From: Bacillota bacterium
Lineage (GTDB): Bacteria > Bacillota > Clostridia > Oscillospirales > Feifaniaceae
Direction of reading: 5' to 3'
Assembly (NCBI GenBank): GCA_030705925.1
Contig: JAUZPM010000001.1
Span: 62,001-126,000, forward strand
Length of the DNA: 64,000 nucleotides
In this document: one piece after another, positions 1 through 64,000 of the stretch
Position numbering within the stretch: the stretch's first letter is position 1
How the letters are laid out: the number at the start of each line of letters is the position of its first letter
The notes under the pieces: generated by a model
The model's database searches: none
Seen by the model: the letters and a program-made list of their open reading frames with translations, nothing else
Told to the model about the DNA's origin: nothing
Position numbers and translations under genes: made by a program

Positions 1-145
1 AATAAAAGCATCAAAATACGGCAAAAATGCGAAGATGATCGGAACTGTTAAATCTGCACCCCCGGAAGTCACTATAAAGACTCGTTCAGGCGGCACAAGA
101 ATAATTGAGCCACTGATGGGTGAAGGTCTGCCCAGGATTTGCTAG
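1..145 (+). CDS. C-terminal end of a HypE / AIR-synthase-related protein (partial)
   Basis: The window opens inside a reading frame (codons from base 2) that ends at the TAG at 143-145. The 47 visible residues end in GEGLPRIC. A C-terminal PRIC is the hallmark of HypE, the hydrogenase maturation protein whose last cysteine is carbamoylated and dehydrated to give the cyanide ligand of [NiFe] hydrogenase. AIR-synthase-related proteins outside hydrogenase clusters can end in a similar way, so the exact role is open. The start and the ATP-binding part lie upstream of the window. No other maturation gene follows; the next gene is motA after a 179-bp gap. Confidence 0.6.
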   Translation, partial: IKASKYGKNAKMIGTVKSAPPEVTIKTRSGGTRIIEPLMGEGLPRIC

Positions 146-183
146 CCCAAAAAAATATATAAAATTACAAAAAAGACTTAATT

Positions 184-212
184 TTTACATTATTCTTTTC
201 GACTTATATATT
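184..212 (+). promoter_or_regulatory. Candidate vegetative promoter for motAB
   Basis: TTTACA at 184-189, a 17-bp spacer and TATATT at 207-212 give a reasonable housekeeping-type promoter about 110 bp before motA. No clear flagellar sigma-D promoter was seen here. This is a pattern match only. Confidence 0.4.
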
Positions 213-324
213 GCAGAGTATACTATATGATAAAATATATGACAGCAAGTTATAGCAATTTTGATTGCAGTAAGCTGCCGCCTGCTTGTAAATTAATAAA
301 AGCGACGGAAGGAATTGATATTAA

Positions 325-1113
325 GTGGATATTTCTAGTATCATAGGTTTAATTACAGGACTTGGAGCATTGATAATTGCTTTTTTGATGGAAGGCGGAA
401 ATCTGTCATCTTTAGTACTCCCAAGTCCTTTTATCACTGTTTTTGGCGGAACGCTTGGCGCGGTATTTTTATCATACAGGATCGACGATATAAAAAAGAT
501 ACCAAAATTATTTATGCAAGCCATGAAAAAAAGTACTCTTAACACCGAACAGGAGATAAATACTCTTGTTGCCATGTCTGAACAGGCACGAAGAGAAGGT
601 CTTTTAAGCCTTGAGCCAATGATTAGTGATAATCAGCAGGAACCAATTGACCCCCTCCTAAAAAGAGGAATCACAATGGTTATTGATGGTGTCGGCGCTC
701 AGGAAATACATAACATGCTTGAAACTGAAATATATGTTGCCGAGCAAAGCAAAAGAAATGATGCATCCATTTTTGAATCCGCAGGTGGTTTTTCCCCAAC
801 GATGGGTGTTATCGGTACAGTTATGGGGCTAATACACGTCCTGTCTAACATGGGGGCAGCAGATGAACTTGCCGCCTCTATAGCTACTGCTTTCATAGCT
901 ACGTTTTACGGCGTATCTTTTGCTAACCTCATCTATATTCCAATCGCCTCAAAGCTAAAATTACAGATAAAATCATATAAAATGGAGAAGGAAATGATAA
1001 TTGAGGGTATTCTTGGAATCCGTAACGGAGAAAACCCGAAAATTTTGCGTGAAAGACTTGAGGCATACGTTATTAAAAACTCAACAAAACCAAAGGGGGA
1101 AGTTGAGAAATGA
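325..1113 (+). CDS. motA: Flagellar motor stator protein MotA
   Basis: MotA forms, with MotB, the ion channel of the flagellar stator in the cytoplasmic membrane. The 262-residue product has the usual four membrane segments (about residues 4-20, 32-50, 150-170 and 180-205) and a large cytoplasmic loop between the second and third. Motifs such as GGTLGAVFLSY near the second segment and the GGFSPTMGVIGTVMGLI stretch before the third are typical of the family. The start is a GTG at 325 with a GGAAGG-like ribosome site at about 307-312; no better start was seen. The last codons overlap the motB start by 4 bp (ATGA), so the two are translationally coupled. Whether the ion is H+ or Na+ cannot be decided from this. 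No other flagellar structural gene is in the window. Confidence 0.95.
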   Translation: MDISSIIGLITGLGALIIAFLMEGGNLSSLVLPSPFITVFGGTLGAVFLSYRIDDIKKIPKLFMQAMKKSTLNTEQEINTLVAMSEQARREGLLSLEPMISDNQQEPIDPLLKRGITMVIDGVGAQEIHNMLETEIYVAEQSKRNDASIFESAGGFSPTMGVIGTVMGLIHVLSNMGAADELAASIATAFIATFYGVSFANLIYIPIASKLKLQIKSYKMEKEMIIEGILGIRNGENPKILRERLEAYVIKNSTKPKGEVEK

Positions 1114-1904
1114 CAGATCCAAACCAGGAGGTCGAAAAGGAAAATAGCGAAAGATGGCTTCTTACCTATTCAGATATGATCACGCTTCTACTTGCACTGT
1201 TTATTGTATTATATTCAATGAGTAACCTTGATGCCGGAAAATACAGTACAATGGCTGAGGAACTGGGTAGGGTTCTTGGTGGCGGAATGCCGTTTACGGG
1301 CACTGCCTACATAGAGCGAAACGGAATGTTTGCAACTTCCAACACGAGCGATAAGACAAAAAGCAACGATGAAGGTCTGGGTAAAAACGGGCAGCAGAAC
1401 CAAGCAGGAACAGGTCAGAATGGGAATTCGCAGACCCCCTCAGATAAATTCGATCAGACATATAACGAATTAAAGGAAAAAGTGGGACAAAGCGGCGTTG
1501 ATCTTGAAAAAACAGAAAGCAGTATCAACATGCGTTTTAAGGATAGTGTTTTATTTTACGGTGACAGTTCGAGAATGAAACCTGCTGCTTTGCCTGTTCT
1601 TCAAAAACTCGGCAGTACTTTACAAAGCATCAAACCAATAATCGACCACATAGAAGTTGACGGTCATACAGCTGATGTTTTTATAAAAGATGATAATTAT
1701 TTTTCATGGCAGTTATCCGCCGATCGTGCGATAGCGGTTTTAAAATATTTATCTGAAAGTTGTAATCTTCCGGTAGAAAAAATGTCAATAGGCGGATTTT
1801 CTCATTATGTACCCATAAAAAGTAATAATACCGAAGAAGGCCGCTCAGCTAACAGGCGTGTCGAAATTAAAATAACCAGAATACAAGAAAATACAAGTAA
1901 TTAA
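1110..1904 (+). CDS. motB: Flagellar motor stator protein MotB
   Basis: MotB is the second stator subunit; it anchors the complex to peptidoglycan. The 264-residue protein has one N-terminal membrane helix containing TYSDMITLLLALF, in which Asp22 matches the conserved ion-binding aspartate. A low-complexity Gly/Gln/Asn-rich linker follows (about residues 85-115). An OmpA-like peptidoglycan-binding domain fills the C-terminus (about 145-260) with the usual DGHTAD, LSADRA and NRRVEI motifs. The start ATG overlaps the motA stop. The stop codon overlaps the first base of a terminator-like palindrome, so motAB is probably a two-gene transcript. Confidence 0.95.
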   Translation: MTDPNQEVEKENSERWLLTYSDMITLLLALFIVLYSMSNLDAGKYSTMAEELGRVLGGGMPFTGTAYIERNGMFATSNTSDKTKSNDEGLGKNGQQNQAGTGQNGNSQTPSDKFDQTYNELKEKVGQSGVDLEKTESSINMRFKDSVLFYGDSSRMKPAALPVLQKLGSTLQSIKPIIDHIEVDGHTADVFIKDDNYFSWQLSADRAIAVLKYLSESCNLPVEKMSIGGFSHYVPIKSNNTEEGRSANRRVEIKITRIQENTSN

Positions 1905-1926
1905 ATACCAGCTTCGGCTGGTATTT
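1903..1926 (+). terminator. UUCG-loop hairpin at the end of motB
   Basis: AAATACCAGC and GCTGGTATTT form a perfect 10-bp stem closed by a TTCG tetraloop. The T-run after it is short, so termination may be weak. The same hairpin core recurs at 2159-2178. Confidence 0.65.
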
Positions 1927-2178
1927 AAACTTACCGAAAAAGGACACGCAGACGAAGAACAGGCGCTCGTCGCTGTATGCAGATACAGCAGGGCGCTTGT
2001 TCTGAAGTAAGCAAAAGTGCCCCGGTACGGGGGTGCTTGCGCCATTTTGCGTTTACAAACCGTAACCTGAAGGTTTTGCGTAAAAACTCCATACTTTCTT
2101 TTTGTCTTACACCTATATGTAATCGCTTTTGCGGTGCGTGTACTTTTTCAAGTCTGAGATACCAGCTTCGGCTGGTAT
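1905..2178. repeat. 234-bp structured segment flanked by identical 20-bp palindromic repeats
   Basis: The 20 bases at 1905-1924 recur exactly at 2159-2178, in the same orientation; each copy is itself a UUCG hairpin. The segment between them has no convincing gene: a 75-codon frame from 1977 lacks a ribosome site and has an unlikely composition. It is rich in secondary structure. GAACAGGCGC (1957-1966) pairs with GCGCTTGTTC (1993-2002) around an inner GCTGTAT/ATACAGC stem (1972-1978/1983-1989), and a GC-rich hairpin (GTGCCCC to GGGGGTGC) follows at about 2015-2036. It could be a small RNA with its own terminator, or a small mobile element inserted into the motB terminator. Confidence 0.5.
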
Positions 2179-2185
2179 CTTTTTA
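2157..2185 (+). terminator. Strong intrinsic terminator (UUCG loop)
   Basis: AGATACCAGC (2157-2166) and GCTGGTATCT (2171-2180) form a 10-bp stem closed by TTCG and followed by a T-rich tract (2180-2185). It would end a transcript from the preceding structured segment, or any read-through from motB. Confidence 0.75.
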
Positions 2186-2253
2186 TATATTACATTTAAA
2201 ATAATTTAATATATGTAAAGCATATACTCTATCGTACGGAATGATAGAGGTGT

Positions 2254-3783
2254 ATGATGAAGAAAGTTAAATTATTATTAATAAATGTAATAATCGTTTC
2301 AGCAACTTCGTTAATCATACGAACGGTTGGAATTTCGTTTCAAGTCTACATTTCAAATAAAATAGGTCCAATGGGTATAGGACTTTTTCAACTTATAACA
2401 TCTATATATTCTTTTGCAATTACATTTTCAATATCCGGTGTGCGTCTTGCGACAACAAGATTAGTCGCAGAAGAATTAGGCAAGAATAAGCGCTCCCAGG
2501 CAAAAAAAGCGCTGAGAATATGTTTTACATATGCGTCCGGATTTGGAATAACAGCATCGGTAATTTTATTTTTTAGTGCAGGCTTTATCGGCAAAAATTT
2601 ACTAAACGACTTACGAACAGTATCTTCATTAAAAATTTTAGCCTTTAGCCTGCCTCTTATCGCAATTTCTTCTGTGCTAAGCGGTTATTTCACTGCTGTC
2701 CGCAGGGTTGCCAAAACAGCTGTTGTTCAAATATTTGAACAGCTCATATCAATTGGCGTTACTATAGCCTGCTTTACAGTTTTTTCGCCTAATAGTATTG
2801 AAGGTGCCTGTATCGCAATAGTTATAGGATCTTGTGCCGGAGAATTGACATCATTTTTATTTCTTTTATTACTTTTTTATTTTGACGTTAGAAGATATCA
2901 AGAAATCAAACGCTCAAGTAAACTTTTATCCCGTATGATAAAAATCGCGATGCCCGTTGCATTAGGCGCATATATTTCGTCAGGCATGCGCACAGTACAG
3001 CAACTTTTAATTCCATACGGATTTAAAAAAAGCGGGGCTTCAAGTGAATCGGCACTCTCCGCTTATGGCACTGTGAATGGCATGGCTATGCCGGTTATCA
3101 TGTACCCATCGGTATTATTTTATACCCTTTCCGATTTGATCGTCCCGGAACTAGCGGAATGTAAGGTTCAGGGCAAAACTGACCGGATAAACAGCATAAC
3201 AACGAAATTATTTAATTTAGGTATGATTGCATCTTTATGTATAATGAGTGTCTTTTTATTTTATTCTGGTGAGCTCAGCTCAGTTATATATAACAACAAC
3301 AGCACGGCATATTTGATGCGTATACTGTCTCCATTAGTGCCCCTTATGTATCTCGATACCCTTGTTGATGGGGTCCTAAAGGGTATCGGCGAGCAGGTAA
3401 GGACAATGTATTACAACAGCTTTGAATCCTTTATAAGCGTTATTTTAATATATTTCCTGCTTCCGCGATATGCTTTAAACGGATACATTTTTACAATTAT
3501 TTTTGCAAGAGCACTAAACTTCTCATTAAGCTGCAACCGGCTTATAAAGGTTACTGATTTTAGAATAAGCATAAAAAATATTTTAAAATCAGTCTTTAGT
3601 ATAATAGGCTCATTTAACATTACCTGTTTGATATCATATTTTATAAAAAATATGATTTGTTCGAAAGTATCGGCTCTTCTGATACATATTACATTATTTA
3701 CGCTATTCTATTTTTTGATTTTAATAATTATCTCTGATTATAAAAAACTGAATAAAAAATCTTTATTTAGCATCAATACTTAA
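2254..3783 (+). CDS. SpoVB-like polysaccharide/lipid II-type flippase (MOP superfamily)
   Basis: This 509-residue protein is almost entirely hydrophobic, with about 14 predicted membrane helices. It begins with the pattern seen in stage V sporulation protein B and its relatives: a first helix, then GISFQVYISNKIGPMGIGLF and VRLATTRLVAEE. Family members move lipid-linked sugar precursors across the membrane; SpoVB itself serves spore cortex synthesis. Clostridia often hold several paralogues, so the sporulation role is inferred and no symbol is given. The ATG at 2254 was chosen; its upstream GATAGAGGTG is a modest ribosome site. The gene is convergent with the next one, with a single base between the two stop codons and so no room for a terminator in between. 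Confidence 0.8.
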   Translation: MMKKVKLLLINVIIVSATSLIIRTVGISFQVYISNKIGPMGIGLFQLITSIYSFAITFSISGVRLATTRLVAEELGKNKRSQAKKALRICFTYASGFGITASVILFFSAGFIGKNLLNDLRTVSSLKILAFSLPLIAISSVLSGYFTAVRRVAKTAVVQIFEQLISIGVTIACFTVFSPNSIEGACIAIVIGSCAGELTSFLFLLLLFYFDVRRYQEIKRSSKLLSRMIKIAMPVALGAYISSGMRTVQQLLIPYGFKKSGASSESALSAYGTVNGMAMPVIMYPSVLFYTLSDLIVPELAECKVQGKTDRINSITTKLFNLGMIASLCIMSVFLFYSGELSSVIYNNNSTAYLMRILSPLVPLMYLDTLVDGVLKGIGEQVRTMYYNSFESFISVILIYFLLPRYALNGYIFTIIFARALNFSLSCNRLIKVTDFRISIKNILKSVFSIIGSFNITCLISYFIKNMICSKVSALLIHITLFTLFYFLILIIISDYKKLNKKSLFSINT

Positions 3784-3784
3784 T

Positions 3785-4858
3785 CTATACCGCCGTCCAC
3801 ATTAGGTATACCGGAGTACAACTGTTGGTCCCGGTTATATACTGGAAATCAATTTGCACAGAATCACCTGGGCAAATATTATGCGAATAAAAATTCCATC
3901 TTTGAACATTCTGACCGTCACTGCATTCCAGCGACTTATATCTGACTACACACCCGGATTGAATTACCGGCGTTGCTCCTAATGGATTACAAGCGACATA
4001 GCCGTTTATTGTTTTATTAAATGACGTATCATTATTAATACAAACATTAAAAAGCGTTTGGGCGCCCCAATTCCCTAAATTATTATAGGGTGAAGGTGAC
4101 GTTTCGCTTGCAATAGGTGCAGGAGATGGCTGAACAATCGAAATGATTTCATTTGTATTTGTCAAAACCTTTCCGATTAAAGAGCATAAGCCTTTATTTA
4201 ATAAAGAACTTATATTGATATCAAAACTGCAATTTAAAAAATAGCTTTCTCCAAGACCAGAGTATGTTGATCCGTCAGTAGCTATATTGCCTAGATAATA
4301 TACTGCATTACCAGTTATCTTTGACTTATCCTTATAAGCATATATAGTTATTATTGCGTTAGAGTCGGCTATAAAACGTAAATTATAAGTAAAAAAGGCG
4401 CCTGTAGGTATACATTCGTCTAATATCCATATGTTCCCGCCAGAGGGTATCGCGTATGTAGTTTCACATGAATTAAAAAAGTCTGTCCAGCTTCCTCCCT
4501 GGACATCCTCCCATGAGTATTCATCTGAACACCTAAAGCCGTAGTTCGTTTTTGTTATCGTGATTTGCGATGCATTAGGATTATATATTTGAACTCCGAA
4601 CATAATAGGCTCGCCAGTTTTATTGATGTAAGATGCAAATAACTGTGATTCACCCGATGTTATATTTTGCTGATTTAAATAAAAATTATTATCAGCGAGA
4701 GCTGCTTCTATAATGTTCTCTGGGTGATTGCAGTAAATCCAAGGTCCCGGGCATTTAACAAAATTGAGAGCTTTACGAATATATTTATCAGTATTCTCAG
4801 GATCAAATTTGCTTATAAGCGAAGTATTACATTTAGGATCTAATATATTTATAGACAT
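3785..4858 (-). CDS. Unrecognised 357-residue cysteine-containing protein
   Basis: I do not recognise this protein. The start is the ATG at 4858, because an ideal AAGGAGG lies just upstream; a longer reading from 4906 would have none. There is no signal peptide or membrane helix. The sequence is rich in Asn, Ser, Thr, Tyr and aromatic residues and reads as beta-structure. About a dozen cysteines are scattered along it, including CPGPWIYC near residues 36-43. A Pro/Ser linker around residues 253-265 (QPSPAPIASETSPSP) separates a first domain from a C-terminal one of about 90 residues. It follows the 105-residue gene at 4872-5189 by 13 bp, so the two form an operon. A spore-surface or other structural role would fit the composition but is only a guess. 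Confidence 0.7.
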   Translation of the reverse strand: MSINILDPKCNTSLISKFDPENTDKYIRKALNFVKCPGPWIYCNHPENIIEAALADNNFYLNQQNITSGESQLFASYINKTGEPIMFGVQIYNPNASQITITKTNYGFRCSDEYSWEDVQGGSWTDFFNSCETTYAIPSGGNIWILDECIPTGAFFTYNLRFIADSNAIITIYAYKDKSKITGNAVYYLGNIATDGSTYSGLGESYFLNCSFDINISSLLNKGLCSLIGKVLTNTNEIISIVQPSPAPIASETSPSPYNNLGNWGAQTLFNVCINNDTSFNKTINGYVACNPLGATPVIQSGCVVRYKSLECSDGQNVQRWNFYSHNICPGDSVQIDFQYITGTNSCTPVYLMWTAV

Positions 4859-4871
4859 TATGATATCCTCC

Positions 4872-5189
4872 TTAGCCCGTTTGAACATTATTTTGAGGTT
4901 TGGCATTATTATTAACTATCTGCATAAACTCATAAAATTCATTTGGTTTAATCCAAAACATATTGCCGGAAATCAAAACTTTATGGTACATATAATCGCT
5001 GCTCATACCTTGCACATATACTGAGCTTATTAAAACTTCTTTTTTCCCGTTTATCAAAAAGGACTTATGATCTGGTGAAAAACTTAATTTGATATTTTGC
5101 GGCTTTCTTACTCTTGAATTTTCAGGTATGTATCTGACATTAAAAACTTTATCAGCGTCATTCTTTTTTAGAAAATTAAATATGGTCAT
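4872..5189 (-). CDS. Unrecognised 105-residue protein, first gene of a two-gene operon
   Basis: A small soluble protein with no signal peptide and no family I recognise. It starts at an ATG at 5189 with CAGGAGG eight bases upstream, and a strong promoter lies just before it. The centre (about residues 30-85) alternates hydrophobic and polar residues as a beta-sheet domain would, and the C-terminus is Asn/Gln-rich. The stop codon is directly followed by the AGGAGG of the next gene, so the pair is very likely made together and may act together. Confidence 0.65.
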   Translation of the reverse strand: MTIFNFLKKNDADKVFNVRYIPENSRVRKPQNIKLSFSPDHKSFLINGKKEVLISSVYVQGMSSDYMYHKVLISGNMFWIKPNEFYEFMQIVNNNAKPQNNVQTG

Positions 5190-5221
5190 AGATACCTCCT
5201 GTTGAAAATATTTCCATTTTT

Positions 5222-5250
5222 ATAATATATTTTCAAATAGACTTTGTCAA
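5222..5250 (-). promoter_or_regulatory. Strong vegetative promoter for the unknown two-gene operon
   Basis: On the minus strand TTGACA (5250-5245), a 17-bp spacer and TATTAT (5227-5222) match the housekeeping consensus closely. The start codon is about 33 bp downstream of the -10 box. Confidence 0.7.
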
Positions 5251-5339
5251 TAAAAATTTAAATAATGATTCAAATAAATATACCCATTAAAAGGTATTTG
5301 TGTTATATTACAATTATAATATGTAAGTGGTGATTAGCA

Positions 5340-7343
5340 GTGGAGAGTTATGATAATGAACAAACAAATAGAGCTTCGAATAAGAACGTTAATTCCAGGT
5401 TTCTAGTATGTATAGGGCCTTCCCCTTCTTCTGCTAAATGTATACAATGGGCCGCAAGAGCCGCCGAGGCATTCAGCTCCCCTTGGACTGTTCTTTTTGT
5501 TGAAACTCCAGGTGAAGAATATTATTCAAAACAGGATAATGATAATATTCAAAAAAATCTAGAGCTTGCGGCAAAGCTCGGCGGTCAAATCACGGTACTC
5601 CCGGGCTATGATGTCGCCGCTACAATAGCTGAGTATGCTAAACTTACCGGAATAACTAATATTGTTATTGGCAAAAGCAGAAAAAGAAAAAACATAATTA
5701 ATTTTTTTGAAAAAAATTTAGAGGACAAGCTTCTATTACTGCTGTCTGACATAGAAATTTATATTTTACCAGATAACAGTATTAAAACTTATAGAAAAAC
5801 AAAGTTATCAAATTTGCTGAAAAACCTGTATTTTTCTTGGATCGATACATTTAAAACAGTTGTAACACTAGTTATTACAACACTGTTATCCTTGGCTTTA
5901 AGAGAGATTGGACTGGGCGATCAAAATGTAATGCTGCTTTATATCCTTTCTGTATTAATTGTCTCGAGAATTACTTCTGGTTATATCTACGGTGTAATTG
6001 TGTCTTTACTAAGTGTACTACTTTTAAACTTTTTATTTATAAAACCCTATTATACTTTTAATATTACTCAGCAGGGATACCCTTTAACCTTGCTAATTAT
6101 GCTTTTAGTGGCGTTTATAACAAGCGCTTTAATGCTTCGAATGAAAGCTCAGGCTAAAAATGCCGTTTCCAGAGAAAGAAAAACCGAGGGTCTCTATGAA
6201 ATAAACAAAAAACTTCTTGCAACAAGAGGGTTAGAAAATATAATAAACTTAACAAATGATTATATTAGCAAATTATTCGATCGTTCAGTGGTGTTTTATT
6301 CCAGCGACCCCGAAAATGGCGGAAAAGGAATTCTTACACAGTCGGAAAAAGACCCAGACGCATCTGCCCTTTTAAACTCTGATGAAGAAAAAAAGGCTGT
6401 GCACTGGATCTTTATGAATAAAAAACGCGCAGGGGCGGGCACCGATGCTTTCACCTCTGCACAAGCATTATACATGCCAATATTATCGCAGGGAAACGTT
6501 TTAGGCGTGTTTGGGATATCATGTTTGAATGGATTAAAACTCAGCCATGAAAATAGTGTTTATTTAAGAGTAATCTCATCATTAGTTGCAATGGCTCTTG
6601 AAAGACAACATTTATCGGATGAACAAAGAACTATAATAATCGAGTCAGAAAAGGAAAAAATGAGAAGTAATTTGCTTCGTGCAATATCCCACGACTTGCG
6701 AACCCCTCTAACTGCTATTTTGGGGGCAAGCTCAGCCATTCTAGAGAATAAAGATATCGGTCTGCAAACGCATAATAAACTTGTAAGCGGTATAAAAGAG
6801 GATTCACAGTGGCTTATAAGAATGGTTGAAAATCTTCTTTCGGTTACTAGGATTAATGAATCTTCAATGAATGTCAAAAAATCGCCTGAGGCCGTAGAAG
6901 AAATAGTTGCAGAATCAGTATTAAGAGTAAAAAGTAAATTTAAAGACTGCAATATAAAAGTGTCTGTCCCAGATGATCTTCTTATCGTCCCTATGGATGG
7001 GACTTTAATCGAGCAGGTCATCATAAATCTTTTAGAAAACGCTATTAAACACACTCCTGAAAATTCTATGATTGAATTAACTGTTAGTAAATCAGGTAAC
7101 TCGGCCGTTTTTCAAGTCTCAGACAGCGGAAAAGGGATTTCAGAGCAGGATTTGCCATATATTTTTGAGGGTTATACAGCTAAAAACAATCCTGACTCAA
7201 CCCGTGGTATGGGTATAGGCCTTTCGATATGTAGGACCATAGTTACAGCACATGGAGGAAAAATCGAGGCTGAAAACAAAGCTGGCTCTGGCGCGATATT
7301 CAGATTTATACTTCCGATAGAGGAGAATAAGTTTAATGAATAA
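5340..7343 (+). CDS. kdpD: KdpD-like sensor histidine kinase lacking the N-terminal KdpD domain
   Basis: Membrane sensor kinase paired with the next gene. Order: a universal-stress-protein-like domain (about residues 20-140), four closely spaced membrane helices (about 175-270, the DUF4118 region), a GAF-like domain (about 290-430), HisKA with phospho-acceptor His in SHDLRTPLTAILG (about 450), and an ATPase domain with NLLENAIKHTP, DSGKGI and GMGIGLSIC. Classic KdpD proteins have about 890 residues; this one has 667 because the first ~200-residue KdpD domain with its Walker motifs is absent. GPSPS followed about 20 residues later by WTVLF resembles the motif through which Firmicute KdpD binds c-di-AMP. 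The start is a GTG at 5340. The last 8 bp overlap kdpE. No kdpFABC transporter genes are in the window. Confidence 0.88.
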   Translation: MESYDNEQTNRASNKNVNSRFLVCIGPSPSSAKCIQWAARAAEAFSSPWTVLFVETPGEEYYSKQDNDNIQKNLELAAKLGGQITVLPGYDVAATIAEYAKLTGITNIVIGKSRKRKNIINFFEKNLEDKLLLLLSDIEIYILPDNSIKTYRKTKLSNLLKNLYFSWIDTFKTVVTLVITTLLSLALREIGLGDQNVMLLYILSVLIVSRITSGYIYGVIVSLLSVLLLNFLFIKPYYTFNITQQGYPLTLLIMLLVAFITSALMLRMKAQAKNAVSRERKTEGLYEINKKLLATRGLENIINLTNDYISKLFDRSVVFYSSDPENGGKGILTQSEKDPDASALLNSDEEKKAVHWIFMNKKRAGAGTDAFTSAQALYMPILSQGNVLGVFGISCLNGLKLSHENSVYLRVISSLVAMALERQHLSDEQRTIIIESEKEKMRSNLLRAISHDLRTPLTAILGASSAILENKDIGLQTHNKLVSGIKEDSQWLIRMVENLLSVTRINESSMNVKKSPEAVEEIVAESVLRVKSKFKDCNIKVSVPDDLLIVPMDGTLIEQVIINLLENAIKHTPENSMIELTVSKSGNSAVFQVSDSGKGISEQDLPYIFEGYTAKNNPDSTRGMGIGLSICRTIVTAHGGKIEAENKAGSGAIFRFILPIEENKFNE

Positions 7344-8028
7344 TACTGTTTTAATTGTTGAAGATGAAAGCAGCATCGTTAATTTTATTTCTGCAATTTT
7401 AACATCAAATAATTATAAAGTTATTGAAGCTGAAAATGGTGAAAAAGGTCTGCTAATGACCTCGTCGTTTCACCCTGACATAATACTCTTAGATTTGGGT
7501 TTGCCAGATATAGACGGTATCGAGGTTCTTAAAAAAATAAGGGAGAAATCGGAAATACCTGTTATTGTAGTCTCCGCTCGGTGGGACGAACATGAAAAAG
7601 TTAAGGCACTCGATCTTGGTGCTGACGATTATGTCACAAAACCATTCGGTACTTCTGAATTACTTGCGCGAATTAGGACAGCCTTAAGACACAGAAGAAA
7701 AACATTTGTCAGCAATTCGGAATCTGATGTCATAAGTATAGGGAACCTTGTTGTGAATACTGTAAAAAGGGTAGTTACAGTTGACGGGAAAGAGGTGCAC
7801 CTTACCCCCGTTGAGTACAAAATCATATTACTTTTATCTAAAAACACAGGCAAAGTTCTCACACTTGACTATATTACAAAGGAAATCTGGGGGCCTTATA
7901 CAAACGAGGATAATGCGCTTCGGGTTAACATGGCAAATATCAGAAGGAAAATTGAAAAGAATCCTGCTGAACCGAAATATATTTTAACAGAAGTTGGCGT
8001 AGGTTACAGAATGGTGGAAAGCCTTTAA
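7336..8028 (+). CDS. kdpE: KdpE-like OmpR-family response regulator
   Basis: A 230-residue response regulator. The receiver domain (about 1-120) has the acidic pair EDE near residue 9, the phospho-acceptor Asp in LLDLGLPDIDG, and the VVSARWDEHEKVKALDLGADDYVTKPF stretch that is characteristic of KdpE. A winged-helix DNA-binding domain (about 130-228) ends in ILTEVGVGYRM. The start lies inside the end of the kinase gene, an 8-bp overlap, so the partners are co-translated. By homology it would control K+ uptake genes, but none is adjacent and the target is unknown. Confidence 0.9.
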   Translation: MNNTVLIVEDESSIVNFISAILTSNNYKVIEAENGEKGLLMTSSFHPDIILLDLGLPDIDGIEVLKKIREKSEIPVIVVSARWDEHEKVKALDLGADDYVTKPFGTSELLARIRTALRHRRKTFVSNSESDVISIGNLVVNTVKRVVTVDGKEVHLTPVEYKIILLLSKNTGKVLTLDYITKEIWGPYTNEDNALRVNMANIRRKIEKNPAEPKYILTEVGVGYRMVESL

Positions 8029-8108
8029 AATACATAAAACCCGCAATGCTCTGCCCGATACACGCGCATTTATGCCGTATGCGCACAGCGTATTCGGCTC
8101 ATCATGCT

Positions 8109-8207
8109 TCAACTGAGCATAAAGAGACAGCAGATCACCGCCGGTTTCCAGCCCATCACGGAGAGACGTTTGGTAATAATACCGCGAAAATCCTGTAAAA
8201 AGTCCAT
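8109..8207 (-). pseudogene. Short gene remnant downstream of kdpE
   Basis: An ATG at 8207 with AAAGGGGGA upstream opens a 32-codon frame starting MDFLQDFRG and ending at 8109. The next reading frame continues without stops as LSLYAQLKHDEPNTLC and runs into the end of kdpE. A good start site followed by a short, frame-disrupted product suggests the front part of a decayed gene; the family was not recognised. Base composition here is richer in G+C than the kdp genes. Confidence 0.3.
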
Positions 8208-8524
8208 TGTGTTCCCCCTTTGAGTTGCAATTCATTATACCATAATAATTATAGTATCCATTATAGGTAGTATTTACTTTTCTATCCCCATGTGCTAATA
8301 TATAGAAAAAAGTGAAGGAGGCTTGACATGAAATATACCGCGATTTCCCGGTGGGTGTTTACCCGGATGCGTGGTTATAGCTGACGGAACGGCGACGGCC
8401 GTTACTTGCAGAGAAGTTAGAGAAATGGCAGGTTTCGTAGCACTTTTTGTACACAAGTTCAAACTCGTGCACAAATCTATTCTGGATTGATCTAACAAAT
8501 TTAAATAGTTGGGAGATGTGAAAG
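8208..8524. other. Spacer before the SLH-S66 gene, with a possible small ORF
   Basis: No firm gene was seen. The first part (8230-8310) is AT-rich with several TATAGTAT/TATAGG-like boxes and could hold divergent promoters. A strong GAAGGAGG precedes an ATG at 8328 that opens an 18-codon frame ending at 8384. A second frame over the same stretch stays open to about 8489 with a plausible protein-like composition (LPGCVVIADGTATAV), so this may be a small frame-shifted gene or a leader peptide. Inference only. Confidence 0.35.
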
Positions 8525-10738
8525 ATGTTTACTAAACGACTATTATCTCTGCTGTTGACTGTATCCATACTGTGTACAGTAACAGGAACTCGTTCTTTCG
8601 CCACAGGCTATGATGACATGAACACACATTGGGCAAAGGTAGCCGTGGAAAGATGGAGCGATCGCGGTATAATCGGTGGATCGGGAGAGGATTTTCGTCC
8701 TGACGACAAGCTAACTCGTGGAGAAATGGCGGTCATGATAGACCGCATTATGAAATATCAGGTCAAAGCGGATAACACCTTTACCGACCTGGGGCAGGAC
8801 TGTTATGCGGATTCCATGCTGAAAGCCAGCGCCGCGGGTGTAATACAGGGCGCATCCGGGCAGATCAGGCCGAATGACAACATAACGCGTGAAGAGGCTG
8901 CCGTAATGCTGGGCCGGGCGCTCGGCTTGACGGAAACTTACACGAATGAACCAAAGTTCGCCGACAACAAAAATGTATCATATTGGGCTGATGGTTACGT
9001 TAACGCGATGAAGGCTCGGGGATATGTCAATGGCAGCGACGGCAATTTCAATCCCGGCGCTTACATCACAAGGGCGGAGACAGTAGAAATTCTGGACTCG
9101 GCGATTGGAGATATTGATCAAAAGTCCGGGACCTATTCGGGAGATATTGATAAAACTCTGGTTGTAAATGCACCGGATGTAACGCTGGAAAATATGACGA
9201 TTAAGGGTGACCTGATTCTTGCAGATGGTATAGGAGATGGCAAAGTGACGTTAAATAATGTAACGGTTGAGGGCAATACAGTGATTCGCGGCGGCAAGGA
9301 CTCGGTGAATATCAGCGGCGCATGCGTACTGAACGCCGTGACTGTTTTAAAAATTGAGGGCGACGCCGATATTGCATTCGAGGATGGCGCACAAGTAGGT
9401 TCTTTAGTGATTGGACGCGGGTCCCAAAATGTTACCCTCTCCGGCAAAATTCCCACATTGACAGTAAAAGCGGCGGAAAGCACTGTAACTGCGCAAAATG
9501 CGCAAATCTCCACAATGTATATTGAAGCCGGAGATTCACATTTTGTAGCAGGCGAAAACACAAAGATTGACAATATTCTGGTTAAAACCGCAGCAATCGG
9601 CACGAACATAGATGTGCGGAAAGGCGCGGAAGTTGCCTTTGTGAAAGCTGCCGCAGAAAATATGCAGATTTCGGGCGACGGCGCTCTTACATCCGTGACG
9701 GTCAGCGGTAAAAACTGCGATATCCAAACGACAGGCACAAAGGCCTTGCTGGCTTATGAAACCGAAGGCTTAAAAGCGGGGTCCGGCGTGACGGTGACGA
9801 ACCAGCCTGCTCCCGGTAAGCTCGATATTGTCAAGCCGAACAAGTTAAAACCCGGCGATACAATCGGCGTTATCGCGCCCTGCAACGGCTTGAAGCCGAC
9901 GAGCATCCAGACAGCGATTGATACCGCGATCGCCCAGGGATACAAATTGAAACTGCCGGAAAATATTTTTAAATTTACAAACGGTTATGCGGCGACTCCG
10001 CAGGAACGCGCAGACGATTTCAATGATCTGATCGCGGACGATTCCGTTAATGCAATATTCTTCGGGGGCGGTGAAGTCAGCAATGAAACGCTGCCATATA
10101 TCGATTTTGAAGCGGCAAGGGAGCATCCGAAAATTATATGCAGCTACAGTGACAGCACCTCTCTTCTGGATGCTTTATATGCACGCTCAGGTATTGTGAC
10201 TTATTACGGATCTTCGTTTACGAGGATTTTCAGCAATCCAAAACCATACAACTATCAGTGCTTTGAGGATATGATTGTAAACGGCAATGTCAAGACGTTT
10301 ACTCCGAACAGCGAATGGAAAGCTCTGCGCGGCGGAAAGGCAGACGGTGTAATAATCGGCGGCTATCTGCTGAATTTCGCTCTGCTTCAGAACACTGAGT
10401 ATTTTCCGTATGACAAGGATCAGAAGTATATTCTTTGCATCGAAGAAAATGCCCGCTTCAATCTGCCTTCCCCGGCGAGCAGATATTTTTCGCATATCGA
10501 GCAAAGCGGCCTGTTGGACCATGTAACCGGCATCCTTGTCGGGGAATATTCGACAGACGACTATCCGGATTATATGGCGATCCTACAAAGACTTGCAGAT
10601 AAATATCAGATCCCCGTTGTATACTGCCACGATTTCGGGCATGGGGTAAACGGGGCAATTCTGCCGATCGGCATTCATGCTACGCTTGACGCGGACAATC
10701 TGAAGCTTACATTTAATGAAAATCAGACGAACGACTGA
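8525..10738 (+). CDS. SLH - beta-repeat - peptidase S66 (LD-carboxypeptidase-like) surface protein
   Basis: A 737-residue exported protein. A signal peptide (about 1-26, ending RSFA) is followed by three SLH repeats (about 30-195) of the kind that bind secondary cell-wall polymer. Residues 200-430 are a run of short beta-strand units rich in Val, Thr, Gly and Asn, suggesting a beta-solenoid. The C-terminus (about 435-730) starts LKPGDTIGVIAPCNG and matches peptidase S66, the LD-carboxypeptidase/MccF group. The nucleophile motif SYSDST lies near residue 540, the Glu of CIEENAR near 640 and the His of GHGVNGAILPIG near 707, so the Ser-Glu-His set seems complete. S66 enzymes normally act in the cytoplasm on murein peptides; an SLH-anchored form is unusual. 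The gene is clearly richer in G+C than its neighbours. GGGAG precedes the ATG. Confidence 0.85.
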   Translation: MFTKRLLSLLLTVSILCTVTGTRSFATGYDDMNTHWAKVAVERWSDRGIIGGSGEDFRPDDKLTRGEMAVMIDRIMKYQVKADNTFTDLGQDCYADSMLKASAAGVIQGASGQIRPNDNITREEAAVMLGRALGLTETYTNEPKFADNKNVSYWADGYVNAMKARGYVNGSDGNFNPGAYITRAETVEILDSAIGDIDQKSGTYSGDIDKTLVVNAPDVTLENMTIKGDLILADGIGDGKVTLNNVTVEGNTVIRGGKDSVNISGACVLNAVTVLKIEGDADIAFEDGAQVGSLVIGRGSQNVTLSGKIPTLTVKAAESTVTAQNAQISTMYIEAGDSHFVAGENTKIDNILVKTAAIGTNIDVRKGAEVAFVKAAAENMQISGDGALTSVTVSGKNCDIQTTGTKALLAYETEGLKAGSGVTVTNQPAPGKLDIVKPNKLKPGDTIGVIAPCNGLKPTSIQTAIDTAIAQGYKLKLPENIFKFTNGYAATPQERADDFNDLIADDSVNAIFFGGGEVSNETLPYIDFEAAREHPKIICSYSDSTSLLDALYARSGIVTYYGSSFTRIFSNPKPYNYQCFEDMIVNGNVKTFTPNSEWKALRGGKADGVIIGGYLLNFALLQNTEYFPYDKDQKYILCIEENARFNLPSPASRYFSHIEQSGLLDHVTGILVGEYSTDDYPDYMAILQRLADKYQIPVVYCHDFGHGVNGAILPIGIHATLDADNLKLTFNENQTND

Positions 10739-10750
10739 TTGAATAATCCG

Positions 10751-10785
10751 AAAATAAGGCAGGGCTTGGCCCTGCCTTATTTTTA
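10751..10785 (+). terminator. Intrinsic terminator of the SLH-S66 gene
   Basis: A perfect 15-bp stem, AAAATAAGGCAGGGC (10751-10765) with its complement at 10769-10783, closed by TTG and rich in T on the 3' side. Confidence 0.9.
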
Positions 10786-10886
10786 TAATCGCATACAATA
10801 CGCTTGCCACTCTGAAAAACGATCTTGAGCAGCTAGAAAACGTGATTCATTCGAATTATGGAGACAAAGTGTCGGATATGAAGTAA
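10785..10886 (+). pseudogene. 3' remnant of a lost gene
   Basis: An open frame without any start codon runs to the TAA at 10884-10886. It reads as a protein-like helix (LATLKNDLEQLENVIHSNYG near the end). It begins inside the T-tract of the preceding terminator, so only the last 30 or so codons of some gene survive. The family was not identified. Confidence 0.4.
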
Positions 10887-11098
10887 CGGCAGTTACATAT
10901 TGATAATGGCGGGATCGTTCCCGCCTCAGACCGCCGAAAAAGTCGCATGACCTCAAAAATGGTTTCATTTTTGCTTGCTGCGTTGTCAAAAGCGGCAAAT
11001 TTCGGTTGCATATAGCAAATATGCGCCCTCATTTTCCGCCTTGCCTCATACGATTTTTCTCGGTCTGCATTTGCGTGAAGTAGTTTATCGACAACCTG
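10887..11098. repeat. Non-coding, hairpin-rich segment, possible dispersed repeat
   Basis: No gene with a ribosome site is seen. The segment contains a perfect 7-bp hairpin GGCGGGA/TCCCGCC at about 10908-10925 with no T-run. Further on, TCAAAAATGG and TTTCATTTTTG form imperfect inverted repeats near 10952-10972. The composition differs from the adjacent hppA. The style is that of a dispersed intergenic repeat, but copy number cannot be judged from one window. Confidence 0.3.
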
Positions 11099-11132
11099 AA
11101 ACCCGCGATCATTTTGATTGCGGGTTTTTTGT
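11099..11132. terminator. Intrinsic terminator between the island and hppA
   Basis: AAACCCGCGATC (11099-11110) pairs with GATTGCGGGTTT (11116-11127) with one G-T wobble and is followed by a T-run on the plus strand. On the minus strand it lies just after the hppA stop and could serve that gene as well. Confidence 0.75.
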
Positions 11133-11141
11133 TTTAGTAAA

Positions 11142-13211
11142 TCAACCGAAAATATTTATTGTTAAGAACAATGTAGCCATAAGTGTTGAAACAAGTGAAA
11201 CAACTGTAATTTGCGTGTTAAGGGACGGACCTGCAGTATCCTTGAACGGATCACCCACGGTATCTCCGACCACTGCTGCCTTATGAGCTGGCGAGCCTTT
11301 TCCTCCGCAGTTGCCTGCTTCAATATATTTTTTAGAGTTATCCCAGAGCCCTCCGGCGTTTGACATAAATAAAGCAAGTAAAAGCCCGCTCAAAATATTT
11401 CCTGTCAGATAACCCCCTATTGCCTGTACGCCACCTATAAATCCCACCGCCAGTGTAGCAATAATGGCCATAAGTCCGGCAGGAATCAGTTCTTTCAAGG
11501 CACCAACCGTAGCAATATCTATACAGCGTTCATAATCTGGATGAACATTTGGTTTTCCTTCTTTGAGCCCGACAATTTCTCTAAATTGTCTTCGTATTTC
11601 TTCTACCATTCTCTGTGCATTTCTGTCAACGCCTAGAATAAGCATTGCTGAAAATACAGCAGGGATCGCTATTCCAATCATTAAGCCAAAGAAAACAATC
11701 GGATTCATTATATCAAAACCTGTGATGATATCCTTACCGATTTCTTTTGCGGCCTCATTAACCTCACTCATAAAAGAACCAAGCAAAGCAATAACTGTAA
11801 GCCCTGCGGCTCCTATTGCAAAACCTTTTGTCATTGCTTTTACAGTATTTCCTGCCGAATCCAGCTCATCAGTAACGCGCAGAGCTTTGTCCCCTAAACC
11901 TCCCATTTCAACAAGTCCCCTGGCATTGTCAACGATCGGTCCGTAAGCATCATTAGAAATGATCATTCCGACTATTGAAAGCATTCCGACTGCAGCCATA
12001 GCTATACCAAACATTCCATACCCTTCACCAATCGGTGCGCATAAGTTATATGAAAGGAGGGCGGATAAAGCAATACCAATCAAAGCTGGCAGTGCACTTA
12101 AAAATCCGTATGAAAAGCCTGAAAGTATTGTGAACGCGGCTCCGGAATTAGATGCCTTTGCTGTGTTTCGAACAGGTTTTTTATTATCATTCGTAAAGTA
12201 ATCTGTAGCCATTCCGATTATAACCCCTACAAGCAGACCAATAGCTGTTGCGCCCCAAATACGCCATTCAAAATTAAAAATGTTCGTTGCAGCTGCAGTC
12301 AAAACCGCAAAGACAGCTGTCGTAATATATGTGCTTTTATTAAGCGCAGAAGTTGGATCTGTGGAATTGCCCATTCTTGCAAATATAACGCCTACAATAG
12401 ATGATAATAAGCCAATAAGGGCATAAGCAAGTATTACACTTACATTTTTAGGAGAAAGAGCAGAACCAATAACGATTGCTGCAGCCATGGATGCAACATT
12501 TGAATCAAAAAGATCCGCGCCCATACCAGCAACATCGCCCACGTTATCGCCGACATTATCAGCAATTACAGCCGGATTACGAGGGTCGTCTTCCGGAATA
12601 TCAAGTTCAACTTTACCAACCAAGTCTGCACTTATGTCGGCCGTTTTTGTATAAATCCCGCCTCCTGCTTTTGCAAATAAAGCAAGTGAACTGGCCCCGA
12701 AGCTAAAGCCTAATACTGCTGAAGAATCACTAGTGAACATTAAAATGGCAGTAACCCCTAAAAGACTCAGCCCAACAACCGCCATGCCCATTACTGCTCC
12801 GCCGCGAAATCCAGTCATAAAAGATTGTTTAATACCTTTTTGCGCTGATTCAGCAGCTTTTACATTTGCAATAGTGGCGACTTGAATCCCGATTTTTCCT
12901 GCAAGAGCAGATATAATTGTCCCGCAAAAATAAGCCAGTACCATTATAAGGTTTTTTGTCCAGTCTCCATTCCAAATTGGCTTGGGCAGAAAAATAAGAA
13001 TAAGGGCACCTGCCACGGCGGCAAAGCGTGATAAAAGAATGTATTCCCGTTTTAAAAACGTGTTTGCACCCTTTTTGATTAGATCTCCCACATGCATAAT
13101 ATCCTTGTTCGTTGAAGGCTGAGACTTCACCCAAGTATAAAGCCAGAACGCAACCGCAAGGGAGAGAAGAGAAATAAGAATCGCTGCTACTTTCCAAAAT
13201 GTTTCATCCAT
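11142..13211 (-). CDS. hppA: Membrane-bound proton-translocating pyrophosphatase
   Basis: This integral membrane enzyme hydrolyses pyrophosphate to pump ions out across the membrane. The ATG at 13211 was chosen, giving 689 residues, because AAAGGAGG lies 8 bases upstream. About 16 membrane helices are visible. The pyrophosphate/Mg-binding region DIPEDDPRNPAVIADNVGDN and the following VGDVAGMGADLFDS (about 205-240) are intact. In the motif that sets K+ dependence the protein reads GNTVKAMTKG; a Lys at this position marks the K+-independent, H+-pumping class, whereas K+-dependent and Na+-pumping enzymes have Ala. The gene stands alone between terminators with its own strong promoter. Confidence 0.95.
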   Translation of the reverse strand: MDETFWKVAAILISLLSLAVAFWLYTWVKSQPSTNKDIMHVGDLIKKGANTFLKREYILLSRFAAVAGALILIFLPKPIWNGDWTKNLIMVLAYFCGTIISALAGKIGIQVATIANVKAAESAQKGIKQSFMTGFRGGAVMGMAVVGLSLLGVTAILMFTSDSSAVLGFSFGASSLALFAKAGGGIYTKTADISADLVGKVELDIPEDDPRNPAVIADNVGDNVGDVAGMGADLFDSNVASMAAAIVIGSALSPKNVSVILAYALIGLLSSIVGVIFARMGNSTDPTSALNKSTYITTAVFAVLTAAATNIFNFEWRIWGATAIGLLVGVIIGMATDYFTNDNKKPVRNTAKASNSGAAFTILSGFSYGFLSALPALIGIALSALLSYNLCAPIGEGYGMFGIAMAAVGMLSIVGMIISNDAYGPIVDNARGLVEMGGLGDKALRVTDELDSAGNTVKAMTKGFAIGAAGLTVIALLGSFMSEVNEAAKEIGKDIITGFDIMNPIVFFGLMIGIAIPAVFSAMLILGVDRNAQRMVEEIRRQFREIVGLKEGKPNVHPDYERCIDIATVGALKELIPAGLMAIIATLAVGFIGGVQAIGGYLTGNILSGLLLALFMSNAGGLWDNSKKYIEAGNCGGKGSPAHKAAVVGDTVGDPFKDTAGPSLNTQITVVSLVSTLMATLFLTINIFG

Positions 13212-13266
13212 ATTTATACCTCCTTTTAATGTCAAACACATACATTAAATATTAATGTCAAATATT

Positions 13267-13294
13267 ATTATAAATACTTAAAAACCATTGTCAA
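13267..13294 (-). promoter_or_regulatory. Strong vegetative promoter of hppA
   Basis: On the minus strand TTGACA (13294-13289), a 16-bp spacer and TATAAT (13272-13267) match the consensus exactly, about 56 bp before the hppA start codon. Confidence 0.75.
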
Positions 13295-13372
13295 TATTAA
13301 CGAATATTTAGTTTTTTAACTTTAAAAATTATACAATTTATTTTAAAGAACTATCCGCAGTTCCGATTTTTA

Positions 13373-13401
13373 TTGACAAAAAGAAATTATTGTAGTATTT
13401 T
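13373..13401 (+). promoter_or_regulatory. Vegetative promoter before the small membrane protein
   Basis: TTGACA at 13373-13378, a 17-bp spacer and TATTTT at 13396-13401, about 34 bp before the start codon at 13435. It may also read into secDF. Confidence 0.6.
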
Positions 13402-13434
13402 AGCTATAGTATTATGGAAAAAAGAGGTGAGTGT

Positions 13435-13845
13435 ATGATATACAAAGTTCAGTCAAATAAAGTATTTCGAATACTTGCCATATTAATTTCCATAATAATT
13501 TTATGTTTGTCCATATGCTCAATTGTTTACAGTCAAAATAGCATTTACATTACGAATAATTATTTAAGTCTTGTTAGCAGTGATATTCATCTTGGTGAAT
13601 TCACGCCCTTTTTTTCATACTTTCCTGTAAAAGAAGCCTATATAACAAATGAATATTTTTGTCCTCTTCACAGATTGCTCCGTAATAATCAGGAATTGTT
13701 TAGCTGTGTTTTCGCATTAATTCTTGCTTTAATTTACATAAAACTATCTGCTTTTCTTTTTACCTCTTTAAGAATTAATAAGCATAAAAATGTTTCGGAA
13801 ATATCTATTCCTATAGGAGGCCATGCGCCGCCTATTTTCCAATAA
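13435..13845 (+). CDS. Small membrane protein of unknown function
   Basis: A 136-residue protein that I do not recognise. The start chosen is the ATG at 13435, with AGAGGTGA in front; a start at 13414 would add seven residues but has no ribosome site. One membrane helix is near the N-terminus (about residues 12-34) and a second near 95-117, with an outer loop of about 60 residues between them that contains one Cys. The tail is short and ends GGHAPPIFQ. It sits 84 bp before secD in the same direction, so it may share a transcript with the export genes, but no function follows from that alone. Confidence 0.6.
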   Translation: MIYKVQSNKVFRILAILISIIILCLSICSIVYSQNSIYITNNYLSLVSSDIHLGEFTPFFSYFPVKEAYITNEYFCPLHRLLRNNQELFSCVFALILALIYIKLSAFLFTSLRINKHKNVSEISIPIGGHAPPIFQ

Positions 13846-13929
13846 TAAATGGTTTATCATGTATTTTTATGTCGAAATGACTTAAAATATTCATACGTTG
13901 AATTTTAACAATCAGAAAGGACTGAGGAA

Positions 13930-15210
13930 ATGAAAACTAAACGGCCTGTATTTTTTCTAATACTTTTAATAGCTTTAATAATGTCTTACGTTGCCGTTTT
14001 TGGTGTAACGATTCCTTTAGGCTCAAGAGAGCTTAAAATACCCGGAACCCCTGATATGAGGTACGGTATAGATATCAGAGGCGGCGTTGACGCAGTTTTC
14101 CAACCCGCCGACCTTAAAAGAAAACCAACCAGCGACGAGCTTGAGGCTGCTAGATCTATCATTGAAACACGTCTTGATCAGAAAAATATTTTGGATCGTG
14201 ACGTAACGATTGATAAGGATAATGGCAATATCTTAGTTCGTTTCCCGTGGAAGGCTGAAGAAAAAGACTTCGATCCTGAAAAAGCAATGTCAGAGCTTGG
14301 TCAAACCGCTCTTCTAACATTCAAGGATGAAAGCGGAAACGTATTAGTTGAAGGATCTCACGTTAAAAAGAGCGCTGCTGAGCGTGATGAAAAAAATAAT
14401 CAATATGTCGTTACTTTGAACTTCGACGATCAGGGTGCTAAACTCTTCAGTGATGCTACTGGAAAACTTGTTGGCAAAAACATCAACATATACATGGATA
14501 ATACTTTGATTGAAAGTGCTCAGGTAAAAGAACAGATCTCCGGCGGAGAAGCAATGATCGACGGCCTGAAAAGCTTAGATGCTGCTAAAGAACTTTCCGA
14601 TAAAATCAATTCCGGTGCACTTCCCTTCTCTATGATAACTAAAAACCATTCAACAATAAGCCCAACACTTGGTGCAGGCGCTCTTAATGTTATGGTTAAA
14701 GCCGGTGTTATTGATTTCATCTTTATTTGTTTATTACTGCTTCTGTATTATAGGCTTCCGGGATTTGTTGCTTGTATTTCTCTTCTAATTCAGATTGCTG
14801 GCCAGTTACTTGCACTGTCTATCCCTCAGATAACACTTACCCTTACAGGAATCGCAGGTGTTATCTTATCAATAGGTATGGGCGTTGACGCTAACGTAAT
14901 AGTATCTGAACGTATAAACGAGGAAATAAAATCCGGCAAAACAATACAGGCTGCAATCTCAGCAGGATTTAAAAATGCATTCTCGTCAGTTTTTGATGGC
15001 AATATAACAGTTTTGATTGTTGCCATAATCCTAATGATATTTGGTTCTGGTTCCCTCTTATCATTCGCTTATACACTGTTAACTGGTATCATATTTAACT
15101 TCGTTGCTGGCGTAACTGCCTCCCGTCTGATGATTCGCTCGCTGAGCAAATTTAAATTTCTTAGCAAACCCTGGCTATATAACTGCATGTCACGGAGGGT
15201 TACGTTATGA
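13930..15210 (+). CDS. secD: Protein translocase subunit SecD
   Basis: SecD works with SecF at the SecYEG channel, using the proton gradient to help pull exported proteins across the membrane. The 426-residue product has a first membrane helix (about 8-28), a large outer domain with the conserved RYGIDIRGGVDAVF start and a P1 head region, and five C-terminal helices. GMGVDANVIVSERINEEI in the membrane part carries the conserved Asp used in proton coupling. The length is usual for Firmicutes that keep separate secD and secF genes. The final 4 bp overlap the secF start (ATGA). Confidence 0.95.
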   Translation: MKTKRPVFFLILLIALIMSYVAVFGVTIPLGSRELKIPGTPDMRYGIDIRGGVDAVFQPADLKRKPTSDELEAARSIIETRLDQKNILDRDVTIDKDNGNILVRFPWKAEEKDFDPEKAMSELGQTALLTFKDESGNVLVEGSHVKKSAAERDEKNNQYVVTLNFDDQGAKLFSDATGKLVGKNINIYMDNTLIESAQVKEQISGGEAMIDGLKSLDAAKELSDKINSGALPFSMITKNHSTISPTLGAGALNVMVKAGVIDFIFICLLLLLYYRLPGFVACISLLIQIAGQLLALSIPQITLTLTGIAGVILSIGMGVDANVIVSERINEEIKSGKTIQAAISAGFKNAFSSVFDGNITVLIVAIILMIFGSGSLLSFAYTLLTGIIFNFVAGVTASRLMIRSLSKFKFLSKPWLYNCMSRRVTL

Positions 15211-16145
15211 ATTCAAACAAAGTAATTAATTTTTACGGAAAACGCTGGGTCTATTTTATTATTTCGCTTACTTTTATGACTATAGGCATTATATCGATAT
15301 TTCTAAATGGTGTCCAATTAGACATACAGTTTAAGGGCGGATCACTTATTAAGTATACCTATACCGGTGATGTTGACGCTAACACTGCATCTGATGTCGC
15401 CACAAAAGCATTAAATATGCCTGTTACAACACAAACCACTACTGATATTGCTTCCGGCCAAAAACGTCTTATTATCAACGTTTCAGGTAATAACGGTTTG
15501 GATGCTAGCGTTCAGCAGGGTCTTGATAAGGCATTAAAAGACAAATTCCCTGATGCGGGGCTTAAACTATCTGACTCGTCAATAGTTGAGGCATACTACG
15601 GACAAAGATTTTTCAGAAACGGTATGATCGCAATTTTTCTTTCCGGTCTTCTCGTTATGGTTTATGTTTGGTATCGTTTCAACAGAATGGGCGGCCTTTC
15701 TGCCGGTGTTATGGCTCTTGTGGCCCTTCTGCATGACGTTCTGGTCGTATTCTTTACCTGTGTTATTTTCAAAATCCCGATAGGTGATTCGTTCGTGGCT
15801 GTTGCACTTACTATCATCGGTTATTCAGTAAACGATACGATAGTAATATACGACCGTATCCGTGAAAACTATAGAAACCTGCCGAAACAGCCGATTGAGA
15901 CAATTACAAACTTGTCAATTACACAGTCAATCACACGTTCTATCAACACTAACTTAGCTGTTTTGATTAGTATCAGTATTGTTTATGTTCTTGCTCTTAT
16001 TAATGGCATAGAATCTATACAAAGCTTTGCGTTACCTATGGCTATAGGTTCAATAAGCGGCTGCTATTCAACTATTTGCATCGCTGGTCCGCTTTGGGTT
16101 ATGTGGAAAAAACATAAAGGAACAAATAAAGCGTTCGGCAGATAA
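15207..16145 (+). CDS. secF: Protein translocase subunit SecF
   Basis: Partner of SecD, 312 residues, with six membrane helices. The first outer segment contains LDIQFKGGSLIKYTY, matching the family signature, and GYSVNDTIVIYDRIREN in the fourth to fifth helix region is the counterpart of the SecD proton-path motif. The 4-bp overlap with secD means the two are translationally coupled. The transcript ends at the terminator directly after it. Confidence 0.95.
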   Translation: MNSNKVINFYGKRWVYFIISLTFMTIGIISIFLNGVQLDIQFKGGSLIKYTYTGDVDANTASDVATKALNMPVTTQTTTDIASGQKRLIINVSGNNGLDASVQQGLDKALKDKFPDAGLKLSDSSIVEAYYGQRFFRNGMIAIFLSGLLVMVYVWYRFNRMGGLSAGVMALVALLHDVLVVFFTCVIFKIPIGDSFVAVALTIIGYSVNDTIVIYDRIRENYRNLPKQPIETITNLSITQSITRSINTNLAVLISISIVYVLALINGIESIQSFALPMAIGSISGCYSTICIAGPLWVMWKKHKGTNKAFGR

Positions 16146-16172
16146 GCTTAATTTTGGTTTGATCACTTAAAT

Positions 16173-16210
16173 AAAAGAAGACACTATCAAAAAAGATGGT
16201 GTCTTCTTTT
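16173..16210 (+). terminator. Intrinsic terminator after secF
   Basis: AAAAGAAGACACTATC and GATGGTGTCTTCTTTT pair over 16 positions (one T-G wobble) around an A6 loop. Being A-rich on one side and T-rich on the other, it probably also stops the converging transcript from the minus strand. Confidence 0.85.
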
Positions 16211-16229
16211 GCTTTAAAGGATATAAAGA

Positions 16230-17429
16230 TTAGTTTTCGTCTTTCTCTGCTGAAAGATCGCCTATTATTTGCAAAATGTCATTCCATTCGTATCCATTTT
16301 GGTTTTCTTCAAGTTTTGAAAGTAAAGCTTTCGCATCTAAAAGCAGCATCGTACTATTATCTTTACCGGGTATGCATATAATTCCTGATATAAACGAAGA
16401 TGAGCAGCATATTTCAGGTACGGGCCTTATATCACTTTTATTTATTTCGATTACGCTGCTTAAATTATCTACTTCTAATGCTATATGAACACTGTCAGAT
16501 AATTCTATTATCAATAAATGAGAGCCGGGGCTGCCTTCTTCATTATAATGAAAAGTCGCGTGCATATCGACTACAGCAATATATTTGTCATTGAACTGGA
16601 CTGCCCCTTTTATTATCTCGCCAACCCCCGGTAATGCTATAATACCGGAAGTATCAATCGCTTCAAGCACTAATGACTGATCCAAAGCAAACGGCTGATG
16701 ATTAATCTCAAAAACAACAAGTTTCTGGGTTTCTCCCTCTTTGAGCATTATATCTGACTGTTCAACGCTTTGATTATCGGCAGTATATATACTGCTAGAC
16801 CCACAGTCAGCGAGCTTTTGAAATACGAATGCCAATACATCATTCTGATATCCATCACTTTTCTTATATTCCCTGTAACTTGAAGAACATGCACATCCTA
16901 CCGCATAATAGCATTCATTATATACCAGTATTTCTGATTTTGTCTTGCCGTTTCCCACCTGAAAAAGTTTAGAGTTCGATAAGTCAAGTTTTTTACCCGG
17001 CGATAATTCATTAACTGTTGAAGAAATTACACTGCCTTTTCTATCAGTAAAAACTGCAAAGGAATTGGCATTTGAATTAAGAGCGTCTTTAAGCATTGTT
17101 TTAAACTGATATTCGCTATCAAATACAATCCCGATGCCGCCTACAGTATGTTTTTCATTATTAATATCGGTGATTGACGCCCCATAAATATATGTATACC
17201 GGTTTTTATACAATGTTGTGGCCTCAAACGGGGATACAAAATATTTTTCTGCCAGTGTGTTATATAAAATATTATGGATATACGCGTTATTCAATGACGT
17301 TCCTATAATGTCACTATATTCAGAATTTGATATTGCAATTATTTCTCCGTTTTTGTCAAACAAGAATAAGTTACTGTAAATGGTATACAGGCTATTTATA
17401 TAAGAAAGTATCTTGGTCAGTTTCCCCAA
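16230..17429 (-). CDS. Cache/CheW fusion protein, C-terminal part (frameshifted off its N-terminus)
   Basis: This frame encodes sensing and CheW-like segments. Residues 1-230 look like a double Cache-type ligand-binding fold (FLFDKNGEIIAIS, GGIGIVFDS, FAVFTDRKGSVISS). Residues 235-370 are a CheW-like domain (LVVFEINHQPFALD, KGAVQFNDKYIAVVDM), the module that docks to CheA and receptors. The frame has no good start of its own: it stays open upstream to 17520 and reads NLYERADDCRWWALN, which continues the end of the gene at 17512-18825 once one base is removed. I therefore take it as the second half of one protein of about 864 residues. The TTG at 17429 is only the first in-frame start-like codon. 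Confidence 0.75.
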   Translation of the reverse strand: MGKLTKILSYINSLYTIYSNLFLFDKNGEIIAISNSEYSDIIGTSLNNAYIHNILYNTLAEKYFVSPFEATTLYKNRYTYIYGASITDINNEKHTVGGIGIVFDSEYQFKTMLKDALNSNANSFAVFTDRKGSVISSTVNELSPGKKLDLSNSKLFQVGNGKTKSEILVYNECYYAVGCACSSSYREYKKSDGYQNDVLAFVFQKLADCGSSSIYTADNQSVEQSDIMLKEGETQKLVVFEINHQPFALDQSLVLEAIDTSGIIALPGVGEIIKGAVQFNDKYIAVVDMHATFHYNEEGSPGSHLLIIELSDSVHIALEVDNLSSVIEINKSDIRPVPEICCSSSFISGIICIPGKDNSTMLLLDAKALLSKLEENQNGYEWNDILQIIGDLSAEKDEN

Positions 17430-17511
17430 ATCTTCTTCGGTGATATTATTCTTCGCTAAAATAGTCCTAAACGTAGAATTTAAAGCCCACCATCTGCAAT
17501 CATCCGCTCTT

Positions 17512-18825
17512 TCATAAAGATTTGCGGTCCATTATATTAATGCAGAGAGAAGCGGTAAAACCGGCATCGACAAGGCTGGTTGAAACTACGGTCGCAAATA
17601 GATTTTGAACAGACTTTCTGAAAAGATGACTTGTGCTTATACCTATTTTTCCGATTTTGTCTAAGATACATTTGAGTTTTGAATACTCATCATTTCCATT
17701 ATCGTCTTTAGATAAGATTTGCCCGTTATAAACAATGCGCTTTAAAGTATTATTTATTTCCTGAGTTTTATCAATAATTTCATTGAGCGCCCCAGAGAAA
17801 GAATCTGCTTCGTTCATCAGCCCTGCTGTGATTTCTGAATCGATTTCCGAAAGATCTGATTTATCTCGAAATGCAAGATGAATCGGAATCATTATATGAC
17901 CTCTCCACCCCAGTCCGTAATAATCCTGATAGCCTTGAGTTTTAACAGTCTTTGCAATATATGCAAGGCCCCGATAATAAACAATTCCGCTATTGCTATT
18001 TTCAACTAATTCAACTTTTATCCCAACAGGGACTTGATTTTCATCGTTGCTGGCTATAACGATATTGTCGTTATCTACTATCATAATTACAGATCCATCA
18101 TAATCCGTCGATAAGTTCTTAAATATTTGTTTCATCTCATTTTCAAACCTGAAGCACAGGCATAGTATTCCAACAACTTCTTCTGAGTTTTCGGCAAATA
18201 TTTTTCTTGAAAATATATGAGACTTCTTCTTATCGGGTTGAAGGGGACTTTCGTCAAAAGTTTCAATAAAACTTTCATTTGAATATAGGGTTTTTTCTAA
18301 AGTTTCGTTGTATAATATCTTACCTTTTATTTCATTCGATTGATCTAAGTTTGCAATAACTTTATAACTCTTATCAAGAATAACAATCTCTTCATATACA
18401 GAATACTTTGCAACATACTCCTGGAGCCGTTTAATTATATATTCCTCATCACTTTTACTTCTTTCTTTAAAGGATACAAAACTTCTTATATCGTCATCTG
18501 TTGCAAGGAAGCCGACATCAGCAGTCCTTTCATATAGATTTCTAATAAGAATATCGATTGCAACCTGAGCTTTTGATATGATTTTCTGTGACATTTTATT
18601 TAGTGCTTCGGTTACTAATGTATCAATTAGCTTTTGCTGCAGATCAATAAAATTATTCTGTATATTCGTCATCATAGGCAAAAGACTTTTAGACTGATTA
18701 GGGCAATTGATTTCACATTGCAATTTTATATTTTCCCATTGATCATTAAGCATAGAAATACTGTTTTTGCATTTCTGCACCTCTGACATATACCCTAAAA
18801 AGTCATTTTTCTTGTATGTTACCAT
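17512..18825 (-). CDS. Cache/CheW fusion protein, N-terminal part (ends in a frameshift)
   Basis: The start is the ATG at 18825 after TTGGAGG. The N-terminus (about 1-90) is helical. Residues 95-115 carry RNLYERTADVGFLATD, and a Cache-like sensor domain follows (EIVILDKSYKVIANLDQS, SVIMIVDNDNIVIASND). There is no signal peptide and no membrane helix, so the sensor is probably cytoplasmic. Near the end SLCINIMDR is followed by KSL and a stop; with one base fewer in the AAA at 17521-17523 (TTT on the plus strand) it reads MDRNLYERADD, an internal repeat of the earlier motif, and runs on into the 16230-17429 frame. The gene follows the chemoreceptor gene across a terminator and belongs to the chemotaxis cluster. 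Confidence 0.8.
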   Translation of the reverse strand: MVTYKKNDFLGYMSEVQKCKNSISMLNDQWENIKLQCEINCPNQSKSLLPMMTNIQNNFIDLQQKLIDTLVTEALNKMSQKIISKAQVAIDILIRNLYERTADVGFLATDDDIRSFVSFKERSKSDEEYIIKRLQEYVAKYSVYEEIVILDKSYKVIANLDQSNEIKGKILYNETLEKTLYSNESFIETFDESPLQPDKKKSHIFSRKIFAENSEEVVGILCLCFRFENEMKQIFKNLSTDYDGSVIMIVDNDNIVIASNDENQVPVGIKVELVENSNSGIVYYRGLAYIAKTVKTQGYQDYYGLGWRGHIMIPIHLAFRDKSDLSEIDSEITAGLMNEADSFSGALNEIIDKTQEINNTLKRIVYNGQILSKDDNGNDEYSKLKCILDKIGKIGISTSHLFRKSVQNLFATVVSTSLVDAGFTASLCINIMDRKSL

Positions 18826-18841
18826 TTCTGCTTCCTCCAAT

Positions 18842-18879
18842 AAAAAAAGCGCTTTTAAGGAATAATTCCTTAAAAGCGC
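18842..18879 (-). terminator. Intrinsic terminator after the chemoreceptor gene
   Basis: On the minus strand a perfect 14-bp stem (GCGCTTTTAAGGAA and complement) with a 3-base loop is followed by seven T. It separates the receptor transcript from the Cache-CheW gene, whose ribosome site overlaps the end of the T-run. Confidence 0.9.
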
Positions 18880-18934
18880 CCTTGCTTTATCTAGGCTAAT
18901 AATAACACTTTCTATAATATTTTACAAGTAATTT

Positions 18935-21322
18935 TTAATACTTTCCAAACTCTTTATCATCAAGTGATATTTGGGGTTTAGCTTTTGATAATTCAATATC
19001 TTTATGATTGATCATAGGAAGATTTTCAGATAACTTATTTCCATGGGCTTTTTCATTTTTATCAAACATAGACTCAATTGCCTTTAAAACGTCTGGGCTA
19101 AGTTTATCGAGGTTTACATTGTTTAATTCTTTTATATCTTTAAGTTTAAAATTATTAACCATCTGCTTAAGCATCTCAGCCTGACCTGATAGCTCCTCAC
19201 TTGCCGATGCACTTTCTTCTGCCGTTGCTGAGTTAGTTTGAATCACCTGTGATACTTGTTCTACCGCCTGATTTACCTGAGCAATTGCATTTGCCTGTTC
19301 ATTTGAGGCAGTTGCTATTTGTCCCACAAGTTCAGCCGTCTTGGAAATACTCGTAACTATCTCATCTAGCGCATTCGCCGTATTATTAGCGATTTTTGTG
19401 CCGGACTCGACCTTATTGATAGAACCTTCGATCATGGTTGTCGTTTCTTTAGCCGCACTTGCGCTCTTCTGTGCAAGATTTCTTACCTCTTCAGCAACAA
19501 CCGCAAAGCCTTTACCATATTGCCCTGCACGTGCAGCTTCAACCGCAGCGTTAAGCGCAAGGATATTGGTTTGGAAAGCTATATCGTCGATAACTTTAAT
19601 TATCTTTGAAATATGAGATGACGACTCATTTATATCATGCATTGCCTGAAGCATTTCCTTCATTTGCTGGTTCCCTTTTACAGCGTCTCCCTTAGCGGTC
19701 AAACTCAGTTCATTAGCCTGATTTGCGTTAACTGCATTCTGTTTAACCTGAGCGGCCATCTCAGTTATCGAAGCTGTAACTTCTTCAATAGAGCTTGCCT
19801 GCTCTTCCGAACCCTGTGATAATGTCTGACTTGATTCTGAAATCTGGCCGGCTCCGGCAGCTACTTGTTCAGCAGATGTATTTATTTCACTGAGTGTTCG
19901 ATTTAAAGATGTAATGATTTTATTTAAGGATTCTGAAATCGTTCTAAAGTCTCCTCTGTATTCTCTTACATGAGAAAGATTTAGATTTCCCGTTGCAATT
20001 TCAGAAAGTATACTAGCTATTTCCTCCACTACGTGATTTAAAGTTGAAACAGTAGAATTTACTGCATTTGCGAGTGCAAGAAAATCACCCTTGTAATTAC
20101 CACTCACACTTGTTGAAAGGTTTCCAACAGACATTTGAGACATTACATCAGAAACTTCTTTAATTGGCTTAACAACTGCGTCTAGAGTATTGTTGACCCC
20201 TAAAACAATATTCTTAAATTCTCCGGTAAATTTTGCGCTATCTCCTCTTGCACTTAAATTTCCTATTTCAGCTTGTTCCGACAAAGAAACAGTCTCTTCA
20301 ATTAATGAATTAATCGTCTCCATCATTTCCGTAAAGGCAGGTCTGAGTTTATCATTTTCCGATCTTTTGCCACTCTTCCTAAAATCCTCAAGGTCGCTTA
20401 TGTCGCCTTTTGAAATTCTAAGCGCGACTTCTTGCAGCAATAACAGCCTTTGTTGAACATCATTAATAGAATGCGCCAATACTGCAAAATCCCCATTATA
20501 TTTTGTATTCATAGTCTTGGTGTAATCGTTTAGAGCCATCGTTGATATAACATCAACAGTCTCATCCAACGGCGCTGTTACTGAATCCAAGGCGCTGTTT
20601 ATCCCTGAAACTATCTTCTTATATCCGCCTTTAAATTTATCGGCGTTTCCTCTAGAGTTCTTAATATTTCCCGCAACAATCCCAGTTGTTATATTGTCAA
20701 CCTCAACAATAATATCCTGAATAGCCTGCATCATTTCAATAGCGGCGGGCATGAGCTTATCATTTTCAGATCTTTTGCCCAATCTTAAAAATTCATCAAG
20801 ACGACTTGTGTCCCCATTCGCAACTCTTACAAATGCGTCCTGAACACTTAACAGTCTTGTTATAACGCCATTAATATCACTTGAGAATTTAGACAATTCT
20901 CCTTTATAGTTTCCTTCCATTTTCAATGAAAGATCATTATTGGCGATCTTCTCAAGTACCTTACCCCCTTCTTTTAAGGGTTTGATCATTTCCTTTAGCG
21001 CTTCATTTACATCTATGCCAAATTTAGAATAAAGGCCTTGGTACTTAGAGGTATCCATTCGGTAATCAATATTTCCGTCTTTTATATTTAGAGACAAATC
21101 TTCAGAATCTTTTGAGATGCCTACAAATGTTTCTTTAATTTTCAATAAGTACTGATAAATTTTTATAAAATGATCTCTTTCAGCCTCGACACATCCATCA
21201 CCGGCTGAAACATTTAAGTCTAAGTCAAAATCACCGAGTGACATTTTTTTTAGGTTCTTTTCCAGCCTTTCAATTTCCCTGTTTTGATAGTCAATTATCT
21301 TTCCCTTTGAAAACAATTTCAT
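18935..21322 (-). CDS. Soluble methyl-accepting chemotaxis protein with repeated HAMP-like modules
   Basis: A 795-residue receptor without membrane helices or signal peptide. The ATG at 21322 is preceded by GGGAGG. Residues 1-480 form a long series of HAMP-like units: the motif [12 protein letters not shown] occurs twice (about 190 and 330), and LDxVxxPLxE and NYKGDF-type segments recur. The signalling domain (about 490-740) has the conserved hairpin tip [22 protein letters not shown] and the methylation-type helices rich in Glu/Gln/Ala/Ser. The C-terminus has no CheR-tethering pentapeptide. Such cytoplasmic poly-HAMP receptors respond to internal signals or partner proteins. It lies just after cheW in the same direction and probably shares the cheW promoter. 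Confidence 0.92.
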
Positions 21323-21399
21323 TTTTATTCCTCCCAAGCCCCATATTTATGCCCTTAATTTTATATTTCTTTTATATTTTTATTTATGTTTATACGAAA

Positions 21400-21894
21400 T
21401 TAAGCTATTTGGCTGATACTATCAAAATCTTTATCATTCATAAGTTTTTCACAATCGAGAATAAGCTTTACGTCATTTTCGCACTTACCGATCGCTTTTA
21501 TATACTTATTCTCAGCCCGTTTATTAAGTTCAGGCGGCGGAACAATATCTTCATCAGATATTGATAAAACTTCAGTAACATTATCTACAATCAAGCCAAC
21601 GGATATATCCTTGACATCCACCACTATAATACAGGTTCTGTCGTTATATTCTGCGAAATCTTTTTTAAACCTCAATCTAACATCCATTACGGGTATTATA
21701 CTGCCTCTTAAGTTTACTATTCCCCTTACATACTTTGGCAGTTCGGGAACCTCAGTGATCGGCTGGATTCCGATGATTTCGGTTACAAATTTGATTTCAA
21801 TTGCATAGACCTCCTTCCCAATAGAAAATGTTAAATATTTTCCTTTCTGCGTGTCTTCCTCTAAAGCAATCGCCTCAACCTGAGTACCAGACAT
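21400..21894 (-). CDS. cheW: Chemotaxis coupling protein CheW
   Basis: A 164-residue CheW that links receptors to the kinase CheA. After a short N-terminal extension the CheW fold runs from about residue 18 to 155, with KYLTFSIGKEVYAIEI, ITEVPELPKYVRGIVNLRG (the receptor/CheA contact loop), IPVMDVRLRF and GLIVDNVTEVL. The start ATG at 21894 has TTGGAGG at a slightly long spacing of about 11 bases. It is the first gene of a cheW-receptor transcript. CheA is not encoded in the window, so the kinase must lie elsewhere. Confidence 0.95.
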   Translation of the reverse strand: MSGTQVEAIALEEDTQKGKYLTFSIGKEVYAIEIKFVTEIIGIQPITEVPELPKYVRGIVNLRGSIIPVMDVRLRFKKDFAEYNDRTCIIVVDVKDISVGLIVDNVTEVLSISDEDIVPPPELNKRAENKYIKAIGKCENDVKLILDCEKLMNDKDFDSISQIA

Positions 21895-22072
21895 TAAACA
21901 TCGCCTCCAATAAAATAAATAATAAAAATAGATTAAGAACTATTTAAACCAAATACTTTCACTTTTTTCAATTAAACCCCTCCGTTACTTTCCATTAACA
22001 AAAAATACATATTTATCTAAATTTTTAACAAATTATTCTTGACATTTTTTAATTTTTTTGTTGCTATTTTAT

Positions 22073-22099
22073 ATATCGAAATTTTTATTAATAAATTTA
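22073..22099 (-). promoter_or_regulatory. Candidate sigma-D (flagellar/chemotaxis) promoter before cheW
   Basis: On the minus strand TAAA (22099-22096), a 15-bp spacer and TTCGATAT (22080-22073) match the Firmicute sigma-D consensus TAAA-N15-GCCGATAT at ten of twelve positions. It would give a leader of about 170 bases before cheW. The rest of the 324-bp gap (21895-22218) is very AT-rich and holds only the cheD terminator. Confidence 0.55.
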
Positions 22100-22149
22100 G
22101 CATTTTATTTATAATTATTAAAAAATCTAAATCACTTCAGTGCAAGGCA

Positions 22150-22195
22150 AAATAAAGGGCCTGATACCCGCCGAGCAGTGTCAGACCCTTTATTT
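22150..22195 (-). terminator. Intrinsic terminator after cheD
   Basis: An interrupted stem, AAATAAAGGG-CTGA-AC with its complement across a loop at about 22168-22177, lies 24 bp past the cheD stop. The flanking A/T tracts allow it to work in either direction. Confidence 0.8.
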
Positions 22196-22218
22196 CTCTT
22201 ATTTTTATACTTTTTAAT

Positions 22219-22707
22219 TTATATCTTTATTAACTGTGTTGTAAGTTTCACATTCCCCGTTAAAACATCCATTTCCAAAGTTCTGCTTAACCTTCCTGAA
22301 ACTTCTAAAGCTTCATATTTTACATTAATTTTAGATAGTTCATCCTTAACTGCTGATAAATTCTTCTTCCCGATTTCAAAAACATCATTAACATCTGAAG
22401 AGTCAGCTCCTCCAAATAATCTTACCTGAAGACTGCTCTTGTTGCATCCGTATTTATTGCATATTAAATCAAAAAAAAATGGAACTGCTAATGTCGCATA
22501 GTAACATGGTTTATTTATATTTATATCGTATTTTAAACCCGGATTAGGTAGTGCAATATGTGCCATACCGGCTATTTTTTTATCTTGCGAGTAAACTGTT
22601 ATACCCACACAAGACGCAAGCGCAAACGTTTTTATAACATCTTCTATATCATTAGATATCGCATATTCACCAAGTCCAACAATTTTATTCACTATATCAC
22701 CGTTCAT
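22219..22707 (-). CDS. cheD: Chemoreceptor glutamine deamidase CheD
   Basis: CheD deamidates specific glutamines of chemoreceptors and, with CheC, takes part in adaptation. The 162-residue protein has all three catalytic residues at the family spacing: Thr27, Cys33 (in LASCVGI) and His50 (in GMAHIALP). RLFGGADS further on is also typical. The start overlaps the end of cheB by 11 bp. No cheC gene is seen in the window. Confidence 0.95.
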   Translation of the reverse strand: MNGDIVNKIVGLGEYAISNDIEDVIKTFALASCVGITVYSQDKKIAGMAHIALPNPGLKYDININKPCYYATLAVPFFFDLICNKYGCNKSSLQVRLFGGADSSDVNDVFEIGKKNLSAVKDELSKINVKYEALEVSGRLSRTLEMDVLTGNVKLTTQLIKI

Positions 22708-23704
22708 TTAATAATTTGTAAATTACCTCTGAAATTCTGTCAAGTGGTGCCTGCTCTTCAACTGCTCCAATATCATAAGCCACTTTAGGCATTCCATAAA
22801 CAATACTTGACCCCTCATCCTGCCCTGCTGTCCTGGCACCGTTGCTTCTCATAGCAAGAAGACCCCGAGCTCCATCGCCGCCCATTCCGGTAAGGATTAC
22901 TCCTATTGCTTCCTTGCCTGCCTTTTCTGCAACCGAATTAAAAAGTACGTCGACAGAAGGACAATGCCCGTTAACCTTATCGCTTTTAAAGCATATTATT
23001 TTATAAGCTTCTCCAGCCTTTTCTATTTTAATATGCTGATCGCCGGGAGCAATAAAGACGCACCCCTGTTTTACAATATCCCCGGTCTGCGCCTCTTTAA
23101 CATTAAAATGTAAAGTTTTATTAAGCCTCTCAGCATACATTTTTGTAAATCCAGGAGGCATATGCTGTACAATAACTATACCAGGAACGTCACCCGGAAG
23201 CAGCTGTAATACTTTGATAAGCGCCTCAGTTCCCCCGGTAGAAGACCCAATTGCTATTATTTTGTGTTTCCAGAAATGTTTCGATCGAATTTCGGTTTCT
23301 TTATTCCATTTTGAAAGATCTGCTGTTAATGAAATTTTGATTTTAATTTTTAATTCATTTATTAAACTCTCAAAGATAACATCATTTTTCTGGTCAGGTT
23401 TTTTTATAATATCAGCAGCACCCGATTTAACTGCTTCAGAAGTGTTTTTATTGCCAGATACCAGCATTACAACGGGTAACGGATGCTGGGGCATAAGCTT
23501 TTTCAAAAATTCTACTCCGCTTAAATCTGGTAGATCTTCATCAAGAACGAGCACATCTGGCTCATACTCAACTATTCTATTTCTTGCTTCGACTGCATCA
23601 TAAGCAGATGGAATAATTTTAATACCAGGATCAAGTGACAATCCTTTTATTATTACATCAATATATACATAATTACTGACAACCAAAACCTTTATTATCT
23701 TCAT
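22697..23704 (-). CDS. cheB: Chemotaxis methylesterase CheB with an altered receiver domain
   Basis: CheB removes methyl groups from chemoreceptors. The 335-residue protein has a receiver domain (1-120), a linker and a methylesterase domain (about 147-333) with Ser155 in GSSTGG, His181 in VQHMPPG and Asp277 in GMGGDG. Phospho-acceptor Asp55 is present in VLDEDLPDLSG, and VSG plus KKP stand for the Thr/Ser and Lys. However, the acidic pair that binds Mg2+ near residues 10-11 (VDDS in usual CheB) is replaced by VVSNYVYID, so phosphorylation may be weak or lost. The start is an ATG at 23704, 3 bp after the cheR stop. Confidence 0.93.
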   Translation of the reverse strand: MKIIKVLVVSNYVYIDVIIKGLSLDPGIKIIPSAYDAVEARNRIVEYEPDVLVLDEDLPDLSGVEFLKKLMPQHPLPVVMLVSGNKNTSEAVKSGAADIIKKPDQKNDVIFESLINELKIKIKISLTADLSKWNKETEIRSKHFWKHKIIAIGSSTGGTEALIKVLQLLPGDVPGIVIVQHMPPGFTKMYAERLNKTLHFNVKEAQTGDIVKQGCVFIAPGDQHIKIEKAGEAYKIICFKSDKVNGHCPSVDVLFNSVAEKAGKEAIGVILTGMGGDGARGLLAMRSNGARTAGQDEGSSIVYGMPKVAYDIGAVEEQAPLDRISEVIYKLLNER

Positions 23705-23707
23705 TGC

Positions 23708-24523
23708 CTAATCCTTTCGGTATATTGATGGCATAACATATTTAAATTTAAAATTTCCTCTATTCAAGCATTCGGAATGTCCTATAAAAAGATATCCTCC
23801 CGGGTATAAGGAATTATAAAACTTATTGATTAAATCCCGTTTAGTTTCCTCGTTAAAATAGATCATAACATTTCTGCAAAATATAACATGAAATTCCCTT
23901 TTAAACGGAAAAGCCGCGTTATTTAAATTAAAAAATCTAAATATCACTTCTTTTTTCACTTTTTCACTTATAACGCTTATTTCATCATTTATCTGACTAA
24001 AATAATTTGATTTCCATTTTGATGGCAAAGGCTCAATATCTTTATTATCATATTCGCCTTTTTTGGCGATATCAATGACCCTGCTTGATATATCAGTTGC
24101 TAAAATATTAGTGTCCCATAAATGTTTTTCCATTCCAAAATAATCAAGCATTATCATTGCAAGTGTGTAAGCCTCTTCACCGGTAGAGCACCCGGCGCTC
24201 CACACCCTGATGTCTTTATCTGTTACAGAGTCTTTTAATTGCGGTAAAACCGTGTCCCTAAAATAATAAAAATGATCTGGTTCTCTCATAAAATATGTAT
24301 GATTTGTTGTAATCCTGCTCATTAAATTTGAGGCAGCTTGTCCTGTATCATCAGATAATATATAATCATAATATTTTGAAAAGCTATCGAAATTTAGTTG
24401 ATGCAAAATGCCCTGAAGTCTTCCCTCAACAAGAGTTCTTTTACCTTCACCCAGTTTTATACCGTAGTTTGATAAAATATAGTCGGTTAAAAGCTTATAT
24501 TCTTTATCTGCTATATTAACCAT
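23708..24523 (-). CDS. cheR: Chemoreceptor methyltransferase CheR
   Basis: CheR methylates receptor glutamates using S-adenosylmethionine. The 271-residue product has the N-terminal helical domain (about 1-75; LLTDYILSNYGIKLGEGKR) and the Rossmann methyltransferase domain with RVWSAGCSTGEEAYTLAM (about 105-122), NILATDIS and FCRNVMIYF. A region at about 205-235 corresponds to the beta-subdomain. It is the first gene of a cheR-cheB-cheD transcript. Confidence 0.95.
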   Translation of the reverse strand: MVNIADKEYKLLTDYILSNYGIKLGEGKRTLVEGRLQGILHQLNFDSFSKYYDYILSDDTGQAASNLMSRITTNHTYFMREPDHFYYFRDTVLPQLKDSVTDKDIRVWSAGCSTGEEAYTLAMIMLDYFGMEKHLWDTNILATDISSRVIDIAKKGEYDNKDIEPLPSKWKSNYFSQINDEISVISEKVKKEVIFRFFNLNNAAFPFKREFHVIFCRNVMIYFNEETKRDLINKFYNSLYPGGYLFIGHSECLNRGNFKFKYVMPSIYRKD

Positions 24524-24557
24524 GCTAAACCTCTAATTAGAAATAAATATTACCATT

Positions 24558-24586
24558 ATTTTAAGATAAATATCACTTTTTGTCCA
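24558..24586 (-). promoter_or_regulatory. Candidate promoter for cheRBD
   Basis: On the minus strand TGGACA (24586-24581), a 17-bp spacer and TAAAAT (24563-24558) lie about 35 bp before the cheR start. This is one mismatch from the consensus in each box. Confidence 0.45.
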
Positions 24587-24623
24587 GTAATTCAAGCAAA
24601 TTGTAAATTATATCAATTAAGTG

Positions 24624-24651
24624 TTGCATATTTTAAAAATAGATTTATAAT
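24624..24651 (+). promoter_or_regulatory. Promoter of the riboswitch-controlled gene
   Basis: TTGCAT at 24624-24629, a 16-bp spacer and TATAAT at 24646-24651 would start transcription at about 24658, immediately before the riboswitch aptamer. Confidence 0.6.
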
Positions 24652-24660
24652 GTAATTACA

Positions 24661-24750
24661 AATATCTCCGATAATGGCAAACCTAACGAAAGTTAGAGAC
24701 GCAAAGCCACGGGTCTAAAGCTTTATGCCATGATAGCCGGGCTGCCGAAG
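24661..24750 (+). promoter_or_regulatory. Cyclic di-GMP-I (GEMM-I) riboswitch aptamer
   Basis: The sequence shows the conserved GEMM-I core in order: ATAATGGCAAACC, a GAAA tetraloop hairpin (CCTAAC GAAA GTTAGA), GACGCAAAGCCACGGGTCTAA, and then ATGATAGCCGGGCTGCCG. This class binds cyclic di-GMP, the second messenger that switches clostridia between swimming and surface attachment. The gene under its control codes for a secreted repeat protein. The 305-bp gap between cheR and that gene holds this element, two promoters and the terminator below. Confidence 0.92.
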
Positions 24751-24754
24751 AATT

Positions 24755-24799
24755 ATACAGTTCAATTCTGTATGCTTTTTCGGCATGCAGTTTTTTTTT
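24755..24799 (+). terminator. Riboswitch expression platform: terminator with competing antiterminator
   Basis: CTGTATGC (24768-24775) pairs with GCATGCAG (24783-24790, one G-T) around a 7-base loop, followed by nine T, which makes an intrinsic terminator. ATACAG at 24755-24760 can instead pair with CTGTAT at 24768-24773 and break it. Which structure the ligand favours cannot be read from the sequence alone. Confidence 0.8.
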
Positions 24800-24828
24800 G
24801 GAGAAAAAAAGAAAGGAATGCATGCTGT

Positions 24829-26151
24829 ATGAAAAAGGTATTTGTTCAAATTCTGTCTTTTGTTCTTGTCCTACTAATGTCAACGTCCGCTTTTGCGGCA
24901 TCCGGTTCGGGCAAAGGAAACAGCAAATCTGAACAATCCCAAACCCCAGCAGTACAAAACGAAAAAGGAACTTCAGCGCAGGAAACAACAACAGAAACAA
25001 ACAGTCAACAAAAAGAAAAGGCAACGGCTCCAGCAGTGCAAAGTTCTGATAATCAAGAAACAACAGTCAATTCTAACGATCAAAAATCAGACAAGCAAAA
25101 TGAAAAAGCTGTAGAAAACAGTCAAAAAGAATCGTCTTCAACAACCGACACTTCCAGCGGAGATGCGAAGGACGAAAGTTCCGGTGACCAAGCTAAAAAT
25201 AAATCAGAATTACAAAAACAGTTTAAAACAGAGCTGAACGAAGAAAGAAAAGAAATTGTAGATCAAAAAAATGATTTGACTTCACAAAAAGAGCAGCTCG
25301 AGGAAAAATATAATGAATTGGTTGCTGCTGGAGATACTGCCGGAGCACAAGCTGTTTTGGACAGCATAAACAACTTGGATACTCAGATAGATGATTTAGA
25401 AGCTCAAATAAAGCAGGCTAACAATGAGAGATATATGGTAGTTAAAACTATATACTCAGATGAAGAACTTTCAACTTTTGACAGCGCTGCAGATCTAATA
25501 AAGCAGATGTATTCTGACGCTTATACACTTGATGCAGGCAGTGTAACAATTAATAATAACTTAATAAAGTTTGATGCTCCCCCGTACATAAAAGGAGGAA
25601 CGACACTTGTTCCAATTAGAGCGATTACCGAAGGGCTAGGCGCACAAGTTGCATGGAACGATGATACCAAGACTGTTACAATAACTAAGGACAACACCGT
25701 AATAGAATTGACAATAAACAGTTCAACAGTGCTTAAAAATGGTGCTCCTGTTGATATGGGTACGGATGCAGAAATAACCTGTGGAAGGACATATGTTCCT
25801 CTTAGATTTATTGCTGAAGCATTAAACCTAAAAGTCACCTGGGATAGCGATGATAAAATTATAGATGTTGATAATGAAAGCGATACAAACCCACCATCAA
25901 CAGGCGATGACACAACGGTAGATAATTCAACTCCTGGATCAACCGATACTTCTGGATCAACCGACACCTCTGGATCAACCGATACTTCTGGTGCTACAGA
26001 TACTACAGGCACCACAGATATTTCCGGTTCAGTAAGTAATTCGACAGGCACCACGACCGCTGATGATTCTAATACTTCAACCAACGAGGAAGCAACGAAT
26101 GAAAGCACAATAGGTTCTGATGGGAATGCTGAAGGCAGCCCCTCTATATAA
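24829..26151 (+). CDS. Secreted protein with coiled coil, copper-amine-oxidase-N-like domain and Ser/Thr repeats
   Basis: The start is the ATG at 24829 (440 residues), after the terminator and an AAAGGA site; the longer frame from 24730 would run through the riboswitch. A signal peptide (about 1-23, ending AFA) comes first. Residues 25-130 are a low-complexity Gln/Ser/Thr/Lys segment and 135-200 are a charged coiled coil. A domain like the N-terminal domain of copper amine oxidases (about 225-350) has the doubled motif VPIRAITEGLGAQVAW / VPLRFIAEALNLKVTW; these domains are common in clostridial wall proteins and are not enzymes. The tail is Ser/Thr/Asp-rich with tandem repeats. No sortase motif or SLH domain is seen, so the anchor is unclear. 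With c-di-GMP control, an adhesion or matrix role is likely. Confidence 0.85.
   Translation: MKKVFVQILSFVLVLLMSTSAFAASGSGKGNSKSEQSQTPAVQNEKGTSAQETTTETNSQQKEKATAPAVQSSDNQETTVNSNDQKSDKQNEKAVENSQKESSSTTDTSSGDAKDESSGDQAKNKSELQKQFKTELNEERKEIVDQKNDLTSQKEQLEEKYNELVAAGDTAGAQAVLDSINNLDTQIDDLEAQIKQANNERYMVVKTIYSDEELSTFDSAADLIKQMYSDAYTLDAGSVTINNNLIKFDAPPYIKGGTTLVPIRAITEGLGAQVAWNDDTKTVTITKDNTVIELTINSSTVLKNGAPVDMGTDAEITCGRTYVPLRFIAEALNLKVTWDSDDKIIDVDNESDTNPPSTGDDTTVDNSTPGSTDTSGSTDTSGSTDTSGATDTTGTTDISGSVSNSTGTTTADDSNTSTNEEATNESTIGSDGNAEGSPSI
25936..26025 (+). repeat. 18-bp tandem repeat in coding sequence
   Basis: Three close copies of GGATCAACCGATACTTCT (25936-25989) and two decayed ones (to 26025) encode GSTDTS-type hexapeptides in the tail of the secreted protein. 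Such tracts can change copy number between strains. Confidence 0.85.
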
Positions 26152-26180
26152 TTTATAATTACATACATTGAGCATAAAAG

Positions 26181-26210
26181 ACACCGTTATTTTTTAACGG
26201 TGTTTTTTTT
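26181..26210 (+). terminator. Intrinsic terminator after the secreted repeat protein
   Basis: ACACCGTTA (26181-26189) pairs with TAACGGTGT (26195-26203) and is followed by T8. Confidence 0.9.
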
Positions 26211-26224
26211 ATAGTCCGTGTAAC

Positions 26225-26366
26225 GTCAGTGGCAGACAATTTCGTAGTTAGTGTGACTAATTCTCTAAAACTGATATCTCCGGAGAGCAGGTAAACGCCT
26301 ACTTATTAGGGTGGTTTCCTTTACCTCCATTTTATCAGTTCCCGCTGCAGGATAACGTGAAAGCGG
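26225..26366 (+). promoter_or_regulatory. Structured leader of unknown type upstream of the amino-acid permease
   Basis: Nested pairings are visible. AACTGATA (26269-26276) pairs with TATCAGTT (26333-26340). Inside it AGGTAAA (26289-26295) pairs with TTTACCT (26320-26326), and inside that CCTA pairs with TAGG (26298-26301/26307-26310). A small hairpin TTAGT/ACTAA precedes, and CCGCT/AGCGG (26342-26346/26362-26366) follows. The phrase TTAGGGTGG recalls the T-box motif, but the rest of a T-box and a terminator were not found. Between this element and the start codon at 26568 lie about 200 bases with no other feature seen. Confidence 0.4.
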
Positions 26367-26567
26367 CATTATAAGCACAAATATCAGAATTTAAACCAAT
26401 GTTTTTCTTAATGCTCTCGTAAACATGTTCCTGTTAAAAAAATAGAATTTTTCTGCTTTATTTTATTCGACATTTTTCAAATGATTAAGCCCTTCTATGT
26501 ACCAAAAAGTATTACAACGTCAAAAATAGGAACACTAAAATTAATAATATTAAATTCTGGAGCTAAT

Positions 26568-27992
26568 ATGAAAAAAACGGAAAAAGGACTTAGCGCACTA
26601 CAGCTTGCAATGATGGCACTTGGAACAGTAATAGGTGGTTCATTCTTCCTCGGCTCATCTGTGGCCATTCACGCCGCAGGACCATCAATTTTATTAGGGT
26701 TTATTTACGGAGGAATGCTTGTCTATTTTATACTCTATGCTTTATCTGAAATGACTGTTGCTAATCCTGATTCAGGATCTTTCAGGACATTTGCTGCCGA
26801 CGCATTCGGGCCTGGCGCTGGGTTTGTTGTAGGCTGGGTATATTGGACTGGAATGATTCTTGCAATGTCAAGCGAGGCTACAGCAGTTTCGATACTAGTT
26901 AGGGTATGGGCTCCTACAATCCCTATCGCCATTCTCGGCAGTGCTATAATCAGTGGAGTGACTCTTTTGAACCTTTTAGGTGCAAATAGATTAAGCAAAC
27001 TCGAAAGCGGACTTGCCGCAGTTAAGCTAGCCGCTATTGTCTCATTTATAATTATCGCGCTTTTACTTATAGTAGGCGCTTTCCCGGGAAACAAAGCCAT
27101 CGGCGCCGGCGAACTTGCAAACGAAAATTTTATGCCCGGCGGCATAACAGGGCTTGCCGGCAGCATGCTGATCGTTATGTTCAGCTATGCCGGATTTGAA
27201 ATAATTGGCCTTGCGTCATCTGAGGCCGAAAACCCCAAAACTTCGATTCCTAAAGCTATAAGATATACGGTAATAAGCCTTGTCGCACTTTATATCATCT
27301 CCGTAGGAATACTGCTTCCTCTTATCCCAACCGTTGATATAAACGAAAACACAAGCCCGATAGTAGCGGCTCTTAATAGGCACGGGATAGACTGGGCAGG
27401 TAATGCGCTAAATATTGTCCTTATAACAGCAATTCTTTCAACCATGCTTGCTGCAATGTTTGGACTTGGCAGAATGATGCGTTCACTTGCCGATGAGGGT
27501 CATGCCCCCGAATGGCTGAAGAATAAAACCGATGTTCCTTATCGCGGAATCTTAGCATCAGGGGTAGCTATGCTTATTGCGTTAGGGTTTGGATTATTGT
27601 TTCCTCGCGTATACCTTTTTTTAATCAGTTCAGGCGGATTTGCCATCTTATTTTCGTATGCGGTAATTATGGCAACCCATATTAAGTTTAGAAAAAAGAA
27701 TGGTTGCCCTGACGGTAAGTGTCAGATGTGGGGCTTTCCGTATACTTCGGTATTTGTATTGCTATCTCTGATTGCGGCAATCATTAGTATGCCGTTTGTC
27801 AAGGGACAAGCTTCCGGGCTCATTGCAGGGAGTATTATTGTAGTATTTTATACATTAAGTTATGCTATATTGCGAGTTTTCAAGCAAACCCGGACGATTA
27901 ATAAAAAAGTTTTATATAAAAGAGCGCCGCGTTTTCAAACAGAACAATCAAAGGAGATTGCTGATAAAGATAACAATGATAATGACCAATGA
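26568..27992 (+). CDS. APC-family amino-acid permease
   Basis: A 475-residue integral membrane transporter with about 12 helices. The ATG at 26568 (TGGAG in front) was preferred to 26481, which would add 29 polar residues without a ribosome site. The first helix has ALGTVIGGSFFLGSS, the substrate-binding bend of the APC superfamily, and FSYAGFEIIGLASSEAENPKTSIPKAI in the sixth-helix region is the typical consensus. The C-terminus is a short charged tail (EIADKDNNDNDQ). The amino-acid substrate cannot be told. The gene stands alone, with a structured leader upstream and a shared terminator downstream. Confidence 0.9.
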   Translation: MKKTEKGLSALQLAMMALGTVIGGSFFLGSSVAIHAAGPSILLGFIYGGMLVYFILYALSEMTVANPDSGSFRTFAADAFGPGAGFVVGWVYWTGMILAMSSEATAVSILVRVWAPTIPIAILGSAIISGVTLLNLLGANRLSKLESGLAAVKLAAIVSFIIIALLLIVGAFPGNKAIGAGELANENFMPGGITGLAGSMLIVMFSYAGFEIIGLASSEAENPKTSIPKAIRYTVISLVALYIISVGILLPLIPTVDINENTSPIVAALNRHGIDWAGNALNIVLITAILSTMLAAMFGLGRMMRSLADEGHAPEWLKNKTDVPYRGILASGVAMLIALGFGLLFPRVYLFLISSGGFAILFSYAVIMATHIKFRKKNGCPDGKCQMWGFPYTSVFVLLSLIAAIISMPFVKGQASGLIAGSIIVVFYTLSYAILRVFKQTRTINKKVLYKRAPRFQTEQSKEIADKDNNDNDQ

Positions 27993-28005
27993 TAGTCATA
28001 TATTT

Positions 28006-28034
28006 AAACAGCCGGTGCGTTGCACCGGCTGTTT
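28006..28034. terminator. Bidirectional terminator between permease and hydrogenase genes
   Basis: A perfect 13-bp stem, AAACAGCCGGTGC (28006-28018) with its complement at 28022-28034, and a GTT loop lie between two convergent genes. Confidence 0.9.
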
Positions 28035-28039
28035 CATTA

Positions 28040-31000
28040 TTATTTCTTAAGTATATTATCCAGATGGGGATCTTCTATCATTTTTCCGTTAAGGGTCACA
28101 TATATGCCCTCCCCAGCATGAGTTTCCTTCAATCTTATTGTATTTACCTTTATAAACGGATCCATTTTCAGCTGCTTTATAGTTTCAGAAAGCTGATCAT
28201 AGAGCTCCTTAGCACCCTTGCTTTTACAGGAGTCGCACATACATACCGTATATTCTTGTGTTACAAAAGCTGAATCCGCTTTCTTGCGAACGGAAACCAT
28301 TGCACAGGCATTATCACCCCTGCGTGGTGTGTAATGTGTATGCAGAAGCTTGTGTGCCAAATGAGAATTTGCTTCACCGTAAAACTCTTCATATAACCGC
28401 AGAATATCAGGGTTTTCCTGTGACTTACGGTATTTTGAAATTTTATCGATGTTGACGAGCGTCTGCTGTCGTTTTTCAAGAGCATCGATTTTTTCCGGAA
28501 CCGGATGTCCGGCGCCGCATATGCAGCCGCCGGGGCATGCCATAACCTCAATCAAATCATAGCCAACATCAACGCCCTGGATTATTTTTTCAACGATAGG
28601 CTCGGCATTATGTAGCCCGCTGATTACAGCAACGCGGACTTTTGTGCCGTTAGCGTCAACTGTTGCCTCTTTAACCCCTTCGAACCCGCGTATCTCTTCA
28701 AAATCGAGATGATCGGTAAGCGCTTTTCCAGTCAGCTTTTCGACTGCCATTCTAAGCGCCGCTTCAGCAACGCCGCCGGAAGCTCCAAACAGGATACCGG
28801 CTCCTGTGACCTGGCGATAAGGATCGTCAAACTCCTGCGGAACGATATCATTTGTATCAATATTTGCGAGGTTAACCATTTCGATCATTTCACTGGTCGT
28901 GAGTACTGCATCAACATCGCGGATACCTTCTGGGGCAAATTCAGGACGTGCAGCCTCATGCTTCTTTGCAAGGCACGGAACGATTGAAACAACATAAAGA
29001 TTCTCTTTGTCAATTCCTGAAATCTTTGAAAAATGGTTCTTAACAGTTGCGCCCATCATCATCTGCGGTGATTTGCAGCTGGAGAGATGAGGGATAATCT
29101 CAGGGTATCTCTTTTCAACGAAGTTGACCCAGCCTGGACAGCATGATGTAAACTGCGGCATGACTCCATTTTTTTCGACTCTTGTGAGAAATTCCGTCGT
29201 CTCCTCAACGATCGTAAGGTCAGCGGCAAAGGTAAAATCGAATACCTTATCAAATTTCATTTTCTTTAGGAGCCCGGCCATAAATCCGGAGGCTTTTTCA
29301 AACGGAACACCATACTGTTTTGTTATAAGGCTTCTTACTGCAGGAGCAACGAAAGCGACAACTGTTTTATTCGGATCATTTATCGCTCTGAATACTCTTC
29401 CTCTTTCACGGCGGTAATCGAGTGCTCCACACGGGCATGCGTTGACACACTGTCCACAGCTTACACAGTCAGTTTCCTGAAGCGGAAGTCCGCTCTTTGT
29501 TCCAACGATCTGGCGCCCGTTTTTCATATAGAATGAAAGCACGTCAGGCCCTTCTATTTCTGCGCAAGCGGCAATACACCTTCCGCACGAAATACATTTA
29601 TTATGGTTTCTGACTATGAACGGATGATCGTCGACAATCGGAATGAATGGACGTTCATATGCGGGATCTTTATATTCGATGCCGTGTGCTGTGGCCTCTT
29701 TTCTTAAATCACATGAGAATCTTTCGGTACAGCCGCATCTTAGGCACCTGTTCGCTTCCTCTCTTGCTGTTTTCTCAATCAAACCAAGCTCAACTTCATT
29801 AAAATTATGATTTCTCTCTTCGATTGAAATGGAAGGCATTTTCGAACGCGGAATTTTAGGCTTTTCTTCAAATTCCCACTGTGGAAGATCCTCCATAGAA
29901 CCGCGGCTGCAACTGTAATCTGTGTTTTGCTCCTTGACATAACCCTTTGTTAAGTAGCAGTCCATAGCTTCAGCGGCATGGCGGCCGGCGGCGACTGCCT
30001 GAATAACAGTTGCCGGGCCTGTAACGCAGTCGCCGCCAGCAAAAATATTGCTTTCAGAAGTCTGCTGTGTTTTGCCGCTAATATCAATATTGCCCCACTT
30101 ATTAAGTTTAACAGGTAAATCGTTATATAAGAACTGTGTATTTGTGCTTTGTCCGATAGCACCGATAATAGTATCAGCTTCTATTTCAACATCACTGCCT
30201 TCAATAGGTACAGGACGGCGGCGGCCAGAGCGGTCAGGTTCGCCAAGCATCATCTTTATGCAGTGCAGTTTCTTTCTGCCGTTTTCTGACTCTATCTTTG
30301 TGGGCGCCATTAAAAAGAGCATTTCAACGCCCTCTTTTAATGCTTCCTCAACCTCGTAAGGTTCCGCGGGCATCTGCTCTTGAGTTCTGCGGTAAATAAG
30401 CTTTACTGACTTTGCGCCTCTTCTAAGCGCAGTCCGCGTACAGTCTATAGCAGTGTTGCCGCCGCCGATGACAATAACATTACCGTCTGGCTTAGGATTA
30501 GATCCGTTTATTTCCTGTTCAAGATACTGTATGCCAAGCCATACGCCGTCAAGGTTTTCACCTTCAATATGCATAGGAGTTGCCTGCCATGACCCGATAG
30601 CAAGGTAAACCGCGTCAAAATCTTTATGTAAATCTTCTAGATGCAGATGAGTGCCTAGTGCCTTCCCAGTCATTATTTTGACACCCAGTTTTTTCATTGT
30701 GTCGATCTCTTTATCAAGTGTCGCTTTTGGCAGTCTGTATTCCGGGATACCGTATCTCATCATTCCGCCTGCATGGCTCTGGCGTTCAAATACTGTAACG
30801 TCATGCCCTTTGATAGCACTATAATATGCCGCAGAAAGACCAGACGGGCCGGCACCTATTATTGCTATTTTCTTTCCCGTGTCAACGCTCTTGCTTGGCA
30901 TCCAGGGATTTTCTCTGGACATATCCCAGTCAGCCGCGAAACGTTTAACATAATTGATCGCAACAGGCGAATCGACTAAATTTCTGCGGCACTGTGCCTC

Positions 31001-31477
31001 ACACGGATGAGGACATACACGTCCGCAGACTAACGGAAAGGGATTGTTTTCCTTGATTGTACGGATTGCAGCTTCGAAATTACCGTTGCCGACATGGCGG
31101 AGGTAGGACTGAATATCCACATTAGCCGGGCATGTCATAACGCATGGAGCCACGCAGTCTGCATTATGATCTGAAAGAAGCTGCTCAAGTCTGATTTTAC
31201 GATAATTCACAAGTCTTTCACTGTTTGTGTCGATTATCATGCCCTCTTTGATAGGCGTCTGACACGCCTTGACGTCCTGCTCTCCATTTTCTCCAAGTGC
31301 AACTACGCAAAGTCCGCAGTTCCCATTAGATCTCTCAAGCCGAATGTCATAACACAGATGAGGTATATGTATATCCTCTTGAAGCAGTGCCTGCAATATT
31401 GTGAGGTTATCATATACTTCAATTTCACGCCCATTAACCGTCACTTTAATACGTTTATGTTCTTCTAAAGTCTTCAT
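28040..31477 (-). CDS. Multidomain [FeFe]-hydrogenase fused to a GltD-like NAD(P)H oxidoreductase
   Basis: A 1145-residue redox protein joining pyridine-nucleotide chemistry to H2. Domains: [2Fe-2S] with Cys42, 54, 57, 72; a dihydropyrimidine-dehydrogenase-type Fe-S region (Cys108, 112, 116, then CGRVCPHPCEAQC at 151-163); a flavin/NAD(P)H module like glutamate synthase small subunit (AIIGAGPSG at 205-213, VIVIGGGNTAID at 334-345, FAGGDC at 479-484); a CLRCGCTERFSC segment (578-589); two [4Fe-4S] clusters (Cys628-638 and 671-681); the H-cluster domain (about 700-995); and a hydrogenase small-subunit-like tail (LLHTHYTPR). H-cluster ligands are present: Cys780 (TSCCPGW), Cys835 (VPCLAKKHE), Cys981 and Cys985 (ACPGGCICGAGHP). 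The second motif has Val for the usual Met and the third GAGHP for GGGQP. The last ~70 residues resemble half of a thioredoxin-like [2Fe-2S] domain. GAGAGGG precedes the ATG. It probably acts in the cytoplasm. Confidence 0.9.
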   Translation of the reverse strand: MKTLEEHKRIKVTVNGREIEVYDNLTILQALLQEDIHIPHLCYDIRLERSNGNCGLCVVALGENGEQDVKACQTPIKEGMIIDTNSERLVNYRKIRLEQLLSDHNADCVAPCVMTCPANVDIQSYLRHVGNGNFEAAIRTIKENNPFPLVCGRVCPHPCEAQCRRNLVDSPVAINYVKRFAADWDMSRENPWMPSKSVDTGKKIAIIGAGPSGLSAAYYSAIKGHDVTVFERQSHAGGMMRYGIPEYRLPKATLDKEIDTMKKLGVKIMTGKALGTHLHLEDLHKDFDAVYLAIGSWQATPMHIEGENLDGVWLGIQYLEQEINGSNPKPDGNVIVIGGGNTAIDCTRTALRRGAKSVKLIYRRTQEQMPAEPYEVEEALKEGVEMLFLMAPTKIESENGRKKLHCIKMMLGEPDRSGRRRPVPIEGSDVEIEADTIIGAIGQSTNTQFLYNDLPVKLNKWGNIDISGKTQQTSESNIFAGGDCVTGPATVIQAVAAGRHAAEAMDCYLTKGYVKEQNTDYSCSRGSMEDLPQWEFEEKPKIPRSKMPSISIEERNHNFNEVELGLIEKTAREEANRCLRCGCTERFSCDLRKEATAHGIEYKDPAYERPFIPIVDDHPFIVRNHNKCISCGRCIAACAEIEGPDVLSFYMKNGRQIVGTKSGLPLQETDCVSCGQCVNACPCGALDYRRERGRVFRAINDPNKTVVAFVAPAVRSLITKQYGVPFEKASGFMAGLLKKMKFDKVFDFTFAADLTIVEETTEFLTRVEKNGVMPQFTSCCPGWVNFVEKRYPEIIPHLSSCKSPQMMMGATVKNHFSKISGIDKENLYVVSIVPCLAKKHEAARPEFAPEGIRDVDAVLTTSEMIEMVNLANIDTNDIVPQEFDDPYRQVTGAGILFGASGGVAEAALRMAVEKLTGKALTDHLDFEEIRGFEGVKEATVDANGTKVRVAVISGLHNAEPIVEKIIQGVDVGYDLIEVMACPGGCICGAGHPVPEKIDALEKRQQTLVNIDKISKYRKSQENPDILRLYEEFYGEANSHLAHKLLHTHYTPRRGDNACAMVSVRKKADSAFVTQEYTVCMCDSCKSKGAKELYDQLSETIKQLKMDPFIKVNTIRLKETHAGEGIYVTLNGKMIEDPHLDNILKK

Positions 31478-31662
31478 TTTTCCCTCTCAGTAAAGATATA
31501 TATTTTTAACCATTCTAACTGTTTATTATACCAAAGAGTATAAATTTTGTCTTTATCTTTTTATAATTTTATTCGATAAAATATAGAGATTTTTTTGCCA
31601 ATTTCCTCCCACAGCACTGTTGTCTCAAGGCTTTCACATACATATCGCAGCGGCAAGTATGT

Positions 31663-32325
31663 TTATTGTATCAATATAAAATGGTTAAGATGAAACTGTA
31701 ATATCCCTTCATTTTGAAGTTTACACAGTTCACTGGACAGGGCGCTGCGGTCAACGCATAAATAATCCGCAAGCTGCTGCCTGTTATAAGGGATATCAAA
31801 TTCATTTTTGCCCTGTTTATATGATTCATCTGAAAGATACGAAAGCAGTTTTTCTCTTGTAGTCCTTTTTGATATATGTTCTATTTTCTGGTTAAGCAAT
31901 ATATTTTTAGAGGCTAATATCATCAGCATATTCTCAATCAACTTAGTATGGAATATACACGCGTTTGAGCATGTAGAAATAATACGTCTGAAGTCTATCC
32001 ACAACACTTCACAGTCAGCAGAACAAATAACAGACACCGGAAGGTCTGGCGTTTGAACGCATGCAAAAGTTTCCGCAAACAGGCTTCCTGCAGGTATCTC
32101 AGCTAAAATATTGCGGTTTCCCATAAAATCTTCTTTTATGACCTGAACATTCCCTGACAGCACTATTCCTACCGATGAAACAGATTGACCTTCCATTAAA
32201 ATAATATCCTTCTTCTTATAGGCGGCTTTTTTGGCGTTAAGGCATCGAATAACCACGTCAAGGTCAGCGAAATCAATCCCCCTAAACAATGATACTCTGC
32301 TTAGTCTAGTTTTATCATCTTTCAT
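31663..32325 (-). CDS. Crp/Fnr-family transcriptional regulator
   Basis: A 220-residue regulator. The ATG at 32325 was chosen over 32379, as this gives the usual family length and a GAAAG-type ribosome site. A cyclic-nucleotide-binding-like beta-roll (about 10-125) includes GIVLSGNVQVIKEDFMGN and IPAGSLFAETFACVQ. A dimer helix and a winged helix-turn-helix follow (about 150-215; NRQQLADYLCVDRSALSSELCKLQNEGIL). Cysteines are scattered (for example CSADCEV) but there is no N-terminal Fnr-type cluster motif. It is divergent from a ferredoxin gene, an arrangement often seen near hcp-type nitrosative-stress genes, though no hcp is present here. The hydrogenase gene downstream in the same direction may be a target. 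Confidence 0.88.
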   Translation of the reverse strand: MKDDKTRLSRVSLFRGIDFADLDVVIRCLNAKKAAYKKKDIILMEGQSVSSVGIVLSGNVQVIKEDFMGNRNILAEIPAGSLFAETFACVQTPDLPVSVICSADCEVLWIDFRRIISTCSNACIFHTKLIENMLMILASKNILLNQKIEHISKRTTREKLLSYLSDESYKQGKNEFDIPYNRQQLADYLCVDRSALSSELCKLQNEGILQFHLNHFILIQ

Positions 32326-32338
32326 TTTTATTCTTTCT

Positions 32339-32375
32339 GTTGTAAATACAACCGCTTTTTTACCTTTAATATAAT
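32339..32375. promoter_or_regulatory. Palindromic operator and promoter between the Crp/Fnr and ferredoxin genes
   Basis: GTTGTAAATACAAC at 32339-32352 is a perfect 6-2-6 palindrome, placed 14 bp before the regulator start. Its right half overlaps a possible -35 box (TACAAC, 32347-32352) that is 17 bp from a perfect TATAAT (32370-32375) reading towards the ferredoxin gene. The position fits autoregulation and control of both genes; binding by this regulator is inferred. Confidence 0.5.
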
Positions 32376-32424
32376 ACAATATATTTACAAAAACAAGATA
32401 ACAATAGGAATTGGAGTGATAAAA

Positions 32425-33114
32425 ATGTTAAGAAAAGTCATTAAAATAGATGAAGAAAGGTGCAATGGTTGTGGGTTATGCGCTAATGCATGCCATGAAG
32501 GAGCAATTGCTGTAATAAACGGGAAAGCAAAACTTATGCGCGACGATTATTGCGATGGGCTTGGGAATTGTCTTCCGGTATGTCCTACAGGAGCTATTTC
32601 ATTTGAAGAGCGAGAGGCATTGCCATTTAATGAAAAGGCTGTTGCGGCTCGGTTGAACGTAAATAAAGGCGGTTGCCCAGGCAGTATGGCTAAAGCCTTA
32701 AACCGTCAGAATATTCCCGAAATAATTGAAGAAAAAAATGCCCCGGAAAGCAGACTTATGCAATGGCCTATCCAAATTAAACTTGTGCCGGTCAACGCAC
32801 CTTACTTTGACGGAGCCAATCTTCTTGTTGCCGCTGACTGCACGGCGTTTTCCTACGGAAACTTTCATGAAAAGTTCATAAAAAACCACATCACATTAAT
32901 AGGCTGCCCAAAACTTGACCAAGGTGATTATGCAGAAAAGCTGACCGAAATCATAAAAAACAATAATATAAAAAGCATTAAAGTTGTAAGGATGGAAGTG
33001 CCCTGCTGCGGCGGAATCGAAAATGCTGTTAAGCAGGCAATTATTAATAGCGGCAAAATGATCCCTTGGCAGGTGATTGTCATTTCTATAGAAGGAAAAA
33101 TTATAGAAGAATAA
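32425..33114 (+). CDS. Ferredoxin-like protein with two Fe-S motifs and a C-terminal domain
   Basis: A 229-residue protein. The start is the ATG at 32425 with TTGGAGTG upstream. A first [4Fe-4S] motif is CNGCGLCANACHEGA (about 13-27); the second, CDGLGNCLPVCPTGA (about 47-61), has a wider first spacing that is usual in this family. The C-terminal part (about 85-225) includes a GGCPGS motif, DCTAF, IGCPKLD and VPCCGGIEN, so more metal-binding cysteines are present. Proteins of this form are commonly encoded beside Crp/Fnr regulators in anaerobic Firmicutes. The precise electron partner is unknown; the hydrogenase 1 kb away is a candidate. Confidence 0.85.
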   Translation: MLRKVIKIDEERCNGCGLCANACHEGAIAVINGKAKLMRDDYCDGLGNCLPVCPTGAISFEEREALPFNEKAVAARLNVNKGGCPGSMAKALNRQNIPEIIEEKNAPESRLMQWPIQIKLVPVNAPYFDGANLLVAADCTAFSYGNFHEKFIKNHITLIGCPKLDQGDYAEKLTEIIKNNNIKSIKVVRMEVPCCGGIENAVKQAIINSGKMIPWQVIVISIEGKIIEE

Positions 33115-33124
33115 ATATTTTAAA

Positions 33125-33159
33125 ACATAAAAAGCACCCCGAATGGGTGCTTTTTATGT
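33125..33159. terminator. Bidirectional terminator
   Basis: ACATAAAAAGCACCC (33125-33139) and its exact complement (33145-33159) form a 15-bp stem with a CGAAT loop between the ferredoxin gene and the convergent giant surface-protein gene. Confidence 0.9.
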
Positions 33160-33185
33160 TAGAGAGAGTTAGAGATTTATAGGAT

Positions 33186-36100
33186 TTAAGAAGCATGCTT
33201 AGTAAAATAATTGTACAGCATTTGCGCTGTTTCTGCTCTTGTAGCGGTACCTGTCGGGTTTATTTTTCCTTCAGTTCCATTTATATAGCCGTTTGCCGCA
33301 AGAAGCAGAATGTCGTCTTTGGCGTAATCAGCTATACTGTCAGAATCACTGAACGTTACCTTAGATATGTCCGCTTTTTCGTCTAACAGATTGAACGCTC
33401 TTAGTGTCCTTGCGAACAGAACGAACATATCCTGTCTTGTTACATTAGTCTTAGGATTAAATGCTCCATCAGACCCAGTTGCAATACCTAAGTCTTTAGC
33501 TGCTGCAACCGCGCCTGCGTAATATGCATTTGGATCAACATCGTTGAACGTTCCGGTGCCAGACTTGTCACCGGCAAAAGACCTCATCAGCATAAGCGTA
33601 AAGTCTCCGCGATTTACTGTCGCATCAGGCTTGAATGTTCCATCCTCATAGCCCTTAATGATACCCTTATCCGCAATATATTTTATAGCTTCACTTGCCC
33701 AGTGATTTGAAGTATCGGAGAAATCAGGTGTAGAAGCATTGCCTTCGGTAGGCGCAGTCGTTCCGCTATCTCCTGTAGTACCTCCGGATGTATCTGTGCC
33801 GCCTGAAGACCCACTTGATCCATCCGCACCCCCCGATGTGCCTCCGCTGGCACCCGAGCTGCCGTTATCAGTATCAATATTTAAGTCGCCTGACCCAACT
33901 GAAAATGTGTACGTTGCAACCGTTTTATCAGAATCATTAAGAACTTCAACAACTGCAGTTGCTCCGGTTTTATTAAGGTTTAGCGTCGGGAACGTATTTC
34001 CTGAGCCTGCGTCTATAAATCCGCCGCTGCAGACCTTAACTCCGTTTATTTTTAAGTTTAATGTTGGACATTTGGTTTCAGGAATGCATGTTACACTTTT
34101 AACGCCCTCAGGAACCGAAACGCGATAGCTTGTATTCTTATCACTTAAATTCACATTTGTTTCTCCGCCGGCGTATACAAGTTTAACCGAACTCAGTGAA
34201 TAATCGTTGCTGTAATTCGGAACCTGACCCTCGACGACAACTCCCGGTGTCGGAACAGCCCGATTGCTTAGTTTGATACTTGTATCTATTCCTGTTGAAT
34301 TATAAGTATATGTAATACCCTTATTTTCAACAACATCCAAGTTAAGGCTCTCGTCAACATTATACTTTATGCAGGTTATAGGCGTTGGACTATCTGTATC
34401 ATCATTAAGGTTTACAGACAATATTCTTGATCCTGACTGATCCAGTGGAGACTTAACAAACTGGTAAATGGTATCGAAATTGGTTCCGTAGTATTTGTTG
34501 AAATCCGCTACAGTAAGCGAGTTATTCGCCCCGGCTGTAATCCCGTCTTTAATCCATAGAACCATTGCCTGACGAGGCCCGATCATTAAATCTTCACTTA
34601 TTGAGTACTTATCTAAATACTTTGCCGTATTATATGCTGCAGTCTGACCCGCTTTTACGAAGGTGGAGATTGCAAGCCCCTTTAGATTTCGAGCAACATT
34701 ATCATTATTGTATACTTCGATATAATTGAATGGGCGGGAATATACGACACCGCCTTTCACGTAATCCGAACTGTCAGCTACAATCTCCGTTATATAAATT
34801 GGCGAAGGCGTGATATATTTGACATCTCTGATCAGTTTTCCATTCACCACACCGCTTAGCAGTACAAAAATTCGTCTGCTGTCAAGGCTTCGCGGCATAT
34901 TAACTCCAACGGTCGCTGTTTCGCCTGCTCCAAGTGAGGATAGGCTGCGAACTGCAAGGGGCTGCAAACCGTTAAGCCCATTTATTATATCGCTGCTGAG
35001 TGTAAAGCCATCAACTGTTCCCAAATAGTATGATAAAGTTAAATTTGTCGCATTATCATCCGAAGTATTTTTGACTATGGTTTTAACCGCGTCAGGGTTA
35101 GCTGTATCGCTTGACAATCCAAGATCGAGCGAATCAATGTTGATCCCACGTTCTTTTTCGACCCAGACAGGCGCTGTTATACTTGTAATAGTCGACGCTC
35201 CAACTGTCCTCGTATGCTTAATATAGCAATACTTATAATCCGCTGGAAGCTGATACTGCATATGTATAACTCCGTTTACCGCATCCGCTGCGGTGTAAGT
35301 TTTCTGGAATACCGTTACCTGCGCATCTGTAACTATGCTAACAGTGCCAGCTGGGATATTGTTGATATCTTTGCCGTAAATTTTCAAATCAATATCCAGC
35401 TTATCCGGATCTTTGAGGATACTTCCCATCCATTTTCCGTTAACTTTATACTCCATTATTATATTGTCGTCACCGGCAGCATAGGTTCTGTTTTTCCTGA
35501 ACGCTTCAATTATATTGTCCCGCGTAAGTGCGGGTGCCATAGCAACTCCGGATGACGGATCAGCCGACCCCCAGAACATCTGATGATTATCCTCGTTAAC
35601 GACTGGGGATACATGCCAACCTTTAAACAATGCGCGGTTGTACTCATCATCATTGCTTACATTGGCATTGAATTCTATAAGTGCAAATTTATCATCAGCT
35701 TGTGTTGAATAATATCCAAAGTCATTGAAGTCGCCCCAGTTGTTTCCGTCATAATTGCCGGGATGGTTAAACTGCATGACCGCATTTGGATCTGCAATTC
35801 CGAAATCGTAATACTGACGTGCAGGTATCGAAGGATCAGATTTAAGCCAATCCACATTAAGCATATTAAAGTGACCAAACCAGCCAGTATTCATATAATA
35901 AGTAGTTTCCCATCCGTTGAACACGATAAATCCGCCAGGGCCGTTTTGATTATACTTTTTAGTTCTCTTAAGCTGATTCTTATACACATCAGTGGTAAGC
36001 ATATCATTATGATCCGTAACTGAGAAATAATCGAGCTTGCTATGATATCTAGCCCACTCATATGCCTGTTCCACGGTTCCTGTTCCGTCCGATTCCTGGG

Positions 36101-39100
36101 TATGACTGTGAACTTCTCCACGATAATGATTTAATTTTGAATCGTCTCCGATTGAAAATTCAGTTACCTGAGTTAAAACATTTTTATTTTCAGACAAGTC
36201 TGCCGCTACAAGTTTCAGAGTATGCCGGCCATCCGCAATTGCAACTCCCGGTGTGTAAGCAACGTTAAATCCGCGGTCTTGCTCTAAAATTACTGTATCC
36301 TTAGTCTCATCAATATCATCCATATACAAGTGGATACTTGCCTTGTTTATACCTGAATTATCCTCAATATATGCTTTCACTACAGGGATCTTTGAGTCCT
36401 CGTAAAAGTAGTAGTTTTCAGGCTTAAAACTTCCAACCTGCGGAGGGGCTACATCTTTATACGTTATAGTGAATGGATCACCGCTCTGACTTTTGAGAAC
36501 TGCCTCATGAAGCCCGTCAGTTGCTGCAAAATAGTATTCAAGTTTATTAGTATATTGCAGATAATCATAGCTTACCGTAAATTGGAACAAGTTATCTTTT
36601 CCTGCAACCGGTGTCAGATCACCGGTCTGCCATCCTTCAGTACCATACGTTCTGTAGTAGATAGACTTATGGATTATCTCAGCTTCATCAAATATCTGAA
36701 CAGTAAGTGTTATTTCCTGAGGAGCAGCTCCGTCGCTTACCGGTTTCTGATGAATAATATATGGTGCATACTTATCGTTATAATTTACTGCTTTCTGCCG
36801 CCAATCTATTTTGCCGGGGGTAGCCACAGCACCATGTTCGAGTTTGTGTAAATTAATCGTACCATCTATAGGTGCCCCATAAGTGACAGACAAACCGTTA
36901 AGGGAGTCGCTGTACCCAGCCGAAAGCTCATCATTATAAGTAGCTACACATATATAAGGTCCAACGTTGGGATTACTTTTATAATTCAGCATTACTTTTC
37001 TTACCAGTGTGTTTGGCAGCGGACACCTGTTAGAATCTACTGATGTATCAGCCGGTAGCTCTATAACCTTAGTATTGCTTTCTGATAAGTTGATTCGGCT
37101 GTCTTCACGGAAGGAATCGAGCGTCATCCCTGTTTTACGTGCATCAGAAGTAAATAAATGAACTACAACCACTTCACCCGGGTTAATAATATACTTTCCT
37201 CCGCTGAACCCGTATGAATCCATCATCATATCAAAATTAACAAAACGATAATCATTTGGTGCTGTTTGCGGATATGGCTGGAAGTTGATCTTATAATTCA
37301 TCAGGTCAAGTTCTTTATTGCTTGTGTTATAAATCTCTATGAATTCAACATCATCGTTGCCATCCGGGTTCGGCTGCATTTCGGTTATCATAAGCTCCGG
37401 CGGCACCGTCGCAGCCTGAAGTGCAGTCTGATACCAGCTTCCGTCTGAAGATGGTGCCCTCATTTCTGTATTTCCACTGCTTGTTATACAATACTTAACG
37501 TACGAACGCCCCTTAATCACAGAAACAGGAATGCTTGCAGTGTAATACGTTGATGCAACTCCGTTTCCGGCAGAGCTTAACGCAGTATCTTTTGCCATTG
37601 AAAGAGTCCCGGATTTCCCGTCATCAGTAATATACTGCAAAGTCAGATTGTTTGAATCACTGCTATCGATTACGAGAGCCTGAACAGCAAGATCCTGCGA
37701 GTCAATTGTGCTGTTCATTGGGGCATGTATGATTTCCTTAGAAGGCATATGATCATTGACTATTGGTATCAAATTAAAGCTATTTTCATGAATTGCAGTT
37801 CTCTGCTCCGGATATTTTCCGTCAACTTCGGTTCCGTATTTATCGCTTATCTGCAGTTTTGAGGTATAAGCCCCAATCTGTGTTAATAAACCCATATTAT
37901 ATGTGAGTTTATAATCACTTATTGAGCACTTATCCGTAACATCCTCGCCGTTGAACCAAAACTTGATTGAGTTTTTATCTACGCCCGAATAATCACTATA
38001 AGTTATGACTATCTGACCGTTGATTCTTCCTTGAATATTCGCGCCGTTAGCAGGTGTTATTGAATCTATATGCGGTCCCTCTGTATCTGCTATCGTCTGT
38101 TTATATGGGTTATCTATAAACTGCGGGGCAAATGCTGAACTTGCGCCGTCTGTAGCAATTATATAATACTCAATACTTTTACTGTCTTTAATAGCATTAA
38201 TTGATATGCTTACACGATACTCATCAGCATTTTCAGTCTTAGCCATTTGAGCGCAGCTGAATCCACTCATTTGATCAGTTTTATAAAACAAATAAACAAG
38301 TTTAATATCATTATCCGGATCTGTTACCTTCGCGGTAAATGTCGTATCGTCCGGTTGCCTTACTGCTTCGACTTCACCGCAGTCTACAGAGGGCGGCGCA
38401 GTACTCGTAAAGTTTGGCTGCTGGTAATCACGCAGAGTTCCAGGAGTCGGCGAACCCGTATAATCAACCAGTAGTGATTCACAATTATTTACGGGATCGC
38501 AGCCATCGAAATAAACATAATCGATTGTCTGATCAGTTGCGCACTGTACAGCGCCGTCGTTATAAACTGCCTGGCAAAGAACTGCCTTCGTTGATTTATC
38601 AACAATTTGCATTGTCTTTGCATTGATACTGTTCCACAGGTTTGCAGCGCCTTTTATTACAGTTCCGTTACTGTCTGTATAAGGCGCCATAATTCGATTT
38701 GTCTTTGGAATTTCAACGCCGTATCTTGATTTGAACAGTTCGTTCCATGTGCGCTCCATTTCCGCATCTGAATCATAACGGTAACCTAGCTTTTGAGCGC
38801 CCTGCTGATAAATAAAGACTACATAAATCTGATTCTTTTTAAGGACAAACGGCACCACATTGCCCTTATCATCATATTGAGTCTCCGTGACCCACGGGTT
38901 GGTGTATACTTTACTCAAATCAGATATATACGGCAAATAATTAAACTGAACATCGCTAAGCGGGATATCACGGTTCCCTGTATTATACAGTTCAAAATAT
39001 TCCAGGTTTCCTGTTCCGCCCGGTGCAGCATTCACCTCGGTCATAACTAGATCAGGGCGTTTCACCGCTGCTTCCGTAACAGTAATATGTACAGTTGCCT

Positions 39101-42100
39101 CGCCCGCCGCTTTTTCAGTGTTTTTACTGTTTACTTTAACAGTTATCGTATGATCGCCCTTTGTTAGCGGGTGGCTAGCAAATGAGTAGGTAAGCGTTTT
39201 ATCTGTAACATTTTCTGAAGGAACTGCAATAGGCGTGCCGCCGTCGACTACTACTTGGGCAGTTGAAGCATCAATCCCGTCACCATCCACAAGGTCAGCT
39301 GTAAGGGTATCTCTGAAATATCCGCTGAAACTTTCGCCCTCAGTGGGTGAGGTAATATTAACAATAGTATGATTTGAACTTTCATTTATCATTCTATGCG
39401 GCATAGCGCTGCTGCCAAGTGTTGCAGTATTTCCGCCGCCATCTATTGCTGTTACATAATAATCGATATAGTCGACGTCAGTAAGTTCCTCTGCGGTAAG
39501 CGAAATATTCTGTTCTGCCAGCTGCGTGTCTGAAGCAACTGAGCCTTTTTGAGCTACATAGTCTATCGATTTTGATTTAAAATCCGTATCCTTAGAAGTC
39601 TTATAATAAATCGTCGAATATCTTAAATCACGGTTATCAAACATATTGATTGAAATCTTTGCCCCGTCAGCAGACTTAAAAGATGAGCCGGTATTATCCG
39701 TTATTTCCGCGGCTGTTTTATCAGATACGTATATAGGCTTTTGATCATAGGTTATTACTCCAAGATTGCTCTGGGAAAGCTTTTCAGAAACCGGCAGATA
39801 ATTTTTTGCGGAATCATACTTGAATTTAACAGATGAGTTAACGGTACTTACATCAGAGCCAAAATATTTCGCGACAGACATAATATCACTGTCGTCATCA
39901 ACATATTTTAAGCGGTTGGCCTCCGATACTGTTGCGGAAGAGTCGAGCATCAAAAGCATAACACGCGTTGTACTGCCCACCCTCTTTAAATAAATATTTT
40001 TAAACTTATTGAATGAAACGCCTCCGTCGGATGCTGATTTTGGCTCCGGCTCTGCGGCAGCAGATGTCTGATCATCTCCGGCATTTAATCCGTATGTATC
40101 TTCCGCTAAGAAAAGTGAATCTTTATTAACAGTTGGATTTTCCGAAATGAAGCTATCAACACCTAGAGCCTTGAAAGCGGCCGCATCGGTAAACTTGCTC
40201 ATAGGATAATACCTTACCCATAAGGTGGCTACTCCATTTGCGGGAAGCCAGTTGCCTCCGCTTGGCTCAGTATTTCCGCTCCATGCAGCCGAATATTTAG
40301 TGATCCCGTTCATTCCGGTATAATATGTATTCGTTAAATTTGCTATATCCCCGTCATAATTTCCGGCTCCAGGCCAGTCTGCTTTTCGTCCCAGCTTATA
40401 ATTATTAAGATTTATCGGATGCCCGCTTGCATTATATATCTCAACCGCCGAGTATGCATCCACGCCTTGAACCTGAGTCGTGTAAACTTTTGCCTCGGTT
40501 ATCATAAGGTCTGGATAATCTCCGTCCTTGGTCGAACTGCCTTCAGTTACACCGATCGTTACAGTCGCCTCGCCCGAGTCCTTACTTTGGTTGGTGCTAT
40601 GAACCTGAAGTTTTATTGTATGTGTGCCGACTCCGAGAGGATTACCCGCGAAGGAATAAGTCAGAGCTGTATTTGATACATTCTGAGCAGGAACTGAAAT
40701 AGGCGTGCCGTTGTCCACTGTAATTGTCGCAGAAGAGGTGTCTATCCCATCCTTATCAGACAAATCTGCTGTAAGGATCCCATTGAATGATCCTGTGAAT
40801 ACCGACATATCCACTGGATAGGTTATAGCAACGTTTGTTTTTGAAACAGCCGTTGCCGCGTTTATTCTGATGGGTGCGCTTGCGCTCCCCACAGCGGCCG
40901 GATTGTTTCCTCCGTCCAATGCAGTTGCATAATATTCGATATAATCGGCTCCTGCAAGATCTTCCGCCGGAATATTCTTTGCAATATCCGCCTTTGTTAT
41001 GTCTGCTGCAATGCTGTTCTTTTTTGTCTCGCGAAGAACTATATCCTCTGAAGCCTCTTTAAAAGCCGTATCTTTTGATGTTCTGTAAAATAGGGATGTA
41101 AGTCTAATATCTTTGTCGTCGGTAACTCCGATCGTTATATCAGCACCGTTATCCGGGTTGTAAGTGCTTGCTGTTACATCAGACATGACAGGAGCATTTG
41201 TATCGTTATATGTCGGTTTTTGCTTATAAGTCATTGTTCCGACTGAGGGTGCAGTTTTGCTTTCAAGTATCATGCTCTGATTTTTGGATAGATCGTAATA
41301 AAATTTTGCAGATGATACGCCTGCAGTGGAAGTGCCGCCGTCGCTTGTCAGATATGTTACATCGCTTCCGAAATATCTAGCATATGATATCATATAAGCG
41401 GCATCATTATCCGTATATTTTGCTGCCGAGCTCTCATCCTCAGCTGTCGCATCGGGTGTTAACAGCATAAGCATAACCCTGGTTGTAGATCCCGGATTAT
41501 CTAGCAAAAACTGACCTCTGTATTGGTTGTCTACCCCGGCTCCAGTTGTTGAACTCGTCAAAGGTTTAGCATCTAATGTATCCCCGGGAAGAAGTCCGTA
41601 ATCGTCTTCACACAAAAAAGTATAATTTGTATTGGCATCTGGATAAATCGCTTTCAAGTCATCTTTATCAAGCGCTTTAAAATCAGTAAAATTTGTTATT
41701 CCAGTCGTATAATAACGCACCCAAAGCGTCGCGACACCGTGTGCCGGCAGCATGCAGTCTCCGCCCGCGTACTCTCCCCAGGCACGTGAATCTGCGGTAA
41801 TATCGTTTATACCTGTATATGAAACGCTTCCAGTAACCGGTGTTACGTAATCATTCACACCGCCAGGCCTTGTGACTGATGTCTGCCAGGTATTTTTACG
41901 CCCCACCTTGTAACCCTTTAAGTTTATGCTGCTATTGGTAGTATTGTACACCTCAATTATGTCATACCCGTCTGCTGAAGTAGTCACACCCTCAGGTTTA
42001 TATGAGGAATTAACAACTTCAGTAATTATGAGTCCTGGATATGAACCGTCTGTTCCCATGACTGATATTGGTGAATCCTTTGAATTAGCATAAGAAGTTC

Positions 42101-42212
42101 CGCCAGTTTGAGTCCCGGAATCGTCATTTGCAGCATAGGCGCCAAGAGGCATCATAGTTGCAACCATTGCTATAACCAGAATAACGGACAGCACGCAATT
42201 TAATCTTTTCAT
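33186..42212 (-). CDS. Giant SLH-anchored surface protein with lamin-tail domains and a PHP-type metal phosphoesterase domain
   Basis: A 3008-residue exported protein; the ATG at 42212 follows GGAAGGGG. A signal peptide (about 1-28, ending AYA) is first. Five lamin-tail-like domains open with related strings near residues 50, 565, 1055, 1605 and 2475 (for example PDLMITEAK, PELMITEMQPNPDGNDDVEFIEIYN). Between them are Ig-like or chitobiase-type beta-modules (DNRDLRYSTIYYKTSKDT and similar). Around residues 2030-2265 is a PHP/CehA-like domain with metal motifs VHSHTQESDG, SVTDHNDM, FNHPGN and NEDNH. A Gly/Ser linker leads to three SLH repeats (about 2835-3005). The gene is last in a glycan-use operon, 58 bp after the ROK kinase gene. 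The SLH end fixes it to the wall; the PHP part may hydrolyse phosphoesters, and the lamin-tail units may bind substrate. Confidence 0.88.
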   Translation of the reverse strand: MKRLNCVLSVILVIAMVATMMPLGAYAANDDSGTQTGGTSYANSKDSPISVMGTDGSYPGLIITEVVNSSYKPEGVTTSADGYDIIEVYNTTNSSINLKGYKVGRKNTWQTSVTRPGGVNDYVTPVTGSVSYTGINDITADSRAWGEYAGGDCMLPAHGVATLWVRYYTTGITNFTDFKALDKDDLKAIYPDANTNYTFLCEDDYGLLPGDTLDAKPLTSSTTGAGVDNQYRGQFLLDNPGSTTRVMLMLLTPDATAEDESSAAKYTDNDAAYMISYARYFGSDVTYLTSDGGTSTAGVSSAKFYYDLSKNQSMILESKTAPSVGTMTYKQKPTYNDTNAPVMSDVTASTYNPDNGADITIGVTDDKDIRLTSLFYRTSKDTAFKEASEDIVLRETKKNSIAADITKADIAKNIPAEDLAGADYIEYYATALDGGNNPAAVGSASAPIRINAATAVSKTNVAITYPVDMSVFTGSFNGILTADLSDKDGIDTSSATITVDNGTPISVPAQNVSNTALTYSFAGNPLGVGTHTIKLQVHSTNQSKDSGEATVTIGVTEGSSTKDGDYPDLMITEAKVYTTQVQGVDAYSAVEIYNASGHPINLNNYKLGRKADWPGAGNYDGDIANLTNTYYTGMNGITKYSAAWSGNTEPSGGNWLPANGVATLWVRYYPMSKFTDAAAFKALGVDSFISENPTVNKDSLFLAEDTYGLNAGDDQTSAAAEPEPKSASDGGVSFNKFKNIYLKRVGSTTRVMLLMLDSSATVSEANRLKYVDDDSDIMSVAKYFGSDVSTVNSSVKFKYDSAKNYLPVSEKLSQSNLGVITYDQKPIYVSDKTAAEITDNTGSSFKSADGAKISINMFDNRDLRYSTIYYKTSKDTDFKSKSIDYVAQKGSVASDTQLAEQNISLTAEELTDVDYIDYYVTAIDGGGNTATLGSSAMPHRMINESSNHTIVNITSPTEGESFSGYFRDTLTADLVDGDGIDASTAQVVVDGGTPIAVPSENVTDKTLTYSFASHPLTKGDHTITVKVNSKNTEKAAGEATVHITVTEAAVKRPDLVMTEVNAAPGGTGNLEYFELYNTGNRDIPLSDVQFNYLPYISDLSKVYTNPWVTETQYDDKGNVVPFVLKKNQIYVVFIYQQGAQKLGYRYDSDAEMERTWNELFKSRYGVEIPKTNRIMAPYTDSNGTVIKGAANLWNSINAKTMQIVDKSTKAVLCQAVYNDGAVQCATDQTIDYVYFDGCDPVNNCESLLVDYTGSPTPGTLRDYQQPNFTSTAPPSVDCGEVEAVRQPDDTTFTAKVTDPDNDIKLVYLFYKTDQMSGFSCAQMAKTENADEYRVSISINAIKDSKSIEYYIIATDGASSAFAPQFIDNPYKQTIADTEGPHIDSITPANGANIQGRINGQIVITYSDYSGVDKNSIKFWFNGEDVTDKCSISDYKLTYNMGLLTQIGAYTSKLQISDKYGTEVDGKYPEQRTAIHENSFNLIPIVNDHMPSKEIIHAPMNSTIDSQDLAVQALVIDSSDSNNLTLQYITDDGKSGTLSMAKDTALSSAGNGVASTYYTASIPVSVIKGRSYVKYCITSSGNTEMRAPSSDGSWYQTALQAATVPPELMITEMQPNPDGNDDVEFIEIYNTSNKELDLMNYKINFQPYPQTAPNDYRFVNFDMMMDSYGFSGGKYIINPGEVVVVHLFTSDARKTGMTLDSFREDSRINLSESNTKVIELPADTSVDSNRCPLPNTLVRKVMLNYKSNPNVGPYICVATYNDELSAGYSDSLNGLSVTYGAPIDGTINLHKLEHGAVATPGKIDWRQKAVNYNDKYAPYIIHQKPVSDGAAPQEITLTVQIFDEAEIIHKSIYYRTYGTEGWQTGDLTPVAGKDNLFQFTVSYDYLQYTNKLEYYFAATDGLHEAVLKSQSGDPFTITYKDVAPPQVGSFKPENYYFYEDSKIPVVKAYIEDNSGINKASIHLYMDDIDETKDTVILEQDRGFNVAYTPGVAIADGRHTLKLVAADLSENKNVLTQVTEFSIGDDSKLNHYRGEVHSHTQESDGTGTVEQAYEWARYHSKLDYFSVTDHNDMLTTDVYKNQLKRTKKYNQNGPGGFIVFNGWETTYYMNTGWFGHFNMLNVDWLKSDPSIPARQYYDFGIADPNAVMQFNHPGNYDGNNWGDFNDFGYYSTQADDKFALIEFNANVSNDDEYNRALFKGWHVSPVVNEDNHQMFWGSADPSSGVAMAPALTRDNIIEAFRKNRTYAAGDDNIIMEYKVNGKWMGSILKDPDKLDIDLKIYGKDINNIPAGTVSIVTDAQVTVFQKTYTAADAVNGVIHMQYQLPADYKYCYIKHTRTVGASTITSITAPVWVEKERGINIDSLDLGLSSDTANPDAVKTIVKNTSDDNATNLTLSYYLGTVDGFTLSSDIINGLNGLQPLAVRSLSSLGAGETATVGVNMPRSLDSRRIFVLLSGVVNGKLIRDVKYITPSPIYITEIVADSSDYVKGGVVYSRPFNYIEVYNNDNVARNLKGLAISTFVKAGQTAAYNTAKYLDKYSISEDLMIGPRQAMVLWIKDGITAGANNSLTVADFNKYYGTNFDTIYQFVKSPLDQSGSRILSVNLNDDTDSPTPITCIKYNVDESLNLDVVENKGITYTYNSTGIDTSIKLSNRAVPTPGVVVEGQVPNYSNDYSLSSVKLVYAGGETNVNLSDKNTSYRVSVPEGVKSVTCIPETKCPTLNLKINGVKVCSGGFIDAGSGNTFPTLNLNKTGATAVVEVLNDSDKTVATYTFSVGSGDLNIDTDNGSSGASGGTSGGADGSSGSSGGTDTSGGTTGDSGTTAPTEGNASTPDFSDTSNHWASEAIKYIADKGIIKGYEDGTFKPDATVNRGDFTLMLMRSFAGDKSGTGTFNDVDPNAYYAGAVAAAKDLGIATGSDGAFNPKTNVTRQDMFVLFARTLRAFNLLDEKADISKVTFSDSDSIADYAKDDILLLAANGYINGTEGKINPTGTATRAETAQMLYNYFTKHAS

Positions 42213-42270
42213 ACTTTCCCCTTCCAACCAGCTAAAAATTTAATGGATTAACTGAATGTAAGAACCTATA

Positions 42271-43206
42271 TTAACCTGAAAAAATCTCAAACCTGACAAT
42301 ATCATTAACATTAACGCCACTAAGTATAGCTGCCGCACACCCCAATAGGTGAGCCCCTTCAATGTCCGCACTCGAATCAATTTTTTTTAGTGAATTTACG
42401 CCATCAAGTCCAGCGACTAACGCATTTCTAAAAAGGTTAAAGGATTTTGAGATTTGTCCTCCCAAAACAAGACATTCAGTGTCAAACCGTTTTAGGATAG
42501 GACTTATTATTTCACCAAGCACCTGACCGGTCTCTTCAAAAGTTTGCATCGCATTTATATCACCTTTTTGCGCCAATTCAGCGATGTCAACAACATCTAT
42601 ATCTTGAGAATAAGGGGATTTACTTAAATACCTTGAAATCATTCCGCGCCTCGATACATACTCTTCCGCCGTTTTTCCCTTAAACGGCAAATTATAAATA
42701 CTGACCGCAGGGCCTCCGTCACAATTCTGCAAAATATTTTTATTTCTCATCACTGCAAAGCCAAGTCCGGTTCCAAGCATTACGCCTGCTGAATTTCCAT
42801 ATTCTTTAGCAGCACCTTTCCATGACTCTCCGATCAGAAAAGCTGAGGAATCATGCAAAAACTTTATGTAGACGTTGTCAAATATTTCTTGGATCCAAGG
42901 TTTTAGGGGTATCCCATAAATAGATTTGAATTTGTGCTGCATCCTGCTTTCCATATTTATGAAATCAAAAGGTCCGGGAGTGTCTATTCCTATCCCCAAC
43001 AACTCAAATCTGTTCTGAGCAAAAATGTATTGCTTTTTCAGTATGTTTTGCAGACATCTTTTGATTCCGTCAGCCGGTCCAGAAGAATCAACAGGCTCTT
43101 GTATCTTACTGTCTTTGATAATTTCCCCATCTGTAGTAACAAGCGCTGATTTGAAAAATGTGCCGCCAACATCAACTGCGAGTACTGCCTGCTCTCTCTC
43201 AGCCAT
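42271..43206 (-). CDS. ROK-family sugar kinase or regulator-like protein
   Basis: A 311-residue protein with the ATPase fold of the ROK family: phosphate-1 motif AVDVGGTFFKSALV (about 9-22), GIGIDTPGPFD (72-82), the catalytic-type Asp in FLHDSSAFLIGE, and GVMLGTGLGFAV. There is no N-terminal winged helix, so it is of the kinase type and not a repressor. The zinc-binding cysteine cluster common in ROK kinases (CxCGxxGC) is missing: this stretch reads NCDGGPAVSIYNLPF. It lies 11 bp after the isomerase-like gene, in an operon for sugar breakdown, and probably phosphorylates a released monosaccharide. Confidence 0.85.
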   Translation of the reverse strand: MAEREQAVLAVDVGGTFFKSALVTTDGEIIKDSKIQEPVDSSGPADGIKRCLQNILKKQYIFAQNRFELLGIGIDTPGPFDFINMESRMQHKFKSIYGIPLKPWIQEIFDNVYIKFLHDSSAFLIGESWKGAAKEYGNSAGVMLGTGLGFAVMRNKNILQNCDGGPAVSIYNLPFKGKTAEEYVSRRGMISRYLSKSPYSQDIDVVDIAELAQKGDINAMQTFEETGQVLGEIISPILKRFDTECLVLGGQISKSFNLFRNALVAGLDGVNSLKKIDSSADIEGAHLLGCAAAILSGVNVNDIVRFEIFSG

Positions 43207-43217
43207 ACCTTTACCCC

Positions 43218-45056
43218 TTAATGCTTGAGCATTGTTTTATGAAGAATCGCCGTAGTACCCGGTTTAAGATTGATTATTTCATATTCACCCATATCCGCAG
43301 GAACAACAACAATATCAAGGTAATTCTGTACGAAACAATATTCTGGATGTGCCTTAGAGCGAACAAGCACTTTTTCACCATCAACCAGTGCAAGAACATG
43401 AAAATAGCCGTCAGTATTATCTGTCGCTTTATCAACAAGCTTTACGTTGCGAAGTGTAAAATACAGCAGGTCATGTTCACCCACTATATACTCTTCAAAG
43501 CCTTCACCTTTACGAGCAAGACGTTTTTCCTGTACAACATTGGATTTTATCCAGTCTGTATTGCGATCACGCACAAGAACTTTTTCACCGTGATACGTAT
43601 GAATAGGTCTCGGATTTCCATCAAGATCTTTTCTAAGATAATCATACATCTTATATGTATATGATCCCACCGTAAGGCTTCCGATCTCAAGTATCAGCTG
43701 GTTTCGCCCTGACGCATGAATCGTCCCGGCCGGAATCATGACCTGAACGCCCGGCTTAGACTCAACAGCATTTACATATTTTTCATAATCGACGGGAGTT
43801 CCTTCCTTTTCAGACCTTTTAGTATCAGCTATAAACTGTTCAACGTCAACTCCGTTATTAAAGCCGAGGAAAGTTCTTGCTCCCTGACCTGCTTCAACTA
43901 TATAGTAGCTTTCATCCTGACGTCCAAGCTCGCCATTGTTTTCAACAACATATTTTTCGCCTGGATGGCACTGAATAGACATGTTTCCGTTTGAATGCAT
44001 GGTATCATCATAATTAAACCTAACCGGGAAGTAATTGCCGAATTTTGAAACGCTCTCTTTTCCCATCAGTTTTTCACTCTCGCATTGTACGAGCGCATAG
44101 AATGGGAATTCCAATAACATTCCTTCAACGTCGTAAACGATGCTGACCTCCATTGGTATCATGTCAAATACCCATGCGCAGTTTTTCATCTCTTTAGGCA
44201 GGTTTCTGAGCTTGTGAACTGAATATCCGCCCCAAACCCCCTCAAGATAAACAGGTCTGCATCTGAACGGATATTTTAGCCCCTTTTCAAATACCTGCTT
44301 CAGTGTAGCATATGGTAATAATTTCATATTAAGTGGGTCAACGCCTATTACATAATCATCTATCTCACCGTTTTTAAGCAGCTGAAGTCTTAAATCAAGT
44401 GCAAGTTCAAAGTCAACGTAATAACAGCGTCTTGCCATAGCCTTGAATTCAAGCGCATTTTTAAGCCCAATATTTAGGTAATTGCCTCGTTTTACGTTTA
44501 ATATAGCGTGAAGCGGCGTTATATCAACGTAAATTTTACGGTCGTAAAGAACCCTCAGTTTTTCGCAGAGCGCGCCGCTTCCGCTAATGATCAAAACACC
44601 TTTGCCTGTTTTTTTGAAATTAATTATCTTATCTATGCATTCTTTCAGCTTAATTTCATCAAACAACTTTTCGTAACCACCTATAAAACGGTGGCCATAA
44701 AGTAAAACAGGATCTTTTTCTCTGTCTGTAGGCAGATTGTTTTTTTCAAGATATGCACTCAGCACATCTTCATCCTGAAATAAGTCTGAAGTTTGAATAA
44801 TATTGAACGGTATTTTCTTTAATGAAAGCTGCTGGCCGGTCAGAGTTGTAAGAACATCTACCGGCGCAGTCGCATACCCGTCAAAACCCATGACACAATT
44901 TCTAGCGCTGTTTATCTTCTCTAGCGCAGCATTTGCTAAATTCTCAGCGGTTGCTGCACTCCCATTAACAATACTTTTTACATCGATACCACTGCTGTCT
45001 ATCTTATTGACCGCATTTGGATCATCGTATGGATAGGGGTTAAACATAAAACTCAT
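43218..45056 (-). CDS. Mannose-6-phosphate-isomerase-like (type I cupin) protein with N-terminal extension
   Basis: A 612-residue protein; the ATG at 45056 has AAGGAGAGG upstream. The C-terminal half (about 270-610) is a type I phosphomannose-isomerase-like cupin. The metal ligands can be followed as Gln and His in SIQCHPGEK, Glu in GRQDESYYI and His in IPAGTIHASG. RPVYLEGVWGG and WVFDMIPMEVS also fit. The N-terminal 260 residues are an added domain with a P-loop-like GSGALCEKL region and FIGGYEKLFDEI; similar long forms occur in Firmicutes but I cannot assign the extension, which resembles a nucleotide kinase without a full Walker motif. Likely role: isomerising a phosphorylated sugar made by the neighbouring kinase. 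Confidence 0.8.
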   Translation of the reverse strand: MSFMFNPYPYDDPNAVNKIDSSGIDVKSIVNGSAATAENLANAALEKINSARNCVMGFDGYATAPVDVLTTLTGQQLSLKKIPFNIIQTSDLFQDEDVLSAYLEKNNLPTDREKDPVLLYGHRFIGGYEKLFDEIKLKECIDKIINFKKTGKGVLIISGSGALCEKLRVLYDRKIYVDITPLHAILNVKRGNYLNIGLKNALEFKAMARRCYYVDFELALDLRLQLLKNGEIDDYVIGVDPLNMKLLPYATLKQVFEKGLKYPFRCRPVYLEGVWGGYSVHKLRNLPKEMKNCAWVFDMIPMEVSIVYDVEGMLLEFPFYALVQCESEKLMGKESVSKFGNYFPVRFNYDDTMHSNGNMSIQCHPGEKYVVENNGELGRQDESYYIVEAGQGARTFLGFNNGVDVEQFIADTKRSEKEGTPVDYEKYVNAVESKPGVQVMIPAGTIHASGRNQLILEIGSLTVGSYTYKMYDYLRKDLDGNPRPIHTYHGEKVLVRDRNTDWIKSNVVQEKRLARKGEGFEEYIVGEHDLLYFTLRNVKLVDKATDNTDGYFHVLALVDGEKVLVRSKAHPEYCFVQNYLDIVVVPADMGEYEIINLKPGTTAILHKTMLKH

Positions 45057-45107
45057 AATTGCACCTCTCCTTGACTGCCGCAATAATAAAACAGTCAAAC
45101 TTTCTTA

Positions 45108-46535
45108 TTATATTTGATAAAAATCAAAATCCATTAATTCGGCGAACGCCTTAAGCTCTTCCATATAATTGCCGTCGACTATCCCGTAATGCTGAGTAAC
45201 GCCTATATTTATCAGGCGATCAAACAGTTCCTGCGGTTCAAGCGTCTTGTGTCTGAACTCTGCATGTGAGTAGCTCGCAAGATAATGGTCAGTCGGCAAT
45301 GCCTCAACTAAAGTACAGACAAGCTTCATACGCCCGTTATTTTCCGACATGTGCACCATCGTCTTTTCGCCTGCGGGAAAGACATACCACGCAAACGGTG
45401 CTCCTGCATATTTATAATTTGTTTTTGCAAAGCGGGTATCCCGAGCTATTATGGTATTTTCCGGGCATCCCGTGTAATCATTAGGACCCGCATGGCCAGC
45501 CGCAAAAGTATTCCTTTGTTTGATTATGTAAAACGGCTCTATAAAGTTTGCACGTTTTCCAGAAAGCAGAGTAAGTATATATACCGCCAGCCCTGCGCCT
45601 ATATCGCCTTCAGGCACAACAGTAAGCTTTGACTGCTTGTTTGTAGGTAGAAAACCAGGACGTAAACCGACCTTTTGGAAGAGAACAGGATCGATATCAT
45701 TTAAAACAGTTAAATCTACATCATATTTAGCCGAGAGATTCTCAAGCGCCATTGAAGCCCTAACAGAGGCCTCAAATTTGATCATATCCACATCTTTATA
45801 AAATTTAAACTGCTCTTTAATTTTACCTGCGGTCACCTTCAAATCCTCATTAGAAACTGCATCTATCTCGTCAACAAGCTGTGCCACTGATAAAAAGCGG
45901 ATCTCTGGTCCAATTTTATAAAATATATTGTAAGGATCGACATAGGTCGACCACATCACTTCGTTATAGGACGAAAGTAGCGCCATCGTCGAACTGCGAA
46001 GCATCGAACGTACTCTGGCAGCACTGGAAAACTTTTTGACTTTATCTACAACTTGATTCATATCCCCTATAAACGTCTCACGCATGGGGCGATCAAAGCG
46101 TTTAAAATCCCCTGACCCCTCCTGCACGCCGACAAGACTGCCTGCCGAAAGAAAATCCACGAACTGGTCTTCATCGTTTGTATCTGTTATATCAACGCTC
46201 TCACGGATAAAGCTTGCAAACAGAATCGGAACCGGAGGCATGTCTCTTAAAAATCTAATCCATGCAAAATCTTCTGACCATGACAGATATGCCGCCACAA
46301 CGCAGTCCACTTTTTCACTGAAGAAGGTTTCGATAGCTTTCTTGACATCATCTCGCTCATAGACTATCCCTGGGAATACGATTTCTCCCGCAACACTCAG
46401 ATTTTTTACTATGGCGTCGACTTCAATCTGCTTTCTTTCCCCATATGTGCCATTTTCAGTACCTTCTCCGAGTGTTTTAAAACGTGGAGAACCAATAAGC
46501 AAAAGCCCGATTTTAGCGGCCCTTTCAATGTTCAT
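45108..46535 (-). CDS. L-arabinose/L-fucose isomerase-like protein
   Basis: A 475-residue protein of the arabinose/fucose isomerase superfamily, which interconverts aldose and ketose sugars with a Mn2+ ion. The second ATG (46535) was chosen since the GGAG lies only two bases before the first. The N-terminal part (about 5-170) has the expected alpha/beta folds with VVAAYLSWSEDFAWI. The catalytic region shows VVPEGDIGAGLAVYILTLLSG (about 308-328) with a conserved Glu, then a His in AAGHAGPNDY and another in PTDHYLASYSHAEF. The family is broad, with many members of unknown substrate, so the sugar is not named. Confidence 0.8.
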   Translation of the reverse strand: MNIERAAKIGLLLIGSPRFKTLGEGTENGTYGERKQIEVDAIVKNLSVAGEIVFPGIVYERDDVKKAIETFFSEKVDCVVAAYLSWSEDFAWIRFLRDMPPVPILFASFIRESVDITDTNDEDQFVDFLSAGSLVGVQEGSGDFKRFDRPMRETFIGDMNQVVDKVKKFSSAARVRSMLRSSTMALLSSYNEVMWSTYVDPYNIFYKIGPEIRFLSVAQLVDEIDAVSNEDLKVTAGKIKEQFKFYKDVDMIKFEASVRASMALENLSAKYDVDLTVLNDIDPVLFQKVGLRPGFLPTNKQSKLTVVPEGDIGAGLAVYILTLLSGKRANFIEPFYIIKQRNTFAAGHAGPNDYTGCPENTIIARDTRFAKTNYKYAGAPFAWYVFPAGEKTMVHMSENNGRMKLVCTLVEALPTDHYLASYSHAEFRHKTLEPQELFDRLINIGVTQHYGIVDGNYMEELKAFAELMDFDFYQI

Positions 46536-46559
46536 TTCCATCTCTCCAAACTAAAATTA

Positions 46560-48482
46560 TTATAATGCTGTAAAATCCCCGTTATATAAAATCACAAAAG
46601 CTCCGGTATCGATCTTTGGAAGCGAAATCCCAAAACCCTTTTCATCTTTTTCAATTACAAGATCTTTTTGCTCGTATGGAGTGATCCATCTCGCCTTGCT
46701 TACGCCTCCACCGATTCCGTCCGAAATATTAAGTTTACCGTCTGAAACAGCTCTCTCAAATCCGTCATGGTTTGTAAGTGATATCAAATAATGCCTGCCG
46801 AATTTATTTGAGCCTTCAATCAAACCCGTGCTCACTGAATTATCGGGGCATCTTACCGCCGCAGCCGGAATATAATCGAGCACACTAATTAGCTCTGCCA
46901 TTGAATAAGAACAACCCTGCGGAATTTTTTCGCTATTACAATTTTCGTGGATGATATAGCCGTCACCTTTTATTGTATAATTAAAAACTGTATGTTTTTC
47001 GGCGAATGCCGCGATTTCTTCTGTTTCTGTTTCCGATAGCCCCTTAACAGAAGGCACAAAAAGCATTTCTATCCCAAGCGGATTGTCTGAGAGATCACAG
47101 CTTCTTACTATATCCGGTGTGATACCGCAATCTTTAAGTGCGGTATAGATACGCCGCAGAAATTCGATATTGCGATCTTTTCCGTGATATACAGACCTCA
47201 CATCACCGTTGTCAATCGCGTCATAATAGGCGTTAGCATGTTTCGAATACAATATCCCTATTCGGCTTCTTACTTTTTTGCTTTCCGCTATATATGGAGA
47301 CAGGCTGTCGATTAATTTTGTCATTCTGACAGCACCATCATACTTTTCAGTTTTATCTCCGTTATTGAAAACCATCCCAAACCCATTTGGTTCCGGTGCG
47401 TCGTCAAACGGAAAGTCCGCCCTCCACTGGTAATACATTATTCCTTTAAACGCAGAACCTATTGCGTTGTATGTTTCACGTTCCCACTCAGAAAGAGTGC
47501 ATGCTGTACGGGCGTTATATTCAATAAGCCAGGCATTTTTGCCGTATGTGCTTGCTGCACACTCTGCCCCATCAAGCACTAAAGAAGCAAGGTAGTAATC
47601 CGGGCCGTATGATTTGACATAATGCGTAATGCCCACAATATCCATCCGCTCTGCGATATCGAAATAATCCTGACCTCTAAGTGCATTTCCTGATGTAAAC
47701 GGACTTGCCATATGACATGTAAGCGTTTCGGCTTTTTGGTAACCCTTTTTTGCAATATCACTTAAGTTATTCAGAAAGCCACTCATGCGTTCCGTATTGA
47801 AAAGGCGGAAGTTCACCCACTCCTGTGGATCTTCATCGTAATATGGTCTTCTTCTCGGAGGCTCGTAATCTTTCGCCTCTTCTTCAGACTTTAACCCCTT
47901 TTCAATCAGCCATTTGCGGTAAGACTCTATTGTTTTCGGATTGTAATCATAAAATTCCTTAGTCGGGTAAGCTGCCTCATTATAAATCTGAAAACTGACC
48001 ATATCGTCGAACTTTCCAAAATGCTCCGCTGAAACGAGAGTTGCCCTTTCATTATCCTCAAGGATACCGGGATGATTTAAACAGTTTCTAACAAACCATG
48101 ACCAATAAAATGGCATCTCTTCACCGCTTTGATTTTGCATCGTTGCATTCTCATAGCCATGCAGGTTAATACTATAGCCCTGAAGACGCACCATAGTTGC
48201 AAGATCGTCTCTGCTTGCCTCTTTAAGCATCTCATCAATAAATGGAAAGCTTACTGAAACCTCATTGTTATCATCAAGCTCAATTTTTCCAAGTGCAGCC
48301 ATCCTTACAATATTAAAGCCAGCGTCTTTCATATCTTTAAGATCTTTTACCATTTCACCCATTCTGTCGCCGGTCTCAAGAACAGGCACCTTTTGAGGAT
48401 GGTAAGATGGGTAGTAGGACTGCCCTAATGCGATATGTGCAACTCCATCCTTATATAAAATCCCGTTTTTTAATGTATACAC
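46560..48482 (-). CDS. GH42-like beta-galactosidase-type glycoside hydrolase
   Basis: A 640-residue cytoplasmic enzyme without signal peptide. A TIM-barrel domain (about 15-395) carries the clan-A pair of catalytic acids: FQIYNEAAYP gives Asn168-Glu169 (acid/base) and WLIEYNART gives Glu321 (nucleophile). A trimerisation-like alpha/beta domain (about 400-540; RIGILYSKHAN, LFVPSVKGLSETETEEIAAF) and a small beta-domain follow, as in GH42. The N-terminus is less like classical GH42 (LKNGILYKDGVAHIALGQSYYPSYHP), so a neighbouring family is possible. It would cut oligosaccharides brought in by the ABC transporter genes upstream in the operon. Confidence 0.78.
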   Translation of the reverse strand: MYTLKNGILYKDGVAHIALGQSYYPSYHPQKVPVLETGDRMGEMVKDLKDMKDAGFNIVRMAALGKIELDDNNEVSVSFPFIDEMLKEASRDDLATMVRLQGYSINLHGYENATMQNQSGEEMPFYWSWFVRNCLNHPGILEDNERATLVSAEHFGKFDDMVSFQIYNEAAYPTKEFYDYNPKTIESYRKWLIEKGLKSEEEAKDYEPPRRRPYYDEDPQEWVNFRLFNTERMSGFLNNLSDIAKKGYQKAETLTCHMASPFTSGNALRGQDYFDIAERMDIVGITHYVKSYGPDYYLASLVLDGAECAASTYGKNAWLIEYNARTACTLSEWERETYNAIGSAFKGIMYYQWRADFPFDDAPEPNGFGMVFNNGDKTEKYDGAVRMTKLIDSLSPYIAESKKVRSRIGILYSKHANAYYDAIDNGDVRSVYHGKDRNIEFLRRIYTALKDCGITPDIVRSCDLSDNPLGIEMLFVPSVKGLSETETEEIAAFAEKHTVFNYTIKGDGYIIHENCNSEKIPQGCSYSMAELISVLDYIPAAAVRCPDNSVSTGLIEGSNKFGRHYLISLTNHDGFERAVSDGKLNISDGIGGGVSKARWITPYEQKDLVIEKDEKGFGISLPKIDTGAFVILYNGDFTAL

Positions 48483-48495
48483 CTTAGATACTCCT

Positions 48496-50568
48496 TTATC
48501 TTGCGCGGCGGATTAATCCGCCAGTTTTTGCGGGTTCAATTTTTCCTGTTACATAGCCATAAAGGTGCCTATTAGTTTTCATAAAGTAGGCTGTAAGCTC
48601 ATCATATGGCCGGTTGCAAATATCAATTACCCCATGCTGCATACATTCACCGTCAAATCTGCCAAGTAGGGGCTGATCGTTCATTTCGAAGTAGTGAATT
48701 CCGACGCAGTTTTTATGTGCCATTGCATTCTGCATAAAATATGCGCATGCACGTCCACGTTCCTCCTGAGTCGGGGATGAAAGCAGACCGTGTGCAAACA
48801 GCCCTTTATCTCCACCCCCAATATGCCATTCCCCAATAATCATCGGCATATCACAGACCATTGAACACTCGTCCAGCGGTTCAGTCGGTGACGGATTATA
48901 TCGATTAAATGAAAATACATCGTATTCTTCACAGCCGCCCATCTCTTTACTGCTTCCCGACGAATACCGCATACCTAGATTCATATGGTTGGGCGCCGCT
49001 TTTCTAAGTTCATCGCCAGTGATAGATGCATATTTTTTAAGGAGTATAATATGAAGCGAGTTCAAATCAGCCTCAGCACCGCTGCTTAACATATTTAAGC
49101 GTTCAACAGGAGTGTACAGATCTTCAAAACATGTGAAATTAGAATTCCATGAAATATTGAGTGAAGCAATAGAATCATATTTTTTATGAAGCAGTTCAAT
49201 CAATGCCGTTTTGCTGTCAAGCCTTTCAGGACTTGCAAAAGTGCGTTCAGCCAGATTGACTTTTTGAAATTTCCACTCTGGTTCATTTGTTACAAAGTAA
49301 CCTATAAAATATGGATTACCTGCAAGTGGAATAAGCTGCTCTGCAAATATCCTAGACTTTTCTGCATATTCATCCGAAAAAACGTCTGGAAAATCTCTGA
49401 ATACCCTTTTTTCTGTAAGCGGGAAGTTTTTAAGCGTCCAGACAAAAGGTATCTTAACAGCATTGAGAAAATCCAAAACACGCTCATCTATATAATTATC
49501 GACGCCGACACCGATCGTATTGAAACCCCAGCGTTTTAACCTTGAACCGTTAATTTTTACCCAGGCATCCCACCAACCGTCTTTTCCAAATGCACGTATC
49601 ATATTTGCCCGTGCAAAATTGAACATATAGCGCTCCCTGCCAGCATCAATTCCGTTTCTTTTTGCAAACTCGGGTATTTTATCAGCAGTCGTCCAAGCGT
49701 CACTAAATTCAGGATCATCCTTCTTGGGAAGCCATGAAAAGAGGTTCTCCATCTTATCCACAAAACCATGAACTCCCATTCGGCTGCCATAGCACATGCC
49801 GTTGCTGAAAAATGCGTAACCATCTGGATCGACTAACCACCAGCGTTTCCCGTCAAAATGAGTGTGGAAATAACCGGTTTTATCAAATCTAATATCTTTG
49901 AACCCGCCGAATCTGCTCCATCCTTCAGGATAGCTGTTATCTTTTTCTGCACTTGCATATTCATTTTTAAGATAAGCTATTAATTCATCTACCCCGTGCG
50001 TCTTGCCGCCCCATTCTTTTTCAGTCCATTGCCCAAGCTCATCTACAAGGGGTTTTCCTATCACCGTCATATCAGGAATGGTATCTGAGAGATATATTTC
50101 GAATATATGGATGCTTTTAAATACATGGCTGTAACCGGGGTGAATATATATTTCCATGGCGCTCATCGCTTTAATGCTTGTTGGAATACAGGATATATGA
50201 CCTTTAAGCATCCCGGGAAGTGTAGGAAGAAAATATCGTTTTGATTTAAGTTCATCCAGTTTAATCGCCATTTTTACTCGTCTAGTTGGAATCATGCGGC
50301 AGTTGATGCAGTTCTTTTCATTCGGATCGGTTTTTTCCGCTTTAAAGAAAAGAAGGTCAATATTAGCCATCGCATCCATATCTGCAAGCATATCTATGAT
50401 CAAATATTTATCATCATCCCATATTTCCCCGCCGAGTTTTCCGGCATCTCCTTCAAGACGTAAGCGGATATATCCATCCTTATCCGGTTTTAAAGAAAGC
50501 CCGGATGCTTTAGAGATTGTCAAACCCTGAACAATTCTAAACTTTTCCAAATCAATGTTTTGCTTCAT
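48496..50568 (-). CDS. Clan-A glycoside hydrolase, GH50/agarase-like
   Basis: A 690-residue protein without signal peptide; GGGAGC precedes the ATG at 50568. An N-terminal beta-domain (about 1-165) is followed by a TIM barrel. The entry WWLVDPDGYAFFSNGMCYG (243-261) resembles GH50 and related agarase-like families. FVTNEPEW places Asn428-Glu429 as acid/base and IIGEWHIGGGD gives Glu580 as nucleophile. GH50 enzymes are mainly known as beta-agarases, but in a gut or soil clostridium other beta-galactoside-type glycans are more likely. Being adjacent to the GH42-like gene (13 bp away) suggests the two act on the same imported oligosaccharide. Confidence 0.7.
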   Translation of the reverse strand: MKQNIDLEKFRIVQGLTISKASGLSLKPDKDGYIRLRLEGDAGKLGGEIWDDDKYLIIDMLADMDAMANIDLLFFKAEKTDPNEKNCINCRMIPTRRVKMAIKLDELKSKRYFLPTLPGMLKGHISCIPTSIKAMSAMEIYIHPGYSHVFKSIHIFEIYLSDTIPDMTVIGKPLVDELGQWTEKEWGGKTHGVDELIAYLKNEYASAEKDNSYPEGWSRFGGFKDIRFDKTGYFHTHFDGKRWWLVDPDGYAFFSNGMCYGSRMGVHGFVDKMENLFSWLPKKDDPEFSDAWTTADKIPEFAKRNGIDAGRERYMFNFARANMIRAFGKDGWWDAWVKINGSRLKRWGFNTIGVGVDNYIDERVLDFLNAVKIPFVWTLKNFPLTEKRVFRDFPDVFSDEYAEKSRIFAEQLIPLAGNPYFIGYFVTNEPEWKFQKVNLAERTFASPERLDSKTALIELLHKKYDSIASLNISWNSNFTCFEDLYTPVERLNMLSSGAEADLNSLHIILLKKYASITGDELRKAAPNHMNLGMRYSSGSSKEMGGCEEYDVFSFNRYNPSPTEPLDECSMVCDMPMIIGEWHIGGGDKGLFAHGLLSSPTQEERGRACAYFMQNAMAHKNCVGIHYFEMNDQPLLGRFDGECMQHGVIDICNRPYDELTAYFMKTNRHLYGYVTGKIEPAKTGGLIRRAR

Positions 50569-50585
50569 TATCTGCTCCCAAACTA

Positions 50586-51458
50586 TCAACCTATCATTTT
50601 TATCATGTATCTTCCTGTAAGCTCTAGGAAACTCGCAAGGCCATCATGCAATGAATCCGGTACACGGCTCGCCCCGACCTCAAAATTAAAATTTCCGCTG
50701 TATCCGATTTCTTTTAAAACAGGAAGGATATCCGCCCATTTTATGTTACTTCCGCTTGTAAACGGCGGTGCGTGATCATCATGCTTTCCCCGGTTATCAT
50801 GAACATGTAACGCTTTTAATCTTTTGCCGGCAGCCTTTAGACAATCCGTCTGATTATCTCCTATAAGATTCGCATGTCCAAAGTCCCAGCATATACCTGC
50901 AATTTCACCGATAGTATCAACAAGATCGCAAACATCCTCAACATTTGAACAATATCTGTGCGTAGAATTTAGATATGCCGGTATAAACAGGTTCTCTATT
51001 GCTATTCCCACCCCAAGCGCTGCTGCCTGGTTTAAATATGGGTCTAGGAACTCCAAGGTCCTTCTTTTTGATTCCTTTATGCTCAGTACTGCATCAGGCG
51101 CATTCCCTGCGTGAAAAACCGCCCACTTGACTCCAAGTATAGCTGATGCAGTAATCGATCTTGACAGCATTTCCCCTCGGAACTCCATTTCTTCGCATCC
51201 GGGAGTAGCAAAATTATAAAACGGCAGATGTGACTGCTCGATAACAATTCCGCATTCATTTGCGGTTTGACTCACTTTTTCAATGGTGTTTTTCCAGTTA
51301 TCCATGCGTAAATATGCTTCGTCATGGATGGTAGGGCAGAAATTGAAATCTACTGCATCAAATCCTGCTTTTGCAATCCTCTTGATTGCTTCCACCGGCG
51401 TATACCGATCTCTATCCGGACAAGCCCCAAAGAGCAGGGTGTTAACTGAAAGTTTCAA
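50586..51458 (-). CDS. Sugar phosphate isomerase/epimerase (AP-endonuclease-2-type TIM barrel)
   Basis: A 290-residue TIM-barrel protein. The start is taken as the TTG at 51458, where AGGATAGGGG lies upstream and the protein begins MKLSVNTLLFG, the usual first strand; a longer frame from 51533 overlaps the preceding gene without a ribosome site. Metal-type residues are at IEQSHLPF, VFHAGN, AIENLF, CWDFGHAN (Asp and His), LHVHDNRG and FNFEVG (Glu). The family changes the position of a carbonyl or hydroxyl on sugars. It follows the permease gene by 8 bp. Confidence 0.85.
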   Translation of the reverse strand: MKLSVNTLLFGACPDRDRYTPVEAIKRIAKAGFDAVDFNFCPTIHDEAYLRMDNWKNTIEKVSQTANECGIVIEQSHLPFYNFATPGCEEMEFRGEMLSRSITASAILGVKWAVFHAGNAPDAVLSIKESKRRTLEFLDPYLNQAAALGVGIAIENLFIPAYLNSTHRYCSNVEDVCDLVDTIGEIAGICWDFGHANLIGDNQTDCLKAAGKRLKALHVHDNRGKHDDHAPPFTSGSNIKWADILPVLKEIGYSGNFNFEVGASRVPDSLHDGLASFLELTGRYMIKMIG

Positions 51459-51466
51459 AATTGCCC

Positions 51467-52420
51467 CTATCCTTTCAGCGATCCTATCATTACTCCCTTT
51501 ACGAAATAACGCTGAACAAAGGGATATAGACAAAGGATAGGAACCGTTGCAACAACAATCAATGAATACTTAAGCAGATCAGCAAGACCATGCACCGCAA
51601 CTAGCGTATCCTGATTGGCAACAGAATTTGAGTCAATCTGACTTAAAAGCAAGATATCCCTTAAGAAAAGCTGCAACGGAAATAACCTTTTATTACTGAG
51701 GAAAAGGAATGCGTTGAAATATGAATTCCAATGTCCGACTGCATAGTAAAGCGTTATTACTGCTATATTTGCCTGGGAAAGCGGCAGAACTACAGAAAAG
51801 AAATATTTAAAATCAGAGCACCCGTCTATCTGTGCGGCCTCCAGCAAATCTTGAGGTATATTGCTCTGCATGAAAGTCCTTGTAATTATAAGATTGGTGA
51901 CGCCTATTGCCCCGGGAATAATCATGACCCATGGTGTGTTCAGAAGATGCAGCTGTTTCATCAACATATAATTGGGAATCATACCGCCGGAAAAAAGCAT
52001 CGTAAATGTAAAAAGAAATGTAAAGAATCCCTTGCCCGGCAGAGTCTTTCTAGAAAGCGGATACGCCGTCATTAAAGTCATTGCCACATTAACCGCAGTA
52101 CCTACAATCGTGTAAAAGAAGGTATTACGATAACCTATAAATACATCCTTATACTTAAACACAGCCTTGTAACCAGCGAGGCTTGGGCTCACCGGGAAAA
52201 GCACCACTTTACCCGATGTAACAGCCTCTGGTGATGAAAATGATGCTGAAACTATATATACTAAAGGATAAAGTACTATAAGGAGTATAAAAATTAGAAG
52301 AGTATAAATAACTGTGTAATATATCCTATCTTCAATTGGTGACTTTACTTTTTTACTTCCCTTACTGCTAATGGAAAGATTATTTTTATTTATAAATGTC
52401 TTTTCTTCTGTTTTTGTCAT
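51467..52420 (-). CDS. Carbohydrate ABC transporter permease, LplC/YtcP type
   Basis: A 317-residue inner-membrane subunit with six helices; the ATG at 52420 follows GGGAGG. The cytoplasmic loop EAAQIDGCSDFKYFFSVVLP is the EAA motif that docks with the ATPase. The C-terminal end PFVQRYFVKGVMIGSLKG is characteristic of the LplC/YtcP subgroup linked to complex polysaccharide uptake. As is usual for this class, no ATPase gene lies in the operon; a shared MsmX-like ATPase elsewhere is expected. Confidence 0.92.
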   Translation of the reverse strand: MTKTEEKTFINKNNLSISSKGSKKVKSPIEDRIYYTVIYTLLIFILLIVLYPLVYIVSASFSSPEAVTSGKVVLFPVSPSLAGYKAVFKYKDVFIGYRNTFFYTIVGTAVNVAMTLMTAYPLSRKTLPGKGFFTFLFTFTMLFSGGMIPNYMLMKQLHLLNTPWVMIIPGAIGVTNLIITRTFMQSNIPQDLLEAAQIDGCSDFKYFFSVVLPLSQANIAVITLYYAVGHWNSYFNAFLFLSNKRLFPLQLFLRDILLLSQIDSNSVANQDTLVAVHGLADLLKYSLIVVATVPILCLYPFVQRYFVKGVMIGSLKG

Positions 52421-52433
52421 AATATCGCCTCCC

Positions 52434-53360
52434 TTACCACAAGCTGGTCTCACTTACGCGTTTTGAGATTGAGTTCACAATGATAATGAGTATAAGGTTG
52501 ATAATAGAATTGAATAAACCTATTGCAGTAGAGTATGAAAAATCCATTGACCCGCTCGAAGATAACCCAACCTTATAAACATATGTCGAAATCAGCTCAC
52601 TTGTGGAAAGGTTCAGATCGTTTTGCATCAAAAATACTTTTTCAAAGCCTACGCTCATGATATGACCGCATCTCATAATAAGCATAATTATCGCAGTAGG
52701 CATGATTGCAGGAAGATCCACATGAATCATACGCTGAAATCTGCTTGCCCCGTCAATTTGAGCCGCTTCATGCAGATCCAGGCTTACCGAAGCAAGAGCA
52801 GCCGTGTAAATAATTGAATTCCAACCGAATGTCTGCCAGATACCGGACCATACGTATAAATGGGGAAAGACGCCAGGATTTGCAAGCAGATCAGGAGGGT
52901 ATCTTCCATTATTTAATGCTGAGTATACTGTGCTGAGTAAGCCAACGCGCGGATTTATGATCTGAACGACTATCCCAACTAAAACAACTACTGATATAAA
53001 ATGTGGCATATATGTAACAGTCTGCATCGTCTTCTTAAAACGCTCTGCACGCACACTGTTCAGTATAAGTGCAAAAATAATCGGGATCGGAAACCCTGCA
53101 ATAAGACTGTAAATAGATATTTTAAGCGTATTTCCTACTACTCTTACAAATTGGTATGAGTTAAAAAACTTAATAAAATTTCGAAAACCTATAAACGGGC
53201 TTCCCCATATTCCAAGTCTGACATTATATTTCTTAAAGGCCAGCTGTAGTCCCGCCATTGGAACATAAGAGAAAATAATTATGTATATAACCGGCAAAAG
53301 CAAGAATACATACAATTGCCAATGGTTCATTATGTTTTTTAATGTTTTATTTTTTGTCAT
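52434..53360 (-). CDS. Carbohydrate ABC transporter permease, LplB type
   Basis: A 308-residue permease with six helices, partner of the previous gene. The start ATG at 53360 follows TGGAG; a longer reading from 53429 adds a basic stretch with no ribosome site. The EAA loop is HEAAQIDGASRFQRMIHVDLPAIMP. FKKYNVRLGIWGSPFIGFRNF near the N-terminus is typical of LplB. The gene lies about 180 bp after the binding-protein gene, with a hairpin in between. Confidence 0.92.
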   Translation of the reverse strand: MTKNKTLKNIMNHWQLYVFLLLPVIYIIIFSYVPMAGLQLAFKKYNVRLGIWGSPFIGFRNFIKFFNSYQFVRVVGNTLKISIYSLIAGFPIPIIFALILNSVRAERFKKTMQTVTYMPHFISVVVLVGIVVQIINPRVGLLSTVYSALNNGRYPPDLLANPGVFPHLYVWSGIWQTFGWNSIIYTAALASVSLDLHEAAQIDGASRFQRMIHVDLPAIMPTAIIMLIMRCGHIMSVGFEKVFLMQNDLNLSTSELISTYVYKVGLSSSGSMDFSYSTAIGLFNSIINLILIIIVNSISKRVSETSLW

Positions 53361-53499
53361 AAAACTCCATTCCGCCGCTTTGCGCCGGCACAAGATGAAT
53401 TTTATAGTTGCTCTTATCACGCAAAGCATAAAATGATAAAAGCTGGTCTTTCTTCGAAGGCCGCTATACGGCGGACTGTTAAGGCACTGTCAGCAAGGT

Positions 53500-53529
53500 C
53501 CTGTAAAGGATAGGCTTATTCTTTACAGG
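53500..53529 (-). terminator. Intercistronic hairpin between binding protein and permease genes
   Basis: On the minus strand CCTGTAAAG and CTTTACAGG form a 9-bp stem around a 12-base loop, 16 bp after the binding-protein stop. It lacks a T-run, so it is more likely an RNA-stabilising or partial-termination hairpin, which often keeps the binding protein in excess. Confidence 0.5.
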
Positions 53530-53544
53530 CCTTACTTAGTTGCA

Positions 53545-55191
53545 TTATTTTTTCTTATACATGCGGTCATATGCTTTCTGAACATTCTTCAACATATCGT
53601 CAGCGCCCATACCCTCAATATTTTTCAAATATGAGTCCCACTGCGTATCTATATCCTGAGCGCCGGTCGCAAAGTTAGCTACGCTTTCACGAACGTAATT
53701 TTTTAGAGACGATAGCGTTTCGGTCACAGCGTCACTTTCTTCAGGTGTATAAATAAGTTTTGGTATTACTTCTTTTGGATGTTTGTCAAAGTAGAGCTTC
53801 TGTGCTTTTGCAATAACCGGGGCTGTATCAAGCGGGTCGCCGCTCCACACTACTCCTGCTGAAATTGAATATTGGCGAATATACGGGCCCTGCTGTGCCC
53901 AATGTTTATTCTGAAGTTTACCCCACGGCAGCACTTCTACTAAAGATGGCTTATATCCTAAATCTGCATACAAGCTTATGTCTCCTGGTTTTGGCTCAGT
54001 GTAATCTACTCCCTTTTCACCCCAGCGGGTATGGATAGACATTTCTTCACTTACAAGAAGATCGCCAAGCATAAATGCTGCTTCAGGATTTTTGCAGTTT
54101 TTTGATATAATCATTGCAATGCTCGCAACACTGGGAGTGTAACTTGCATACTGTGTTCCGTTTTTACCAATAAGAGGAGCGACACCAGAATACTGCGTGC
54201 GGCGTTTATCGTTTGCAGGAATAGAGCTAGGACCATTTTGCACAAATGAACCGACAACCGTTGGCTGCTGGCCTAACATAGATACGTAACCTTTGTTATC
54301 CTGTGTAAAGGAAAGTGGTGAAAGAAGATCTTCACTTACCAGCTTTTTAATAAATTTAAGTCCTTCTTTCCATTCATCGGTTGTATAGGCAAGACCTATT
54401 TTCCCATTATCGACGGTAAAATAGTTTGAATCTCCCGCATAAACGAATGGGTTCATCAAATATTCGATCCAATATGTATTGCTTGTGTTTCCAACCATCG
54501 GAATTTCATCCTGCTGGCCGTTTCCGTTAGGATCCTTTGTTTTAAATGCTTTCAACACATTATAAAGCTCATCCGGGGTAGTGGGCGATTTAAGAGACAG
54601 CTTATCTAACCAATCCTGGAACATATACATCTTTGCAGGGTATTCATTGCTTATAGATTGATTATATCTTGCAATTCCGTAAATTTGACCGTCCGGAGAT
54701 GTGATCATTGGTTTAAAATCAACACCAGTTCTCTTTTCTGCTTCTTTTAAATAGTAAGCATCCTTATAGTAATTAGTCAGCGGGATGATTGCTCCGGACA
54801 TTGCATAATTATAAACCTGAGAATCTTCAAACGCGCCCATAAGCACGTCTGCAAGATCATCACCCCCAGACGCGACCATAAGGTTAAGTTTTGTATGGTA
54901 TTCTGCCTGCGGAAGTGTGGTAAAATTAAGTTTAAAGTTTCCTTCCTTTTCAAGAAGCTTAGTTTGTGTATTCGTTGCGAAATCTTCCACCTGGGGAGCT
55001 TTCGGAAGACAAACTGATAATTCTACAGTTTCTTTGCAAATTGGGAACGTACCCGGACTATTAAATTTACCAGTATCCCATAAGCCGCCTTTAGAATTAT
55101 TTTTGCCGGTGGTTGTTGAACTCGCACACCCGGCAGAAAGTAAAAGTGAAGCAGCCGTTAGAAATAATACAAGTCTCCTTAAACCTTTCAT
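53545..55191 (-). CDS. Extracellular solute-binding lipoprotein of a carbohydrate ABC transporter
   Basis: A 548-residue lipoprotein; the signal peptide ends in the lipobox LSAGC with Cys22 as the lipid anchor. The mature part reads as a family 1-type binding protein (LAKLGG-less but with FKTKDPNGNGQQDEIPMVGN, a Ca-binding-like loop found in LplA-group proteins, at about 215-235). It presents oligosaccharide to the two permeases whose genes follow. It is the first gene of the long operon running to 33186 and faces the AraC-type regulator gene across a 235-bp gap. Confidence 0.92.
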   Translation of the reverse strand: MKGLRRLVLFLTAASLLLSAGCASSTTTGKNNSKGGLWDTGKFNSPGTFPICKETVELSVCLPKAPQVEDFATNTQTKLLEKEGNFKLNFTTLPQAEYHTKLNLMVASGGDDLADVLMGAFEDSQVYNYAMSGAIIPLTNYYKDAYYLKEAEKRTGVDFKPMITSPDGQIYGIARYNQSISNEYPAKMYMFQDWLDKLSLKSPTTPDELYNVLKAFKTKDPNGNGQQDEIPMVGNTSNTYWIEYLMNPFVYAGDSNYFTVDNGKIGLAYTTDEWKEGLKFIKKLVSEDLLSPLSFTQDNKGYVSMLGQQPTVVGSFVQNGPSSIPANDKRRTQYSGVAPLIGKNGTQYASYTPSVASIAMIISKNCKNPEAAFMLGDLLVSEEMSIHTRWGEKGVDYTEPKPGDISLYADLGYKPSLVEVLPWGKLQNKHWAQQGPYIRQYSISAGVVWSGDPLDTAPVIAKAQKLYFDKHPKEVIPKLIYTPEESDAVTETLSSLKNYVRESVANFATGAQDIDTQWDSYLKNIEGMGADDMLKNVQKAYDRMYKKK

Positions 55192-55426
55192 ATAGATCTT
55201 CCTTTCCCAAATTTCCTCTGGTTATATCTAAACACTTAATCAATATATTTTCAATGTGAATAATAAGCGCAATAGTGAATAAACGTCAAAACCGTATAAA
55301 ATTCGGATATTGAATTTTCAAAAGCATACTGAAAATTCGTTAGAATTTCATTTGTGATAGCATTTTTGCATTAATTATTGTATAATATAGACAAACAATT
55401 GCCGTACAAATTTCAGTCAGGGGTTT

Positions 55427-57604
55427 ATGATGAAGAATAAAGCTTTAATCCGGTTTTTCGAAACATACCTCATTTTTTTCTTGTGTGTAATTCTAATGAT
55501 CGTTCCTACATACTTTAAATATTATGGCATTATACTGAAACAGGAGCATACGATCTCCGCTAATATGGTTCAAAATGGAGTTGACACATTTGGAAAGCAG
55601 ATTCTTTCACTCATCGACCTATCCCAAACAACTTACTCTGACACACGCTACCGACACTTGTTTGTTGACAATACAGCCATCCCGGTTTCTGATTATGTAA
55701 ATCTAAATCATGTTCAGACGAACTTTTCCAATCTGATCGGTACACAATCTCTCGTCTCGGATGCGGGAATAATTTTTAGAACCGGAACGATACTTACACG
55801 TTATAGAAGTTTTTTCAATTCAAGATCTTATGAAGAGCATTTTGTATATAACAATAAAAATTTTACGGAATGTAATACTCTGCTAAAATCAAATTCGACT
55901 GGCTCCTTTCTACCTGAAGCGACAGTAACCTCAAGCGACTATGACAGTTATCCATGTCTTACTTATGTCTGCGGCTGGCCGCCTAATTTAACTAAAAGCT
56001 TACCCGGCATTTTTTATGTTACGATCAAAAAGCAGGCACTTTTAGAAACTCTCGTGCCTTCTGAAATCTTAGAAGACGGTTATGTGCGTATTTATGACCT
56101 TGAGGGCAATTTGCTTATAAATCACCAATATACAACAAAAAAAGGCTTTCATGCTATTTCTTATGAAAGTCTTTCTACGGGTTTGAAAGTGGAGGTAGGA
56201 ATCCCTAATTCCTTGATTTCAAAAAGGCTCTCTCCAATACGTGCAATGATTTTTCTTTATCTAGTAATTATGATTATCGTCGGAGTAATGCTGGCTTCAT
56301 TTTTCGCTTATCGCAGTACAAACCCAATTAGGCAATTAGTTGGTATTGCTAATCGAACACACATTGAACAACATTCTTTGCCAGATCAAAATGAATATGA
56401 TTTTATTGCAGATGCGATAACAGGGCTCGATCAAACAATAGATACATACGCGCAGACCATTGAGGCGCAAAAAAGCATAATTCGTATACATATATTTGAA
56501 AAAGCATTAGTTAACGGCCTTTACAATAAAGATGCTTATAATGAATTTGTAAAGTTCTTCCCGAGTTTCCCGGAAAGCTTTTGTCTTGCTTTTTTGAGTT
56601 TTTCAAAGCCTGATAATAATTATGATAATGCTGTTTCTCTCCAAGTGTCTTTGCTTGATGACATCTCAGCCAACCTGACAAATGATGTGTATATGCAAAG
56701 CTATGGTGACAGCGCAATAATGATGACTCTACCTATTACGCCTCCACTAAACGTTGATTTAGAATCATGGTTTCAACCCTTAGAAACATTGCATAGGCTA
56801 TTGACCGAAAAATACGATATGGATTTTCATATCGTAATCAGCGAATGCTTTTCTGATTGCAGACATATATCTGATGCCTATTCTCAAATAAGAAATATGT
56901 CGCTGCTTTCTGATTATTCCAATTCAATATCTATATGTAACGCAAAGGATTTTCCGCAAAAAATAGCGAATACAGTCCTTGATTTCAACAATATGCAGCA
57001 ATTGTATGCTGCACTTCTCGTTGGAGATCGTGATTCTGTTAAATCCATTCTTGATTCAAGTTGTAAAAAGCTTCAATCAAGCGGTTATATTGACGAAGTA
57101 ATGGTCAAGCAGGTTTATTACAATATTAGAAATATACTTCTTCGCATTAAACTTGAAAATTATGATTCAATAGCGTCTGTTTACATTCCGGGTTACAATG
57201 ATCCAATGAATATAAAGCAGCTCTTCAATGAGCTATCTGAATGCTGCGAAAACATTTGCAGCCGTATGCTGGAATTTCGTGAGAACAGCAAAACTCGTTT
57301 TTCTAATTCTGTCTGCGAATTTATTAATGAACATATATCAAATGAAAATCTCTATACCAAAATGGTTGCATCGCATTTTGGTATCTCTGAAACTACTCTT
57401 CAAAAAATAGTCCGGGCGGTTACAGGGAAATCATTTTTTGAATATGTTGAAGATTTAAGGCTTGAAAAAGCATATGCGCTGTTAAAGGACTCCAATTTAA
57501 CTGTCAATAACATCTCCTCAGAGTGCGGGTTCTCATCGCCAAATTCATTTTACAAAGCTTTTAAGCGAAGATATAAACAATCACCCAGTACATTTAGAAG
57601 CTGA
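55427..57604 (+). CDS. Membrane-bound AraC-family regulator with extracellular sensor domain
   Basis: A 725-residue protein. A first membrane helix (about 12-32) and a second (about 280-302) enclose an outer segment of about 250 residues with the look of a Cache-type sensor. After it come a HAMP-like stretch, a middle region of about 270 residues, and a C-terminal AraC DNA-binding domain with two helix-turn-helix units (about 625-725; LYTKMVASHFGISETTLQKIVRAVTG and NNISSECGFSSPNSFYKAFKRRYKQSP). Such regulators sit beside LplABC-type sugar transporters and activate them on sensing glycans outside the cell. It is divergent from the transporter operon, its probable target. Confidence 0.9.
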   Translation: MMKNKALIRFFETYLIFFLCVILMIVPTYFKYYGIILKQEHTISANMVQNGVDTFGKQILSLIDLSQTTYSDTRYRHLFVDNTAIPVSDYVNLNHVQTNFSNLIGTQSLVSDAGIIFRTGTILTRYRSFFNSRSYEEHFVYNNKNFTECNTLLKSNSTGSFLPEATVTSSDYDSYPCLTYVCGWPPNLTKSLPGIFYVTIKKQALLETLVPSEILEDGYVRIYDLEGNLLINHQYTTKKGFHAISYESLSTGLKVEVGIPNSLISKRLSPIRAMIFLYLVIMIIVGVMLASFFAYRSTNPIRQLVGIANRTHIEQHSLPDQNEYDFIADAITGLDQTIDTYAQTIEAQKSIIRIHIFEKALVNGLYNKDAYNEFVKFFPSFPESFCLAFLSFSKPDNNYDNAVSLQVSLLDDISANLTNDVYMQSYGDSAIMMTLPITPPLNVDLESWFQPLETLHRLLTEKYDMDFHIVISECFSDCRHISDAYSQIRNMSLLSDYSNSISICNAKDFPQKIANTVLDFNNMQQLYAALLVGDRDSVKSILDSSCKKLQSSGYIDEVMVKQVYYNIRNILLRIKLENYDSIASVYIPGYNDPMNIKQLFNELSECCENICSRMLEFRENSKTRFSNSVCEFINEHISNENLYTKMVASHFGISETTLQKIVRAVTGKSFFEYVEDLRLEKAYALLKDSNLTVNNISSECGFSSPNSFYKAFKRRYKQSPSTFRS

Positions 57605-57760
57605 ATATCTTACAGCCTGCCCGCTTTTTGTTGAAAAATAAGTAGTAATGTTTTATTATAGTAATAAATAAGTAATATTTCACCTCGGGAATATCACAGT
57701 GTTTCTGAGGTAATCCTGTTATATAAATATAAAGATTTTCCTGAAGGTTGCTAAACAAAA

Positions 57761-58831
57761 ATGAAAAAAGAAATAACTATATTCACAGCTCTATTAACAT
57801 GTTTTGTAGTTATGATACATTTGCTATCAGAACCCTTAATGCAAACGCCACAGTGTACAACGTATAATGTTTTGATTTTTATATTATATAAGTCGATTTC
57901 CTTTGTTGTCCCGGCGTTTTTGTTTTTAAGCTCAATGAAATATTTCCTTAAGAAGAGATCATATAAACATTTTCACTATGGCTCTTTTTTAAAAAATCGT
58001 TTTTCGAAATTGTATATTCATTATTTTATATTCGTTACTATATATTATTTTTATTTTTGCTATCGAAATTTTATTAGGATGACACCAATTATATATATTA
58101 AAGGGCTGCTGCTTGGTAATCTCTGCTCGCATTTTTATTTTATGATTTTAATATTTCAGTTTTATCTGCTGCTCCCATTATTCTTATATTACGTTGAAAA
58201 GCTCTCTGTTCTAAACGGGGTAATGCTTGCCTTAATAGTAACCATATTTACTAAACTAGTTTTAGCATCTGTAGCTACTAATAATGTCATATTATATGAA
58301 ACAGTAAAATATAACGACAGAATTTTGCCTGCATATCTTCTATTTTTAATTCTAGGTGCTTACTGCGGAAAACATTATGAATCGTTTTTAAAACTCCTAA
58401 AGGATAATAAAAATTTATTATTCTTAATTTACATCCTTCTATCAGCTATTCACCTTTATAATTCATACCTCAATTTTTCAAACATTAAACTTTATTATTT
58501 AGGCGATACGATGCATATATTTTATTGTGTTATTTCAATTTTTGTTTTTTATTATATATCATGTGCCCTAACGCATATAAAATCAGTTAAATTCGAAAAT
58601 GTTTATAAATTTATAAGCCAGGTTTCATTCTTTATTTACTTAAGCCATCCACTCTTTCTTTATATTTCTCAGAATGAATTATTTAATTTAAGTATAAGCA
58701 GAAGCTCCTATAGACTCATTTTTAATTTAGTTTTTGTTTGCACATTATCTCTTGCTTTTTCTAAATTTTATTTTGATATTGCAAAAAAACTAAGTAAGCA
58801 TAATGACAAAATAATCCCTGTGCTGAGTTAA
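57761..58831 (+). CDS. Membrane acyltransferase (acyltransferase 3 family)
   Basis: A 356-residue protein with about ten membrane helices and many Phe, Tyr and Leu residues. The early motif TCFVVMIHLLSEP contains the His that is catalytic in acyltransferase 3 proteins; SFVVPAFLFLSSMKYFLKK and FIYLSHPLFLY are also typical. The family adds acetyl or other acyl groups to wall polymers and surface sugars. It stands alone and is AT-richer than its neighbours, 156 bp after the regulator gene. The substrate is unknown. Confidence 0.85.
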   Translation: MKKEITIFTALLTCFVVMIHLLSEPLMQTPQCTTYNVLIFILYKSISFVVPAFLFLSSMKYFLKKRSYKHFHYGSFLKNRFSKLYIHYFIFVTIYYFYFCYRNFIRMTPIIYIKGLLLGNLCSHFYFMILIFQFYLLLPLFLYYVEKLSVLNGVMLALIVTIFTKLVLASVATNNVILYETVKYNDRILPAYLLFLILGAYCGKHYESFLKLLKDNKNLLFLIYILLSAIHLYNSYLNFSNIKLYYLGDTMHIFYCVISIFVFYYISCALTHIKSVKFENVYKFISQVSFFIYLSHPLFLYISQNELFNLSISRSSYRLIFNLVFVCTLSLAFSKFYFDIAKKLSKHNDKIIPVLS

Positions 58832-58845
58832 AAAACGGCAATCTT

Positions 58846-58879
58846 AAAAGGTGCGTTTCTTTTTAGAAACGCACCTTTT
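58846..58879. terminator. Bidirectional terminator between acyltransferase and kinase genes
   Basis: AAAAGGTGCGTTTCT (58846-58860) and its exact complement (58865-58879) with a TTTT loop form a 15-bp stem. It overlaps the stop codon of the convergent kinase gene. Confidence 0.9.
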
Positions 58880-60368
58880 ATAATTTTATTAACGTTCGCG
58901 CTATTGCTTTCTTCCAACCCTGATAGAGATCATCTCTTTTTTTAACTGACATATTGGGCTTAAATATCACATCATTTGTCCTTAGCCCTTTTAATTCATC
59001 CTTGTTCTTCCATAGTCCTATGGCAAGTCCAGCCATATATGCAGCGCCTAAAGCGCATATTTCCTCCACTTGATTAACAACAACATTTACCTGCAGCATA
59101 TCAGATTGAAACTGCATAATAAAACTGTTTCTAGTCGGTCCCCCATCGACCCTTATTTCTTTTAACGTGACATTAGCTTCTCCTGTCATAATGTCCAAAA
59201 TATCTTTTACCTGGTATCCCATTGATTCAAGTACAGCTCTCACTATATGAGCTTTTTTGGTCCCTCTTGTCATTCCTGTTATCAGCGCTGTTGAATCACT
59301 GTCCCAATATGGTGTTCCTAATCCAACAAAAGCAGGAACCATGTAAACCCCTTCGTTGTCATTAATACTTGATGCAATCTCTTCAGTAGATTTAGAATCT
59401 TCGATGAGCTGTAAATCATCAACCAGCCATTTTATTGTAGCACCGGAACAATTGATATTTCCTTCTGCAACATATTCCACAGAATTACCAATTACCCATC
59501 CAATGGAAGTTACCAATCCTTTTTTAGATTCATACGGTGATTTTCCGATATTCATCATTATTGAAGAACCCGTGCCGTAAGTTACCTTTGCCATGCCTCG
59601 TTCGAAACAATTCTGTCCAAAAAGAGCAGCATGAGAATCTCCAAGGACTCCCGCTATCGGAATGCTTTTATTTGATAAACTAGATACTGCAATTTCTCCG
59701 AAGATGTGATTTGAAGAATATATTTCCGGCAGGCAAGCCCTGGGAATAGTAAAAATCTTAAGCAATTCCTCATCCCATGTCAATTCTGAGATATTCAAAA
59801 GCTGTGTTCTGCTTGCATTTGAATATTCAGTTGCATGAACTTGTCCACCAGTAAATTTGTAAATCAGCCAGCTATCGATTGTTCCGAATAATAGGCTGCC
59901 ATTCTCCGCTTTTTCCCTTGCTCCCGGAACAGAATCTAAGATCCATTTCATCTTTGCCGCAGAGTAGTAAGGCGAAAGAACGAGTCCTGTTTTTTTCATT
60001 ATTGTATCGCCAAAATCCTGTTCTAAGATTTCATTGCAAATTTCAGTTGCGCGGTTATCTTGCCATACAATTGAATTTGAAACAGGCAATCCGGTACTTT
60101 TATCCCATGCGACAACAGTTTCTCTTTGATTCGATATTGAAGCAGCTGAAATATCGGCTTCATTAATGTGACTTTCTTTTATTACAGAGTCTATCGCAGC
60201 AACGGTATTATTAAAGATTTCCATAGCGTCGTGTTCAACCCATCCGGGATGCGGGTAAAACTGTTTATGAGGCACACTTACGCGGTGAACATATCTTCCC
60301 CTATTATCGAATAGTAAAACTTTTGTTCCCGACGTACCCTGATCAATGCTTAAAATGAATTTGCTCAT
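58878..60368 (-). CDS. glpK: Glycerol kinase-family (FGGY) sugar or polyol kinase
   Basis: A 496-residue kinase with all FGGY signatures: ATP site IDQGTSGTKVLLFD (about 6-19), GWVEHD (41-46), SNQRETVVAWDK, the catalytic Asp of GVLGDSHAALFGQ, YGTGSSIMMN and VDGGPTRNSFIMQFQSD. The overall form is that of glycerol kinase, but DQGTSGTKV replaces the usual DQGTTSSR and the operon holds transketolase, isomerase and ribose-type permease genes. Another triol or tetrol/pentulose substrate is therefore possible. AAGAGGG precedes the ATG. It is the last gene of its operon. Confidence 0.85.
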   Translation of the reverse strand: MSKFILSIDQGTSGTKVLLFDNRGRYVHRVSVPHKQFYPHPGWVEHDAMEIFNNTVAAIDSVIKESHINEADISAASISNQRETVVAWDKSTGLPVSNSIVWQDNRATEICNEILEQDFGDTIMKKTGLVLSPYYSAAKMKWILDSVPGAREKAENGSLLFGTIDSWLIYKFTGGQVHATEYSNASRTQLLNISELTWDEELLKIFTIPRACLPEIYSSNHIFGEIAVSSLSNKSIPIAGVLGDSHAALFGQNCFERGMAKVTYGTGSSIMMNIGKSPYESKKGLVTSIGWVIGNSVEYVAEGNINCSGATIKWLVDDLQLIEDSKSTEEIASSINDNEGVYMVPAFVGLGTPYWDSDSTALITGMTRGTKKAHIVRAVLESMGYQVKDILDIMTGEANVTLKEIRVDGGPTRNSFIMQFQSDMLQVNVVVNQVEEICALGAAYMAGLAIGLWKNKDELKGLRTNDVIFKPNMSVKKRDDLYQGWKKAIARTLIKL

Positions 60369-60385
60369 TTCTATACCCTCTTGGT

Positions 60386-61321
60386 CTACACATTTAAAAG
60401 CCTTTTTGCTTGAGATACTATTCCGTCACTATTAAGCCCGTAATATTCGAATAATTCTTTAGAATTGCCTGATACGAGTGACTCGTCCGGGAATCCCAAA
60501 ATCTTCATTGGCACATGTTTGTTCTGAATCAGGACGTGGGCGACTGCTTCACCAAGTCCTCCATTTAGGCTGTGTTCTTCTGCAGTTAAAATCGCTCCGC
60601 ATTCTTCAGCAGCCTGTAATATCACGCTTTCATCTAAAGGTTTAATCGTATGCATATCAATAACGCGAGCATTTTTATTATCTTTACTTAAAATTTCAGC
60701 CGCTCTTACAGCTTCGATAACCGTTTCGCCGGTGGCTATTATCGCTATATCTTTTCCATCTTTCAAAACATTTGCTTTTCCAATAACGAATGGGCAATAA
60801 CCATCAGAATATACACTTTCAACTGGTCCCCTGCCCATTCTGACATATACGGGTCCATCAAAATCAACTAAAGCCTTTGTCATTTCCCTTGTTTGAAATT
60901 TGTCAGAAGGGAGAATAATTGTTATGCCGGGTATCGCCCTCATAACTGCGATGTCCTGAAGCGAATGATGAGACATTCCAAGAGCTCCGTAACTTATACC
61001 ACCACTTATGCCTATAACTTTAACATTCGTATGGCTGTAGGCAACATCGACCTTAATCTGATCAAGGCTTCTTGTTGATAAAAAGCTTGCGGGAGCGCAT
61101 ACATAAGGCTTTTTGCCACAGGTTGCAAGGCCTGCTGATATGCCGACGGCATCCTGTTCAGCAATGCCGCATTCCACAAACTGGCGGGGCAGCTGATCTG
61201 CAAAATCTCCGAGCGTTACAGATCCACGCGAATCAGTTGCAACTGCAATTATATTTCTATCCTTTTTTGCAAGTTCAAGAAGTGTATCAGTAAAGCTTTT
61301 TCTGTTGGGTACCTTTTCCAT
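60386..61321 (-). CDS. Transketolase, C-terminal subunit
   Basis: A 311-residue protein holding the pyrimidine-binding and C-terminal domains of a split transketolase. The catalytic Glu that activates thiamine diphosphate lies in VECGIAEQDAVGISAGLA (about 50-67). HSLQDIAVMRAIPG and RMGRGPVESVY are usual. It combines with the N-terminal subunit encoded just upstream: the stop and start overlap by one base (TAATG), so they are coupled. Split transketolases are common in Clostridia, often within pentose or polyol gene sets, as here. Confidence 0.93.
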   Translation of the reverse strand: MEKVPNRKSFTDTLLELAKKDRNIIAVATDSRGSVTLGDFADQLPRQFVECGIAEQDAVGISAGLATCGKKPYVCAPASFLSTRSLDQIKVDVAYSHTNVKVIGISGGISYGALGMSHHSLQDIAVMRAIPGITIILPSDKFQTREMTKALVDFDGPVYVRMGRGPVESVYSDGYCPFVIGKANVLKDGKDIAIIATGETVIEAVRAAEILSKDNKNARVIDMHTIKPLDESVILQAAEECGAILTAEEHSLNGGLGEAVAHVLIQNKHVPMKILGFPDESLVSGNSKELFEYYGLNSDGIVSQAKRLLNV

Positions 61322-62151
61322 TACATCAACTCCTTCAACTGGCAGTCCAGCTCTTCTAAAGCCACTTTGAGTTGCTCTTCAGTCGGAACGCCATGATGCC
61401 ATTTAGCAACGTTTTCCATAAAGGAAACGCCTTTGCCCTTAATAGTGTTAGCTATTATAAGATGAGGCTTTCCGTTTTTAGTACATACAGAATCATAAGC
61501 TTTAATTATTTCATCCATATTATTGCCGTTAATCTGCTGCACATCCCAGCCGAATGCGGTCCATTTTGCAGAAAAATCCTCAAGCTTCATAACATCTTCG
61601 GTATTTCCGCTTATCTGAAGATGGTTCCTATCAACAATTCCCACAATGTTGTCTAACTTATAATTTGACGCAGCCATAGCAGCTTCCCAAATAGAACCTT
61701 CAGCCTGCTCACCATCACCCATTAAAACGTACACTTTGTTATCCTTATTATCCATTTTAAAAGCAATAGCCATACCGACGCCTACAGGCAATCCGTGCCC
61801 AAGTGAACCGGTATTCATTTCTACACCTGGCACCTTTGTGCTGGGGTGTCCGATCAATCTTGATTTGAATTTGCTGAATGTCTTCAGTTCCTCTTTAGGA
61901 AAATATCCGCAGTCTGCCAAAATCGTATAATAACCTTCTACACTATGACCCTTACTAAGCAAAAAACGGTCTCTTTCATCCCACAAAGGGTTTTTAGGGT
62001 CATGCTTCATTTTATAGTAGAACAAACCTACCAGAAGATCGGTCGAGGAAAGCGCCCCTCCTGTGTGACCAGTTCCACCAATATAAATCGTCTGAAGCAA
62101 TTCTTTGCGTACCGCTATTGCTTTAGCTTGAAGTTCTTTAATGTTAGGCAT
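61321..62151 (-). CDS. Transketolase, N-terminal subunit
   Basis: A 276-residue protein with the diphosphate-binding domain. The thiamine-diphosphate/Mg motif is GDGEQAEGSIWEAAMAASNYKLDN (begins about 147) with its closing NHLQI; KGHSVEGYY and TGSLGHGLPVGVGMA are the typical His-containing loops. The ATG at 62151 was chosen (TATGGAG upstream) in place of 62196, which would extend into the previous gene. It makes the active enzyme with the following gene. Confidence 0.93.
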   Translation of the reverse strand: MPNIKELQAKAIAVRKELLQTIYIGGTGHTGGALSSTDLLVGLFYYKMKHDPKNPLWDERDRFLLSKGHSVEGYYTILADCGYFPKEELKTFSKFKSRLIGHPSTKVPGVEMNTGSLGHGLPVGVGMAIAFKMDNKDNKVYVLMGDGEQAEGSIWEAAMAASNYKLDNIVGIVDRNHLQISGNTEDVMKLEDFSAKWTAFGWDVQQINGNNMDEIIKAYDSVCTKNGKPHLIIANTIKGKGVSFMENVAKWHHGVPTEEQLKVALEELDCQLKELM

Positions 62152-62185
62152 TATTTTTTTCTCCATAAAATTAATTATTACGTAC

Positions 62186-62758
62186 TTAACTATCAAATAC
62201 TTTATGAAGCATATCCATCGATTGCTTCATGCCACTGTAAACAGCTTCATCAGAATCTTCGAATATTGTCACAACTTCAAGATATTGAACAATATGCTCC
62301 ATATCACAATTTTTCGTAACTTCTTTTACTACCCCAGTTGAAAGAATCCCAGGTTTAGTGAAATCCCAGTGTCTATCCCATTGTCCATCCGTCTGCTGAA
62401 GATGAATGGCAGAAACATAAAGTGAACAAGATTTAAGCCACAATTCCATATCCGCCTTTTCCTTAAGCAAGGGCTTAAACAATGCATGTCCCCAATCTAT
62501 TAACAACCGTACCGGTATATCGGTTTTCCCTTCTAAATCCTCCATAAGCTTTACTGACGTTTCCGGATCATGAGGAAATTCGGTTATTAAGGGAGTTGCT
62601 TCAATCTGAATTTCTTTAAGCCCTTTTTCTTTGCCATATGCCGCAAGTTTTTTAATATAATCTAGCGCCGTCTCATACAGCCTTTGCCTTGTACTGTTGT
62701 CTCTGGCGTCTTCATATGACATTCCTCCAATAGGGGTTCCCATCACTTCAACACCCAT
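62186..62758 (-). CDS. Sugar phosphate isomerase/epimerase, C-terminal part (frameshifted)
   Basis: This frame holds the second two thirds of a TIM-barrel isomerase: MGTPIGGMSYEDARD, IQIEATPLITEFPHDPE with metal-type Glu, LLIDWGHALF with Asp and His, and SAIHLQQTDGQWDRHWDF. The start at 62758 is only the first ATG of the frame; the coding sense goes further up as LLAPSELQREISFQFFKRAIDLTRV and joins the gene at 62767-63075 if one base is restored. Corrected, the protein has about 296 residues, the usual length for the family. Confidence 0.75.
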   Translation of the reverse strand: MGVEVMGTPIGGMSYEDARDNSTRQRLYETALDYIKKLAAYGKEKGLKEIQIEATPLITEFPHDPETSVKLMEDLEGKTDIPVRLLIDWGHALFKPLLKEKADMELWLKSCSLYVSAIHLQQTDGQWDRHWDFTKPGILSTGVVKEVTKNCDMEHIVQYLEVVTIFEDSDEAVYSGMKQSMDMLHKVFDS

Positions 62759-62766
62759 AACCCTTG

Positions 62767-63075
62767 TTAAGTCGATCGCTCTTTTAAAAAACTGAAAGGA
62801 TATCTCCCTTTGTAATTCTGACGGAGCAAGAAGCGGAGCATAGTATACGAAGCGACACCGCCAAAAGTGGATTTGATTTCTAGCCCCTCATTTTCAAAGG
62901 CTTCCTTAAATTGTACTGCAAGTCTATTTCTAGGTTCATCCGGCCACCATGGGTCTATTAAATCCCACGTAAATTGCACTCTGCTTATATTAAAATCTTC
63001 TTTGCACATCTTGGCAAGCAGATGAGGTTTTAACCAGCGCTTAGTTGCAAAGGAAAGATTCAATCCGAGTTCCAT
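62767..63075 (-). CDS. Sugar phosphate isomerase/epimerase, N-terminal part (frameshifted)
   Basis: Begins MELGLNLSFATKRWLKP after an AGGAGAAT-type ribosome site and reads a proper TIM-barrel start up to STFGGVASYT (about residue 79). Beyond this, the frame turns to an unlikely sequence (MLRFLLRQNYKGRYPF) and stops. The other frame continues with YAPLLAPSELQREISFQFFKRAIDLT, matching the family pattern of a conserved YTY followed by helices. So one base is missing near 62841-62848. The two halves are one gene, either a recent pseudogene or an assembly error. Its place between the cyclase and transketolase genes fits a tetrose/pentose pathway. Confidence 0.75.
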   Translation of the reverse strand: MELGLNLSFATKRWLKPHLLAKMCKEDFNISRVQFTWDLIDPWWPDEPRNRLAVQFKEAFENEGLEIKSTFGGVASYTMLRFLLRQNYKGRYPFSFLKERST

Positions 63076-63089
63076 CCTATTCTCCTAAA

Positions 63090-63779
63090 TTAAGCAGTTA
63101 TTCCCCCGTTATTAACAGCAATTATTCTAACCGGGCAAGCCTCAATCCCCTCAATAGGCAACGGAAGTATAAATACTAGGGCACGACCGTTCTCAAGCTT
63201 AGATAGATTGGTCAAAGACTCAACTATAGCTACTCCGCGTTTAAAGCAGGCCGTATGATTAGGCTGATCCTCAATATGGGGATTTTCGATAGAGGTAGCG
63301 TCTGACCCTACAACTTTTATCTTCTTATTATCCAGAAGCCACTCTAGAGCATCACATTCAAAATACGGGAAAGGCTCCCAATCTTCGGTCCTCCACTTTT
63401 TATCTAAATCTGTACGGATAAAAACTATATCTCCTTCTTTTACCTGATCAGCCTTTGCTTTAATTTCATCAAGCGTTATGCTGTCGCCAGCCTTTTTGTT
63501 TGTAAAATCAAGTACAACTGCTTCGCCTATAGTTTTACTCAGCGGAAAATGCATAGCATCGTCTCCGCCCTTCCAGTGATGAAGTGGGAATTCAATATGA
63601 GTTCCACAATGAGTCGAAAATGCTACGTCAGCCGCAACATACCACACACCTGGGCTATGCGGCTCACCTCTTTCCCCTAATGCATCAACATCAAACAGAT
63701 GAACTTTCAGATCAAACGGTTCTTTTCCGGGCAACATTTCGTGGCTTAATTCAACAACTTTTTCGAAATTAATATTCAT
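63090..63779 (-). CDS. Cyclase-family (KynB-like) metal hydrolase
   Basis: A 229-residue protein of the family that includes kynurenine formamidase. The metal motif HxGTHxD appears as STHCGTHIEFPLHH (about 54-67), with Glu in place of the last Asp. DIVFIRTDLDKKW, VVGSDATSIENP and PNHTACFKRGVAIVESL are typical. Members open lactams, lactones or formamides. Here, in a carbohydrate operon, hydrolysis of a sugar lactone is more likely than tryptophan breakdown, but this is inference. It is 14 bp before the isomerase gene. Confidence 0.85.
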   Translation of the reverse strand: MNINFEKVVELSHEMLPGKEPFDLKVHLFDVDALGERGEPHSPGVWYVAADVAFSTHCGTHIEFPLHHWKGGDDAMHFPLSKTIGEAVVLDFTNKKAGDSITLDEIKAKADQVKEGDIVFIRTDLDKKWRTEDWEPFPYFECDALEWLLDNKKIKVVGSDATSIENPHIEDQPNHTACFKRGVAIVESLTNLSKLENGRALVFILPLPIEGIEACPVRIIAVNNGGITA

Positions 63780-63816
63780 TATTTTTCCCCTTCATTTACT
63801 AGTTTACTCTGGACTG

Positions 63817-64000
63817 TTATACTTCTTTATTACGTATAGCTTTTATTCTATCTATTGCAATAGCAATAAGAATTACTATACCTGTAATAACCTGCTCCCA
63901 ATAAGGAGAGATTGCAAGTATTACGATCGCATTAGAAACTACGCCCATAAAGATGCCGCCAACGATGGCGCCAAGAATTCCTCCGCGTCCTCCTGCGAGT
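63817..64000 (-). CDS. Ribose-type (RbsC) ABC sugar permease, C-terminal end (partial)
   Basis: The minus-strand frame entering from the window edge reads LAGGRGGILGAIVGGIFMG, then a long hydrophobic helix and IDRIKAIRNKEV before the stop at 63817-63819. This is the typical end of RbsC-like permeases of the CUT2 class, which import monosaccharides such as ribose, xylose or tetritols. The rest, and probably the ATPase and binding-protein genes, lie beyond 64000. The gap to the cyclase gene is 37 bp. Confidence 0.88.
   Translation of the reverse strand, partial: LAGGRGGILGAIVGGIFMGVVSNAIVILAISPYWEQVITGIVILIAIAIDRIKAIRNKEV

Follow-up and report, generated by a model that had tools for sequence, protein, structure and literature searches.

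A GEMM-I riboswitch with competing terminator and antiterminator folds precedes a Cu_amine_oxidN1 protein gene and is predicted to be a c-di-GMP OFF switch

A GEMM-I aptamer in the leader of a Cu_amine_oxidN1 gene

In an Rfam covariance search, RF01051 (c-di-GMP-I, or GEMM-I) was the only family above threshold within the window, the 64-kb stretch of DNA analyzed here. The match covered the full model and scored 82.8 bits against a gathering score of 35 (E = 8.3e-15), bearing out the first-pass annotation of a c-di-GMP riboswitch. The aptamer ends 79 nt before the ATG at 24829 and lies on the same strand; it is thus in the 5' leader of the downstream gene. The encoded 440-amino-acid protein contains one Cu_amine_oxidN1 domain (PF07833, 130 bits), and its signal-peptide-like start and Ser/Thr-rich ends agree with the secreted Ser/Thr-repeat protein proposed earlier. 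Between aptamer and gene, a terminator previously placed at 24768-24799 was recovered as a hairpin (24768-24790) followed by nine T. A second hairpin and T-run 3' of the gene suggest a one-gene transcript. The features of the locus are as follows.

22219-24523, minus strand: divergent cheR (23708-24523), cheB (22697-23704) and cheD (22219-22707), in the neighborhood and outside the switch
24624-24651, plus strand: candidate promoter read from the sequence, TTGCAT (24624-24629), 16 nt, TATAAT (24646-24651), with a poor -35
24666-24749, plus strand: c-di-GMP-I (GEMM-I) aptamer, RF01051, 82.8 bits
24744-24745, plus strand: aptamer junction J1/3 (G24744-C24745), assigned by position from the cGAMP aptamer (PMC6274999)
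24744-24752, plus strand: antiterminator outer helix, 5' strand GCCGAAGAA, overlapping the aptamer 3' end
24755-24760, plus strand: antiterminator inner helix, 5' strand ATACAG, complementary to CTGTAT (24768-24773)
24768-24790 with T-run to 24799, plus strand: intrinsic terminator from the terminator scan, CTGTATGCT-TTTTC-GGCATGCAG and nine T
24768-24775, plus strand: terminator 5' arm CTGTATGC, its first six bases being the inner antiterminator 3' strand
24776-24784, plus strand: antiterminator outer helix, 3' strand TTTTTCGGC, comprising the terminator loop and the first bases of the 3' arm
24783-24799, plus strand: terminator 3' arm GCATGCAG and U-tract
24812-24817, plus strand: likely ribosome-binding site AAAGGA, read from the sequence
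24829-26151, plus strand: controlled gene, 440 amino acids, with signal-peptide-like start, coiled-coil-like part, Cu_amine_oxidN1 domain and Ser/Thr-rich ends
26181-26211, plus strand: hairpin and T-run 3' of the gene, from the sequence; the terminator scan listed it for the minus strand

Transcription may begin near 24658, judging from TATAAT at 24646-24651 and the weak -35 element, and the element's first-pass start at 24661 agrees with such a transcript. The TTGCAT/TATAAT pair was absent from the promoter-scan output. In the fold predicted for read-through RNA, the closing helix is a 10-bp complement between the leader 5' end (24658-24667) and codons 3 to 6 (24836-24845). An alternative start was also considered: a SigD-type promoter lying over the aptamer, TAAT-N15-TCCGATAA (24648-24674), would give aptamer-less transcripts that escape c-di-GMP. 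This stretch resembles a SigD consensus; however, the pattern occurs at background frequency genome-wide (12 sites versus 13 for the reversed pattern), and CCGATAA is also ordinary pre-aptamer sequence in relatives. We consider such a promoter extremely improbable and rejected it.

The aptamer 3' end and the terminator are predicted to form one long hairpin

Minimum-energy folding of 24744-24799 yielded a single hairpin: AUACAG/CUGUAU forms the inner helix, enclosed by an outer helix of GCCGAAGAA and UUUUUCGGC. The outer helix has nine pairs, joins 24744-24752 to 24776-24784, and draws on the terminator loop plus two bases at the start of the 3' arm; the six inner pairs occupy the terminator 5' arm. 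In these folds, the antiterminator excludes the terminator. At -20.4 kcal/mol, the hairpin was far more stable than shuffled sequences (-6.9 ± 2.1 kcal/mol; 0 of 200 as stable). When GCUGCCGAA was held constant and the remainder shuffled, none of 1,000 sequences reached the observed antiterminator energy. The terminator was assigned -10.8 kcal/mol alone and about -13.3 kcal/mol with its flanks in the folding models.

This preference depended on the first bases of the outer helix. With 24744-24747 withheld from pairing, the terminator (-13.3 kcal/mol) was favored over the residual antiterminator (-7.4 kcal/mol), and withholding GCCGAA likewise favored the terminator, with model probabilities of 0.91 to 1.00. 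These results bear on the earlier suggestion that ATACAG at 24755-24760 takes the terminator 5' arm, and on the stronger reading that the ATACAG/CTGTAT hairpin alone is the antiterminator through which the ligand acts. The complementarity to CTGTAT at 24768-24773 is indeed exact, and the inner hairpin is found within the minimum-energy fold. However, it is merely the inner tip of an antiterminator that spans approximately 24741-24786, and it lies outside the ligand pocket. On its own it reached -6.1 kcal/mol and lost to the terminator, whose probability once complete was 0.999 to 1.000 in RNA free to pair from 24749 or later; for RNA pairing from 24747, the value was 0.91 at 24790 and 0.98 at 24799. 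As modeled, ATACAG contributes to the switch but is insufficient alone, the decisive outer helix having been missed in the first pass; control by the inner hairpin by itself is highly improbable.

Competition for ligand-pocket bases predicts an OFF switch

The pairs defined by Rfam stop at 24743 and are compatible with most of the antiterminator (-39.8 kcal/mol). Mutual exclusion of antiterminator and ligand rests instead on the ligand contacts and on P1, which appears weak here by eye. In the related 3',3'-cGAMP aptamer, J1/3 comprises G74-C75, of which C75 contacts the ligand, and P1 starts at C76 (PMC6274999). G74-C75-C76 correspond by position to G24744, C24745 and C24746, all of which are taken by the outer helix, and exclusion of the ligand-bound aptamer depends on this mapping. 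Since ligand and antiterminator compete for these three bases, the sign should be OFF. Class I switches of Clostridioides difficile are described as uniformly OFF (PMC6200980).

The opposite sign, in which c-di-GMP promotes read-through, would fit the weak P1, and GEMM-I aptamers are able to drive ON switches, as at pilM (PMC9262584). The only strong alternative pairing, however, prevents termination by using ligand-pocket bases, which ties the ligand to termination and makes an ON switch very unlikely.

We therefore favor, with a probability of about 0.85, a transcriptional c-di-GMP OFF riboswitch in which, on the modeled folds, ligand binding and antitermination would be mutually exclusive. 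Without ligand, the aptamer 3' end (24744-24752) would pair with 24776-24784 around AUACAG/CUGUAU, both terminator arms would be occupied, and the surface-protein gene would be transcribed. With c-di-GMP bound, G24744-C24745 and the start of P1 would be retained in the aptamer; the weak inner hairpin would remain, the terminator would displace it, and transcription would stop at the U-tract near 24799. The ensemble energy was -44.4 kcal/mol for the free RNA versus -33.6 kcal/mol for aptamer plus terminator. Because this gap of about 10.7 kcal/mol exceeds the likely payment from ligand binding, control must be kinetic, exerted during transcription.

A further pairing is available downstream: the terminator 3' arm and U-tract complement the ribosome-binding-site region (24783-24825, where GCATGC is repeated). 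If freed in read-through RNA, they could mask the ribosome-binding site (24784-24825), giving dual transcription-translation control in which the translational effect opposes the transcriptional one. The hairpin, at -11.4 kcal/mol, keeps the site mostly paired in antiterminated RNA (about 18% unpaired), and incoherent dual control is reported for Bacillus thuringiensis Bc1 (PMC11218506). Nevertheless, 150 of 1,000 and 42 of 1,000 shuffles were equally stable, which is not above chance, and by eye GCATGC near the start codon is missing from two homologous loci (L126 and L138). Dual control is thus quite unlikely, and the hairpin was rejected as a translational element.

Homologous switches precede three kinds of genes

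When 24640-24850 was used as a BLAST query against the order (394 genomes), 28 genomes gave matches, mostly to the aptamer alone. The best matches after the window itself (L126, L127 and L128) came from three genera of another family. We built a covariance model from the window and these three sequences and ran it on 300 genomes of that family (E up to 0.001). It matched 80 genomes, with only six matches above 100 bits, namely, the three training sequences and three new ones (L138, L139 and L140). The next match, L165 at 92 bits, has a 3' half of another design and was excluded from the platform comparison; this GEMM-I copy (G575:C22:24031-24167) precedes a gene for a CAP-domain secreted protein and sets terminator GGCAACC against aptamer GGGTTGCC.

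All seven platforms, window included, defaulted to the antiterminator, which lay 3.1 to 9.6 kcal/mol below the terminator. When the first five bases were withheld, six of the seven formed the complete terminator, and L140 formed the terminator minus its outermost pairs. Shuffling strongly supported the antiterminators of the window, L126, L127 and L138 (0, 1, 0 and 3 of 500 shuffles as stable, respectively) and weakly supported those of L128, L139 and L140 (20, 16 and 38 of 500). The terminator 5' arm varies among platforms (CTGTAT, CTGTGT, CTGCGC), with matching changes, by eye, in the preceding strand and the 3' arm. Among GEMM-I copies of relatives more broadly, 84 of 101 were used to survey terminator design, the other 17, mostly the weakest, being left out. 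A terminator lay within 130 nt of the aptamer in 27 of the 84, and the minimum-energy fold paired the aptamer 3' end with the terminator beyond one pair in just 3 of these 27 (the window, G082 and G116:C41b); the idea of a terminator design common to these copies was dropped.

Three kinds of genes follow the seven platforms: a Cu_amine_oxidN1 gene (window, L126, L138/L170), a cNMP-binding/DUF2225 gene (L128 and L139/L168 by Pfam, L140 by its sequence), and fliE-fliF, about 400 nt downstream (L127/L167). In the last genome (G389; L167:3202-3331; 2465-5694), the homologous switch lies between fliE-fliF and a divergently oriented flagellin gene.

The window protein is 52% identical to the L126 protein and 47% identical to the L170 protein. 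A profile built from these three was run on the 300 genomes of the other family and the 394 of the order, two sets that overlap. Matches of some kind occurred in 192 of the 394 genomes, the domain being common, and full-length orthologs were found in just four genomes (G000, G360, G501 and G161). It is with these full-length orthologs that GEMM-I is linked, lying directly upstream in four of four. Two of the three profile members had been found via their riboswitch, which leaves G161 as the only independent test of the gene link. There, the RNA model matched 92168-92298 and the gene occupies 91020-92105, both on the minus strand. The G161 platform has another sequence, which likewise allows the aptamer 3' end GGUUGCCGAAAA to pair with terminator UUUUUGGCAAUC while the terminator is still incomplete. 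Given a GEMM-I directly upstream of every one of the four full-length orthologs found, the Cu_amine_oxidN1 secreted protein gains a predicted regulator. In the literature searched, neither copper amine oxidase-like nor stalk-domain proteins were found linked to GEMM-I or c-di-GMP riboswitches, nor was any account found of the reused platform and the conserved target gene.

The cheR, cheB and cheD genes are divergent from the switch, as first noted, and cheW and a chemoreceptor gene also lie on the minus strand. The claim built on this arrangement, a junction between swimming and surface-protein expression, was not supported. No che genes were seen among the ORFs read at three other ortholog loci (L166, 9.0 kb; L170, 7.5 kb; L173, 4.1 kb), so the chemotaxis junction is probably incidental, merely neighborhood. 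Pfam neighbors at these loci included amino-acid permease, hydrogenase, Coat F, Mn catalase, SLH, Suv3-like helicase and Tad proteins. Near the G360 ortholog, as in the window, lie genes for an amino-acid permease and a hydrogenase-type protein, and in G161 the ortholog is flanked on either side by Tad-pilus-type genes. The predicted OFF sign, moreover, implies that production of the protein would accompany swimming at low c-di-GMP rather than replace it, placing the protein in the swimming state. The genome encodes nine GGDEF domains, flagellin (two matches) and FlhA (one), and the source organism likely has both flagella and c-di-GMP synthesis.

Ligand selectivity

A G at selectivity position 20 is typical of c-di-GMP aptamers, and an A marks the cGAMP-type variant. 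The window aptamer has G at this position, which we take to be G24676 in ATGGCAAACC. An A was found in L126, L138 and L173, and in 20 of the 84 aptamers examined, two of the 20 being in the source genome. Enzymes that make cGAMP carry S at a diagnostic position of the GGDEF signature. We surveyed 51 GGDEF matches in four genomes; 30 loci were examined, and the signature was readable in 23 and unread in 7 (L220, L221, L225, L228, L229, L234 and L236). Among the 23 readable signatures in these four genomes, 22 had D, 1 had N (L235) and none had the cGAMP synthase S. Position 20 is reported to influence selectivity without acting as a strict filter (PMC9262584). We take the presumed ligand to be c-di-GMP; these sequences lend no support to cGAMP sensing by the A20 relatives.

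Given G here and A at three other orthologous loci, the same gene might answer different dinucleotides. A broader scenario incorporates this point: a portable cassette of aptamer and platform may have been copied before unrelated genes in two families of the order, adding a secreted surface protein to the motility regulon, with the same gene answering c-di-GMP in one lineage and 3',3'-cGAMP in another. We regard this scenario as unlikely. The use of one platform before unrelated genes is a small case of riboswitch regulon growth.

Comparison with known systems

The aptamer shares sequence and structure with RF01051 riboswitches and shows no difference of its own; together with the OFF logic, it belongs to an ordinary, textbook class. 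What is now specified base by base is the hairpin that would couple ligand to termination. Among the closest parallels, Cd1 in the flgB leader of C. difficile has a class I aptamer, a transcription terminator and the OFF sign, and its antiterminator is reached only by losing ligand binding (PMC9262584). Cd1 controls flagella, whereas the switch described here precedes a secreted Cu_amine_oxidN1 protein gene, although homologous L127 precedes fliE-fliF; the comparison covers features other than the Cd1 platform sequence. B. thuringiensis Bc1 likewise joins a terminator to a class I aptamer, with possible pairing over the ribosome-binding site, but it has two terminators, of which T1 is unfolded by ligand (PMC11218506), while the present switch has one terminator and a second pairing within shuffle noise.

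L003 and L005, two further GEMM-I copies in this genome, resemble the present switch in having a terminator stretch complementary to the aptamer 3' strand. In these, the terminator is the minimum-energy fold, and its 5' arm (GGCAACTG, GGCGACTGG) is directly complementary to the aptamer. In the window, by contrast, the loop and 3' arm pair with the aptamer in one long hairpin, which is the minimum-energy fold.

Elsewhere in the genome, L005 and L002 (C64:10748-11035) stand in tandem upstream of a type IV leader peptidase gene (PF01478), separated by about 200 bases; position 20 is A in the first aptamer and G in the second. L006 (C19:31419-31504) is the weakest of the six copies in the genome (52.9 bits), with no ORF of at least 80 amino acids within 450 nt downstream. 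L003 (C20:7040-7123; L008:6621-6938) precedes a gene for a secreted-looking 105-amino-acid protein without a Pfam match. L004 (C10:19386-19469; L009:5571-7325), with A at position 20, lies 61 nt before a gene for an SLH-domain protein. Within the window, a surface protein of 3,013 amino acids with SLH, lamin-tail and cadherin-like domains is encoded at 33186-42227 on the minus strand.

Follow-up and report, generated by a model that had tools for sequence, protein, structure and literature searches.

A giant lamin-tail protein with a PHP-type metallohydrolase domain follows oligosaccharide-importer genes in a Clostridia genome

Introduction

Bacterial lamin tail domains (LTDs) are listed with partner domains of the metallo-beta-lactamase, synaptojanin and calcineurin folds (PMC6085458). 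One LTD/Ig phosphoesterase, ShfP, releases glycerol (PMC11488536). CehA and McbA, in turn, are esterase-type hydrolases of carbamate esters that have essential histidines (PMC8292978). Here we describe a 3008-residue protein (hereafter the giant) that carries both LTDs and a CehA/McbA-family domain, and which is encoded in a 64,000-nucleotide stretch of DNA (the window). All coordinates are window positions, equal to contig coordinates minus 62000.

Results

Architecture of the giant

The giant is encoded on the minus strand (33186..42212, from ORF and profile searches), where its ORF starts at position 42212 with an ATG, preceded by a good ribosome-binding site (ggaagggg), and stops at 33186. 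An earlier note on this DNA described an SLH protein with an export signal and five LTDs, and each element of this description is borne out. A putative signal peptide occupies about residues 1–33 (MKRLNCVLSVILVIAMVATMMPLGAYAA..., 42114..42212), judged from sequence features. Pfam detects five LTD stretches (130.9 bits for the family against a gathering score of 34.3, E = 3e-38) and three SLH repeats (33216..33743, E = 8e-32), the third of which contains a TRAE motif. LTD 1 (41715..42041; PF00932, E = 9e-7) and LTD 2 (40215..40514) are 40% identical over 285 aligned positions and look like a duplication, whereas the remaining LTD pairs have diverged. These are followed by LTD 3 (38814..39059), LTD 4 (37065..37406), which scores highest (53.3 bits), and LTD 5 (34494..34808), which lies C-terminal to the PHP domain. 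The five MITE...EIYN repeats described previously are exact only in LTD 2 and LTD 4; the other three are the variants IITE..EVYN, VMTE..ELYN and YITE..EVYN. Several Ig-like stretches are present, including a Big_7 domain (39138..39362, E = 5e-6), along with a Cadherin-like beta-sandwich that falls slightly below the Pfam cut-off (33897..34145). All of these features are on the minus strand. The Pfam scan of the giant gave no match to Metallophos, EEP nuclease or OB-fold domains. The E-values, together with the existence of four paralogues that have the same CehA domain, rule out a chance origin of this layout.

SLH domains bind a pyruvylated polymer made by CsaB. The same genome encodes CsaB (269.8 bits against a cut-off of 213.1), consistent with the three SLH repeats serving as the wall anchor that the earlier note suggested.

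An intact PHP-type metal domain

Residues 2029–2352 (35157..36128, minus strand) constitute a PHP-type CehA/McbA-family metallohydrolase domain with a C-terminal beta-sandwich. The NCBIfam CehA/McbA model NF038032 matches at 84.1 bits, above its curated cut-off of 80, and covers model positions 2–315 of 315. The strings VHSHTQESDG and SVTDHNDM, quoted for the metal domain in the earlier note, both occur in the giant. Candidate metal ligands are H2035, H2037, D2042, H2068, E2102, H2114, H2150, E2180, H2200, D2208 and H2210. Specifically, the PHP-superfamily motifs HxH...D, DH, E, H and DxH are kept as H2035-x-H2037 with D2042, H2068, E2102, H2150 and D2208-x-H2210. In an alignment of 34 domains, every candidate ligand is present in the giant, identical across the five paralogues and kept in nearly all of the aligned domains. 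This domain is the sole recognized catalytic unit of the giant and is predicted to be a metal-dependent hydrolase.

By sequence profile, the nearest solved relatives are the PHP two-domain protein 3e38 and the PHP domain of PolC, with marginal similarity. An AlphaFold2 model of the PHP domain only, built from an alignment of only 10 sequences, has a pLDDT of 73, with parts of the active-site region below 60. Foldseek searches with this model return the PHP-containing PolC at ranks 8 and 12 (probability 0.99, E = 6e-4 and 1e-3), outranked by top matches that fit the beta-sandwich rather than the PHP core. A first model, which also spanned the Ig domain ahead of it, was set aside, as its Foldseek matches were mostly Ig/TIM-barrel glycosidases with low TM-scores.

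The predicted importer operon

The giant is the last gene in a ten-gene minus-strand run in which the nine genes ahead of it are separated by gaps of −67 to +115 bp, an arrangement that agrees with its proposed position at the end of a glycan operon. Only 58 bp separate it from the preceding ROK-family sugar kinase gene (42271..43206), and a sequence scan of this spacer predicted neither a separate promoter nor a terminator on the minus strand. Reading further upstream on the same strand, the run encodes a 626-residue mannose-6-phosphate-isomerase-like protein (43218..45098; 1qwr, E = 7e-15), a 477-residue protein of unsure identity that matches a sulfoquinovose isomerase model very weakly (45108..46541), a GH42-like glycoside hydrolase (46560..48482), a beta-agarase-like glycoside hydrolase that is probably GH50 (48496..50589; 5z6p, E = 2e-51), an AP_endonuc_2 TIM-barrel protein resembling sugar isomerases and epimerases (50586..51533), two ABC sugar-importer permeases (51467..53429) and a solute-binding protein (SBP) akin to AlgQ1/AlgQ2 and other oligosaccharide-binding proteins (53545..55191). 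An AraC-family regulator is encoded divergently on the plus strand (55427..57604). The giant is therefore co-directional with an oligosaccharide importer and glycosidases, as previously noted. Apart from the generic kinase and isomerase genes, the operon contains no enzyme specific to phosphorylated glycans.

Paralogues and LTD expansion

The genome carries five PHP giants, and the three of the four paralogues that were scanned share the LTD and SLH layout. No OB-fold or nuclease domain was detected in these three or in the window giant. In total, 38 LTDs occur in about ten large ORFs that make up about 3% of the genome, compared with at most 6 LTDs in any of 58 relatives from the order and none in seven relatives from the family. 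Four LTD ORFs lacking the PHP domain were scanned, some of which are truncated at the end of a contig, and no catalytic domain was detected.

A second giant closes a similar importer operon on contig C10, with the order AraC-SBP-permease-permease-TIM-NanE-giant. For two of the five giants to lie directly after one of four importer loci has a rough, post hoc chance of 3e-5 to 5e-5, or 0.003–0.005 (also post hoc) if the distance is treated loosely. The other three giants show no link to a sugar operon, although two of these are at contig ends with their upstream genes out of view. The genome also encodes a stand-alone CehA lipoprotein, distant from the giants, whose operon includes genes for glycerol-1-phosphate dehydrogenase and for GlpP, the glycerol-3-phosphate antiterminator.

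Relatives in other genomes

About 30 of 391 genomes sampled from the class contain relatives of the PHP giants, and nearly all of the named homologues come from Clostridia MAGs. OB-fold nucleic-acid-binding domains are present in 12 of 27 relatives, and two relatives are fused to Metallophos and 5′-nucleotidase domains. In another MAG (L042), the same TIM and SBP genes come after a homologue. The operon link is unlikely to be accidental, because it recurs at the second giant and beside this homologue. A glycan operon was nevertheless rejected as the general home of these proteins, being found at one of 20 loci from other genomes (G330, where the giant comes after SBP-like, GH43-like and GH3 genes). 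A gene for a YibE/F membrane protein adjoins the giant homologue at nine of 20 loci. No match to the giant was found in a phage collection, and plasmids gave only two partial matches (24–27% identity). Literature searches returned nothing useful on YibE with YibF or with lamin tail, on DUF3604, on PHP in polysaccharide utilization, or under the full name of the CehA/McbA metallohydrolase.

Discussion

The most likely role of the giant is to trim, at the cell surface, a polymer that is esterified and probably phosphorylated. Our best explanation, to which we give slightly less than even weight, is that it is a wall-held PHP phosphoesterase that acts on an extracellular carbohydrate polymer and feeds the importer operon. 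If this model is correct, the three SLH repeats would fix the exported protein to the wall via pyruvylated secondary wall polymer, with LTD and Ig-like modules extending outward to hold a polymeric substrate. The PHP domain would cut phospho(di)ester bonds in a carbohydrate-containing polymer such as a teichoic-acid-like polymer or phosphorylated glycan, after which the importer would take up freed oligosaccharides and the glycoside hydrolases would catabolize them. We infer in this way the capture and dephosphorylation before import that the earlier note put forward. Weighing against this model are the rarity of sugar operons around giants in other genomes, the three giants of this genome that show no such link, the lack of operon enzymes specific to phosphorylated glycans, the distance of the stand-alone CehA from the giants and the moderate quality of the AlphaFold2 model.

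Family membership does not by itself establish the phosphoester step, because the substrates of CehA and McbA are carbamate esters (PMC8292978). Indeed, the NF038032 assignment, the essential histidines of those carbamate hydrolases and the position of the gene in a glycan operon would all suit a carboxyl-ester or carbamate hydrolase that strips acyl or carbamoyl groups off extracellular glycan for the glycosidases and importer. We consider this improbable, and the evidence favours phosphoesterase chemistry, because relatives are fused to OB-folds or 5′-nucleotidase and because the stand-alone CehA lipoprotein sits in a glycerol-phosphate operon. The same fusions, together with the appearance of PolC among the significant fold matches and the presence of LTDs and OB-folds in secreted nucleases (PMC6085458, PMC8289736), are also consistent with a nuclease or nucleotide phosphatase whose substrate is extracellular DNA or RNA. 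The LTDs would then bind nucleic acid, a role suggested for them in secreted LTD nucleases such as ExeM and in the DNA-degradation loci of Ca. Izemoplasmatales, and the gain would be phosphate or nucleosides. That the giant has this function seems unlikely given that it and the three scanned paralogues have no detected OB-fold or nuclease domain, that the operon importer and enzymes look suited to oligosaccharides rather than nucleosides, and that ExeM without its LTD is nearly normal in vivo (PMC6085458).

The abundance of LTD ORFs in this genome, the four that appear to lack a catalytic domain and the three PHP giants with no sugar operon could instead mean that the giant is one of a set of lineage-specific, adhesin-like surface proteins whose position after the importer operon is incidental. 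The retention of metal ligands in every paralogue, the repeated gene order on C10 and the shared neighbours in L042 make this quite unlikely.

Returning to the wall-held phosphoesterase, a broader and rather doubtful extension is that these PHP enzymes form an unrecognized class of LTD- or OB-scaffolded surface polymer phosphoesterases across Clostridia, of which one lineage has five copies, some wired into oligosaccharide-import operons for phosphoglycan scavenging, with others elsewhere working with YibE/F. The conserved pairing with YibE/F offers a functional lead for these membrane proteins. If the phosphoesterase reading is true, the PHP fold joins the LTD partner folds listed previously (PMC6085458), and the locus provides a genetic handle on the use of phosphorylated or wall-type glycans by uncultured Clostridia.

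Comparison with known systems

The earlier note knew of no system of this exact form. This holds for the exact layout in the literature searched, yet related systems have been described. ShfP/YvnB of Bacillus subtilis is a secreted protein with an LTD, then Ig-like domains and a metal-dependent hydrolase at the cell surface, an arrangement that the giant is predicted to share, and relatives of ShfP also have SLH and cadherin domains (PMC11488536). It has a calcineurin-like rather than a PHP catalytic domain and one LTD rather than five, and it serves sporulation signalling via glycerol release, with no sugar-import operon mentioned in the parts of that paper covered here.

Nucleases of the ExeM/NucH type likewise join an LTD to a hydrolase on an exported protein (PMC6085458), and an LTD nuclease of Ca. 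Izemoplasmatales is similarly encoded beside importers (PMC8289736). Unlike the giant, these proteins combine OB-folds with a nuclease domain of the EEP or another type (PMC6085458, PMC8289736), and the Izemoplasmatales loci encode probable nucleoside or nucleobase transporters instead of an oligosaccharide importer (PMC8289736).

The CehA/McbA carbaryl hydrolases belong to the same catalytic family as the giant (NF038032), with conserved PHP histidines, whereas known members act on carbamate pesticides, and the source consulted on them (PMC8292978) describes no LTD, Ig or SLH scaffold. PolC matches the PHP domain by profile and, ranked below beta-sandwich matches, by fold, but is an intracellular polymerase, and the phosphoesterase activity of the marginally similar 3e38 is only predicted, in its name. 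The giant is a PHP-type variant of the known LTD/Ig surface phosphoesterases (ShfP/YvnB, ExeM); new here are the five PHP giants and 38 LTDs in one genome, the second giant in an importer operon and the neighbours shared with L042.

Domain architecture and PHP active site

The gene for the giant surface protein runs from an ATG at 42212 to a stop at 33186 on the minus strand and encodes 3008 amino acids, with a ribosome-binding site upstream of the ATG. The export signal, five lamin-tail domains (LTD), PHP-like domain and three SLH repeats claimed for it in an earlier note are borne out: the N-terminus is a typical signal peptide in the sequence, Pfam matches to LTD (five stretches) and SLH (three) score well over cut-off, and NCBIfam assigns residues 2029–2352 to the CehA/McbA metallohydrolase family (84.1 bits versus a cut-off of 80). 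Pfam also identifies one Ig domain, of type Big_7, and, slightly below cut-off, a stretch resembling cadherin. The N-terminal signal is followed by four LTD, accompanied by Ig-like stretches, and then by the PHP domain, the fifth LTD, the cadherin-like stretch and the three SLH repeats.

The candidate metal-binding residues on which the earlier proposal depended are retained. Across 34 aligned homologous PHP domains, candidate ligands H2035, H2037, D2042, H2068, E2102, H2114, H2150, E2180, H2200, D2208 and H2210 are present in all or missing from one or two, and the sole clearly degenerate copy is that of locus L114; the loss of metal ligands that would have spoken against the earlier proposal is therefore not seen in the window protein's domain. 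An AF2 model of the domain (ten-sequence alignment, mean pLDDT 73, pTM 0.72) has PolC, a PHP-containing protein, among its fold matches (E = 6e-4, probability 0.99), with matches to the model's C-terminal beta-sandwich ranking above PolC. A profile search with the domain recovered 3e38, a predicted PHP phosphoesterase (E = 0.005).

Association with importer genes

Upstream of the giant, also on the minus strand, lie genes for a ROK kinase, a mannose-6-phosphate-isomerase-like protein (E = 7e-15), a 477-aa protein whose identity is unsure, a GH42-like hydrolase, a beta-agarase-like hydrolase (E = 2e-51; probably GH50, judging by the matched structures), a TIM-barrel isomerase-like protein, two permeases and an AlgQ-like binding protein, with an AraC regulator divergent from the operon. 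Intergenic gaps range from -67 to 115 bp. The 58-bp spacer ahead of the giant holds no minus-strand promoter- or terminator-like match. Co-transcription with the importer is likely.

Contig C10 of the same genome carries the order AraC, solute-binding protein (SBP), permease, permease, TIM-barrel protein, NanE, giant. The genome has four importer loci with the window permease type (window, C10, C15 and C54); the chance that two of five giants would fall directly behind these is roughly 3e-5 to 5e-5, or 0.003–0.005 when the criterion is relaxed to a distance of about five genes, as estimated post hoc, after the pattern was seen, and assuming 1,800–2,200 genes. In another genome, G330, SBP-like, GH43-like (labelled by eye) and GH3 genes precede a giant. 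L042 (JAUZOF010000211.1) is a contig assigned, perhaps through misbinning, to a Bacteroidota MAG; on it, a giant is followed by TIM-barrel and SBP genes of the same types. Its PHP domain clusters with the copy on contig C38 and not with that of the window, so the link between giant and importer is not one single inherited locus. The L042 giant has SLH repeats and is closest to the C38 paralogue.

Paralogues and the wider family

The window's genome contains 38 LTD matches, compared with a maximum of six among 58 order relatives and zero in all seven family members. A CehA domain is present in five of its giants, which range from 2405 to 3617 aa and include the C17 copy. Ten LTD ORFs total roughly 22,300 aa, about 3% of the genome. 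The LTD giants on C17, C38, C13, C46 and C56 (L032, L033, L035–L038) form a lineage-specific expansion, several of which show no detected catalytic domain; the C17 giant has multiple LTD copies at even spacing, and a sequence search of it revealed no SLH. Separately, a CsaB-type pyruvyl transferase (L125, contig C54:7765–8679; L122:7591–9813) lies within a single 740-aa ORF whose N-terminal half resembles a glycosyltransferase.

Of the 391 genomes sampled from the class, 31 have a match at E = 1e-20 or better; the window's genome is one of them. Among 27 scanned proteins, LTD and OB-fold nucleic-acid-binding domains each occur in 12 and SLH in eight, and in two the PHP domain is joined to SLH and to a module of Metallophos and 5′-nucleotidase. 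These two (L115:2535–12647, 3370 aa; L116:6462–15032, 2856 aa) combine PHP, calcineurin-type 5′-nucleotidase, choice-of-anchor I and SLH in one protein; both have OB-fold matches, and L115 an LTD match. Seven homologues, chiefly from gut MAGs, are 771–897 aa long with lipoprotein-like N-termini. A YibE/F (PF07907) membrane protein adjoins the OB/PHP giant in nine of 20 loci sampled from the class (L101, L102, L103, L105, L107, L109, L110, L112 and L117), with gaps down to -14 bp. A search of the window's genome for YibE/F returned none, and the literature searched contained no mention of the pairing.

Chemistry and substrate

Phosphoester chemistry is favoured because the known PHP enzymes histidinol phosphatase, PolX, PolC and RNase AM act on phosphoesters, because relatives carry 5′-nucleotidase and OB modules, and because the genome's stand-alone CehA lipoprotein is encoded together with glycerol-1-phosphate dehydrogenase (E = 3e-44) and the antiterminator GlpP in a single operon. 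This apparent glycerol-phosphate operon on contig C12 (L039:7590–15836; L120:964–4940) also encodes an ABC importer and a GlpA-like oxidoreductase (labelled by eye). Counting against phosphoester chemistry, CehA and McbA hydrolyse carbamates (PMC8292978). Since the operon encodes an importer and glycosidases, we argue that the substrate polymer includes carbohydrate. In our own ordering, a phosphorylated or teichoic-type glycan is the leading candidate substrate and nucleic acid comes next, followed by a carbamoyl or acyl ester and by incidental placement of the giant, these last two about equal.

Comparison with known systems

The closest described design is ShfP (PMC11488536), although its catalytic fold differs from the PHP domain of the window giant. 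The LTD partners listed in PMC6085458 include metallo-beta-lactamase, synaptojanin and calcineurin; PHP is absent from that list. An LTD nuclease adjoining importers has also been described (PMC8289736). Given these precedents, the window giant is a PHP-type variation on an established LTD-protein design.
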